A model generated the notes under the pieces. The model was not told the origin of the DNA, ran no database searches, and saw only the letters and a program-made list of their open reading frames with translations. Below are positions 1-41,794 of a stretch of 41,794 nucleotides of DNA, one piece after another. The position numbers and the translations under genes are program-made. Position 1 is the stretch's first letter. Each line of letters begins with the position of its first letter. Source of the stretch: Candidatus Thioglobus sp. (GTDB taxonomy: Bacteria > Pseudomonadota > Gammaproteobacteria > PS1 > Pseudothioglobaceae); assembly GCA_028345055.1 (NCBI GenBank), contig JAOMCO010000010.1, forward strand, positions 1-41,794, written 5' to 3'.

Positions 1-2025
1 CTTCCACCAACCTCAAGAAATAATGTTGTTGAGTGGATAGGGCATGCATTAGAAGAAAAAGAAGGTTTGATTGCTTTAAGATATTTTTTTATTGAGCTTG
101 CTTTAAATGGAGAAAATTTAGGTGTGTATGCTATTGAAGAGCACTTTAATAAGGAATTACTAGAAAATAGAAGGTCTCGTGAAGGCATTATATTTTCAGC
201 AAAACCCAACCAAATAAAAATATTTAATGAAAAGAAAATAAGCAAGGATCTCAATAAAAAAAATCAAATTAGATTTTTACAATCTGCATTACAAAGTGTA
301 AAAAATAATGAATTAGAAATCGAAAGAATTTTTGATTTAGAAAAATTTGCATCACATTTTGCAATTATAGATTTGATGGACGGTTATCATGCAGTTGGCG
401 ATAACTCTATCTATTATTTAAATCCTGTAACAAACTTAATAGAGCCTATTACTCGTGAATATAATTCCTTACGCTATTCTGATGGGCAGCCAAATGTTGA
501 AAAGTTGATGATCGACCTTTATCAGGGGGAGGGAGAAAGCTGGGCTTTTGCAAATAAGCTTTTTAAAAATAATGAGTTTACTGAAAAATATTTGATAAAA
601 CTTTCAAGATTATCAAATAAACAATACCTTGATGAATTTTTTGAAGAAATAGATGAAGATTTGAGTCAACAAATAAACATAATTTATAGAGAAGATCCTT
701 TTTATAAATTTCCCAAAGAATATCTGTATGAAAGGCAGGGACAAATCAAAGCATGGCTAAATAAAGATTTAATGATTGTTGCTAATGTTAATGAAGATAA
801 TGATTCTTTATTGAGCGTTCGGGTTAAAAACGATTCGCCATTTCCTATTGAATTGATTAAAATTTTTTCAACTAATCAAAGTTTCGAATTGTTTTTAGAT
901 AATATAGTTCTTCCACGAAGTGAAATATCCCTTTCAATTGAGTCAGAGCAAAATATAAATATAAATGAACTTAATTACAGTTATCAAATTCATGGTATTC
1001 AGAACCTACCCAGAGATTCGATCGTGGTTCCAAAATCATTTATTAGGGAGCTTACATTATCTAAGTTATGGAATACGTCGAATGAATATTTATTTAATAA
1101 TAGTGATATAAAAGTAGATTACTCCAATAACATAATTTTCTTTGATAATAAAGTTCATGACATAGAAAAAGACATATTCATTCCTGAAAATTTTATTGTG
1201 AAAGGAAAACCTGGTTTAATATTAAATCTTTTAAATGGTGCTTCTATTTATTCAAAATCTGCATTCAATTTTAATGGTTCAATAATTGACCCTATTAAAT
1301 TTACGTCATCAGATCGCAAAGGAGGAGGTCTGGTTATTATCTCTCCAAAAACAGAAAGCATATTTATAAATACTATTTTTGAACATCTAACCTCACCCAA
1401 TCTTGGAAGTTCAGGTTTAACTGCTAGTATAACAATCTATGATACCGATGCTTCTTTTCATGACTGTATTCTTGCAATGAATGAATCTGAGGATTTTTTA
1501 AATTTGATAAATTCAAAATATGAACTAAGTAATTTAGATTTCAAATCTGTGAAAAGTGATGCTTTTGATAGCGATTATTCAAACGGTATAATAATTAATA
1601 GCATTTTCACTGATATCGGAAATGATGCTATGGATTTTTCTGGAAGCATATCTGAACTATCTGAAATTAGAATTGATGGAGTTGGAGATAAGGTTTTAAG
1701 TGCTGGCGAAAAGAGTAAGATTTCAGGCAAACATATTGATATTTTAAATGCTGAAATAGGGATAACAAGTAAAGACCTTTCTGAAGTCGATCTTATCAAT
1801 GTGAAGATCAAGGATACAAGATTGGGTTTTGCTGTTTTTCAGAAAAAAGCAGAGTATGGCCCAAGTAAAGCTAAAGTTGCTGAGCTAGAAATGACAAATG
1901 TTGACTTTGTTCATTTAGTAGATCTTAATTCAACTTTAAATTTAAATGGAAAAGATGTGATTAATAAACGTCCCAAAGTAGAAAATTTTCTATATGGAGC
2001 TAATTTTGGTAAGAGTAGTAATTAG
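1..2025 (+). CDS. CotH-like protein with C-terminal beta-helix region (5' end outside window)
   Basis: The reading frame is open from the first base, so the gene is cut by the window edge; the first in-window start codon at 67 is probably internal. The first 250 residues resemble the CotH kinase-like family: a segment around FIELALNGENLGVYAIEEH, then an Asp-Gly and Asn-containing stretch (IDLMDGYHAVGDNS) and IEPITREYNSLRYSD, which correspond to the conserved family blocks. The C-terminal 250 or so residues are rich in short repeated Asn/Asp/Ile strands (INTIF, IINSIFTDIGNDAMDFSG), as in right-handed parallel beta-helices. This suggests an exported or surface-associated protein. The substrate is not known. 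The neighbours (dioxygenase, methyltransferase, lipoprotein) do not form a recognisable pathway. Confidence 0.6.
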   Translation, partial: LPPTSRNNVVEWIGHALEEKEGLIALRYFFIELALNGENLGVYAIEEHFNKELLENRRSREGIIFSAKPNQIKIFNEKKISKDLNKKNQIRFLQSALQSVKNNELEIERIFDLEKFASHFAIIDLMDGYHAVGDNSIYYLNPVTNLIEPITREYNSLRYSDGQPNVEKLMIDLYQGEGESWAFANKLFKNNEFTEKYLIKLSRLSNKQYLDEFFEEIDEDLSQQINIIYREDPFYKFPKEYLYERQGQIKAWLNKDLMIVANVNEDNDSLLSVRVKNDSPFPIELIKIFSTNQSFELFLDNIVLPRSEISLSIESEQNININELNYSYQIHGIQNLPRDSIVVPKSFIRELTLSKLWNTSNEYLFNNSDIKVDYSNNIIFFDNKVHDIEKDIFIPENFIVKGKPGLILNLLNGASIYSKSAFNFNGSIIDPIKFTSSDRKGGGLVIISPKTESIFINTIFEHLTSPNLGSSGLTASITIYDTDASFHDCILAMNESEDFLNLINSKYELSNLDFKSVKSDAFDSDYSNGIIINSIFTDIGNDAMDFSGSISELSEIRIDGVGDKVLSAGEKSKISGKHIDILNAEIGITSKDLSEVDLINVKIKDTRLGFAVFQKKAEYGPSKAKVAELEMTNVDFVHLVDLNSTLNLNGKDVINKRPKVENFLYGANFGKSSN

Positions 2026-2372
2026 TGAGGATAATGAATTAATAAGGTTTCAATGTATAAAATAATATTTTCTATGATTAAAAGTAGCAACGTATTAAAG
2101 TAGTTTCTAATTTTGATAATCTGTGTAAATAATTGACTTACATCAAGACTATATTCCTTATCTTTTCAATCATTACCCTGAGAATTAACTTTTAGCCTTA
2201 AAATCTATAAGTTTGATGTTGATTGTGATGTTTTTGCTTTTCTTAATAGCACTGAATTATAGATTAAGTAAGGCCAAATGATGAAAAAACAATTTATTGC
2301 ATCAATACCTATTAAATTATAATATGCGTACTAATTGTATTATTGTTTGCTACATTTTTGAGGAGTTTTAAG
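2026..2372. other. AT-rich intergenic region
   Basis: About 350 bases between two plus-strand genes. I see no convincing ORF, RNA gene or hairpin terminator. The only functional signal is the GAGGAG at 2360-2365, which serves the next gene. Confidence 0.5.
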
Positions 2373-3431
2373 TTGAATGTATTTTTGAAGTCTAAAATTA
2401 ATTCTCTTGGAAGATTGTTGCTTTTTCGAGATAAGGATATATTCTATAAGCCATATTATGGTTCTTTAGACTTCTTTCGACTAGCTATATATAATATATT
2501 TGCACCAGGAAGGATTCTAAATAGAATTCGATATAAACGTTTTCCAGTTTCCAAGCCAAAAGTACCTGTTCTAGATAATTCTCTTGTCGTTAAACCAGGT
2601 GATTTATCATTTGACGATCTCGTTGAGCTTACTGCAGCTACGATAAGTCGGCATGGTGCAGCAGTTGTAGATGGATTCTTTTCTGAAAAATATATAAAAG
2701 AATTTAGGAATAAACATTCTAGCTTTTTTCCTTCTTCAATGACTGATTCTAGTAATGTGCCAGAAATCTTTGAAGGTGGGACAATGTCTCTAGATATTCA
2801 GGATTTATGGATGAATGAGTTTATTGTGAAAGTGATTCAAAAATATATAGGTCGTCTACCTTATGCCCGACGATATGCTGAGGTTTGTGAAATACGACCT
2901 CGTCGTAAAACTACAAGCCGTGATTTCTCTCGCCCAAACTGTAATGGCAATCGCCTTCTTGCAGAAGAATGGCATGTTGACCATTCTTGCTTAATTCAAG
3001 CAGCAGTGTTCTTCGATGATGTTGTTCCTGATGGGAGTCATATGGAGGTTATTTCAGGCACGAATAGAATGCCATGTAGTCCCATGACCCTGTCACATGA
3101 ATATGTTGAGAAAAGTCATTGGGCTTCAAAAGTATTGCCCTGTGTTGGTAAAAAAGGATCTATACAATTTCATTGTGGTAATGTTTATCATCATCTTAAT
3201 GCAGAGCCTCTTAACTCGAGATGTTGGCTAAAATTTGAATTTACTTCTGGTCCTAATATCATGACTTCTCCAGAAGGTATTTATAGTCTTTTAGCGGGCA
3301 CAACGAATTATAAAGATCTTACTTCAGAGAGAAAGCAAATACTTAGTGGTATTCTCCCTCTTAAATCTAATAAGGGATATCAGCCGCATCATCGCGGTGG
3401 CTTTGTACCAGTAAAGTACAAAGGAATATGA
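2373..3431 (+). CDS. PhyH-type Fe(II)/2-oxoglutarate dioxygenase
   Basis: A 352-residue protein of the phytanoyl-CoA dioxygenase-like superfamily. The iron ligands are visible as the H-x-D of EEWHVDHSCLIQAAVFFDD and a distal His in GNVYHHLNAEP, followed by the Arg of SRCWLKFEF, which would bind 2-oxoglutarate. The string PDGSHMEVISGTN is typical of the core fold. The first 60 residues are basic and hydrophobic and look like an extension. The start is uncertain: the frame is open from a TTG at 2343, but the TTG at 2373 lies 7 nt after GAGGAG and is preferred here. Hydroxylation of a small molecule or lipid is the likely chemistry; the substrate cannot be read from the sequence. It stands alone between long AT-rich spacers. 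Confidence 0.65.
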   Translation: MNVFLKSKINSLGRLLLFRDKDIFYKPYYGSLDFFRLAIYNIFAPGRILNRIRYKRFPVSKPKVPVLDNSLVVKPGDLSFDDLVELTAATISRHGAAVVDGFFSEKYIKEFRNKHSSFFPSSMTDSSNVPEIFEGGTMSLDIQDLWMNEFIVKVIQKYIGRLPYARRYAEVCEIRPRRKTTSRDFSRPNCNGNRLLAEEWHVDHSCLIQAAVFFDDVVPDGSHMEVISGTNRMPCSPMTLSHEYVEKSHWASKVLPCVGKKGSIQFHCGNVYHHLNAEPLNSRCWLKFEFTSGPNIMTSPEGIYSLLAGTTNYKDLTSERKQILSGILPLKSNKGYQPHHRGGFVPVKYKGI

Positions 3432-3616
3432 TTGATATTTATATAAGATAAATTTTACAACTGGAACTGACTCGCTAAATATATCAACTTATTATAATGT
3501 TTGTATTTCCTGTAATATTAACTTCAAAAAGAAGATAATGAAGAGATCTTAGTAATGGAAGATAGAAATCAAATTTGCTATTCTATATATTTAAAGACAT
3601 TAGTATCTTTTCTTTT

Positions 3617-4291
3617 TTATTGATCTAAAGAGCAATCAAACGCAATATTTCGTGCAAATAATTTAGGAAAAATTTCTGATTTCTTTTTTCCACCCTTGAG
3701 AATTTCTATTTTTTTAATTATAAAAAAAACTGATAACAACTTCATAACATCTTGATAAGAAAAAAATTGTAGATGAGTTGGGTCTCCAGAAATCAATAAT
3801 TTTCTTCCTCTTAGAATTTGAATGCGATCCTTAAGATGGTATGCCAAAGGAAGATTCCCAATAAATCGGCCATCCTTTTTAAGAACTCGCTTAATTTCTT
3901 CTAAGGTAATCATAGGATAGGGCAAATGCTCTAATACTTCTGCCAAAACAACAATATCAAAACTATCATCTGGAAAAGGGAGTGTTTCATTTAAGTTTAT
4001 TATTTGAGTTTCTAGATCATAATTATCTTTTGCATAAGATAGTGCTTTTTCATCAATATCACCAATAGTCACTTTATTGTTTTTACAAAAATATCTTGAT
4101 AAAGTTCCATCTCTACCTCCCAAATCTAGGACTTTTTTATTTTTGCCAATCCATTTAGAAAATAACGAACCTCTTTCTTTTTCTAAAAAACTTTGATTTA
4201 ATCTATTACCAGTTAAATGATGGTTTTCATAAAAAGATTGTATTAAATTTTTTTTCATTTTTTTTATTTTATGTTTTTTGCTAATATTCAC
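3617..4291 (-). CDS. Class I SAM-dependent methyltransferase
   Basis: A 224-residue protein with a Methyltransf_11-like fold. Motif I is KVLDLGGRDGTLSRYF, followed by the acidic GDIDEKAL, then PFPDDSFDIVVLAEVLEHLPYP, and a post-motif helix with LEEIKRVLKKDGRFIGNLP. The C-terminal part is basic. The start is uncertain because the first 15 residues are lysine-rich; a second Met at residue 12 (MKKNLIQ) is equally possible. Similar proteins often act in surface glycan or lipid modification. The gene is transcribed opposite to both neighbours and no partner is visible, so the substrate is unknown. Confidence 0.7.
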   Translation of the reverse strand: MNISKKHKIKKMKKNLIQSFYENHHLTGNRLNQSFLEKERGSLFSKWIGKNKKVLDLGGRDGTLSRYFCKNNKVTIGDIDEKALSYAKDNYDLETQIINLNETLPFPDDSFDIVVLAEVLEHLPYPMITLEEIKRVLKKDGRFIGNLPLAYHLKDRIQILRGRKLLISGDPTHLQFFSYQDVMKLLSVFFIIKKIEILKGGKKKSEIFPKLFARNIAFDCSLDQ

Positions 4292-4723
4292 TCAACGGCA
4301 TTTTCATTCATCAAATAGAGAGATTATTTATTTTTTTCAAGATATGCTGCACTATAAGAAATACCTAAGGGAATTCGGAGGATGATAAATTTATACGATG
4401 CTATATTATTATCTGTTATTTTTTTGACATAATAAGGCCAGATTAGTAATATGCGTTTTATCATTATAATTTCTATAAATTATCAAGTAAAACTTACATT
4501 ATGATTTTGCAATATAATGTTTTTATAGTTTGATTATACATATTTCATTTAGTGTAAGATTTAGAAATAAGAGGTTAAAAAATTAAAGATTTACTCACTA
4601 GAATCTAGAAATTTAAGTTAATCACTTCATTCACAATAAATCAATAATTGAGTTAAATTAATTATGGGTTAAAGTTTATGGTGTAACATTATTGAACAAC
4701 TCAACTTTATAACCTTATAGAAA
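4292..4723. other. AT-rich intergenic region
   Basis: A 430-base region between the divergent methyltransferase and lipoprotein genes. It is strongly AT-rich and must hold both promoters, but no single -35/-10 pair stands out. I see no RNA gene, repeat or long hairpin. Confidence 0.4.
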
Positions 4724-5203
4724 ATGTTGAATAATAGTATAGTTCAAAAAAGCAAATTATTTTTTGTTTTACTATTTAGTCTTGGCTTCTTAATTAGTTG
4801 CTCAAATATTGCTGAAAAAAGTCAGAATCAAACTCAAATTTTAATTGAATATGCATTATATGATTTTCCACTTCCAAGTGATTCTGAAATCCAAATGGAC
4901 AATACAGTCATTTTGGGAAGTGGTGATTTGTGGGCAGGTCAAATAATTCTATTAAGTGACACTTCTCCAGTTGAGTTAATTAAATTTTTTACTGAATCTG
5001 CTCAATCTTCTGGCTGGACACTAGGGTCTTCGACAATATCTGAAATGGTATTGTTAGTTTTTAATAATGATGAGAGAATTGCTACAGTAGAAATATCTAA
5101 AGGCAAAAAAAGTTTATTTAGCCTTTCTAAAACAAAAGTAAAAATAGCAATAAACCATCCAAATTCTATAAAAGAAAAACCAAATACTATCGAAGAATTC
5201 TAG
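4724..5203 (+). CDS. Hypothetical lipoprotein
   Basis: A 159-residue protein with a lipoprotein signal peptide: basic start (VQKSK), hydrophobic core LFFVLLFSLGFL and lipobox LISC, with Cys at about residue 26. The mature part has a short alpha/beta pattern (SPVELIKFFTESAQSSGWTLG) like small periplasmic domains that pair an amphipathic helix with a beta sheet, and a lysine-rich C-terminus. I do not recognise a specific family. It ends about 25 bases before the leftmost glmS-end copy at 5226, so it is the last chromosomal gene before the stack of integrated elements. Confidence 0.65.
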   Translation: MLNNSIVQKSKLFFVLLFSLGFLISCSNIAEKSQNQTQILIEYALYDFPLPSDSEIQMDNTVILGSGDLWAGQIILLSDTSPVELIKFFTESAQSSGWTLGSSTISEMVLLVFNNDERIATVEISKGKKSLFSLSKTKVKIAINHPNSIKEKPNTIEEF

Positions 5204-5225
5204 ATAATCTAATAGTAAACCAAAA

Positions 5226-5243
5226 CTACTCTACAGTAATGGA
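5226..5243 (-). repeat. glmS 3'-end copy 1 (att-like)
   Basis: On the minus strand the codons are TCC ATT ACT GTA GAG TAG, Ser-Ile-Thr-Val-Glu-stop. This is the terminus of GlmS with silent differences and one Val/Ile change. Confidence 0.7.
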
Positions 5244-5269
5244 GTAGATTTCAGGACATTTTCTTCAAG

Positions 5270-5512
5270 TTAGTCTTCTTTGCAAACCGTTCTGTAGATA
5301 GTTGCATAATTTGCAGATGCTGAAGAATAAAATAATGCTTTTTCTTCCTTTTTTTCTTTCCAATTTATATCTGCAAGAATAAGAAAAGTTCCAATCGCAT
5401 TGTAAATTTCTAGACAAGTTTCTTTTGAATAAGGTTGAATTTCTTTATCTGCAAAACTTATGTTAGTGATAAGTATTAATATTGAGAAAAGAAATATGAT
5501 TACTTTTTTCAT
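5270..5512 (-). CDS. Small secreted hypothetical protein
   Basis: An 80-residue protein with a clear Sec signal peptide: MKKV, a hydrophobic core (IIFLFSILILITNI) and a likely cleavage site after SFA. The mature part of about 59 residues contains two cysteines (ETCLEIYNAIG and TVCKED) that could form a disulfide, and is otherwise helical and charged. It is the only gene of a 363-bp element bounded by glmS-end copies and internal inverted repeats. I do not recognise the family. A secreted cargo protein in so small an element is unusual. Confidence 0.55.
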   Translation of the reverse strand: MKKVIIFLFSILILITNISFADKEIQPYSKETCLEIYNAIGTFLILADINWKEKKEEKALFYSSASANYATIYRTVCKED

Positions 5513-5570
5513 ATGTTATATTCTACTAGAATTTGTTACTATAGTAAGGACTGATAGAATGTCCTGAAAA

Positions 5571-5588
5571 CTATTCCACTGTAATCGA
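5571..5588 (-). repeat. glmS 3'-end copy 2 (att-like)
   Basis: On the minus strand the codons are TCG ATT ACA GTG GAA TAG, Ser-Ile-Thr-Val-Glu-stop. The last 12 nt, ACAGTGGAATAG, are identical to the end of the intact glmS at 17509-17520. Confidence 0.75.
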
Positions 5589-5648
5589 GTGTTATTAAAG
5601 AAATTATTATAATTTTCTATTTCAGAGTCTAATGAAATTTCTTTAATA

Positions 5649-5666
5649 CTACTTTACCGTGACCGA
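5649..5666 (-). repeat. glmS 3'-end copy 3 (att-like)
   Basis: On the minus strand the codons are TCG GTC ACG GTA AAG TAG, Ser-Val-Thr-Val-Lys-stop. It ends one base before the ATG of the next plus-strand gene. Confidence 0.65.
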
Positions 5667-6017
5667 ATGAATTTGGATTGTACCCTGCAAGAAAACGTTA
5701 TCCCATGTCTAGATTTCTCAATCGAATTTCAATCCAATAAACTCATTTATCAAAAAGAATACACTAAACGACAACAGATCATTTATCTTCATATCCATCA
5801 TCTTCACGATAGAGAAGAGTGGGGATATCAAAAGATATCCAATTGGTTGAATAAGAGTTCCATATTGACCCATACAGGAAAGAAATGGTTCTCTTCATCA
5901 GTTATCTCAGTCTTAAAGAGAAAACACGAGAGAGATCTAGTGAATGAACAGATTAGAAATCAACACTTTCCAAGTAAGGTTTCTAAGTTTGAAGTGAATT
6001 ACTATATTTTTGATTGA
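5667..6017 (+). CDS. Small recombinase-domain-like DNA-binding protein
   Basis: A 116-residue protein whose central part, WGYQKISNWLNKS and HTGKKWFSSSVISVLK, matches the pattern of the Recombinase domain (PF07508-like) of large serine recombinases: a short helix, a TP-G-KKW turn and a recognition helix. The catalytic resolvase domain is absent. It is clearly homologous to the 95-residue protein at 17121-17408: both share GKKWF, SVLKRKHERD and a C-terminal K-KF---YY pattern. The ATG abuts glmS-end copy 3, and the gene reads inward. An excisionase-like or att-binding accessory role is an inference. The name and exact function are unknown. Confidence 0.55.
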   Translation: MNLDCTLQENVIPCLDFSIEFQSNKLIYQKEYTKRQQIIYLHIHHLHDREEWGYQKISNWLNKSSILTHTGKKWFSSSVISVLKRKHERDLVNEQIRNQHFPSKVSKFEVNYYIFD

Positions 6018-6022
6018 TTCTA

Positions 6023-6412
6023 CTAAAGAAATAATAAACTATGAATTATTCTTCCTGGCATTAATGTAAATGTTCCAGCAGTTATTAATGCTCCTAAATA
6101 AACTCCAATCATCGTGTACATGTGAGAATAACGGTATTTTATTTTTTTTGTTTCTTTAAATTTTCTTATACTCCATATAGCATATATTAATGAAATTAAA
6201 GTAAACGGTATCAGCAAATGAATTGTTGAAAATTGACCAGGATTTAATGATTGAATAAAAACTGCTGATATTGAAACAATTACTAAGAAAAGTATCCAAA
6301 ACCATCCTAAACGTTTATGTAAAAAAGTACCTTTCTTTTTTAAGAAAATTAATAAACCAAGAGGTAATGCTAGTATTGCAAAAATTGCATGAAAAAAGAT
6401 TATTGAATTCAT
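6023..6412 (-). CDS. DUF2306-like integral membrane protein
   Basis: A 129-residue protein with four hydrophobic segments (about residues 3-24, 36-55, 63-82 and 98-118). It has the hallmark His residues and C-terminal pattern of the DUF2306 family: KRLGWFWILFLVIVSISA, IHLLIPFTLISLIYAIW, YSHMYTMIGVYLGALITAGTFTLMPGR. The function of the family is unknown. It converges with the preceding small gene, only 5 bases separating the two stops, and lies inside the relic element, so it may be cargo. Confidence 0.6.
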   Translation of the reverse strand: MNSIIFFHAIFAILALPLGLLIFLKKKGTFLHKRLGWFWILFLVIVSISAVFIQSLNPGQFSTIHLLIPFTLISLIYAIWSIRKFKETKKIKYRYSHMYTMIGVYLGALITAGTFTLMPGRIIHSLLFL

Positions 6413-6447
6413 AACTGATTAACCAACTAATAGGGTGCCATAAGGAG

Positions 6448-6465
6448 TCACTCAACAGTGACGGA
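6448..6465 (-). repeat. glmS 3'-end copy 4 (left att of the 11 kb element)
   Basis: On the minus strand the codons are TCC GTC ACT GTT GAG TGA, Ser-Val-Thr-Val-Glu-stop. It encodes the same peptide as native glmS, with synonymous or stop-codon changes in all six codons. It also contains a small dyad, GTCACT-caac-AGTGAC (6447-6462). Confidence 0.75.
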
Positions 6466-6468
6466 ATT

Positions 6469-6482
6469 GATTTGAGAGTACC
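6469..6482 (+). repeat. Left inverted arm of the 11 kb element
   Basis: GATTTGAGAGTACC is repeated exactly in inverted orientation at 17496-17509. In large serine integrase systems attP is an imperfect palindrome, so the inward P arms of attL and attR appear as terminal inverted repeats. This fits what is seen. Confidence 0.7.
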
Positions 6483-6496
6483 TCTTTTTGACCACC

Positions 6497-8218
6497 TCAA
6501 TTCCGATGGTTTTTTTTTGCGGTGTTACCACGACCACCTTTGAGTTTTGCAAGTTCACCAACATCAAGTTCCTTGTTTCCTTTGATGACATTATATCCTT
6601 TTGATTTATTCTTATCATCTTCATAAACAACACTATCACCAACAATTGGTTGCTTGAAATGAACTACTATTTTATGACCAACTTGTTTCTCTACTTCATC
6701 TCTATTAAATGCAAAAGTTGGTGATACAACAATAGTATCAATCATTCCTTCTAATAGTTCAGTTGTAGGTTTTTCAAATCTCTTGCTAATATCATCACCA
6801 TATTTTGTAATCCAATCTATCCAATCCTTTTTATTGTCTAACTCATAAATCTCTTCCACCAGAGTTGACTTCTTATCTTCAAGACTGCCTTTTTCCTCAT
6901 CTAATGTCTTTTTAATTTGTTTGTATATTGCATCATCTGTTTTCTTCAACATATGATTGACTTCATTCGTTGATATAGACTTCACAGTGAGTTCTATCTG
7001 ATTATCTACTGATTTAATAGTTCTCTCTCGCATCTTCTTTTCTATATCAATCTGCGAACTATCAATATCTTTCTTTGACATCACATCTTGTTTAAATCTC
7101 TCTTTAAGAATAGAAGAATTTGTCATTACTGACTTCACTTGACTGACTACGAAATCATCAGTCATATCCATATTCATACTTCTTCTATTATTACACTCCG
7201 CTACATTCTTACCTTTCCAGTAATTGTGTTTTGAAGAACAAAGATAGACTTTTTTATTGACTGTCATTTTTACATTACCAGTAAGTTTCTCACCACAATA
7301 ACATACAAGAAAATCACTCAACAAAGATGTGAATTGCCTTCTATTGTTTCCAGTATTTTTCATATTCTTTGCTAACATTTTCTGAACTCTATTAAACATT
7401 GAGTGAGAAATGATTGCATCAAAACGAATATCAAATTCCTCACCACTCTCTTTGTCAGTCCATTTATATTCACCGAGATATACTCTGTTCTTCAACATTG
7501 TATGAAGTGTGCCAATACTCCATAACTTTGCCCTTCGTGGTTTAACTCCTAAACTATCAAGATGTGATTTAAGTTCCTTTATTGCTTTGCCTTGTGCATA
7601 CATAGAGAATACTTTTTTAACTATTGCTGCTTCTTCTTTATCAATAGTCCATTTCTTATCTACATTTGCATAACCGAAGTTAATCGTGCCTCCCATAAAG
7701 ACACCACTTTCGCCATTCTGTCGTGATAGATGTCTTTTGCCACTAACAGACACTTCTCGTCTTTGTTGTCTATCAAATTGTTGAACTGATGTAAGAATAG
7801 TGTCCAACATCTCATCTTTCGCATCATTAAAGTTTCTGAGGGATCCGTTTTCACCTTCATACACTTTCGTTTTCTTTGGGATGAAGTAATTCTTCTTCAC
7901 CAATAAATCTTCAATTGTGTTTCTTGTCCAACGACTGCGTGAGTAGTACCAAATATTTTTGATACGACCAATTCGTATTCCCTCTTTCAATTCTTCATAA
8001 ACTGGTCTAACTGAACTGACAGATGAAAGACCACCTTCATTCATCTCAACATATTTCAGACCAAGTTTGTCTGCTACCTTTTGACCAAGATGTCTTTGAT
8101 TTTCAATTGAATGACCTTCATCAACTTGCCCTTGTGTTGAAACCCTCAAATAACAGAATAGACTTTCAACTTCTGCGACATTATTAACTGGGGCTGTGTT
8201 TCGTTTTGCGTTTGCCAT
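6497..8218 (-). CDS. Large serine recombinase (site-specific integrase)
   Basis: A 573-residue protein with an N-terminal resolvase domain (FCYLRVSTQGQVDEG, the catalytic Ser in RVS; then the arginine cluster WYYSRSRWTRNT). A recombinase domain follows around residues 185-300 (INFGYANVDKKW, KLWSIGTLHTMLKNRVYLGEYKW). A zinc ribbon (FLVCYCGEKLTGN with later Cys pair) and a C-terminal coiled coil rich in Lys/Glu complete it. This is the full large-serine-integrase layout. The ATG is one base after the stop of the small resolvase, implying translational coupling. A run of nine A (minus strand) lies near the 3' end. It presumably catalyses integration at the glmS end. Confidence 0.9.
   Translation of the reverse strand: MANAKRNTAPVNNVAEVESLFCYLRVSTQGQVDEGHSIENQRHLGQKVADKLGLKYVEMNEGGLSSVSSVRPVYEELKEGIRIGRIKNIWYYSRSRWTRNTIEDLLVKKNYFIPKKTKVYEGENGSLRNFNDAKDEMLDTILTSVQQFDRQQRREVSVSGKRHLSRQNGESGVFMGGTINFGYANVDKKWTIDKEEAAIVKKVFSMYAQGKAIKELKSHLDSLGVKPRRAKLWSIGTLHTMLKNRVYLGEYKWTDKESGEEFDIRFDAIISHSMFNRVQKMLAKNMKNTGNNRRQFTSLLSDFLVCYCGEKLTGNVKMTVNKKVYLCSSKHNYWKGKNVAECNNRRSMNMDMTDDFVVSQVKSVMTNSSILKERFKQDVMSKKDIDSSQIDIEKKMRERTIKSVDNQIELTVKSISTNEVNHMLKKTDDAIYKQIKKTLDEEKGSLEDKKSTLVEEIYELDNKKDWIDWITKYGDDISKRFEKPTTELLEGMIDTIVVSPTFAFNRDEVEKQVGHKIVVHFKQPIVGDSVVYEDDKNKSKGYNVIKGNKELDVGELAKLKGGRGNTAKKNHRN
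8174..8196 (+). repeat. Spaced motif copy 1 (CGACA-N11-GGCTG)
   Basis: It lies inside the first codons of the large recombinase gene, 22 bases from its start. Left flank is TG instead of AA. Confidence 0.55.
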
Positions 8219-8219
8219 T

Positions 8220-8807
8220 CTAAACTCTTATAGATTGCATTTTAAGTGTGTGTTGAACTGAACCAAGTGATACATCTACTTCCTTGCAAATGCCTCTGTA
8301 AGACAATCCTTGAGTTCTTAATGCGACAATTCTATCTCTCTGTTCTTGTGAGATGAGTTTGCCTTTCCCCCATTTGCCTCCGTTAGTTCTAATTCTATCA
8401 ATTGCTTCTTTCTGCCTTGAAATCATCATATCTCGCTCTAATTGAGAAAAAATTGATATGAAGTTCGCAAAGATTTTGCCTTGTGAATTACTAGTGTCTA
8501 CACTTTCCTTGACTACGAACAGATGTACACCACATTCTTCAAGAGAATGAATAGTATTCACAACTTGGACAATCTTCCTTCCTAATCTATCTAATGCGAA
8601 AACGATTACTCTATCAAACTTTCGTAATCGTGCATCTTCAATCATCTTTTGTAATTGAGGGCGAGTGTCTTTGACGCCACTCACTACCTCTTTATATTCA
8701 CCGACACAATCCCAACCTAACAGTTCAATCTGTTTGTCTAGTGCTTTTGTTTGGTTTTCGTAGTCCTGTTTTGAAGTGGATACTCTCTGATATTTGACAA
8801 CTCTCAT
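8220..8807 (-). CDS. Small serine recombinase (resolvase/invertase family)
   Basis: A 195-residue protein starting at MRVVKYQRVSTSKQ. The ATG at 8807 follows AGGAGG with 4 bases between, which decides this start over one eight codons upstream. The resolvase catalytic domain is intact: RVS catalytic Ser, GVKDTRPQLQKMIEDARLRKFDRVIVFALDRLGRK, then SQLERDMMISRQKEAIDR on the E helix. A C-terminal helix-turn-helix follows (ISQEQRDRIVALRTQGLSYRGICKEVDVSLGSVQHTL). The size and order match Tn3 resolvase/DNA invertase proteins. It is followed one base later by the large serine recombinase, forming a two-recombinase operon. It could resolve multimers or invert segments of the element. Confidence 0.88.
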   Translation of the reverse strand: MRVVKYQRVSTSKQDYENQTKALDKQIELLGWDCVGEYKEVVSGVKDTRPQLQKMIEDARLRKFDRVIVFALDRLGRKIVQVVNTIHSLEECGVHLFVVKESVDTSNSQGKIFANFISIFSQLERDMMISRQKEAIDRIRTNGGKWGKGKLISQEQRDRIVALRTQGLSYRGICKEVDVSLGSVQHTLKMQSIRV

Positions 8808-8898
8808 AAGACCTCCTGTAAAGTAGAACATAATTTCAATTCAGTATAACATATCCGAGGTGAATTAAAAGAAAGTTCCTGTTTTATTCCATATCTTA

Positions 8899-8921
8899 AA
8901 CGACATTTGTCGCTATGGCTG
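8899..8921 (+). repeat. Spaced motif copy 2
   Basis: AACGACA-N11-GGCTG in the divergent spacer between the resolvase and the DUF3102-like gene; the left part forms an imperfect dyad (TGTCG). Confidence 0.8.
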
Positions 8922-8934
8922 TATGGTATTCTTT

Positions 8935-8957
8935 AACGACACTTTCTATTGAGGCTG
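8935..8957 (+). repeat. Spaced motif copy 3
   Basis: It lies exactly 36 bp after copy 2. Its GAGG also forms the ribosome binding site of the gene starting at 8961 (GAGG-CTGCAA-ATG). Confidence 0.8.
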
Positions 8958-8960
8958 CAA

Positions 8961-9719
8961 ATGATTAAAGACAATGAATTCTTAAAAGAAATATCAACAA
9001 AAGGTCTGTATTCAACTGATATGAGAGGCAAACCAATGACTGTTGAGAGTTTCTATGATGCAATAAGTGTAATCAATCAAAAGTCAGAACAACTTCAAAA
9101 CTTTGCAAACTTGGGTTTCTACAAGGTCGGTAAATTACTTGCAAAGGCAAATGATGAACTTGGAAAGGGCGATTGGGGTAAGTTAAGAAAGAAAATTCAC
9201 GAAGGTGGGTTGCATATCAAGACACAAGAACGATATATGGCAATTGCAAGAAACCCAAACATAGAACTTAACTATGCAAAGTTACCCGAACAATGGACTA
9301 CTTGGTTGAAACTCGCAAAACTAGACCAAGAAGATTTTGACAAAATTCAACATCTAATCAGTAAAGATATGAAGTGGAGTGATGTTGCACCATTGCTAGA
9401 TGAGAAATCATCATCATATAGAGAGATATTTGCTTCAAATGATAAACCACATCATAAAGAACTATTCGGTCTGCAATTCAATACAGAAGTGGGAACTAAA
9501 AGACACTTAAAAGAGTTTCAAGAATTTTCAAAAGAAGTAAAAGAACTTACTAAAAAGTATTCGTTCATCAAATTGAACAAGAAAAACTATTATGACAAGA
9601 CTGAATACTTTCTTACTCACGATGAAGTAGAAGATGACACAACTATGGCAGAGGCAGAAGGCGAGAGTAAATCAATATTTAAGAAACAGTATCAGTCATC
9701 AACGAAGATTGATATTTAA
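8961..9719 (+). CDS. DUF3102-like protein
   Basis: A 252-residue protein. The ATG at 8961 follows GAGG with 6 bases between, so it is preferred to an upstream TTG at 8949. Residues 40-90 (NLGFYKVGKLLAKANDELGKGDWGKLRKKI, then HIKTQERYMAIARNP) follow the DUF3102 pattern of a helix, a G-W step and a helix-turn-helix-like QERYM segment. Next comes LPEQWTTWLKLAKLDQEDF, as in phage and plasmid proteins of this kind. The C-terminus is acidic and charged. DNA binding is likely; the precise role is unknown. It is flanked on both sides by copies of the spaced motif (copies 3 and 4) and leads the plus-strand operon with the methyltransferase. Confidence 0.55.
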   Translation: MIKDNEFLKEISTKGLYSTDMRGKPMTVESFYDAISVINQKSEQLQNFANLGFYKVGKLLAKANDELGKGDWGKLRKKIHEGGLHIKTQERYMAIARNPNIELNYAKLPEQWTTWLKLAKLDQEDFDKIQHLISKDMKWSDVAPLLDEKSSSYREIFASNDKPHHKELFGLQFNTEVGTKRHLKEFQEFSKEVKELTKKYSFIKLNKKNYYDKTEYFLTHDEVEDDTTMAEAEGESKSIFKKQYQSSTKIDI

Positions 9720-9742
9720 TACGACACTTTTGAATTAGGCTG
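9720..9742 (+). repeat. Spaced motif copy 4
   Basis: It fills the 26-base gap between two plus-strand genes and provides the ribosome binding region of the second (TTAGG-CTGCAA-ATG). Confidence 0.8.
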
Positions 9743-9745
9743 CAA

Positions 9746-10798
9746 ATGTCATTACTCACATCTCAAGGCAATCTTAAAAGTCAAACTATAACTAATGAAG
9801 TATTGATTGATAAGAGAACACATAAGATTGTTAAGTATTGGCAGAAAGTAGGTTTTCCCTATATTGATACTGATGAAAAATTCAGACAAGATAAGTTTGA
9901 TGCATTTCTAAAAGTTGATGATATGAATTCATTAGACTTTAACAACAGGTCATTCAAGTTCAATAATGCAGGTCTTGCCCTTGCCTGGTCTTATCATCCT
10001 CACGCATTTGAAGTTCAATGCAATAATCAAAAATCACCAATGGATGTATTCAATGATTACGATACTTTCTCAAAAGGCATTAAGAAAACATTGAAGGGCA
10101 GTTTCTTCAAGAAAAGGTCATTTGAAGAACTGATGACAAAGAACGAACAAACGAATGAAATGATACGAACAGTATTAAGACGAGTATCGGGTGCTCAAAT
10201 GGTTTCAAATTTTAGACCTGTAACTGCATCTGCACTTTACAAGTTATTCTGTGATAAGAACGATACAGTTTGGGATATGAGTTGTGGGTGGGGCGGTAGA
10301 CTTCTTGCATCAATCAAGGCAGAAATAAACTACATTGGAACGGATCCCAACACTCAAACACAAAAAGGACTTAAAGAAATGGTAACGACATTCGGCAATA
10401 AGGCTTGTGGTTATGATTTACTCACAATGGGAAGTGAAGAATACCGACCAGATAAGAACAGTCTTGATTTTGCATTTACATCGCCACCATACTTTGATAC
10501 TGAAAAGTATTCTGAAACTGAAACAACTCAATCGTATCTCAAATATTCAAATATCAATACTTGGAAAGAGAACTTTTTAAGAAAGACATTAGAGAATGTC
10601 CATTATGGACTTAAACCTAATAAATTCTGTGCCTTCAATGTTGCAGATGTTAAATCATATGAAACATTTGAGAAAGATACTAAACAAATTGCAAGTGAAG
10701 TTGGTTTCAAATTAGTAGATACATTTGATTTACGATTATCAAGTCAGGCAAATGACTATAAGGCAGAACCAATATTCATTTTTAAGAAAGAACAATGA
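9746..10798 (+). CDS. DNA methyltransferase (amino-group, TSPPY type)
   Basis: A 350-residue protein with a SAM-binding motif DMSCGWGGRLLAS (residues 177-189), an acidic IGTDPN at the end of strand 2, and a catalytic TSPPYFD (245-251). This is the order motif I then motif IV, as in N6-adenine or N4-cytosine methyltransferases. The 170-residue N-terminal region is not recognised and could carry target recognition. No restriction endonuclease lies next to it, so it is an orphan enzyme, as is common in phages and satellites. It overlaps the following clamp-like gene by ATGA, so the two are translationally coupled. Whether it methylates the spaced motif found across the element is untested. Confidence 0.8.
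   Translation: MSLLTSQGNLKSQTITNEVLIDKRTHKIVKYWQKVGFPYIDTDEKFRQDKFDAFLKVDDMNSLDFNNRSFKFNNAGLALAWSYHPHAFEVQCNNQKSPMDVFNDYDTFSKGIKKTLKGSFFKKRSFEELMTKNEQTNEMIRTVLRRVSGAQMVSNFRPVTASALYKLFCDKNDTVWDMSCGWGGRLLASIKAEINYIGTDPNTQTQKGLKEMVTTFGNKACGYDLLTMGSEEYRPDKNSLDFAFTSPPYFDTEKYSETETTQSYLKYSNINTWKENFLRKTLENVHYGLKPNKFCAFNVADVKSYETFEKDTKQIASEVGFKLVDTFDLRLSSQANDYKAEPIFIFKKEQ
10384..10406 (+). repeat. Spaced motif copy 5 (intragenic)
   Basis: AACGACA-N11-GGCTT inside the methyltransferase gene, encoding TTFGNKA. Confidence 0.6.
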
Positions 10799-11523
10799 AA
10801 CATTATCTTACTGACAAGGATTTATTGATACTAGAACACATTGTTTTTGTTGCAGAGAAATCTGCCAAGATTATTCAATTCTATTTCAAGAAAGGCACAG
10901 AACAGACCTACATCACCCCCAAGAAAGACTTACTTGTTGCTTTTAATTTGTCAGAACCAATCGGGTTTGACTATCCTGTGAATGATTTGAAGAAGTTCTT
11001 AACGACATCTTCTGCTACGGCTGTGGACAGTGAAAAAAACACAGTAGATGTATCATCAATGGTCATTCACTCAAAAGATGATGAAGATAGTTTTATGTCT
11101 GAAATAGTTCAAGAGATTGACTTTACATTTGATGACCTTCAAACCAATCAACGATTGAAGAAATATAAACACTTAAACATTATGGGTGCGAATAAGAAAT
11201 GCATTTTTAGATACCAAAATCACGAGAAGTCTTGGTGGTTTGATGATGGCAACAAAGAAATAATAGAACACGGCAAATCAAGTCGTAAGTTTCGTTATGT
11301 TATTGCGAGAGAGAAATTAAGATTGCTACCAAATGACTACAAGTTAATTCTTCGCACAAGTTCTATTCAATTTCAATATAAACATTTGAACTATTACTTT
11401 CTTCCCGAAGTCAGTTGGCAAAGACAAAGTGTTAAAGATTGGACAAACGCATCATCAATAGTTACAGATGAACATCTAATTGCACAATATCGTAAAAAGG
11501 GTTATCCAAAAACGACAAGATAG
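10795..11523 (+). CDS. Probable T4 gp45-like sliding clamp
   Basis: A 242-residue protein, close to the 228 residues of T4 gp45. Two segments follow the T4-type clamp pattern as I remember it. IGFDYPVNDLKKFL (56-69) corresponds to the gp45 segment IDFDVAIYDLNGFL. FRYVIAREKLRLLPNDYKL (166-184), followed by a strand ending in HLNYYFLPE, corresponds to the C-terminal F-F-I-N-M-A-N-M-K-M-P-G-N-Y-K-L segment and its EHANYVVALE strand. The N-terminal LTDKDLLILEHI fits the start of gp45 proteins. T4 gp45 is the DNA polymerase processivity factor and the activator of late transcription. The gene is coupled by ATGA to the methyltransferase. The assignment rests on pattern matching without a search. 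Confidence 0.6.
   Translation: MKHYLTDKDLLILEHIVFVAEKSAKIIQFYFKKGTEQTYITPKKDLLVAFNLSEPIGFDYPVNDLKKFLTTSSATAVDSEKNTVDVSSMVIHSKDDEDSFMSEIVQEIDFTFDDLQTNQRLKKYKHLNIMGANKKCIFRYQNHEKSWWFDDGNKEIIEHGKSSRKFRYVIAREKLRLLPNDYKLILRTSSIQFQYKHLNYYFLPEVSWQRQSVKDWTNASSIVTDEHLIAQYRKKGYPKTTR
11001..11023 (+). repeat. Spaced motif copy 6 (intragenic)
   Basis: AACGACA-N11-GGCTG inside the clamp-like gene, encoding the low-complexity TTSSATAV just after the conserved first segment, probably a surface loop. Confidence 0.75.
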
Positions 11524-11533
11524 ATTTAGGCTG
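11511..11533 (+). repeat. Spaced motif copy 7
   Basis: It overlaps the stop codons of both the clamp-like gene (plus) and the convergent unknown gene (minus). Confidence 0.8.
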
Positions 11534-12419
11534 CACCGCTAAGAAACTTCCCATCACAAACATCTAATAAGATGCCTTTTGCACCTAATGAAGTAGAACT
11601 TCCATTTATCAATGAGTGCATTGGTTTACTAAAATCTTCATTTCCATTCAAATTGAATGAAGTTTTGTAATCAAATCGTATATATCCGTCTTTATGAGTA
11701 AGGATTTCTTCATTTGAGAGGGAATTATCTAAACGAAGTATCAATGCATTATATTTTGATAAAAGTGCGTCCTTATGAATGCTTCCAGTTATTGAGTAAG
11801 TCTTTTTCTTTGTAAGAATTTCATTCTTATTAGACTTCCGCCTGTCCTTGATTATTGAAGAAACAACTTTTAATATATCAGTCAATTTCAAAGTAGTATC
11901 AATTTGCAGAGTGATATGTTTTCTGTCTGTTGAAATCGTATCATTTTCTTCTAATACTTTGCAGAGTTCTTGACTAAACAAATGAGAGTGTGTTTTCCAC
12001 CATTCATCAAATGATTTAGTTAAGACTTCATCTAAATCCCATCCCTTGTATTTACTTCTCTTGACTTTTATCTTTTTAGTAACTCTATCTTTCACTTTCT
12101 CTTTAACAATTCTTCTTTGGAAATCAACAAGACTTTCATAATATCTATGTCTTTCTTGTTTCAATATTAGAACTGCATCTTGTTCTTCTAATTCCAATGC
12201 TAATTTCAAAAAAAGAAAGAAAATACGATATGCGTGAATAGTTTTTTCTAATACTTCATTGTTCTTAATTCTTCCTTCGTCTAAAAAACGATATTCTTTA
12301 CCTTTTTCCTTCTGTTTTTTCAATTCTTCACTCAAAACATCTCTATTTTTATTAGATATGCCTTTCTTAATTGCCTTGCTATAAGTGAGTTTTACTGGTT
12401 TTAAGGTTTGTAATGACAT
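11526..12419 (-). CDS. Hypothetical protein, charged, unknown family
   Basis: A 297-residue, lysine-rich protein with no signal peptide or membrane segment. The N-terminal half contains a predicted helical block (EKTIHAYRIFFLFLKLALELEEQDAVLILKQER) and a basic stretch KEKVKDRVTKKIKVKRSK. The middle has WDLDEVLTKSFDEWWKTHSHLFSQ; the C-terminal part looks beta-rich (YSITGSIHKDALLSKYNALILRLDNS, GYIRFDYKTSFN). I do not recognise it. It is transcribed against the neighbours and is bounded exactly by two same-orientation motif copies (11511 and 12540), like a cassette inserted backwards. Its last residues, SGAA, are encoded by the right flank of the motif. Confidence 0.5.
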   Translation of the reverse strand: MSLQTLKPVKLTYSKAIKKGISNKNRDVLSEELKKQKEKGKEYRFLDEGRIKNNEVLEKTIHAYRIFFLFLKLALELEEQDAVLILKQERHRYYESLVDFQRRIVKEKVKDRVTKKIKVKRSKYKGWDLDEVLTKSFDEWWKTHSHLFSQELCKVLEENDTISTDRKHITLQIDTTLKLTDILKVVSSIIKDRRKSNKNEILTKKKTYSITGSIHKDALLSKYNALILRLDNSLSNEEILTHKDGYIRFDYKTSFNLNGNEDFSKPMHSLINGSSTSLGAKGILLDVCDGKFLSGAA

Positions 12420-12539
12420 ATTTTAATTATATCGCATTTTAGATATACATTTTACCCAGAAAAGAGAATATTTGTCAATCAGAGTATAATATTACATATA
12501 GAGAGTGAGAAAGTAAGTAGAGAAAAAAGAAAGAAATAG

Positions 12540-12562
12540 AACGACAATTGTCGTTGAGGCTG
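12540..12562 (+). repeat. Spaced motif copy 8 (perfect palindromic left part)
   Basis: The first 16 bases, AACGACAATTGTCGTT (12540-12555), form a perfect palindrome followed by GAGGCTG. It lies in the divergent spacer upstream of the ADP-ribosyltransferase gene. Confidence 0.85.
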
Positions 12563-12599
12563 AAGAAAGAAAGATTTATTAACTAACCGAGAAAATATT

Positions 12600-13790
12600 A
12601 TGAATAGAGAACAAAGAAGAAGATTGAAAAAGAGAGTTCAAAAGATTAGATTGTTTGACTATGACCACAATCTTGAACAATTAGACCTTGAGTGGAAAGA
12701 CATTCCAAAAAATAGACAAATTCCTGCATTAAAGTTCAAGAGATTATTAAAAGAATACAAGTTTGATATTCACAAGTTCTTACAGAACGGCAACAAAATG
12801 ATGCTGAAACACAATTGTTCTTATGATGAACATTGGTTAGATGAGAATATTTACAACTGTCTTCATTTCTATCTTGAATTACAAAAGTTTCGCAACAGAT
12901 TGTCTTTTGAACAAATACTTCAAATTGTTTCAATATTCGCAAATAAATTGGATCCCATCTCTGCAAGAGTTTTTGTTGTTCATTCTCTAGTTATGTTTGA
13001 CTTTCTAAAACCTAATCAAGTAGAAATGTTAGACAAAATCAAAAAAGAAGTTTTAAGTCGTAAAGATTATGATGAAGATGAGTTCTATGAAAGAGAAGAA
13101 CTATACAAGGCGTTTATACAAAACAAAGAACTTCAAAATCTTCCTCCTTCATTGAGTTACATAGAAAGAATGAATGAACAGAAGAAAGTAGTTGCAAAAA
13201 TTAAAAGTTCTAATCTTGAAAGTAGTTTTGATAATGAAGACGACTTTGATGCCTATTATGACGATAAACCTTATGTTGTTGTCTATCGTGGTTTTGCAGT
13301 TCACGAAGGTGAATGTATAAGAAAGTTGGCGGCAATTGAACAAAGTCCAAAGAATGAAAACATTCTTGATGAAATGTCTAATGAAGTCAAAGACTTTTAT
13401 AACCAAAGTCAATATGCTGGTCGTGGTGTTTCATACACTTTTGATAAGAACATCGCATTGACTTTTGCGTTTAGAACTATGAATGAAATGCGTTTTCTGG
13501 CGCCACACGACATCAAACTTCGTGCCTGTGTTGCAAAGTATGTAGTCAAGAAAGAAGACATATTTGCATACTGTAATGGTCGTAGTGAGAGAGAAATAAT
13601 TGTCAATAGTGTAGATGAGTTTGATGTTCCAGTTGCACTTGCAAATTATGAATTCTTTACTAACGAAGATGGTGAGTTCGACAAAACTGGAATGCTTAGT
13701 CAACCACAGTTTAGAAAGAGTGCGTATGAAGATTATGATGACTACGCTAAACACTTTAAGAACACAAAGATTGAACGAGTGTTCAACTAA
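12600..13790 (+). CDS. Probable ADP-ribosyltransferase (R-S-E class)
   Basis: A 396-residue protein. The C-terminal 180 residues show the three marks of R-S-E ADP-ribosyltransferases in order. The NAD-binding Arg is in VVVYRGF (R230). The S-T-S-like strand is GVSYTFDKNIALTFA (S278-Y-T280), where an aromatic scaffold follows. The catalytic Glu-x-Glu is in RSEREIIV (E330-R-E332). Exn-E proteins of this layout modify arginine in target proteins. The N-terminal 200 residues are helical and charged and not recognised; no signal peptide is present, so action is intracellular. T4 uses Alt and ModA/ModB to alter host RNA polymerase and other proteins; a similar role against host or helper phage is inference. 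The gene is bounded by motif copies at 12540 and 13796. Confidence 0.6.
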   Translation: MNREQRRRLKKRVQKIRLFDYDHNLEQLDLEWKDIPKNRQIPALKFKRLLKEYKFDIHKFLQNGNKMMLKHNCSYDEHWLDENIYNCLHFYLELQKFRNRLSFEQILQIVSIFANKLDPISARVFVVHSLVMFDFLKPNQVEMLDKIKKEVLSRKDYDEDEFYEREELYKAFIQNKELQNLPPSLSYIERMNEQKKVVAKIKSSNLESSFDNEDDFDAYYDDKPYVVVYRGFAVHEGECIRKLAAIEQSPKNENILDEMSNEVKDFYNQSQYAGRGVSYTFDKNIALTFAFRTMNEMRFLAPHDIKLRACVAKYVVKKEDIFAYCNGRSEREIIVNSVDEFDVPVALANYEFFTNEDGEFDKTGMLSQPQFRKSAYEDYDDYAKHFKNTKIERVFN

Positions 13791-13795
13791 TCAAT

Positions 13796-13818
13796 AACGA
13801 CAACAACTGCTACGGCTA
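13796..13818 (+). repeat. Spaced motif copy 9
   Basis: AACGACA-N11-GGCTA, 5 bases after the ADP-ribosyltransferase stop; the right arm runs into AGGAGG. Confidence 0.75.
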
Positions 13819-13889
13819 GGAGGCAACAACATACAAAAACTTACGATTTACAAAACTAATAATAATGAATGTCAAGGAGACAAATTGAA

Positions 13890-14120
13890 ATGAAGAAAAA
13901 AGATAAAAAAGTAATAGTGTTAAACAAAGAAATTGAAATAAAAGAACTTCCATCAATGTTACGAGGAAGAGTGATTGAGATATTAGGTGACAAAAAGATG
14001 TCTGTTGATGAGAAGAAATCTCTGCTTAAAGATGCATACGACATAGTTTTTACTTACGACTTAAAACTTAGGTTACGAGAAGAAATGTGTTCTGCGACAA
14101 TTTTGAAGGAGGCTGCATAA
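13890..14120 (+). CDS. Small basic hypothetical protein
   Basis: A 76-residue protein starting at MKKKDKKVIVLN. The ATG at 13890 follows AAGGAG (13874-13879) with 10 bases between; an in-frame ATG seven codons upstream overlaps that site and is less likely. The sequence has a short strand-helix pattern (IEIKELPSMLRGRVIEILGD, MSVDEKKSLLKDAYDIVFTYDLKLRLREE). No family is recognised. Its 3' end overlaps motif copy 10 and the start of the next gene by one base (TAATG). Confidence 0.5.
   Translation: MKKKDKKVIVLNKEIEIKELPSMLRGRVIEILGDKKMSVDEKKSLLKDAYDIVFTYDLKLRLREEMCSATILKEAA
14093..14115 (+). repeat. Spaced motif copy 10
   Basis: CGACA-N11-GGCTG overlapping the end of one small gene and supplying AAGGAGG, 7 bases before the ATG of the next. 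Confidence 0.7.
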
Positions 14121-14293
14121 TGGCAAGACAAATGAAAATGACAGGTAGTAAAAAGACTGTTAAAAAAATGATAAGAGTTAAGAACTGTCTAAAACGAAAA
14201 GGCAAAAGTAATTCTAAACATTATTACAACGAACAAGAGTTTCATCATAGAGTTCCTAAGTTTATTAAAGAAGAATTGAAGAACGCTGCTTAA
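14120..14293 (+). CDS. Small very basic hypothetical protein
   Basis: A 57-residue protein, MARQMKMTGSKKTVKKMIRV onward, with about a third Lys/Arg, then a tail HYYNEQEFHHRVPKFIKEELKNAA. The ATG at 14120 is preferred over one at 14087 because AAGGAGG precedes it by 7 bases. A nucleic-acid-binding role is possible from composition alone. It overlaps the previous gene by one base (TAATG) and is bounded exactly by motif copies 10 and 11. Confidence 0.5.
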   Translation: MARQMKMTGSKKTVKKMIRVKNCLKRKGKSNSKHYYNEQEFHHRVPKFIKEELKNAA

Positions 14294-14314
14294 CGACATT
14301 AATCGTTGAGGCTC
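14292..14314 (+). repeat. Spaced motif copy 11
   Basis: AACGACA-N11-GGCTC, overlapping the stop codon of the small basic gene; AACGA and TCGTT form a dyad. Confidence 0.8.
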
Positions 14315-14406
14315 TGCCCTCATTCTGCGTATTCAAGTGCGTAGAAAAATATTCTAAAAAGAGTTAAATAAAACAAAAATTTACTACCTGTTTTTCGGCG
14401 AACCCT

Positions 14407-14414
14407 TATAAATA
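14407..14414 (+). promoter_or_regulatory. TATAAATA box resembling a T4 late promoter
   Basis: An exact TATAAATA, the T4-type late promoter core read by gp55 with gp45 as activator. It lies directly before the palindrome at 14420. Chance occurrence in AT-rich DNA is likely enough that this is only suggestive. Confidence 0.3.
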
Positions 14415-14419
14415 TTATG

Positions 14420-14435
14420 TATAGAAAGTTCTATA
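14420..14435. promoter_or_regulatory. Perfect palindrome, operator-like
   Basis: TATAGAA-AG-TTCTATA, 7-bp arms around 2 bases, placed six bases after the TATAAATA box. This is a natural position for a dimeric repressor such as the ribbon-helix-helix protein encoded at 15356. Confidence 0.4.
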
Positions 14436-14628
14436 AGGTTTTAACAAATTAAACAAATGCACGGTTTTAATGAGTTTCGGTCTCTATAAAGTCTGCACCA
14501 TATCGGTATAACAAGTGGTTTCCCACTGTAAATCAACGAGTTATATTTGATATGTCATTGAAAAATAATATAGATGCCAGAAGAATGGTATGCCAGATAA
14601 CACCCGAATAAAAACCAAATAAAAGATT

Positions 14629-15312
14629 ATGAATATAGACCAAATAAAGAATAAAACAAAAGAGATTATGAACGCAGTTCATTCACGAGGTGAAGTGAAT
14701 ACGCACCTAGACCACGCACTAGAACGAACACTAACATCCGACCAGATAAAACAGAGAGATGCACTTCTTCAAGATAAGAGAGTTCGTTTGAATTACCCAT
14801 TGACTGCCAATACATATATGAATAAATCAATTCACCATCTTCTCATTCAAATGAAGAAACTCTCTCTACGGGTTAATTACAGATTAGATAAAAACTTTGA
14901 TAGATGGAATTCTAACGACAATTCTCTTGGGGGCTTGAACCGAGTTTCGTTCTATTGTTATTTTCAAAAGTGTCTAGGTAATAATCATTGCCACTATTAC
15001 CTAGTTATTCCGCCTAAACATAGTATTGAAAATGTAATTAAAGTCATTAGAGAAGAATGGATTAAATTGGATCCTCGTGTTCAAAAAATGTTAGATATGA
15101 ACCAAACAGTAATAGGTAAGAATGCAATCTTAAAAGAATGGTTTATTAAAGAGTATCAATTGACGAATAAGACTTATTCAACTTGGTGCAAACATCTAGT
15201 TGATGGCGATGTCAAAAGATACTTAGGTTATTCAGTTAGAGAATACATAGTGAATAAGGATGATATGAAAGTTCCCAAGAACGACCAATATGAGACCTAT
15301 GAACTAATATAA
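14629..15312 (+). CDS. Possible HUH-type replication initiator
   Basis: A 227-residue protein. Residues 118-128, NNHCHYYLVIP, form a His-Cys-His step on a hydrophobic strand, as in motif 2 of HUH Rep endonucleases. A strand RVSFYCYFQKC precedes it, and candidate catalytic tyrosines follow (Y176 in EYQLTNK, Y183 in TYSTWCK). ENVIKVIREEW after the HUH step resembles the helix found in such proteins. The family is not certain, and a classic Y-x-x-K motif is not clear. The gene follows the only long noncoding region of the element, as expected for a Rep with its origin. If correct, the element can replicate as a circle after excision. Confidence 0.4.
   Translation: MNIDQIKNKTKEIMNAVHSRGEVNTHLDHALERTLTSDQIKQRDALLQDKRVRLNYPLTANTYMNKSIHHLLIQMKKLSLRVNYRLDKNFDRWNSNDNSLGGLNRVSFYCYFQKCLGNNHCHYYLVIPPKHSIENVIKVIREEWIKLDPRVQKMLDMNQTVIGKNAILKEWFIKEYQLTNKTYSTWCKHLVDGDVKRYLGYSVREYIVNKDDMKVPKNDQYETYELI
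14914..14936 (+). repeat. Spaced motif copy 12 (intragenic)
   Basis: AACGACA-N11-GGCTT inside the Rep-like gene, encoding NDNSLGG in what looks like a linker before the strand leading to the HUH step. Confidence 0.55.
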
Positions 15313-15315
15313 ATA
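15308..15315 (+). promoter_or_regulatory. Second TATAAATA box
   Basis: Exact TATAAATA overlapping the stop codon of the Rep-like gene, 41 bases before the ATG of the ribbon-helix-helix gene. It could drive that gene, with the same caution as for the first box. Confidence 0.3.
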
Positions 15316-15355
15316 GTAGTGTAAGACATTTAACTTCCACTTAATTATCACCAAT

Positions 15356-15517
15356 ATGCAGAATATCACCAGTAAGAAAGTAAGTAACAAGAAGAAGGTT
15401 TGTCTTTATTTTGATAAAGATATATACAAAGACTTCCAAAATGTATGTGAAAGACGAGATGCACCAGTTTCTCGTGTATTGACAAGAATGATGGACAAAC
15501 AACTAAGGGCAATCTAA
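15356..15517 (+). CDS. Small ribbon-helix-helix (CopG/Arc-like) protein
   Basis: A 53-residue protein, MQNITSKKVSNKKKV, then a strand VCLYFDKD, helix YKDFQNVCERRDA and helix PVSRVLTRMMDKQLRAI. Strand-helix-helix with a hydrophobic strand alternating with polar residues is the ribbon-helix-helix fold, and the SRVLTRMM helix fits CopG-type proteins. Such proteins bind palindromes as dimers and control plasmid copy number or their own operon. The upstream palindrome at 14420-14435 is a candidate operator. The gene follows the Rep-like gene after 43 bases. It is too short for a default ORF cutoff. Confidence 0.6.
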   Translation: MQNITSKKVSNKKKVCLYFDKDIYKDFQNVCERRDAPVSRVLTRMMDKQLRAI

Positions 15518-15599
15518 TAAGTAAGAACCGTCTTGTGGGTTGTTAGACAACGCCACCGAAAATGGGATATCAAAATTACAACCCCAAGACACCTAATCA

Positions 15600-15622
15600 A
15601 ACGACAAATTAAATTATGGCTG
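15600..15622 (+). repeat. Spaced motif copy 13
   Basis: AACGACA-N11-GGCTG; the ATG of the 36-residue ORF lies inside it (ATGGCTGCA). Confidence 0.8.
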
Positions 15623-15726
15623 CAACTAAACAATCCAAAATTAAAAAACAAGTATTAACAATTAAACGAATGATAGATGATTGGCAACAGTATCTTGCCT
15701 ATCTTGATGCAAATGCAAAAAAGTAA
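15616..15726 (+). CDS. 36-residue hypothetical protein
   Basis: A short reading frame, MAATKQSKIKKQVLTIKRMI onward, predicted as one helix (VLTIKRMIDDWQQYLAYLDANAKK). Its ATG is inside a motif copy, and it overlaps the next short frame by 20 bases. It is weakly supported and could be non-coding, although the overlap arrangement is typical of compact phage-like operons. Confidence 0.35.
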   Translation: MAATKQSKIKKQVLTIKRMIDDWQQYLAYLDANAKK

Positions 15727-15838
15727 ACAACAAATCAAAATAGAACAACTCTTAAAAGAGGCAGAAAGGGAATCTAGTTCAAGTAAGAGGCAAGACCTTA
15801 TATTGCAAATGATAAGACTTTTGTCTGAAATATCGTAG
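15707..15838 (+). CDS. 43-residue hypothetical protein
   Basis: A short frame, MQMQKSKQQIKIEQLLKEAE onward, in another frame from the previous one and overlapping it. It is predicted to be helical and charged. The stop codon is the first stretch of a hairpin terminator at 15838. Support comes from this arrangement only. Confidence 0.35.
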   Translation: MQMQKSKQQIKIEQLLKEAERESSSSKRQDLILQMIRLLSEIS

Positions 15839-15873
15839 TGTATTAAACCTTGCGTAATACACTCAATTTTTGA
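15838..15873 (+). terminator. Probable Rho-independent terminator
   Basis: GTGTATTA (15838-15845), 9-base loop, TAATACAC (15855-15862), then TCAATTTTTG. An 8-bp stem with a T run closes the plus-strand transcript of the small genes. Confidence 0.6.
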
Positions 15874-15944
15874 TGTCTTACAGATACTATTCTAATAGGG
15901 TTTCAATATTCGTAATTTAGGGGGGTTCTAATACACCCCAGTTA

Positions 15945-15967
15945 AACGACAATTGTCCTTGAGGCTC
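15945..15967 (+). repeat. Spaced motif copy 14
   Basis: AACGACA-N11-GGCTC, located just downstream of the minus-strand NERD gene's stop codon. Confidence 0.8.
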
Positions 15968-15974
15968 TGAACAC

Positions 15975-16634
15975 TTAATTCAAAGTAAACCTACATTTAG
16001 GATAACCACTACATCCTATAAATTGAGTGCCTGTTCTTATTCCTTGTTTAACAGTTCTTTCTACTAATGCAGAACCACATCTTGGGCAGACTGTTTCAGA
16101 TGAATGACGATTATGTAATGATTGAATATGTTCTCTTTTAGTAATCTTGCCATCAGTATCAATCAGTAAACTACATATTCTTCCAATTTCATCATTAGAT
16201 AAAACTGTGTCTTGAAATTGTTTGATGTAACGACCAAGACCAGAAGATAGAACATTTGAGGGTAGTTCAGTTTTGAATTTTGAGTCACCAACAAAACAAA
16301 CAACAGTTTGAATATGCGTTTCTTCTACATCAAGATACTTTGATAAGACTTTCTTTTGTCTAAAGGTTTGTTTAAGTGGGTTTTGAAATGAATACTTGTT
16401 TTTGTAAACTACTTGTGTCCATTTAGATTGAGTTTCAGAACCATAAATCCATCCCTTCAAATTCTTTGTTTCAACTATGAACAGTCCAAATGGTGATACT
16501 AGAATATGGTCTATTTGAGTAGTGCCATTAGAAGATGGAATAATGACATCATTAAATCTTCGGTAAAGTTCGTTGTTTAAACTTAACCATAATTTAAATT
16601 GTGTTTTCTTTTCGCCAAACCATCCTTCAAACAT
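15975..16634 (-). CDS. NERD-domain protein with topoisomerase-type zinc finger
   Basis: A 219-residue protein. Residues 1-120 match the NERD nuclease-related domain: MFEGWFGEKKTQFKLW, IDHILVSPFGLFIVETKNLKGWIYG (core Asp and E-x-K), then KQTFRQKKVLSKYL. The C-terminus is a four-Cys zinc finger like those of bacterial topoisomerase I (CPRCGSALVERTVKQGIRTGTQFIGCSGYPKCRF). The start at 16634 matches the family's usual beginning. An in-frame upstream extension to 16775 would run through a motif copy and is less likely. The probable role is DNA binding or cleavage. Such proteins occur in defence islands and plasmids; the exact function is unknown. Confidence 0.75.
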   Translation of the reverse strand: MFEGWFGEKKTQFKLWLSLNNELYRRFNDVIIPSSNGTTQIDHILVSPFGLFIVETKNLKGWIYGSETQSKWTQVVYKNKYSFQNPLKQTFRQKKVLSKYLDVEETHIQTVVCFVGDSKFKTELPSNVLSSGLGRYIKQFQDTVLSNDEIGRICSLLIDTDGKITKREHIQSLHNRHSSETVCPRCGSALVERTVKQGIRTGTQFIGCSGYPKCRFTLN

Positions 16635-16657
16635 AGAATGTATTCTACCTTCAATTA

Positions 16658-16680
16658 AACGACACTTGTCATTTAGGCTG
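16658..16680 (+). repeat. Spaced motif copy 15
   Basis: AACGACA-N11-GGCTG, 24 bases upstream of the minus-strand NERD gene start. Confidence 0.8.
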
Positions 16681-16911
16681 CAATCACATTTCCCCAAATT
16701 AGTAGATTTATCAAAAATAGACATATCACTATGATGTTTTTCATAGATTACCTCTCTTGTTGGAATTAGACACACAGAAACACCCCCCTCGGAACTGAAC
16801 AGTATTCGTTTACTTAAACAAGGGTATCTCTTTTGAAATACATAACTACTAACTAGGTCAATTTAGTTCGTTTTGTATATGGATTTTTTGCCAGTATATT
16901 TTTGAGTGATT

Positions 16912-17121
16912 TTAGTAATCACACTCGCTATCAAACCAAGACTGACAAAAGAACTTAATATGTTTCTGTTCTCTCTTATTGAGTTTCTTGCGTTGGTAGT
17001 TCGTAAGAGGCGCTGGTGTGCATTTTGTGTAGATGACCGAATGAACTATGTCATTCTTAAAGATAATGCGAACACCATCATCCTTGATGATTGTATCTTC
17101 TTTGTTGTATTTCTTCCCCAT
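16912..17121 (-). CDS. 69-residue hypothetical protein
   Basis: A small basic protein, MGKKYNKEDTIIKDDGVRII onward, with a C-terminal NYQRKKLNKREQKHIKFF. Its ATG overlaps the stop of the upstream 95-residue gene (TAATG), so it is probably translated in a coupled fashion. That supports this strand over a plus-strand frame of similar length. No family is recognised. Confidence 0.45.
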   Translation of the reverse strand: MGKKYNKEDTIIKDDGVRIIFKNDIVHSVIYTKCTPAPLTNYQRKKLNKREQKHIKFFCQSWFDSECDY

Positions 17122-17408
17122 TAGTAAGTGTAGTATTTGATTGCGAACTTGCCTATTTTGATTGGGAACTCTTTATTTCGTATCTCTTGAATTCTAGTAT
17201 CTCTCTCGTGCTTTCTCTTTAATACAGAACTAACAGAAGTGTTGAACCACTTCTTACCTCGTGGCGTTGCCACTTCCCACTTGTTTAACTTATGTGCTAT
17301 TCGTCTGTAACCATAACCTTTATCGTGCAATGATTTAATCAATGTATAAAGAAACTGTTGATACTCTGTGTATGGATTACCTTGATAAGTCAAATTGTTT
17401 GACTGCAT
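17121..17408 (-). CDS. Small recombinase-domain-like protein, N-terminally disrupted
   Basis: A 95-residue homolog of the 116-residue protein at 5667: YGYRRIAHKLNK, PRGKKWFNTSVSSVLKRKHERD and the C-terminal KFAIKYY match. Upstream of its ATG the same frame continues with homologous residues GTIPHLEFTLE (17409-17441; compare NVIPCLDFSIE). It then diverges next to motif copy 16, with no start codon available. The original start therefore seems to have been separated by about 43 bases containing the motif. The gene sits at the right end of the element and reads inward, as its homolog does at the left end of the relic. An accessory recombination factor is an inference. Confidence 0.6.
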   Translation of the reverse strand: MQSNNLTYQGNPYTEYQQFLYTLIKSLHDKGYGYRRIAHKLNKWEVATPRGKKWFNTSVSSVLKRKHERDTRIQEIRNKEFPIKIGKFAIKYYTY

Positions 17409-17447
17409 TTCAAGAGTGAATTCTAAATGAGGTATTGTTCCAGAAAG

Positions 17448-17470
17448 AACGACACTTTCTGTTGCGGCTG
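17448..17470 (+). repeat. Spaced motif copy 16
   Basis: AACGACA-N11-GGCTG, 26 bases inside the right inverted arm. It coincides with the insertion relative to the homologous gene at 5667. Confidence 0.8.
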
Positions 17471-17495
17471 AGGAACTATCTTGATTTGCTAAAGG

Positions 17496-17509
17496 GGTAC
17501 TCTCAAATC
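17496..17509 (-). repeat. Right inverted arm of the 11 kb element
   Basis: Exact inverted copy of 6469-6482, immediately downstream of the glmS stop codon. Confidence 0.7.
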
Positions 17510-17526
17510 TATTCCACTGTTACAGA
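17509..17526 (-). repeat. glmS 3'-end copy 5 (native, right att)
   Basis: On the minus strand the codons are TCT GTA ACA GTG GAA TAG, Ser-Val-Thr-Val-Glu-stop, the functional end of glmS. Confidence 0.75.
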
Positions 17527-19356
17527 TTTTGCTAGGTTTCTTGGCTTATCAACATTTGTACCTTTTTCAATAGCCACAAAGTAACTTAGGAGCTGAAGTG
17601 GTATTGTAAAAATAATTGGAGCAGTGATTCTTCCAAGGTTTGAAGTAATAGGAACTATCTCCATTGTGGGCATTGACTCAACTTTTGAGCCAAAATCTTC
17701 GAAAACAATCATGTAAGAGCCTCTAGACTTAACTTCTTGTATATTTGATTTCAATTTCTCAAGGAGTTCATCATTTGGAGCAATTGCAACTACAGGTATA
17801 TTTTCATCTATCAGTGCAATAGGGCCATGTTTTAATTCTCCAGCAGCATATGCTTCAGCATGTATATAGCTTATTTCTTTTAATTTTAGTGCTCCTTCAA
17901 GGGCTATTGCATGCATTGTTCCTCGACCCAGGAATAATGCACTATTTTTATTTTTGAAACGAAAAGCAAGTCTTTTTATTTGCTTAGCTTGTTGAAGTGT
18001 CTCAGTAATTAAGCCAGGGAGTCTTTTTAACCCATTCACTATATCTTTTTCCTGAGTTTCATTTATATTACCCTTACTTTTTCCAAGAGCTATAGTTAAC
18101 AATGCTAGGGCGACTAATTGAGTAGTAAAAGCTTTAGTACTTGCAACCCCAATTTCTGGCCCAGCATTTGTTAAAAAGTTTAGCTCAGAGAGTCTAGTAA
18201 TGCTTGATTCTGCAGTATTTGTTATGCTAAGAGTTAAAATATTTTTATTAATTTTTATAGCTGTTTTAAGTGCCTCTAATGTATCAGCTGTCTCACCACT
18301 TTGAGAAATAGTTAAAAATAGGGTTTTATCTAAGAGAATTGGACGTCGATAACGGTATTCACTAGCAACTTCAATATTACAAGGTATTTTTGCTATATCT
18401 TCGATCCAATATTTTGCAACTAGGCCAGCATTATAACTTGTACCACAAGCTATAATTTGAACTCTAAAGATATCCTTAAACTTTTTCTTTGCTTGATCTC
18501 CAAATGCTGAAATATTAACTGAATTGAATGAAATACGTGATTCTAGTGTATCCCTTATTGCTTGAGGTTGTTCAAAAATTTCTTTCTGCATAAAGTGCTT
18601 ATATGACCCAATATCAACTTGGCCAGCTTTTAATTTAGAGGATTTAATTGGACGAACCACTTCATTGCCATTTGAATCATAAATAGTGACTTTATCAATC
18701 AATACTATTGCAATATCTCCCTCTTCTAGAAAAATAAATTTTTTTGTTAATGATAAAAGTGCAATTTGATCAGAAGCAATATAATTTCCATTTTTAGAAA
18801 TTCCAATTAATAAGGGAGAGCCTTTTCTTGTAGCAATAATTTGATCAGGATATTTAGATGAAATAACTCCCAGGCCGTAAGATCCTTTTAAAGATTTAAC
18901 TGCATTTTGCACTGATGATATTAAATTATTGTTTGATCTCATTGACAAATCAATTTCATGAGCTATAACTTCTGTATCAGTTTCAGACAGGAATTTGTAA
19001 CCCTGATCCAATTGATTTTCTTTTAGGTCAAGATAATTTTCAATTATCCCATTATGAACTACACTAACTGAATTCTTTGATACATGGGGGTGTGCGTTAT
19101 GACTTGCAGGTTCTCCGTGAGTAGCCCATCTAGTATGAGCTATACCTATATTTCCTTTGATTTTATTTTTTCTTGCTTTTAATTTATTTTCTAATACTTC
19201 AACTTTACCAACACTTCTAATAAGATCAAATTTTTTATCTTCTGATAAAACAATAATTCCAGCAGAGTCATAGCCTCTATATTCAAGGCGATTTAAACCA
19301 TCTAATAGAACTGGCACTATATTTTTCTTAGAGACTCCCCCTACTATTCCACACAT
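17509..19356 (-). CDS. glmS: Glutamine-fructose-6-phosphate aminotransferase
   Basis: A 615-residue protein, close to the usual 609. It makes glucosamine-6-phosphate from fructose-6-phosphate and glutamine, the first step to UDP-GlcNAc. The N-terminal nucleophile follows the Met (MCGIVGG); LEYRGYDSAG and THGEPASHNAHPH belong to the glutaminase domain. Two SIS domains follow (ACGTSYNAGLVAKYW, SQSGETADTLEAL, FLGRGTMHAIALEGALKLKEISY). It ends PRNLAKSVTVE. The last 18 nt are the model for the five att-like copies in the window, and the gene's 3' end was probably renewed by each integration. A NusG/RfaH-like gene lies just upstream (46 bases), read in the same direction. Confidence 0.97.
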   Translation of the reverse strand: MCGIVGGVSKKNIVPVLLDGLNRLEYRGYDSAGIIVLSEDKKFDLIRSVGKVEVLENKLKARKNKIKGNIGIAHTRWATHGEPASHNAHPHVSKNSVSVVHNGIIENYLDLKENQLDQGYKFLSETDTEVIAHEIDLSMRSNNNLISSVQNAVKSLKGSYGLGVISSKYPDQIIATRKGSPLLIGISKNGNYIASDQIALLSLTKKFIFLEEGDIAIVLIDKVTIYDSNGNEVVRPIKSSKLKAGQVDIGSYKHFMQKEIFEQPQAIRDTLESRISFNSVNISAFGDQAKKKFKDIFRVQIIACGTSYNAGLVAKYWIEDIAKIPCNIEVASEYRYRRPILLDKTLFLTISQSGETADTLEALKTAIKINKNILTLSITNTAESSITRLSELNFLTNAGPEIGVASTKAFTTQLVALALLTIALGKSKGNINETQEKDIVNGLKRLPGLITETLQQAKQIKRLAFRFKNKNSALFLGRGTMHAIALEGALKLKEISYIHAEAYAAGELKHGPIALIDENIPVVAIAPNDELLEKLKSNIQEVKSRGSYMIVFEDFGSKVESMPTMEIVPITSNLGRITAPIIFTIPLQLLSYFVAIEKGTNVDKPRNLAKSVTVE

Positions 19357-19402
19357 AATCTTCTAGTTTAATTACTATTTTATTGAGTACTGAGGTTAAA
19401 AA

Positions 19403-19876
19403 TTATAGTCCAATTACAGATTTTTTCTCTGTATTTAACATATGTTCTTGACCAAGTAGATTTATCAGCAAAATAACACGATCTGAAGATTTAAATGATT
19501 TAAATATAGCATTACAGTTTTTAAATATTCCTTCAGTGATTTGAACCTTATCACCTGGCTTAAAGTTATCTAGATTAATAAGTTTATTTAATGAATTTTG
19601 CTCATTCTTTTTAATTAGTTGAATAATGTTATTTGGCACTTTTGCAAAATTTAATCCAAATTTTACAAAGTTTAAAACTCCTTTAGTAGATCTAATTGGT
19701 AGCCAATTTTGTTTTTCATTATCAAGATTGATAAATAAATATCCTGGAAATAAAGTTATCTTCTTATTATTAATAAAAGCATTAGGGCAATAAGTATCAT
19801 AATCCTGATTTTGGAGATTTTGTAAAGCAATAGCTTCTTGATTTGGCTTAATTTTGAGGAGATACCAGCTTTTCAT
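19403..19876 (-). CDS. rfaH: RfaH/NusG-type transcription elongation factor
   Basis: A 157-residue protein with the NusG N-terminal domain (KSWYLLKIKPNQEAIALQNLQNQDYDTYCPN, then LFPGYLFINLD and STKGVLNFVKFG) and a C-terminal KOW motif (FKPGDKVQITEGIFKNCNAIF). The length and the short linker match RfaH, the NusG paralog that loads on ops-containing operons and suppresses termination. The start at MKSWYLLK is chosen over one three codons upstream because it matches the family. It precedes glmS in the same direction. General NusG is normally found by rplK, so this is the specialised paralog. I did not find an ops element in the window. Confidence 0.8.
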   Translation of the reverse strand: MKSWYLLKIKPNQEAIALQNLQNQDYDTYCPNAFINNKKITLFPGYLFINLDNEKQNWLPIRSTKGVLNFVKFGLNFAKVPNNIIQLIKKNEQNSLNKLINLDNFKPGDKVQITEGIFKNCNAIFKSFKSSDRVILLINLLGQEHMLNTEKKSVIGL

Positions 19877-19990
19877 GAATGTCATTATAAGCTATATTTA
19901 TAAAGTGTTCAATTAATGAACAATATTAAATATAAATGAAATACTTCCATTTTAGAGTTGAGTTAGCTTTTAGATTATAATAAATATTAA

Positions 19991-20815
19991 ATGAAAGCTG
20001 ATCTTCATAATCACTCTTACTATTCGGATGGCGTTTTATCCCCAAAAGAATTAGTGATTATTGCAAATGATGTAGGTTGTGATTTATTCTCATTGACAGA
20101 TCACGATTCAACATTAGGTTTGCCTGAAGCTCAATTAGAATCAGATAAATTAGGTCTTAGACTTATCAATGGAGTAGAGATTTCTGCATTTTGGAATAAT
20201 AGTGCCATACATATTATTGGGCTTGGAATCGATATTAATAGTGATATTCTTCAAAATGGATTGAGTTTTAATCAAGAATTACGGAAAGTAAGAGCAGAAA
20301 AAATAGCTCTCGACCTTTTGAGGTCAGGTATTAGAGATCCATTGGAAAAGGCTCAAAAAATAAGTGGTGGGCATATGCTGACTCGAACACATTTTGCCCA
20401 AATGCTTATTAAAGAGGGCTATTGTAAAGATATGAAGTCTGTTTTTAGAAGATATTTGTCTGGAAAAAAACCTGGAGGTGTTAGAGTTGAATGGAAGAAT
20501 TTTGATCAAGTCATAAAATGGATTCATTATGCAGGTGGAAAGGCATTGATAGCTCACCCTTTTCGATATCGCATGACTATTTCTAAAATAAAACAATTAC
20601 TTCTTGATTTTAAAGAAGCATCAGGAGATGGTTTTGAAGTAGTAAATGCAAATAGTTCTGAAGATGAAATTTCTCTTGGAAATCAGTTGTTAGAAGATTA
20701 TGATTTCCTTGCATCAAGTGGCTCAGATTTTCATGGATGGCCAAATCAAAGAGTTCAAATTGGTAATTTGGCTGATTTACCCAATTCTAGCAGGGCAATT
20801 TGGAATTATTTATAA
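19991..20815 (+). CDS. rnm: PHP-domain phosphoesterase (RNase AM / YciV family)
   Basis: A 274-residue PHP-domain protein. The metal ligands are visible: DLHNHSYYSDG near the start, LTDHDS (residues 36-41), NGVEISAFW, a later H in HIIGLG, IAHPFRYR and SSGSDFHGW at the end. Length and motif order match YciV/TrpH of gammaproteobacteria, reported as a 5'-3' exoribonuclease or nucleoside bisphosphatase. The stop overlaps the start of the following yciO by one base (TAATG); the yciV-yciO pairing is also found in E. coli relatives. Confidence 0.85.
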   Translation: MKADLHNHSYYSDGVLSPKELVIIANDVGCDLFSLTDHDSTLGLPEAQLESDKLGLRLINGVEISAFWNNSAIHIIGLGIDINSDILQNGLSFNQELRKVRAEKIALDLLRSGIRDPLEKAQKISGGHMLTRTHFAQMLIKEGYCKDMKSVFRRYLSGKKPGGVRVEWKNFDQVIKWIHYAGGKALIAHPFRYRMTISKIKQLLLDFKEASGDGFEVVNANSSEDEISLGNQLLEDYDFLASSGSDFHGWPNQRVQIGNLADLPNSSRAIWNYL

Positions 20816-21429
20816 TGGCATTAATTCTTGATATTCATCCAAAAAATCCTCAATTAAGACTTATTAATAAAGTTACAGAAACAATACAAAAAGGGGGAGT
20901 TATAGCTTATCCAACTGATTCTGGATATGCACTAGGGTGTGAGCTAGGAAATAAAAATGCAATGGACAGAATTTTAAAGATTAGAAAGTTGAAAAGACAT
21001 CACCACTTTACACTAATGCTCAAAGATTTGTCCCATGTTGGAGAATATGCAAAACTGAATAACTCAGGTTTTAGATTGTTAAAAAAAATACTTCCTGGCC
21101 CTTATACATTTATTCTTGAAGGTACAAAAGATATTCCAAATCGTCTTCTTAATGGCAATAGAAAAACAATTGGAGTGAGAGTTTCAAGTAATATTATAGT
21201 TCAGGAAATTTTAGGGGATTTGGTTGACCCTATGATGAGCGTATCTCTCATAATGCATGGATATGAATTTTATAATGGTAATGATGTAAGAACAGTTTTG
21301 AGTAACTCAATTGATCTTATAATAGACTCAGGGCATTGTCCTCCAGAGCCAACCTCAGTAATAGATATTTCAGAAAATGAAATAACAATATTGAGAAGGG
21401 GGGCAGGAAGTCTTAAATCTATTATTTAA
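20815..21429 (+). CDS. yciO: Sua5/YciO/YrdC family protein
   Basis: A 204-residue protein, MALILDIHPKNPQ. The start at 20815 overlaps the previous stop and matches the family's beginning. KGGVIAYPTDSGYALGCELG is the nucleotide-binding segment, with RKLKRHHHFTLMLKDLS and PGPYTFILEGTKDIP after it, and TSVIDISENEITILRRGAG near the end. YciO is related to TsaC, which makes threonylcarbamoyl-AMP for tRNA modification. Length near the 206 of E. coli YciO and the linkage with yciV support the name. Confidence 0.85.
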   Translation: MALILDIHPKNPQLRLINKVTETIQKGGVIAYPTDSGYALGCELGNKNAMDRILKIRKLKRHHHFTLMLKDLSHVGEYAKLNNSGFRLLKKILPGPYTFILEGTKDIPNRLLNGNRKTIGVRVSSNIIVQEILGDLVDPMMSVSLIMHGYEFYNGNDVRTVLSNSIDLIIDSGHCPPEPTSVIDISENEITILRRGAGSLKSII

Positions 21430-21469
21430 GTTACTTGTAACTATAATGTAATTACATTATAATTACTTT

Positions 21470-21676
21470 ATGGCTAAAATAATTCAAATAGGCAATTCTC
21501 AGGGTATCAGAATACCTAAACCAATTATTGCACTTGCTAAGCTTGATGATAAAGAGCTTGAATTTGTTGTAATGGATAGTGGACTTCTAATTACACCAGA
21601 AAAAGAGGTTAGAGTTGGCTGGGAAATTGAAGATACTAATCTAACAGCTGAGTGGGAGTGGAGTAAAAATTCATGA
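21470..21676 (+). CDS. MazE/AbrB-type antitoxin
   Basis: A 68-residue protein with the swapped-hairpin AbrB motif near the start: IIQIGNSQGIRIPKPIIALAKL, as in MazE/PemI. A hydrophobic strand (LEFVVMDSGLLITPEKEVR) and an acidic C-terminal tail that would bind the toxin (DTNLTAEWEW) follow. It overlaps the toxin gene by ATGA, so the two are translationally coupled. Antitoxins of this kind repress their own operon. Confidence 0.85.
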   Translation: MAKIIQIGNSQGIRIPKPIIALAKLDDKELEFVVMDSGLLITPEKEVRVGWEIEDTNLTAEWEWSKNS

Positions 21677-21987
21677 GGCGCTTTGAAGTCTGGCTCATTA
21701 TGAAAAATCCTGAATATGGCCGTGTAGTTGATAATCTTGGCTTATGCACCATTGTTACTCCTAATGAATTAAACAATTTACCTAATTTATTAGTGGCTCC
21801 AATGACTACATCATTTGAATCAATACCTAGTAGAGTTGAGTGCATTTTTGAAAGCGCAAAAGGCTTTATTATGATAGATCAAATCAGAACAATAGAAAAA
21901 TTATGCTTTATCAAAAAGTTAGGTGAACTAGAAAATGATGTTCAAATAAATTTATGCGACCGCCTTCAAGAGTTTTTTGCTTACTGA
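21673..21987 (+). CDS. MazF/PemK-type toxin
   Basis: A 104-residue protein of the MazF/PemK endoribonuclease fold. The start MRRFEVWLIMKNPEYG follows the R-G-x-V/I-W pattern with FEVW. LLVAPMTTSF is the central strand segment and GFIMIDQIRTIEKLCFIKKLGEL holds the conserved Q-I-R-T. The pair sits between yciO and alaS, with 49 bases to alaS, so it is inserted in a housekeeping stretch with no mobile gene adjacent. It most likely cleaves mRNA; its target sequence is not predictable here. Confidence 0.82.
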   Translation: MRRFEVWLIMKNPEYGRVVDNLGLCTIVTPNELNNLPNLLVAPMTTSFESIPSRVECIFESAKGFIMIDQIRTIEKLCFIKKLGELENDVQINLCDRLQEFFAY

Positions 21988-22036
21988 TTGGGGCTGTGAG
22001 TATAATCATCTCATTTACTAACTATTCAATTTTTAA

Positions 22037-24634
22037 ATGAAAACTGCTGAAATCCGTCAGAAATTTTTATCTTACTTTGAGAGCCATGGTCATTCAATTC
22101 AGCAGAGTGCATCTTTAATTCCCCATAATGACAATACTCTATTATTTGTCAATTCTGGAATGGTTCCATTCAAAGATTTTTTTACAGGCGCAGCAAAAAA
22201 ACCCTTTAAAAGAGCTGTATCCTGTCAAAGATGTGTCAGAGCAGGTGGCAAGCATAACGACCTAGATAATGTTGGTTATACTGCTCGCCATCATACTTTT
22301 TTTGAAATGCTTGGTAACTTTAGTTTTGGAGACTACTTTAAAAGTGAAGCTATACGTTTCTGCTGGGATTTCTTAACGGTTGAGCTTGAACTTCCAAAAG
22401 AAAAACTCTGGGTTAGTGTTTTTGATGATGATAATGAGGCTGCTGATATATGGGTCAACGAGATAGGATTTCCTTTAGAAAGAATTTCACGCTGTGGCCC
22501 GAAAGATAATTTTTGGCAAATGGGGGATACCGGTCCATGCGGCCCTTGTAGTGAAGTTTTTTATGATCATGGAGATCATATTGAGGGTGGTCCACCTGGA
22601 ACTCCAGAAGAAGATGGTGACAGATTCATTGAAATTTGGAATTTAGTTTTCATGCAATTCGATCGTCAGCAAGATGGTGAATTGGTTCCTTTAAAATCCA
22701 CTGGAGTTGATACAGGAATGGGTCTTGAGAGACTTGCAGCTGTCATTCAACATGAAAATAATAATTATGATATTGATAGCTTTAAAGAATTGACGAATGC
22801 AGTTGTAGATTTAGTCCCAAAAGACTGTGGCATTAAGTCTAATAATGCCTCAGTTAGGGTTATTGCTGACCATATAAGGTCAACTGCATTTATGGTTGTT
22901 GATGGAATTAGCCCTTCAAATGAGGGAAGAGGTTATGTGCTCAGAAGAATTATTCGAAGAGCCATTAGACATGGACACAAGTTAGGAATAAGTGAAATAT
23001 TTTTCTATAAGCTGGTATCAGTGCTCTCGAGCCAGAATAAGTTAGCCTATCCTGAGCTTATTTCTAACCAATCAATTGTTGAGCAGACACTTAAAAAAGA
23101 AGAGGAGCGTTTTATAGAAACCCTTGATACTGGAATGAGCATTCTTGAGAGTACAATTGAAGAGATCTCTGGAAATCAAATTCCTGGTGAAGTGGCCTTT
23201 AAGCTTTATGATACTTATGGATTTCCCGTTGATCTGACAGCTGACGTTGCAAGAGAGCATGGCCTAAGTATAGACATGTCAGCCTTTGATTCTGAAATGA
23301 CTATTCAAAAGGATCGTGCCAGAAAGGCTGGAGACTTTGAATCTAAAAAATCATCAGTACTCATTGAAAATCCGACTGAATTTGTTGGTTATGAACACTT
23401 TGATAATGACGCTACTATTACTGCCATTATTAAAAATAATGAGTCGGTTAATGATCTTAGTCAAGGTCAAGAAGCAATTGTTATTCTAGATCAAAGTAGT
23501 TTTTATGGGGAATCTGGAGGCCAGATTGGTGATCAGGGAACTCTATCTAATAAGAGTTCAAAATTTAACGTCTCAGATACTCAAAAGCAACCATCAAATG
23601 CCTTTGAGCACTTTGGTATCTTAGATTTTGGCTTTCTTAAAGTTGGAGATAAAGTCAATGCCATCATTGATATTGAGAGAAGAAAAAAGATTATGAGTAA
23701 TCATTCTGCTACACATCTTCTTCATGAGTCTTTGAGGCTTGTTCTTGGTGATAAAGTTAATCAAAAAGGTTCTCTAGTAGAATCTGATAAGCTTAGATTT
23801 GATTTCTCTCATGACGATGCTCTATCTAAATCAAATCTAGATGAAGTAGAAGCTCTAGTTAACAGACAAATATTAGGAAACTTTGAGGTAAATACAGAAG
23901 AAACTGATATTGAAACAGCTAAGAGCAAGGGGGCAATGGCTCTTTTTGGTGAAAAATATGGAGAAACTGTTAGAGTTCTTAGTATGGGAGATGATGATTT
24001 TTCTGTTGAGCTCTGCGGTGGTACCCATGTTGAAAGATTGGGTGATATAGGAAGATTTAAAATTATTTCTGAAAGTGGTGTAGCCTCTGGAGTCAGGAGG
24101 ATAGAGGCAGTTACTGGCCAAGAAGCTTATAGGCTAGACAAGAGCAATGAGGATAGTTTGGAAATAATTGCTAATCTAACAAAATCTAACTCAGTAAATG
24201 TACTTGAAAAGGTAAAGCATTTAATCTCTAATCAAAAAAATCTCGAGAAACAGATTGCAAGTTTCCAAAAACAATTGGCCAGTGATCAAGGCAGTGACTT
24301 AGCCTCGAAAGCTGAAAATGTAAATGGTATAAAGATTCTTGCAACAGAAGTTTCAGGTGTCTCTGCAAAAGATTTAAGGAATTTGGCGGACAAATTAAAA
24401 GACAAGTTAGGTACTGCTGTCATTGTCTTGGCGGTGGTATCAGGCAAAAAGGTTTCGCTAATCTCTGCGGTAACTAAAAACCTCACTGATAAATATCAAG
24501 CCGGAGCTATCTTGAATCATGTAGCATCTCAAATCGGTGGCAAAGGTGGTGGAAGAGCCGACATGGCTCAGGGTGGGGGAACTGAGCCTGAGAAATTATC
24601 AGATGCATTAAATTCAGTTAAAGATTTGATTTGA
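22037..24634 (+). CDS. alaS: Alanyl-tRNA synthetase
   Basis: An 865-residue class II tRNA synthetase near the usual 875. The class II catalytic core starts in the first 450 residues (FLSYFESHGH, SASLIPHNDNTLLFVNSGMVPFKDFFTG, RAVSCQRCVRAGGKHNDLDNVG, HHTFFEMLGNFSFGDYFK, GPCGPCSEVFYD, GMGLERLAAV). The editing domain carries NHSATHLLHESL and the zinc-site CGGTHVE. The C-terminal domain ends GGGRADMAQGGGTEP. It charges tRNA-Ala and clears mischarged Ser or Gly. Confidence 0.97.
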   Translation: MKTAEIRQKFLSYFESHGHSIQQSASLIPHNDNTLLFVNSGMVPFKDFFTGAAKKPFKRAVSCQRCVRAGGKHNDLDNVGYTARHHTFFEMLGNFSFGDYFKSEAIRFCWDFLTVELELPKEKLWVSVFDDDNEAADIWVNEIGFPLERISRCGPKDNFWQMGDTGPCGPCSEVFYDHGDHIEGGPPGTPEEDGDRFIEIWNLVFMQFDRQQDGELVPLKSTGVDTGMGLERLAAVIQHENNNYDIDSFKELTNAVVDLVPKDCGIKSNNASVRVIADHIRSTAFMVVDGISPSNEGRGYVLRRIIRRAIRHGHKLGISEIFFYKLVSVLSSQNKLAYPELISNQSIVEQTLKKEEERFIETLDTGMSILESTIEEISGNQIPGEVAFKLYDTYGFPVDLTADVAREHGLSIDMSAFDSEMTIQKDRARKAGDFESKKSSVLIENPTEFVGYEHFDNDATITAIIKNNESVNDLSQGQEAIVILDQSSFYGESGGQIGDQGTLSNKSSKFNVSDTQKQPSNAFEHFGILDFGFLKVGDKVNAIIDIERRKKIMSNHSATHLLHESLRLVLGDKVNQKGSLVESDKLRFDFSHDDALSKSNLDEVEALVNRQILGNFEVNTEETDIETAKSKGAMALFGEKYGETVRVLSMGDDDFSVELCGGTHVERLGDIGRFKIISESGVASGVRRIEAVTGQEAYRLDKSNEDSLEIIANLTKSNSVNVLEKVKHLISNQKNLEKQIASFQKQLASDQGSDLASKAENVNGIKILATEVSGVSAKDLRNLADKLKDKLGTAVIVLAVVSGKKVSLISAVTKNLTDKYQAGAILNHVASQIGGKGGGRADMAQGGGTEPEKLSDALNSVKDLI

Positions 24635-24674
24635 TAAAAAAGTCCTTCTGTTTTGTCCAGTATAATTTTTCTAA

Positions 24675-25556
24675 ATGCACTGGAATCAAATATCTTTTGA
24701 AGTTAATAAACTTGAAGCTGATTTAGCTTCAGAGGTTTTAATAGGTCTTGGTAGTATCTCAATTACCTATTCGGATGCTCAGGATAATGCTATTTTTGAA
24801 CCTCCAGTAGGCGAGACTCCTCTTTGGGAATTCATTAGAATTACAGCTCTTTTTCAATCAGAAGTTAATTCAAAACTAATTATTGATTCATTAATTGAGA
24901 TCTGTAATATTAAAGTAAATGATATTATTAAACTAAAGAATAAGATTTGGGAGGACGAATGTCAAAAAGATTTTCCTTCGATGCAATTTGGGAAAAAACT
25001 TTGGGTGTGTCCTTCATGGGATTCAAAACTTGTTATTCCAAGTGACGCAATAACTATTAAGATCGACCCTGGTTTGGCATTTGGCACAGGCACACATCAA
25101 ACTACAAGACTATGTTTAGAGTATTTAGATGAAAATCCGCCAAAAGCCTTAACTGTAATAGATTTTGGATGTGGCACTAGTATTTTAGCAATTGCTGCTG
25201 CAAAATTAGGTGCCAAAAGAGTTATAGCTATAGATAATGATCCTCAAGCGGTTATTGCCAGCAGGGAAAATGTCGCTAAAAATAACTCTGAAAGTTTTAT
25301 TAAAATTCTTAACTCAATTGAAAAAATGGAATTAAAGTATTGTGATCTTTTAATGGCAAATATTCTTACTAACCCTCTCATTGAATTAGAATCTCAATTT
25401 TCGGAATTAGTAAAACCTAATGGCAGTATTCTGCTATCTGGAATCCTTGAAGAGCAAGTTGAAAAAGTAATAGATTGTTATTCCAAAAATTTCAATAATA
25501 TTAAGATTAAAAATAAAGAAGAGTGGTTTAGAATTAGTGCTATGAGAAATAATTAA
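24675..25556 (+). CDS. prmA: Ribosomal protein L11 methyltransferase
   Basis: A 293-residue protein, the typical length. The N-terminal domain begins HWNQISFEVNKLEADLASEVL; WEDECQKDFPSMQFGKKLWVCPSW is the family-specific linker. The SAM-binding core has DPGLAFGTGTHQTTRLCLE, VIDFGCGTSILAIAAAKLGAKRVIAIDNDPQA and the Asn-x4-Pro-Leu segment LMANILTNPL. It trimethylates ribosomal protein L11. It follows alaS on the same strand after 40 bases. Confidence 0.95.
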   Translation: MHWNQISFEVNKLEADLASEVLIGLGSISITYSDAQDNAIFEPPVGETPLWEFIRITALFQSEVNSKLIIDSLIEICNIKVNDIIKLKNKIWEDECQKDFPSMQFGKKLWVCPSWDSKLVIPSDAITIKIDPGLAFGTGTHQTTRLCLEYLDENPPKALTVIDFGCGTSILAIAAAKLGAKRVIAIDNDPQAVIASRENVAKNNSESFIKILNSIEKMELKYCDLLMANILTNPLIELESQFSELVKPNGSILLSGILEEQVEKVIDCYSKNFNNIKIKNKEEWFRISAMRNN

Positions 25557-25571
25557 GAATTAAGTTGATAA

Positions 25572-25772
25572 TTATCCTCCCCCAACGGCATTTATTACTT
25601 CAACCTTATCTAAATACTCTAAAAGATGTGATTGATATTTTGATTTTGGGATTATTTCTTTATTTATTTCGATAGCAATGCGTTTATTTATACATCCTAA
25701 TTGAGCAACAAGATCCTGGATGTTTGAATCTTCTGGAAGTGACATTTCTTTGCCATTAACTATTATTTTCAC
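25572..25772 (-). CDS. thiS: Sulfur carrier protein ThiS
   Basis: A 66-residue ubiquitin-like protein: MKIIVNGKEMSLPEDSNIQDLVAQLG, then VEVINAVGGG with the C-terminal Gly-Gly that becomes the thiocarboxylate in thiazole synthesis. Length and end match ThiS. thiG or other thiamine genes are not next to it; it converges with prmA. The gene lies alone between two long genes and is easily missed. Confidence 0.88.
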   Translation of the reverse strand: MKIIVNGKEMSLPEDSNIQDLVAQLGCINKRIAIEINKEIIPKSKYQSHLLEYLDKVEVINAVGGG

Positions 25773-25894
25773 AAATGAATTGAGTTTATTAATACAATTT
25801 AATTATAACATTGGATTGTAAAATTCAAGATGATTTGATAATAAACACATGGTAAAATTTCGGGTGTTTTAAAAGCTCAAAAAGGAGTAATATT

Positions 25895-27016
25895 TTGCCT
25901 CATAATGCCTTATTAGCACTAGAAGATGGCAAAGTTTTTTGGGGGAAATCAATCGGTTTAATTGGTCATACAGTTGGAGAAGTAGTCTTCAATACAGCTA
26001 TGACAGGTTATCAAGAAATACTGACTGATCCCTCATATAGTCAGCAGATAGTAGCGCTGACCTATCCTCATATTGGTAACACAGGAACAAACGTTGTTGA
26101 TGAGGAGTCATCTAAAGTTTATATGTCAGGACTGATCATCAGAGATCTTCCCCTTTCACAAAGTAATTGGCGCACGGAGATGAGTCTAGATAATTACCTC
26201 TTTACCAATAACATAGTGGCTATTGCAAATATCGATACACGAGCTCTTACAAGGCACCTAAGAATTAATGGGGCTCTCAAAGGTTGCATAATGACTGGTG
26301 ATTCAATTGACTCTGATAGAGTAATTCAGAAAGCAAAAAATTTTGCTGGTTTAAAAAATATGGATTTAGCCAAAGTAGTTTCAACCTCTAAAACCTATTC
26401 ATTTAATCAAGGAACATTTGATATAGAGAGTTCTACTTTTAATAAAAAACCCTCTAAATTTAAAGTAGCTGTTTATGACTATGGTGTTAAGAAAAATATA
26501 TTAAGGATTCTGGTGGATAGAGGTTGCGAACTAACTGTCTTTAATGCTCAAACTTCACTTGATGATTTATTAGCTATTAATCCTGATGGTGTTTTTCTAT
26601 CTAATGGTCCTGGCGATCCTGAGCCATGTGATTATGCAATTCAAAATATTAAAGGATTATTAAATAAAGAGATTCCTATCTTTGGAATATGTTTAGGACA
26701 TCAGCTTTTATCTCTCGCATCCGGAGCTAAAACTGAAAAAATGAAGTTTGGTCATCATGGTGCAAATCATCCTGTACAAGATTTGAAGTCTAAAAGGGTA
26801 ATGATTACCTCTCAAAATCATGGCTTCGCAGTTTCTGAAAAAGACTTGCCTGAAGATATTGAGATTAGCCATCGCTCATTATTTGATCAGAGTATTCAGG
26901 GCATTAGAATTAAGAATAAACCAGCGTATAGTTTTCAAGGCCACCCAGAAGCGTCACCTGGGCCACATGATGTTAGTTACTTATTTGATGAATTTATTGA
27001 TCTTATGAAAAAATGA
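25895..27016 (+). CDS. carA: Carbamoyl-phosphate synthase small subunit
   Basis: A 373-residue glutaminase subunit. The TTG at 25895 follows AAAGGAG, and its first residues ([12 protein letters not shown]) fit family starts. Markers: [32 protein letters not shown], the glutamine amidotransferase nucleophile in [11 protein letters not shown] and the His/Glu pair in [11 protein letters not shown]. It works with carB to make carbamoyl phosphate for arginine and pyrimidines. carB follows after 30 bases. Confidence 0.97.
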
Positions 27017-27046
27017 ATTTAATCTTCCACTTTATTTTATTAAATT

Positions 27047-30000
27047 ATGCCTAAGAGACTGGACATTAATAGTGTTTTAATCATTGGAGCTGGTCCAATT
27101 ATTATTGGACAGGCCTGTGAGTTCGATTATTCAGGTGCTCAGGCATGTAAGGCTCTTCGTCAAGAGGGATATAGGGTTATATTGGTTAATTCAAATCCAG
27201 CTACCATTATGACTGACCCTAAAATGGCTGATGCAACCTACATCGAACCTATTGAATGGAAAACTGTTGAAAAAATCATAAAAAAAGAAAAGCCTGATGC
27301 ACTTCTTCCAACTATGGGAGGGCAAACAGCTCTCAACTGCGCTTTAGATCTCGATCGTCACGGAGTTCTTGAAAAATATAGCGTTGAGATGATTGGTGCA
27401 AATAAACAGGCAATTGACAAAGCTGAGGATAGAGAGTTATTTCGACAAGCCATGCTCAAAATTGGCCTTGACATGCCTAAAGCAGCAATTGCACATTCTC
27501 TGAAAGACGCTTTAAAAGTTCAAGAAGAGGTTGGTTTTCCAACTATTATTCGACCATCCTTTACAATGGGTGGATCTGGTGGTGGAGTTGCTTTTAACAA
27601 AGAGCAATTTGTAGAAATATGTCAGCGTGGTCTAGACCTATCTCCGACTAATGAGCTATTAATTGAAGAATCTATCCTTGGCTGGAAAGAGTTTGAGATG
27701 GAGGTCGTTAGGGATAATAAAGATAATTGCATTATCATCTGCTCAATAGAGAACTTTGACCCAATGGGTATTCATACTGGAGACTCTATTACAGTTGCAC
27801 CAGCTCAAACACTTACAGATAAAGAGTACCAAATTATGCGTAATGCTTCAATCATGGTGCTTAGAGAGATTGGTGTTGATACTGGTGGATCAAACGTGCA
27901 GTTTGCTGTAAATCCAGATAATGGCAGATTGACAATTATTGAAATGAATCCAAGAGTCTCTAGGTCTTCCGCTTTGGCCTCTAAGGCAACTGGATTTCCA
28001 ATTGCAAAAGTAGCAGCAAAGCTTGCTGTGGGATTCACTCTTGATGAACTTGCTAACGATATTACTGGTGGTAAAACTCCTGCATCATTTGAACCTTCAA
28101 TTGATTATGTTGTAACAAAGATTCCAAGGTTTGCTTTTGAAAAATTCCCACAGGCTGATGATCGTTTAACGACTCAAATGAAATCAGTTGGTGAAGTTAT
28201 GGCTATCGGATCGACGTTCCAAGAGTCTCTTCAAAAGGCTTTGAGAGGACTTGAGACTGACAAGTCTGGTTTAGACCCAATTTTAGATATTAAGGATAAG
28301 GACTCTAAATCAATAATAAGAAGTGAGCTTCTCACTGCTGGAGCTGAAAGAATATTTTACTTGGCTGATGCATTCAGAATGGGAATGAGTCTTCAAAGTG
28401 CATTTGAACTTTCAAAAATTGATCCATGGTTTTTGAGTCAAGTCGAAGATATCGTTTTCACAGAAAAATCAATCGAAGGTAAAGATATTGAGGGTATAAA
28501 ATCTGAAACTGTTTTAGAGCTTAAGAAAAAAGGTTTTTCAGATAAAAGACTATCAGAAATATTAAATTGTTCTGAAGAGGTATTTCGAAATAAAAGACTA
28601 GCTTTTAATATCAGTCCTGTTTTTAAAAGGGTGGATAGCTGTGCAGCAGAATTTGATACTCAGACTGCTTATCTTTATTCAACTTATCAGTCTGAATGTG
28701 AGGCTAACCCTACAGACAATAAAAAAATTATGATTCTGGGCGGTGGGCCTAATAGAATTGGTCAAGGTATTGAGTTCGATTATTGTTGTGTTCATGCATC
28801 ACTAGCTCTTCAAAAAGTTGGCTATGAAACGATCATGGTTAACTGTAATCCAGAGACTGTATCTACTGACTATGACGTCTCTGATAGGCTCTATTTTGAG
28901 CCACTTACACTCGAGGATGTTCTAGAGGTTATTGATATTGAAAAACCTGAAGGAATCATTGTGCATTATGGCGGGCAGACGCCACTTAAGCTAGCTAGAG
29001 CTCTTGAAAAGAGTGGCGCAAACATTATAGGAACTAGTCCTGACTCAATTGATTTGGCTGAAGATAGAGAGCGTTTTCAGAAGATGATTCAAAAGTTAAA
29101 TCTTAAGCAGCCAGTTAATGGAACAGCACGGTCTCAAGAAGGTGCCATCAAAGTTGCTAATTCCATAGGTTTTCCATTAGTTGTTAGACCATCATACGTT
29201 CTAGGAGGTCGAGCAATGGAAATTGTTTATGATAATGAGAGTCTTGAGCAGTATATGACAACTGCTGTTAAGGTATCAAATGATTCACCTGTCCTCCTAG
29301 ATTCATTTTTAGATCATGCGATTGAGGTGGATATTGACGTCATTAGTGACGGTAAAGACATTGTTATTTGTGGGATTATGGAGCATATCGAACAGGCAGG
29401 AATTCATTCTGGAGATTCTGCTTGCTCACTACCACCTCATTCGTTACCTTCAAATGTTCTTGATGAAATGAGAAGACAGGTTAAGTTAATGGCAAAAGAG
29501 CTCAAAGTTGTGGGTTTAATGAACACTCAACTTGCTTATCAGGATAAAGAAATTTTTGTTATTGAGGTAAATCCAAGAGCTTCAAGAACGGTTCCTTTTG
29601 TTTCAAAAGCAACTGGTTTTCCTCTCGCTAATATCGCAGCAAGGGTAATGATTGGTCATTCTCTAAAAGATCAAAATTATATTAGTGAAATTATTCCAAA
29701 GTATTATTCAGTCAAGGAATCTGTGTTCCCATTTAATAAGTTTTTAGGAGTAGATCCTTTTTTGGGTCCAGAGATGAGATCAACTGGAGAAGTGATGGGT
29801 GTTGGTAAGGATTTCCCTGCCGCTTTTGATAAGGCTTTTCTTGCAGCAGGTGATGTGGTCCCAACCAGTGGAAAAGTACTTGTAAGTCTTAGAACTCTAG
29901 ATCGTGGAAGGTTAGTTGAACTTGGTCAAAGACTTATTAGTCAAGGTTTTGAGATAGTTGCAACTCGAACAAATCAAGATATTCTCTCAAAGGCTGGCCT

Positions 30001-30256
30001 TAACTGTACAATAATAAATAAAGTATCACAAGTATCACCTAATATAGAAGATGCTATTAAAAATGATGAAATAAGTCTGATAATAAATTCTACAGATGAT
30101 GCACAAGGTCTCGAAGATGCAACAGTAATTAGGTGTCAAGCATTAATCCATAAGATTCCATGTTTGACGACAGTTGCTGGAGCATTTGCAATGCTTGATG
30201 GGTTAAAAACTCCAGACAGGCTAATTGTGAGGTCATTACAATCAATACACAAATAA
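27047..30256 (+). CDS. carB: Carbamoyl-phosphate synthase large subunit
   Basis: A 1069-residue protein with two homologous halves: [28 protein letters not shown] at the N-terminus and [23 protein letters not shown] in the second half. Each has an ATP-grasp domain ([20 protein letters not shown] and [20 protein letters not shown]). The C-terminal MGS-like regulatory domain runs from about residue 940 ([25 protein letters not shown]). It forms the CarAB synthase. greA begins 3 bases after its stop. Confidence 0.98.
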
Positions 30257-30259
30257 TCT

Positions 30260-30736
30260 ATGGAAACAATACCGATTACAATCAATGGAGCTAAGAATCT
30301 TGAAGGTGAGTTACTAAGACTTAAAGATGGAGAGCGCCCTAGAATAGTGAATGATATTGCGACTGCAAGAGAGCATGGAGACCTCAAAGAAAATGCTGAA
30401 TACCACGCTGCAAAAGAAGAGCAAGCATTTGTAGAGGGCAGAATTCAGGAGATTGAGTCAAAATTATCACGATTGCAAATAATCGATGTTAAAAATCTAA
30501 ATAAAGATGGTCGTTGCGTCTTTGGAACGACTGTTAGTTTATTGAATTTATCGGATGACAGTGAAATTAGTTATCAAATTGTTGGGGAAGATGAGGCTGA
30601 CATTGATAAAGGAAAAATTTCTTGCCATTCTCCTATAGCTAGAGCCTTAATGGGTAATGAAGAAGGGGATGAGGTTACTGTGAATGCTCCAAAAGGAGAC
30701 ATTGTCTATGAAATTCTTGAAGTTCAGTATTTATAG
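30260..30736 (+). CDS. greA: Transcription elongation factor GreA
   Basis: A 158-residue protein, the standard length. The N-terminal coiled coil carries [31 protein letters not shown], with the acidic tip residues that reach the RNA polymerase active site. The C-terminal domain has the FKBP-like [24 protein letters not shown] and [22 protein letters not shown]. It rescues backtracked polymerase by stimulating transcript cleavage. The carAB-greA order is common in gammaproteobacteria. Confidence 0.95.
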
Positions 30737-30830
30737 ACAAAGTTAACTTAAACTATTTTTTTAATTTTTTTCTTTATTCGTATTTTTTAATTCTCTGTAG
30801 AATTATAATTTTTTATAATGGAATTTAATA

Positions 30831-31958
30831 ATGCCTGGTTTATTACCAAATATTGATCCTGATGGACTTTTAGAATACTCTGTTGTCTATACAGACAGAT
30901 CTCTAAATCACATGTCTAGCTCGTTTCAGAAAGCAATGAATGATGTGTCATCATCACTTAAAAAAGTTTACAATGCTGAGTCAGTAGTTCTGGTTCCTGG
31001 AGGTGGAACATATGGTATGGAAGCAGTTGCTAGGCAATTTGCTAATAACAAAGATTGTTTAGTCATAAGAAATGGATGGTTTAGTTATCGATGGTCACAA
31101 ATTCTAGAAATAGGTAAGATTCCATCAAAACTTACTGTTTTAAAAGCAGCTCGTAAAAGTCCTGGTCATCAAGAGCCATTTTCTCCAGTAGATACTGATG
31201 AGGTCATTCAAAAAATTAAATCTGAAAAACCAGCAATAGTCTTTGCACCTCATGTTGAGACATCAGCGGGAATTATTCTTCCTGATGAATATATAAAAGC
31301 TGTATCTGAGGCTGTCCATTCTGTTGGAGGTATGTTTGTATTGGATTGTATTGCATCAGGTGCAATATGGGTTGATATGCAGAAATGCGGTGTAGATATT
31401 TTAGTCAGTGCTCCGCAAAAGGGCTGGAGCGCTTCACCAGCATTTGGAATGGTCATGTTATCTCAAAATGCATCTGAGAAGATTCACAAAACACAGAGTA
31501 CTAGTTTCTCATGTGATTTACTTAAGTGGCTTCAAATAATGCAGGCCTATGAAAATGGTGGGCATGCATATCATGCTACAATGCCAACAGATGCCATCAA
31601 ACATTTTAGAGATACGATCAATGAAACGGCCGTCTTTGGCTTCAATAAAGCCCGTGATAAACAGCAAGAGCTAGGAGATAGAGTAAGGAATTTATTGAAA
31701 AAACATGGTTTTATAAGTGTTGCTGCTGAGGGATTTCTTGCTCCAGGCGTTGTTGTGAGCTATACATCTGATAAGAATTTACATACTGGCTTAAAATTTA
31801 AAAATTTAGGTATGCAAATTGCTGCAGGCGTCCCACTTCAGTGTGATGAAGGAGATGACTACCAAACATTCCGTCTTGGGCTTTTTGGCTTAGATAAACT
31901 AAAGGACGTTGATTCTGCAGTTAAGAAACTAGAAGATGTATTTAATCAATTAACATAG
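30831..31958 (+). CDS. Class V aminotransferase (alanine/serine-glyoxylate type)
   Basis: A 375-residue PLP enzyme of fold type I, class V. The pocket has PGGGTYGMEAVARQF, then HVETSAGIILPDEYI, the Asp in FVLDCIASGAIWVDM and the Schiff-base Lys in VSAPQKGWSASPA. The family includes alanine-glyoxylate and serine-glyoxylate aminotransferases; the two cannot be told apart here. Serine-glyoxylate activity would fit C1 or glyoxylate metabolism, but no serine-cycle neighbours are present. A GNAT acetyltransferase follows after 8 bases and is probably co-transcribed. Confidence 0.8.
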   Translation: MPGLLPNIDPDGLLEYSVVYTDRSLNHMSSSFQKAMNDVSSSLKKVYNAESVVLVPGGGTYGMEAVARQFANNKDCLVIRNGWFSYRWSQILEIGKIPSKLTVLKAARKSPGHQEPFSPVDTDEVIQKIKSEKPAIVFAPHVETSAGIILPDEYIKAVSEAVHSVGGMFVLDCIASGAIWVDMQKCGVDILVSAPQKGWSASPAFGMVMLSQNASEKIHKTQSTSFSCDLLKWLQIMQAYENGGHAYHATMPTDAIKHFRDTINETAVFGFNKARDKQQELGDRVRNLLKKHGFISVAAEGFLAPGVVVSYTSDKNLHTGLKFKNLGMQIAAGVPLQCDEGDDYQTFRLGLFGLDKLKDVDSAVKKLEDVFNQLT

Positions 31959-31966
31959 CAGCTCAG

Positions 31967-32410
31967 ATGAAGGTTGAAGCATTAAATCAAAACGACAAAG
32001 TCAAATGGATGGAGCTTTATCATGGCTATGCAGATTTCTATGAAATGAAAATGAATCAAGATATTCTTGATAATGTTTGGTCGTGGATAAATAGCCCCGA
32101 AGTAAAATTTTATTCAATAGGAGTTAAGTCTAGCGAAAATGAGTTAATTGGATTTATGCACTACAGAGAAATGCCCTCACCACTGAGAGGTAAACTTGTT
32201 GGCTTCCTAGATGATCTCTTTGTGCATCCTGACTATAGGGGAACTGGAGCAGTTCAACTGTTATTTAAAGAGCTTAAATTACAAGCAGAAAAAAATGATT
32301 GGCCTTATGTTCGTTGGATAACAGCTACCAATAACTTAAGAGCTCGAAAAGTGTATGACCAGATTTCAGTTCCAATTGATTTTGTAACTTACCAGATGCA
32401 AATAAATTGA
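31967..32410 (+). CDS. GNAT acetyltransferase
   Basis: A 147-residue GNAT protein. The acetyl-CoA segment is LVGFLDDLFVHPDYRGTGAVQLLFKEL, with the R-x-x-G-x-G-type loop reduced to YRGTGA, then ATNNLRARKVYDQI. No substrate is predictable. It is 8 bases behind the aminotransferase. Confidence 0.8.
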   Translation: MKVEALNQNDKVKWMELYHGYADFYEMKMNQDILDNVWSWINSPEVKFYSIGVKSSENELIGFMHYREMPSPLRGKLVGFLDDLFVHPDYRGTGAVQLLFKELKLQAEKNDWPYVRWITATNNLRARKVYDQISVPIDFVTYQMQIN

Positions 32411-32535
32411 TTCTTCTTTAAACGAATTAATTCTGGCATACAAATTATCCAGCGATTGGTTCTAAATTAGTAAATATTTCCACTAATTTTTATTTAGAAT
32501 TAACACATCTTTAATTTTTTTCTAGGTCTTATAAA

Positions 32536-33249
32536 ATGAAACAAGGCGAGCTAATAAGTGATTTTCGAGTTCCCCCTCATCCTAAAGGTATTTCTATTGA
32601 AGGGAGTTTAGTCAGCTTAAAGCCTCTAGTTGCAAATCAGTTTGCAAATGAACTTTTTCATTCAAACTCAATCGATACAGAGGGTGTTAACTGGGCGTAT
32701 CTACCCTATGGACCATTTGAAAATATTAAAACATATTCTCAATGGATCAAATCATTTGAAGGAAAAGATGACCCAGTTTTTTTTGCAATAATTAGTAAAA
32801 AACTCAAAAAAGCAATAGGCGTAGCTAGCTATTTAAGAATTAATCCTATTGACGGGTCAATCGAGGTCGGTCACATCAATTATTCTCCCCTTTTGCAAAG
32901 AACAACTGAGGCCACTGAAGCCATGTTTCTTATGATGAAGTGGGCCTTTGATAATGGCTATAGACGCTATGAATGGAAATGTAATGCTCTAAATTCAAGA
33001 TCTCGAAGTGCAGCTCAAAGACTCGGCTTTTCTTATGAAGGAGTATTTAGACAGATGACTATAGTTAAGGGGAGGAATCGTGATACCGCTTGGTTTGCGA
33101 TGATTGATAAGGAGTGGAAAAAACTTGAAAGCTGTTTCAATGAATTTTTATCTGAGAAGAATTTTAATCACAATGGAAGGTCTAAAAAGTCTTTAAGGGC
33201 CCTTACAAAGCCATTAATCTACAGGGTTGATAACTTAGATTCAACTTGA
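32536..33249 (+). CDS. RimJ/RimL-type GNAT acetyltransferase
   Basis: A 237-residue protein with the RimJ/RimL-like order: SLVSLKPLVANQFANELF, FAIISKKLKKAIGVASYLRINPIDGSIEVGHINYSPLLQRTTEATEAMFLMMKWAFDNGYRRYEWKCNALNSRSR, then AAQRLGFSYEGVFRQM. The pattern matches broad protein or small-molecule acetyltransferases seen near housekeeping genes. It ends 7 bases before the stop of convergent xerD. Confidence 0.8.
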   Translation: MKQGELISDFRVPPHPKGISIEGSLVSLKPLVANQFANELFHSNSIDTEGVNWAYLPYGPFENIKTYSQWIKSFEGKDDPVFFAIISKKLKKAIGVASYLRINPIDGSIEVGHINYSPLLQRTTEATEAMFLMMKWAFDNGYRRYEWKCNALNSRSRSAAQRLGFSYEGVFRQMTIVKGRNRDTAWFAMIDKEWKKLESCFNEFLSEKNFNHNGRSKKSLRALTKPLIYRVDNLDST

Positions 33250-33255
33250 AAATTT

Positions 33256-34137
33256 CTACCCTCTAGGATGATGTTTTTGATGTTGAGTTTTGAGTTGAGC
33301 ATTCTGTATATGAGTATAGAGCTGAGTGCTTGAAATGTCACTATGACCCAGCATTAACTGAACTGAGCGCAAGTCAGCTCCTTTTTGTACAAGATGGGTT
33401 GCAAAAGCATGTCTAAGAGAGTGAGGTGAAATAGGCTTGTCAATTCCAGCTAGAGAGGCGTAGCTTTTAATAATATAAAAGAAATTTTGCCTCGACATAG
33501 CACTACCTCGGTTTGATAAAAAATAACTATCACACTGACCATTCTTTAATAGAATTGGCCTAGCTTTTTTTTCATATCCATCCAGATAATTAATCGCTAT
33601 TTCACCTAATGGCAACATTCTTTCTTTATTTCCCTTTCCATGAATACGCACAAACTCATCTTTAAGATTAATATTATGAAAACTTAGATTAATGAGCTCA
33701 GTTACTCTTAGTCCACAAGAATAAAGAAGTTCAATCATTGCTCGATCTCTTTGACCAAATGTTGAGTTTATATTTGGAGTATCCATCAATTTTTCAACCT
33801 CTAATATATTTAAAAAAGTAGGTAATTTTTTTTCTAACTTTGGGTAATTCATATGATCAGTAGGATCATGACTGATTAATTGATTGTCAATCAAATACTG
33901 AAAGAAGGAATGAAGACATGTAAGGATTCGTGATTGAGATGAAGCACTGAGATTAGACTTTTTTCTAGAAGAAAAATATTCATGAACTAGATTTTTATCA
34001 ACACTAGAAAATGGAATATCCTTTAGCCATTGACTAAAAATTTTAAGATCAGAGCGATAAGCGCTTAATGTGTTTTGACTTGCTCCAGTTGTGAGCCAGT
34101 AGAAATCAATAAATTGGTCAATAAGCTTTTTGTTCAT
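33256..34137 (-). CDS. xerD: Tyrosine recombinase XerD
   Basis: A 293-residue protein of standard length. The N-terminal core-binding part begins IDQFIDFYWLTTGASQNTLSAYRSDLKIFSQWL. The catalytic residues are visible: Arg in YSCGLRVTELINLS, Lys in GKGNKERMLPLG, His-x-x-Arg in HSLRHAFATHL, His in LGHSDISSTQ and the nucleophile Tyr in LYTHIQ. It resolves chromosome dimers with XerC at dif. The gene converges with the acetyltransferase and lies behind rplS on the same strand, separated by a terminator. Confidence 0.93.
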   Translation of the reverse strand: MNKKLIDQFIDFYWLTTGASQNTLSAYRSDLKIFSQWLKDIPFSSVDKNLVHEYFSSRKKSNLSASSQSRILTCLHSFFQYLIDNQLISHDPTDHMNYPKLEKKLPTFLNILEVEKLMDTPNINSTFGQRDRAMIELLYSCGLRVTELINLSFHNINLKDEFVRIHGKGNKERMLPLGEIAINYLDGYEKKARPILLKNGQCDSYFLSNRGSAMSRQNFFYIIKSYASLAGIDKPISPHSLRHAFATHLVQKGADLRSVQLMLGHSDISSTQLYTHIQNAQLKTQHQKHHPRG

Positions 34138-34172
34138 CTCTATTTATTCTACTGAAGAATCTTTTAAAGAAG

Positions 34173-34203
34173 AAAAAAAATGCCAGCTAAAGCTGGCATT
34201 TAA
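34173..34203 (-). terminator. Rho-independent terminator of rplS
   Basis: TGCCAGCT-aa-AGCTGGCA (34181-34198) is a perfect 8-bp stem. On the minus strand it is followed by eight T (34173-34180). It ends the rplS transcript before xerD. Confidence 0.9.
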
Positions 34204-34216
34204 ATTTAGTTGGTAA

Positions 34217-34567
34217 TTATTTTTTATTGAGTTTTTCTTTGATTCTTGCAGCCTTACCAGTCAAGCCACGAAGATAATATAGTTTTGCCTTTCTAACTTT
34301 TCCGCTTCTCTTAACACTTACACTATCAATCATCGAGGAATGAGTTTGAAAAACCCTCTCAACACCTTCTCCATGAGAGATTTTACGAACTGTAAAGGCA
34401 GAATTTAATCCTCTATTCTTCTTTGCAATTACGACTCCTTCAAAGGCTTGAAGTCTCTGACGATTTCCTTCACGAACCTTTACCTGGACAACTACCGTAT
34501 CACCTGCCGAGAAGTCAGGAATATCAGTCCTAAGTTGCTCACTCTCGATTTGATCAATTAAATTCAC
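34217..34567 (-). CDS. rplS: 50S ribosomal protein L19
   Basis: A 116-residue protein, the normal size: [55 protein letters not shown] and the basic tail [25 protein letters not shown]19 sits at the 30S-50S interface. In many gammaproteobacteria it ends the rpsP-rimM-trmD-rplS operon, but here 164 bases to divergent gltD separate it, so it stands alone with its own terminator. Confidence 0.97.
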
Positions 34568-34731
34568 GATTACACCTATTTAGAGATTCTGAAAAAAGCG
34601 GTAATTATACATATCTTTTATGACCTATACAAGAAGCTATAGGCTTTTAAGCGGATATTATTAATATCATTATTTAAATGTTTTTGATGATAATATGAGA
34701 TAATGATTCTCCAATAAAATAAAAGTAAAAA

Positions 34732-36171
34732 ATGGGTAAAGTAACAGGATTTTTAGAGCTAGACAGACAGGTTGAGTCATATCGTGAAGTAGGCACCCGA
34801 ATTAATGATTATGACGAAATATTCTCTGGAGTTCATAACTTGGATTTACTGCAAGAGCAAGGTTCAAGATGCATGGATTGTGGCGTTCCTTTTTGTCAAT
34901 CAACAACAGGTTGTCCAATTGATAATCTAATACCAGAGTGGAACGACCTTGTTTATAACAATGAATGGCAAGAGGCCTTAGAGCGCCTAGAAAAAACAAA
35001 TAACTTTCCTGAGTTTACTGGAAGAGTATGTCCTGCACCATGTGAGGGTGCTTGTGTTCTTGGATTAAATAATCCAGCTGTTACAATTAAAAATATTGAA
35101 TTAGCAATTGTTGACAAGGGTTTTGAAGAAGGATGGATTAAGCCCAGAAATGTTGAATTTAACACAGGAAAAAACGTTGCGATAGTTGGCTCAGGGCCTG
35201 CAGGACTAGCAGCTGCAGACCAATTAAATCAAATGGGGCATTCGGTTGAGGTTTATGAGAGAAGTGATCGTATTGGTGGCCTATTAATGTATGGTATCCC
35301 AAACATGAAGCTTGGAAAAGACGTTGTCGACCGCCGTATTAATTTGTTGGAAAAGGAAGGTATAAAATTTATTACCAATGTAGATATTGGAAAAGACATC
35401 GCTATGCAGGAGCTTGAAGATAATTTTGATGCAGTTATTCTTACGACTGGAGCAACTCAAGCTAGAGACTTGCCAGCTGAAAATAGAGAGGCTGTAGGTA
35501 TCTATCCTGCAATGGAATTCTTAACCTCTAATACCAAAAGCCTTCTTGATAATGGGCATCCAGATCAAAGTAATCTATCAGCTCAAGGAAAAAATGTTAT
35601 TGTTATTGGCGGTGGCGATACTGGAACCGATTGTATTGGAACTTCTCTTAGGCAGGGTGCTAAATCAATCATTAATTTTGAGTTAATGAGTCGTCCTCCT
35701 GAAGATCGTTCAGACAAAAACCCTTGGCCAGAGTGGCCAGTTATCTACAGAGTGGACTATGGTCATGAAGAGTCTAGCAAAGTCTTTGGCCAAGATCCGA
35801 GACATTATCAGCTTCTTACAAAGTCATTTATTAAGGATAGTCAAGGAAATGTAAAAGGTATAAGAACAATTAATGTTGATTTTATTGATGGAAAATTAAT
35901 TGAGATTGAGGGAACTGACAAAACCTGGGATGCTGAATTAGTTCTATTATCAATGGGCTTTGTCTCTCCAGAACACTATTTGAGTGAGGATGCAAATATT
36001 AAGCTCGATCAAAGAGGTAATTATCAGTCCGAGTATGGGGATTATGAAACATCAAAAGTAGGAATTTTTTCTGCAGGAGACTGCAGAAGGGGGCAATCCC
36101 TGGTCGTTTGGGCAATAAATGAGGGGCGAGGCGTTGCTTCAAGCGTAAATAGTTTTCTAATGAATTCTTAA
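34732..36171 (+). CDS. gltD: Glutamate synthase small subunit-like flavoprotein
   Basis: A 479-residue protein. The N-terminal Cys clusters ([37 protein letters not shown]) bind Fe-S centres. FAD binds at [15 protein letters not shown] and NADPH at [20 protein letters not shown]. The final FAD-contact segment is [22 protein letters not shown]. It is the usual length of GltD, which passes electrons from NADPH to GltB. gltB is not adjacent. It leads directly into dsrC (16 bases between), and DsrL, the NAD(P)H-linked oxidoreductase of the dsr system, is a larger relative of GltD. The gene may therefore serve sulfur metabolism. Confidence 0.88.
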
Positions 36172-36187
36172 AGGTATAAAGATAGTT

Positions 36188-36511
36188 ATGGCTGAAATAT
36201 TAGGCGCTGAAGTAGATGAAGAGGGTTATTTGTTAAAGGTATCTGATTGGACTCCTGAGATTGCTGAAGTGATGTCAGATGAAGATAGTATTGAGCTCTC
36301 TCCAGAGCACTGGGAGGTTATCAACTTTCTTCAGGAGTATTATAAGGAGTATGAGTTTGCACCAGCAGTTAGAGTTCTTACTAAAGCTATTGCTAAAAAG
36401 CTTGGTAATGATAAAGGTAATTCACGCTATCTCTACTCTCTTTTCCCATATGGTCCTGCAAAACAAGGTTGTCGATTCGCTGGTCTTCCAAAGCCAACAG
36501 GCTGTGTTTGA
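36188..36511 (+). CDS. dsrC: DsrC sulfur carrier protein
   Basis: A 107-residue protein of the DsrC/TusE family. The C-terminal arm has both conserved cysteines: one in KQGCRFAG and the penultimate one in PTGCV, ten residues apart. TusE has only the last one, so this is true DsrC. DsrC carries sulfur as a protein trisulfide between dissimilatory sulfite reductase and the DsrMK(JOP) membrane complex. It is placed between gltD and dsrM on the same strand; dsrAB are not in the window. Confidence 0.92.
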   Translation: MAEILGAEVDEEGYLLKVSDWTPEIAEVMSDEDSIELSPEHWEVINFLQEYYKEYEFAPAVRVLTKAIAKKLGNDKGNSRYLYSLFPYGPAKQGCRFAGLPKPTGCV

Positions 36512-36575
36512 ATAAACATTGTTAGGTTTTATATTTAGTGCTAACTGCCATTTTTATTAAATAAGATGAAGTCAT

Positions 36576-37346
36576 ATGTCGCCGATAAGTATTTTTTTTA
36601 TAATCTTTTTCTATATTGCATCTCTCATTTTTATACTAGGCGTGTCATATAAACTGGTTCAGTATTGGAATACACCTGTGCCTCTTAAAATTCCCATAGC
36701 ACCCTCCTCTTTGGATAAAAAAGGGGTATTTTTAAGATTTTTTAGAGAGATTTTTTTATTTTCTAGTCTCTTTAAGGCAAGTAAATGGACTTGGCTCTTT
36801 GGGTGGACATTCCATCTAGCTTTGGTCCTATTATTTTTTCGCCATTTAGTCTATTTTTGGCCAGGAGATGTTCCATTAATTCTCTATAAAATAGAGCCAT
36901 TTAAGTATGCTGCTTACCCTCTCGTTTTTGGTTTAACTGGGTTACTAGGAAGACGAATATTTGTCGATAGAATTCGATATATTTCATCTCCATCTGACTA
37001 TCTTATGCTACTTGCTCTGATTTTTATTGCATTAACAGGAATGTTTATGACATTTGGCCATAACCACCCAAATTTGCTTATGGTTAAAAATTTTACAGAG
37101 GGTTTAATTACTTTTCAGTGGTCAGAGTTGCCTGGAGAAATTATTTTTTTGGCACATATATTCCCAGTTTTTTGCCTTATTGCTATTTTTCCAATTTCTA
37201 AATTGTTACATGCACCGGGTATATTTTTCTCACCTACTCTTAATCAGGTGGATAATGCTAGGAAGAGAAGACATATCTCAGATTGGGCATCTAAAAAGGA
37301 TAATGACTTAAAAATTGAACTTGAAAATAATAAAAAGGATGACTAG
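36576..37346 (+). CDS. dsrM: DsrM, membrane cytochrome b subunit
   Basis: A 256-residue membrane protein with about five hydrophobic segments (first at residues 5-27, then near 75-90, 110-125, 138-155 and 190-207), resembling NarI-type cytochrome b. Candidate haem His residues are in GWTFHLALVLLFFRHLVYFWP and in FLAHIFPVFCLIAIFPISKLLHAPG. It fits DsrM, which exchanges electrons with quinone and passes them to DsrK. dsrK starts 2 bases after its stop. The order dsrC-M-K is that of sulfur oxidisers. Confidence 0.88.
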   Translation: MSPISIFFIIFFYIASLIFILGVSYKLVQYWNTPVPLKIPIAPSSLDKKGVFLRFFREIFLFSSLFKASKWTWLFGWTFHLALVLLFFRHLVYFWPGDVPLILYKIEPFKYAAYPLVFGLTGLLGRRIFVDRIRYISSPSDYLMLLALIFIALTGMFMTFGHNHPNLLMVKNFTEGLITFQWSELPGEIIFLAHIFPVFCLIAIFPISKLLHAPGIFFSPTLNQVDNARKRRHISDWASKKDNDLKIELENNKKDD

Positions 37347-37348
37347 TC

Positions 37349-38878
37349 TTGCAAAATAATCAAATCAAACTTCCAACTTATGTTGAGACACCCTCGATTA
37401 ATAAAGACTCTATGGCTGGAGAGGGTCCATTCAAGGCTACAGTAGAAATTCAAAATAACCTTGGATTTCCTGGTGAAAAGGTTGAGAATTGGCATCAAGT
37501 CGCTATTGATAAGATGTCCGAAACTAAGTCTAAATATAGATCAGTTCAGGTTTTTTTAGATAGCTGTATGAAATGTGGAGCTTGTACTGATAAATGCCAT
37601 TATTTCCTGGGGACGTCCGACCCTAAGAATATGCCAGTTGCAAGACAAGATTTGTTCAGAAGTGTTTATAGAAGACATTTTACGTTTGCCGGAAAGTATT
37701 TTCCAAAGTTAGTTGGAGCTAAGGATCTTGATGAAGATATGTTAGATGATTGGTATAACTATTTTCATCAGTGCTCACAATGTCGAAGATGCGCTGTTTT
37801 CTGTCCGTCAGGGATTGATACTTCTGAAATTTCAATGGCAGCTAGAGAGGTCATGAATGTTATTGGTGTTGGTCAAAAATATACTAATCAAATTTTAGGC
37901 AAAGTTAAGAAAATTGGAAACAATTTAGGTATGCCTGAGCCTGCTTTGAGAGATACTCTTCTTGATCTCGAGGAAGAGATAAAGTATGACACTGGAGTTG
38001 ATGTTAAATTACCAATAGACATTAAAAATTCAGAAGTATTAATGGTTTCACCTTCAGCTGATTTTTTTGCCGAGCCTCATATCGATGGACTCATTGGTTA
38101 TGCAAAAGTTTTTCATGAGAGTGGAGTTAGTTGGACTTTGAGCTCTTATGCTTCAGAGGCGGCAAATTTTGGAATGTTTATTGGTAATTATGATGTAATG
38201 AGAGAAGGTGCGCTTCGAATCCGTAAGTCGGCACTTGACCTTAATGTAAAGCGTGTAATAGTTGGAGAGTGTGGACATGCTTGGCGTGTTGCCTATAGTT
38301 TTTGGAATACTTTATCTGGGATTGGAGGGGGAGCAGAGGATGATTATGCGCTGAAGCTTCAAAATCAACTTGACAGTAACTATCCACAGCCACAACATAT
38401 GATTGAGTTTACCTATGATCTAATTCAAAACAATAAATTATCATTTGATAAATCAAAAAATAATCATCGAGTAGTCACTTTCCATGATTCATGTAATGTG
38501 GCTCGAGGGAGTAATATGGGTGATATTAAAAATGGTCAATTTATTCTCCCACGAGAGGTAATAAGAGCTGCCTGTAATAATTTTATTGATATGCATAAAG
38601 ATTCAATCAAGTCATCTACTTTTTGCTGTGGAGGGGGAGGCGGTTTGTTAACAGATGATCTTATAGATCTTAGAATTAAAGGTGCAAAGCCAAGAATGCA
38701 TGCTTTGAAACAAAGTGAACAAGAGAGCGGTGTAAATACATTAGCAGCAATCTGTGCTATCTGTAAATCGCAGTTTTCTAGAGTCCTAGCTAATTATGAT
38801 TTCGATCCTTACATGGTCGTAAGTGTGCATCAGCTTGTAAGTGATGCAATAATTCTTAAAGAAAAACTAGATCAATAA
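37349..38878 (+). CDS. dsrK: DsrK, HdrD-like iron-sulfur subunit
   Basis: A 509-residue protein. Two ferredoxin-type clusters are visible (DSCMKCGACTDKCHYF and HQCSQCRRCAVFCPSG). CCG-type segments follow as in HdrD (VGECGHAWRVAYSFW, HDSCNVARGSN, FCCGGGGGLLTDDL, CAICKSQFSRVL), which would bind a noncubane 4Fe-4S centre and react with the disulfide or trisulfide of DsrC. The start is TTG at 37349, after AAAGGA with about 10 bases between. It ends 2 bases before convergent amiC, so the unit stops here: no dsrL, J, O or P follows. Confidence 0.9.
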   Translation: MQNNQIKLPTYVETPSINKDSMAGEGPFKATVEIQNNLGFPGEKVENWHQVAIDKMSETKSKYRSVQVFLDSCMKCGACTDKCHYFLGTSDPKNMPVARQDLFRSVYRRHFTFAGKYFPKLVGAKDLDEDMLDDWYNYFHQCSQCRRCAVFCPSGIDTSEISMAAREVMNVIGVGQKYTNQILGKVKKIGNNLGMPEPALRDTLLDLEEEIKYDTGVDVKLPIDIKNSEVLMVSPSADFFAEPHIDGLIGYAKVFHESGVSWTLSSYASEAANFGMFIGNYDVMREGALRIRKSALDLNVKRVIVGECGHAWRVAYSFWNTLSGIGGGAEDDYALKLQNQLDSNYPQPQHMIEFTYDLIQNNKLSFDKSKNNHRVVTFHDSCNVARGSNMGDIKNGQFILPREVIRAACNNFIDMHKDSIKSSTFCCGGGGGLLTDDLIDLRIKGAKPRMHALKQSEQESGVNTLAAICAICKSQFSRVLANYDFDPYMVVSVHQLVSDAIILKEKLDQ

Positions 38879-38880
38879 GA

Positions 38881-40005
38881 TTAATCAAGCTCTTGATAAT
38901 AATTTACTATTCCTTGATAGATTGACTGAGCAATTTTTTGTTGCTGCCTCTTATTAGTTAAACGTTTTTCTTGAGTAGGATTTGAAATAAACGCAGTCTC
39001 TACCAAAACTGAAGGGATTGAGGGCGACTTAAGAACAACAAAATTGGCTTTTTGAGGTATTTTTTTATGAATAGGCCCAATTTTCTCAAGTTGTGAAATA
39101 ATTTCTTGAGCAAGCTCAAAGGATTGTTTTTCCCTATCCTTACGTGAATAGTCAGTCAATATATTTTTCAAAAATTGATCATTATCTATGACTGTCTCAA
39201 CTCCCCCAAACTGGTCCACCACATTTTGTGACTCTTCAAGTTGCCTTGCAAGCTTACTATTATTTCCTTTCTCACTTAATGTATAAACTGAGGCTCCCTT
39301 TGCATTAATGCTTTCAACTGAATCTGCATGAATAGAAATAAACATTGTCGCTTTTTGATTTTGAGCAATCGTTAATCTCTTTGTAAGAGGAACATAATAA
39401 TCTCCACTTCGGCTTAAAACTGCATTAAGATCTTTATTTTGATTAATAATCGCTACGAGTTTTCTTGCAATTGCGAGATTAACATTCTTTTCTAGTGATT
39501 TGTTTTTTCCAATAGCTCCAGAATCTTCACCTCCATGACCTGCATCAATAAGAATAATTTTTTGATTTCTAATAGATGGAGGCGAGTCAGGTTTAGTAAT
39601 TTTTTTTGCAACTTTGACCTCTGAATCCACTATATCCACTACCAATCTATGGTGTTTATACTTAGTGTTAGGATCCAGAGTAAAGTGCTTTAGTTTAAAT
39701 TTTTTACTAATGTGGACGATTAATTTAATGGTACTTTTTTCACGTTTTATCCGAACCTTTTGTATTCGACTATCTTTGAAAAAAATATTGGAAAAAGTTT
39801 CAGATAAAACCTCTGCATCATCGAAGCTAATTACTACATGATTATCATAACCCCTAATATTAAAGAGAGTATCCTCCTCTTTATCAATAACAATTCGAGT
39901 ATGGTCTGGCGCTGACCAATATCTAAAATCATAGAGTGTTGTTTTATCTTCCCCATAAGCAAAAGTTGTTAAGAAAATAAAAAAAAGGTTTATCCAATAG
40001 CGCAT
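38881..40005 (-). CDS. amiC: N-acetylmuramoyl-L-alanine amidase
   Basis: A 374-residue exported amidase. A signal peptide (INLFFIFLTTFAYG) is followed by an AMIN-like domain (FRYWSAPDHTRIVIDKE, VVISFDDAEV) and the Amidase_3 zinc domain: ILIDAGHGGEDSGAIG, SIHADSV, and VLVETAFISNPTQEKRL, holding the His and Glu ligands. It splits peptidoglycan stems during cell separation. The exact AmiA/B/C assignment is uncertain. Its first codons overlap the end of tsaE by 16 bases, as in many gammaproteobacteria (tsaE-amiB order). Confidence 0.88.
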   Translation of the reverse strand: MRYWINLFFIFLTTFAYGEDKTTLYDFRYWSAPDHTRIVIDKEEDTLFNIRGYDNHVVISFDDAEVLSETFSNIFFKDSRIQKVRIKREKSTIKLIVHISKKFKLKHFTLDPNTKYKHHRLVVDIVDSEVKVAKKITKPDSPPSIRNQKIILIDAGHGGEDSGAIGKNKSLEKNVNLAIARKLVAIINQNKDLNAVLSRSGDYYVPLTKRLTIAQNQKATMFISIHADSVESINAKGASVYTLSEKGNNSKLARQLEESQNVVDQFGGVETVIDNDQFLKNILTDYSRKDREKQSFELAQEIISQLEKIGPIHKKIPQKANFVVLKSPSIPSVLVETAFISNPTQEKRLTNKRQQQKIAQSIYQGIVNYYQELD

Positions 40006-40448
40006 TCTATAATTGATTTTCCTATTTCGGATTCAAATCTTATACTGGCATTTCTAGTATCTCCATTGCCGCTAAGTTTAATAGAAATATCTGCCTTTGC
40101 TAGAACGCCTTTTCCTAGTTCTGGCCACTCTATTATTTGTAGGCTGTTTACTCGAAGATAATCACGAATTCCAATATATTCTAATTCTTCAGGGTCAGTT
40201 AGACGATAGCAATCAAAGTGATGAATATCAACTTTTTCATCTTGATATGATTCAACCAAAGTGTAGGTCGGGCTTTTCACTTTATCAAAACCAAAATACA
40301 TAATAAAAAATTGAGCTAAAGTTGTTTTACCAACTCCAAGGTCACCTTTTAAGTATATTACGCAGGGGGATTCAATACGAGAACAGCATTGAGCAAGCTT
40401 TTCTCCTAATTCTTTTGTTTCATTAAGATTTTTTAATTTTAAATCCAA
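39990..40448 (-). CDS. tsaE: tRNA threonylcarbamoyladenosine ATPase TsaE
   Basis: A 152-residue P-loop protein: YLKGDLGVGKTTLAQFF is the Walker A motif, SPTYTLVESYQ and HHFDCYRLTDPEELEYIGIRDYL the conserved segments, and IIEWPELGKG the downstream one. TsaE works with TsaB and TsaD in the t6A modification of tRNAs. It overlaps amiC downstream and the exchanger gene upstream by 10 bases, so all three are one operon. Confidence 0.95.
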   Translation of the reverse strand: MDLKLKNLNETKELGEKLAQCCSRIESPCVIYLKGDLGVGKTTLAQFFIMYFGFDKVKSPTYTLVESYQDEKVDIHHFDCYRLTDPEELEYIGIRDYLRVNSLQIIEWPELGKGVLAKADISIKLSGNGDTRNASIRFESEIGKSIIECAIG

Positions 40449-41377
40449 ACTAGTTGATACAAATATGAAGCTAGAATTGCTAATAGAATTATGCCTCCAA
40501 ATCGATTGATTTTTAGTTTAAATGATAAAAATAGTATCAAAATAGTAAGAGTTATCATATATATAAAATCCCTACTCATTACTTCTTCAGGGATTTGGAA
40601 GGGAAGAATTAATCCAGGGATTGCTAGAACACCTAAAGTATTAAATAGATTCGATCCAATAATGTTCCCGATAATCATTTGATGTTGTTTTTTTAATGCA
40701 CTACTTATCGCTACTGCAAGCTCTGGAAGGCTAGTGCCAAGAGCAACTACAGTTAATCCAATAATTAAATCACTCACACCAAAAGCTAAGGCAAGATTAG
40801 TTCCACCCCAAACGACAAGTTTTGCACTAGAGACCAAAATAATAAGTGAAACTAATAGCAGCAACCATGTTCTGCCTTTATTTTGATTACCACTTGAATC
40901 TTCTGAAGCCTCTAGGTTTTTAACGTTACTTTTTTTAGATTCACTAAATACATAAAAAAGAAATAGAAACAATAGAGCCAAGAGAATTAGACCATCTAAA
41001 AAGCTTAAAAAGCCGTCCATTATTAAAAAACCAGCAACTAAGGATGAAAGAAAAAGAAAAACCCATTCTTTCTTCAATACAGACTTTTCAACTGTTACAG
41101 GATAAATAATCGCAGTTATAGCAAGGACAAGACCAATATTAAAAATATTTGATCCAAAAGCATTTCCAATACTTAGCTCAGGGTGCCCATCATAGGCTGC
41201 TAGCCCTGATACTAGCATTTCTGGTGCAGAAGTTCCAAAGCCAAAAATAAGTAAACCAATAACAAGTGGTGAAATATTAAAAATTCTAGCTATTCTAGCG
41301 CCATTATCAGTAAAGGAATCTGCACTCCATATAAGCAGAGCAAAGCCAATTAAAAGAGATAAAATTGAAATAAACAT
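40439..41377 (-). CDS. yrbG: Calcium/sodium antiporter (YrbG family)
   Basis: A 312-residue inner membrane protein with about ten hydrophobic segments in two inverted halves. The paired signature motifs are GFGTSAPEM and GNAFGSNIFNIGLVL in the first half, and ALGTSLPEL and GNIIGSNLFNTLGVL in the second. These are the ion-binding alpha repeats of the Na+/Ca2+ exchanger family. A charged linker (SESKKSNVKNLEASEDSSG) separates the halves. Confidence 0.93.
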   Translation of the reverse strand: MFISILSLLIGFALLIWSADSFTDNGARIARIFNISPLVIGLLIFGFGTSAPEMLVSGLAAYDGHPELSIGNAFGSNIFNIGLVLAITAIIYPVTVEKSVLKKEWVFLFLSSLVAGFLIMDGFLSFLDGLILLALLFLFLFYVFSESKKSNVKNLEASEDSSGNQNKGRTWLLLLVSLIILVSSAKLVVWGGTNLALAFGVSDLIIGLTVVALGTSLPELAVAISSALKKQHQMIIGNIIGSNLFNTLGVLAIPGLILPFQIPEEVMSRDFIYMITLTILILFLSFKLKINRFGGIILLAILASYLYQLVWI

Positions 41378-41520
41378 ATTTGTGAATAGAATAATTTACA
41401 GACTATTATAAAGTCATCAGAGTTTGAATTTAACAAACACTGTGTTATGGATTTCTAATTTGGCAAAGTCATTTATGATAAATATCATAGTTTTTAAAAT
41501 CATATATTTATAATACTTAG

Positions 41521-41794
41521 ATGTTACTGATTACTAGACCCGTTGCACAAAGTAAAAATTTAGAGTCACTATTGGCTGAAAACGAAATTGATTTTGCCCT
41601 TTTCCCTGCTTTTGAAATTAAAAAGTCTAAGCCCTTAGCTTTAATTGAAAAATACGATGTAATTATCTTCATTAGTGTCAATGCGGTCAATTTTGCTGAA
41701 GAGTATTTTGAGGAACTAATTATTTCTCGACCGAAAGTATTTGCCGTTGGACCTGTAACGGCTAATGAACTCTTGCAAAAAAAGATTAAAGTCG
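41521..41794 (+). CDS. hemD: Uroporphyrinogen-III synthase, 3' end outside window
   Basis: The first 91 residues in the window read MLLITRPVAQSKNLESLLAE, DFALFPAFEIKKSKP, DVIIFISVNAVNFAEE and KVFAVGPVTANELLQ. These are the family's opening R-P strand, the S-x-N-A-V segment and the V-G-x-x-T-A segment. HemD closes and inverts the D ring of the tetrapyrrole. The gene is cut by the window edge. Confidence 0.85.
   Translation, partial: MLLITRPVAQSKNLESLLAENEIDFALFPAFEIKKSKPLALIEKYDVIIFISVNAVNFAEEYFEELIISRPKVFAVGPVTANELLQKKIKV

Follow-up and report, generated by a model that had tools for sequence, protein, structure and literature searches.

A triplet absent from one strand and sixteen same-strand motif copies point to a process that reads one strand of an integrated element

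An 11 kb integrated mobile element in a small-genome bacterium, adjoining the 3' end of glmS, lacks the trinucleotide AGC on its whole plus strand and carries on that same strand all 16 copies of a spaced 23-nt motif. Together, these features point to a process that reads one strand of the element. We suggest that the motif copies are predicted strand-specific DNA-processing signals, most likely nick-like and, as a second choice, primer starts, and put the probability of this reading at a little under 0.4. The element lies in the window, by which we mean the whole stretch of DNA analysed (41,794 nucleotides), and is laid out as follows.

6469-17509, no strand assigned: integrated element, between inverted repeats 6463-6487 and 17491-17515
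6497-8218, minus strand: large serine recombinase (integrase), PF07508/PF00239, phrog_95 at E 3e-72
8220-8831, minus strand: small serine recombinase of invertase/resolvase type, PF00239 at E 3e-36, phrog_125
8961-9719, plus strand: protein of no assigned family, DUF3102-like by eye only, no Pfam match
9746-10798, plus strand: N4/N6-type DNA methyltransferase, 36% identical to a Vibrio phage protein
10795-11523, plus strand: T4 gp45-like sliding clamp relative, matched in its C-terminal part, PF09116 at E 1.7e-4 (below cut-off), phrog_223 at E 5.6e-8
11526-12419, minus strand: protein of no assigned family (family search)
12600-13790, plus strand: putative ADP-ribosyltransferase-like protein, by eye only
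14629-15312, plus strand: possible HUH replication initiator (Rep-like), HCH motif by eye, no family match
15356-15517, plus strand: small ribbon-helix-helix-like protein, ParG-like, PF09274 at E 0.017 (below cut-off)
15975-16634, minus strand: NERD domain protein with topoisomerase-type zinc ribbon, 75% identical to the NERD protein of an element in genome G026
17121-17408, minus strand: short protein resembling part of a serine recombinase, PF07508 at E 5e-6

The best PDB match of the clamp-like protein is gp45, at only E 0.29. Two single-sequence structure models were unusable, at pLDDT 38 (the 14629-15312 product) and 41. None of the element's genes could be recognised as coding for a nickase or primase, and both of its recognised recombinases are of the serine type, the tyrosine integrase IntI being absent among them.

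The first-pass annotation had reported 16 plus-strand copies of AACGACA-N11-GGCTG, and a pattern scan of the element bore out every position: CGACA-N11-GGCT matches 16 times within 8176-17469, always on the plus and never on the minus strand, where 100 dinucleotide shuffles gave a mean of 0.05 and at most 1. Recounting likewise returned the claimed partial conservation (AA before CGACA in 13 copies, a final G after GGCT in 11) and a spacer of exactly 11 bases in all 16; other gaps (5-10 and 12-17) between CGACA and GGCT do not occur on either strand of the element. A genome-wide scan, named beforehand as a possible refutation, found just 3 matches in the remaining 1.27 Mb of the 1.31 Mb genome (an assembly 74% complete). 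Scores are all-or-none, with none of the 16 sites under 21 bits and the next best at 14.5, on a matrix derived from those same sites. Gapped-motif discovery across four window segments, four other loci and 33 of the 40 glmS-adjacent loci (seven shorter than 2.5 kb were left out) ranked the window motif first, at log10 P -43, ahead of one at -19 from repeat-rich genes in L030 and one at -9. An Rfam scan gave two matches, both far below gathering scores. The copies, all on the plus strand, are these.

Copy 1, 8174-8196: inside the integrase gene
Copy 2, 8899-8921: found by pattern scan
Copy 3, 8935-8957: ends 3 bases ahead of the ATG at 8961
Copy 4, 9720-9742: ends 3 bases ahead of the ATG at 9746
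Copy 5, 10384-10406: within the methyltransferase gene, gap-free against the Vibrio phage homolog
Copy 6, 11001-11023: within the clamp-like gene
Copy 7, 11511-11533: covers the stop codons of two convergent genes
Copy 8, 12540-12562: perfect dyad ACGACAATTGTCGT
Copy 9, 13796-13818: found by pattern scan
Copy 10, 14093-14115: 3' end of 13869-14120 and ribosome-binding region of 14120-14293 (starts by eye)
Copy 11, 14292-14314: covers the stop codon of 14120-14293
Copy 12, 14914-14936: within the Rep-like gene
Copy 13, 15600-15622: covers the ATG (15616) of a small ORF spotted by eye
Copy 14, 15945-15967: directly beyond the 3' end of the minus-strand NERD gene
Copy 15, 16658-16680: directly upstream of the probable NERD start
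Copy 16, 17448-17470: counterpart retained in a decayed fragment in genome G009

Naming sites by the first base of CGACA, we arrive at the same split of 12 junction and four intragenic copies as had been claimed, the latter being 8176, 10386, 11003 and 14916. On our gene map nine sites are mostly noncoding (at most 8 coding bases of 23), one lies over the stop at 11523 and one over the last codons of 13869-14120; site 16660 falls between genes provided that NERD translation begins at 16634, a start matching that of the ortholog in another genome. The copies are evenly tiled (spacing CV 0.49, P 0.003; P 0.0001 once coding and noncoding numbers are kept) and their orientation is independent of gene direction, with copies also in minus-gene territory. 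They overlay coding sequence without insertion: site 10386 corresponds to methyltransferase residues 213-221, in a part that aligns gap-free with the phage homolog. Mobile 23-bp insertions are ruled out: the core is perfect despite a diverged spacer, and in the methyltransferase the copy takes the place of sequence with no gap.

Fixed spacing, confinement to one strand, specificity to the element and overlay on coding DNA make a directional signal, read by a protein or enzyme, a well supported reading of the sequence. Among the identities proposed in the first-pass annotation, this is the part that stands. Since orientation does not follow gene direction, an RNA-level signal is unlikely; so is a target of the element's methyltransferase, as methyltransferases are not known to recognise bipartite sites with an 11 bp gap; a cassette boundary, considered below, fares no better.

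Part of the one-orientation rule turns out not to belong to the motif at all. AGC occurs 0 times on the plus strand of the element, against 83 expected (minimum of 68 in 200 shuffles) and against 50 in synonymous-codon shuffles (minimum of 35 in 300 runs), and it is missing in every context, no 4- to 6-mer adding to the exclusion. Its complement GCT occurs 51 times on that strand; 16 of these belong to the motif, leaving 35 further AGC words on the minus strand outside motif copies. GGCT is confined to the 16 copies and found nowhere else on either strand, and CGACA alone is not avoided. With AGC absent from the whole plus strand and GGCT found only in the motif, that part of the rule is therefore a property of the whole element. 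Alanine codons preceded by A number 0 of 70 in the seven plus-strand genes counted and 13 of 39 in six minus-strand genes, which argues for loss of AGC by selection rather than mutation. Restriction palindromes are depleted as well: CATG is found 0 times of 41 expected, GATC 4 of 38, TCGA 1 of 26, ACGT 0 of 19 and GTAC 4 of 23. As selection signatures, the word exclusions described here exceed this avoidance of single restriction sites beside them. By a strand-asymmetry score the element (10^-15.6) ranks third after phiKMV (TTG/CAA, 10^-30.6) and T7 (TAG/CTA, 10^-17.1), which are larger genomes with genes all on one strand and neither of which is without a triplet; word counts in tf, T7 and phiKMV found no trinucleotide missing from either strand. 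The one-strand exclusion of AGC is a new observation, and a larger one than the motif array.

How might such a pattern arise? An enzyme met in the mobile phase, either the element's own or a helper phage's, would act on one strand, reading a short core (GCT on plus, AGC on minus) and acting most strongly in the full motif. Nicking is its most likely action. One-strand breaks could be repaired, or exploited to initiate replication, packaging or transfer; with a core on the opposite strand, nicks would become double-strand breaks, which would explain why AGC on the plus strand has all been removed and why the 16 sites all point one way. As a second choice, the sites may be primer starts for copying a displaced plus strand; T4 primase reads 5'-GCT or GTT (PMC10359460), and the element encodes a T4-type clamp relative. 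Neither version is free of difficulty. A nickase reading three bases only would be expected to cut into the minus strand at its 35 remaining AGC words as well, so that the role of CGACA is not accounted for. T4-type priming would read GTT too, yet GTT and AAC (229 and 270 in the element) are neither purged nor much strand-biased, and the harm from a minus-strand GCT is not obvious. Moreover, the word excluded by the relatives is another one (GC, on both strands) and the motif is missing from them, so the tie between motif and exclusion is seen in one element only.

These relatives invite a broader, tentative reading, to which we give a probability well short of an even chance and slightly below that of the strand-specific signal: this family of integrative elements may persist through its mobile phase by ridding its own DNA of entire short words, thereby avoiding cutting or nicking there by enzymes of its own or encountered on the way, with the 16 copies framed as CGACA-N11-GGCT kept as working sites. 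One lineage would have deleted GC on both strands, leaving proteins nearly free of alanine, and the other AGC on one strand. The GC-poor element of G026 also adjoins glmS and carries a related integrase and the 75% identical NERD protein; counted within the element, as whole-locus counts are diluted by flanks, GC occurs 3 times in 9.8 kb against 237 expected, and ten ORFs hold 3 alanines in 2773 residues. As for a replication protein of the rolling-circle (HUH) kind, a PF23343 match in a related element (E 5.7e-6) falls just under the cut-off. The NERD protein is ruled out as cause of the exclusion, for no general exclusion is seen in two further elements, in G012 and G071, whose NERD proteins share 74% identity with that of G026.

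Beyond one decayed copy, motif-bearing related elements were not found. Both related elements examined (L028 and L029) lack the motif; the single copy in the G009 fragment fits the strand rule, but with only 2.8 GCT expected there it carries no evidential weight. Integrase relatives within the family are confined to G026 and G055 (30 and 41% identity), with none among the genome contigs searched and, among 90 plasmid records, recombinases below 60% identity. Protein searches, including 369 class genomes sampled from a larger group, found no relatives of the clamp-like, DUF3102-like, Rep-like and 12600-13790 proteins, and the large L028 protein had none in viral contigs or phages. Five DNA patterns in viral contigs and one in genome contigs revealed no helper phage or relative carrying such an array; one viral-contig pattern hit at least 80 loci, with a single match in each of those listed. 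Whole-record scans covered all 22 viral records matching another pattern and 6 of the 28 matching bacterial genomes; they found at most 2 copies in any viral record and no one-strand excess in those six genomes.

Might the orientation instead be imposed from outside? Under an unlikely alternative, orientation-dependent restriction following Type III logic, which needs two head-to-head sites, reads a word containing AGC, and the motif is an ordinary regulator-binding site, located close to most gene starts of either strand, whose GGCT obeys the same rule. T7 offers a precedent, its EcoP15I site CAGCAG occurring 0 times on the plus strand and CTGCTG 36 times (PMC3874151). The word exclusion here has the same one-sided form (AGC 0, GCT 51), the element is under heavy restriction pressure, as the loss of CATG and ACGT attests, and nine of the 16 sites stand some 75 bases or less upstream of where a gene begins, on whichever strand it runs (several starts placed by eye). 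However, the Type III sites tabulated in that review (PMC3874151) span 5-6 bases, whereas AGC is gone in all contexts; PF12564, a marker of Type III Mod, turned up in none of 29 genus genomes and in 3 of 83 from the family, albeit also in none of 14 control genomes; and even tiling, 3' end sites and intragenic sites are unsuited to operators. We regard it as improbable that the copies are promoters for a single-subunit RNA polymerase of phage type (T7 or phiKMV kind) that a helper phage would bring in. The 23 bp length would fit, T7 promoters are annotated on one strand, at junctions and once inside gene 4, the three copies of the phiKMV nick consensus sit in annotated putative phage promoters, and at three sites an ATG starts 8-9 bases past the first G of GGCT. 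Yet five sites (8176, 11513, 15947, 16660 and 17450) do not face a same-strand element gene, the next gene downstream being, by our choice of gene, on the minus strand or the host's glmS; PF00940 was not found in the element's own 74%-complete genome, nor in any of the 14 controls; and the absence of AGC is left unaccounted for.

Integron cassettes, stoperators and simple promoters all fit worse than a strand-specific DNA-processing signal. Stoperator-like roadblocks of the L5 type, in which scattered asymmetric sites bind a repressor that keeps the integrated element silent, would suit the placing of the copies at its junctions, but seem very improbable: stoperator-like sites in phage D29 tend to turn with gene direction (19:2 on the minus arm, 3:6 on the plus arm, counted with a stoperator consensus and up to 2 mismatches), those of the element do not, and again AGC is left out of the account. 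Least credible of all are integron-like cassette boundaries worked by a serine recombinase. Some genes are indeed flanked singly (8937-9722, 11513-12542, 12542-13798 and 15947-16660), all sites are direct repeats and the small serine recombinase gene lies beside two of them; four sites, however, are intragenic, in the integrase, clamp-like and Rep-like genes and in the gap-free part of the methyltransferase, and a related element has no sites.

Returning to strand-specific processing, the exclusions name the sequence read by the putative enzyme and the strand of its action, which makes a direct search for it feasible. Nicking at the sites would have a bearing on the as yet unexplained nicks that T5-, phiKMV- and LUZ24-like phages carry on one strand; primer starts would mean a genome shaped by permitted and forbidden primase start points. 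If true, immunity gained by lacking a target word, while that word also serves as a signal, would be a new kind of self/non-self system.

Localized single-strand interruptions are known in T5, the phiKMV group and tf (PMC3517423). Their sites, like those of the element, are short repeats on one strand, found at gene starts and within genes. The 14 nick sites of tf are all on the top strand, two of them in minus-gene territory, much as the element has 16:0 regardless of gene direction; its core TACTRTG counts 14 top and 0 bottom, where only a few would be expected by chance. The layout of the phiKMV nick consensus, CGAC-N5-CCTACTCCGG, is similar, with CGAC at the start and GG at the end, a likeness that arose from looking up the CGAC consensus; two of its three copies read ACGAC-N13-GGC, one of those AACGAC. 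Unlike the element, tf and phiKMV have long consensus sequences rather than triplets, with no trinucleotide missing; they are lytic genomes, whereas here the element is integrated, the consensus is another one and nicks are a prediction. CGACA-N11-GGCT itself is found nowhere in phiKMV or tf and once in T7.

Promoters of T7 and phiKMV share with the element's sites a length of about 23 bp, one strand, junction and intragenic positions and nearby start codons. The spacing from CGAC to GG is 12 in the element and 13 in phiKMV; in the T7 promoter consensus it is 8. Note that genes of T7 and phiKMV all run one way, so their promoter orientation is no test; the element has genes on both strands and no polymerase gene was found. 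Integron attC arrays have sites that flank genes one by one in a single orientation, whereas the element shows no attC architecture, has intragenic sites and carries recombinases of the serine class. T4 is not known to have a bipartite motif. Its gp61 primase resembles the predicted reader in that bare GCT is read strand-specifically on single-stranded DNA (PMC10359460), but differs in that GTT is unaffected in the element, which has no primase found. T7's evasion of EcoP15I is alike in that one strand lacks an AGC-containing word that abounds on its complement (PMC3874151), and unlike in that it concerns a six-base word rather than a bare trinucleotide in all contexts, and comes with no 23-nt motif.

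Scanning both strands of the window for CGACA-N11-GGCT yields 16 matches, all on the plus strand and all within 8176-17469, as against a mean of 0.05 and a maximum of 1 in 100 dinucleotide-shuffled windows. AA precedes the motif in 13/16 copies and G follows it in 11/16; the number of copies, their single orientation, these outer bases and the fixed 11-base spacer, all described by the first-pass annotation, are thus reproduced. When a weight matrix is derived from the copies themselves, the 16 sites score 21 to 35.5 bits and the rest of the window at most 14.5. The element that carries them (6469-17509) adjoins the 3' end of glmS and lies between the following repeats:

6463-6487 and 17491-17515, inverted repeats bounding the element, 25 bases, 92%

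Neither strand of the element holds CGACA and GGCT at any other spacing from 5 to 17. Among its products are two serine recombinases, a NERD protein, a DNA methyltransferase of phage type, a protein distantly related to the T4 sliding clamp and several orphans. Its ends are inverted rather than direct repeats, which is not what a serine-integrase att pair usually shows. Near glmS, pieces of a small recombinase-domain protein recur, at 5667-6017 in the window and at 250-411, 2850-3199 and 5277-5561 in a second locus (L030), which gives the glmS site the look of a hotspot with fossilised ends of elements.

Nine of the 16 sites lie mostly in noncoding DNA (coding fraction 0.88 on our own gene map), a preference equalled by none of 20,000 random placements. 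The sites are also evenly spaced (CV 0.49, P 0.003; P 0.0001 when coding and noncoding numbers are held fixed), and their orientation stays the same where genes run the opposite way, including at two sites flanking the NERD gene. Both cores are perfect throughout and the spacer varies between copies, with a weak dyad inside it, ACGACA-NN-TGTCGT (47 matching bases versus 24 expected). The copy within the methyltransferase encodes residues 213-221 and aligns without gaps to a Vibrio phage enzyme; with the variable spacer between perfect cores this speaks against inserted cassettes or mobile 23-mers, and the earlier suggestion of a cassette boundary for recombination is not supported.

Counting both strands, GGCT occurs in the element solely within the 16 motif copies. 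More generally, AGC is missing from the plus strand from 6213 to 17572, where 200 dinucleotide shuffles of the element give a mean of 83 and a minimum of 68, and 300 rounds of synonymous-codon shuffling within 13 genes still give a mean of 50 and a minimum of 35; GCT occurs 51 times on the same strand of the element. Of 70 alanine codons in seven plus-strand genes, not one comes after an A, versus 13/39 in six minus-strand genes, and lysine, glutamate or glutamine directly before alanine takes the G-ending codon in 8/8 cases. AGC is avoided through synonymous codon choice, and therefore by selection. Longer words, of 4, 5 or 6 bases, contribute nothing further to the AGC/GCT strand asymmetry.

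Is the motif confined to the element? The genome itself (1,314,976 bases in 54 contigs, 74% complete) contains 19 matches, and the density check proposed with the first-pass annotation finds them concentrated, with 16 in the element versus 3 single ones on other contigs. Across the family, the short pattern is present in 81/83 genomes at roughly the rate of a reversed control; AACGACA-N11-GGCTG is found in 6/83, with eight copies in the genome under study and a single one apiece in five others. One of these single copies (genome G009) is no chance match: its neighbour is a homolog of the 17121-17408 gene, the DNA around it can be aligned with the right end of the element, and its differences from copy 16 are confined to the spacer. 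The small genomes found in the family hint that it may be a marine gammaproteobacterial group of symbiont type.

Among loci of at least 8 kb, only the element lacks a trinucleotide on one strand, in a whole-locus test where flanks concealed one relative; by asymmetry score alone, phages T7 and phiKMV rank above it. In a survey of 175 loci (2.03 Mb, some overlapping), L028 has the longest AGC-free run on one strand, 9,116 bases, followed by the overlapping L029/L100 with 4,162; no remaining locus exceeds 1,947. Two GC-poor regions are concerned:

L028 1260-11050 (genome G026, contig C4), GC-poor element adjoining glmS, with integrase and NERD relatives
L029 3000-9700 (genome G055, contig C1), GC-poor segment of 6.7 kb, starting about 5 kb downstream of glmS

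Compared with the window element, the L028 integrase is 28% identical over its length and the NERD protein 75%. Only 3 GC dinucleotides occur in its 9,791 bases versus about 237 expected, and ten of its eleven ORFs of at least 90 codons (one antisense ORF excluded) contain 3 alanines in 2,773 residues; the adjacent part of glmS has 31 in 360. A protein of 933 residues with one alanine resembles family B DNA polymerases by eye and has no Pfam or PHROG match. The L029 segment holds 19 GC dinucleotides versus about 177 expected, an integrase fragment (41% identity) and proteins that by eye resemble Type I restriction-modification subunits, two of which, of 986 and 506 residues, are devoid of alanine. 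CGACA-N11-GGCT is absent from both regions. No general word exclusion is seen in further elements whose NERD proteins are similar. When 209 loci were scanned in 3 kb windows, GC loss was confined to L028 and L029; AGC in the window element was flagged as well, and most of the remaining hits concerned TAG/CTA and CG-containing triplets, with some GGG, GAC and CTC/GAG. A 1 kb stretch near glmS in another genus (L257 8001-9000; G071, contig C25) has 3 GC versus 20 expected and may be what is left of a third GC-excluding element. CTC/GAG is strongly depleted in the viral contigs L150 and L187 (CTC 4 versus 55 in 3 kb of L150, for example), possibly another case of word avoidance.

These facts ask for a process that tells the strands apart absolutely and for which GCT/AGC is a long enough core to be read. 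Because promoters, operators and stoperators work through transcription, they would be expected to follow the genes. Type II words are scarce in the element (CATG 0/41, GATC 4/38, TCGA 1/26, ACGT 0/19, GTAC 4/23, GGCC 0/8), AGCT and GANTC are likewise strongly depleted, and the flanks show no comparable loss (the strongest being GTAC 5/14 in one flank), so it probably encounters restriction often while double-stranded. Double-strand recognition alone cannot distinguish strands, unless both strands are nicked or opposed site pairs are needed, on the Type III principle. Our best account, a tentative one (probability roughly 0.38), is therefore a one-strand processing signal, nick-like in the first place and a primer start in the second. 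Only one element ties the motif to the word rule, and the steps from sequence to an enzyme are ones we infer.

Known phages offer parallels. In D29, the orientation of stoperator-like sites tends to change with that of the genes, whereas the window sites do not behave so, and published promoter sequences from two further phage groups do not resemble the window site. T7 has 11 exact promoter cores on the plus strand and none on the minus, and CAGCAG occurs 0 times versus 36 for CTGCTG; passages of PMC3874151 state that Type III enzymes require head-to-head sites and that T7 escapes them by holding its sites in one orientation. PMC3517423 describes nicks of unknown function in phages T5 and tf and in the phiKMV-like group. 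The phiKMV nick consensus comes near the window site: it occurs three times, on each occasion within what the annotation calls a putative phage promoter, and two of the three read ACGAC-N13-GGC, one of them AACGAC. Because phiKMV was examined on account of CGAC, this likeness may serve as a lead, not as proof. All 14 nick sites of phage tf are on the top strand, although two lie among minus-strand genes; its core TACTRTG divides 14 versus 0 by strand, and two-mismatch relatives of that core are nearly equal on both. As for primer starts, the T4 primase recognises GTT or GCT, according to the relevant passage of PMC10359460.
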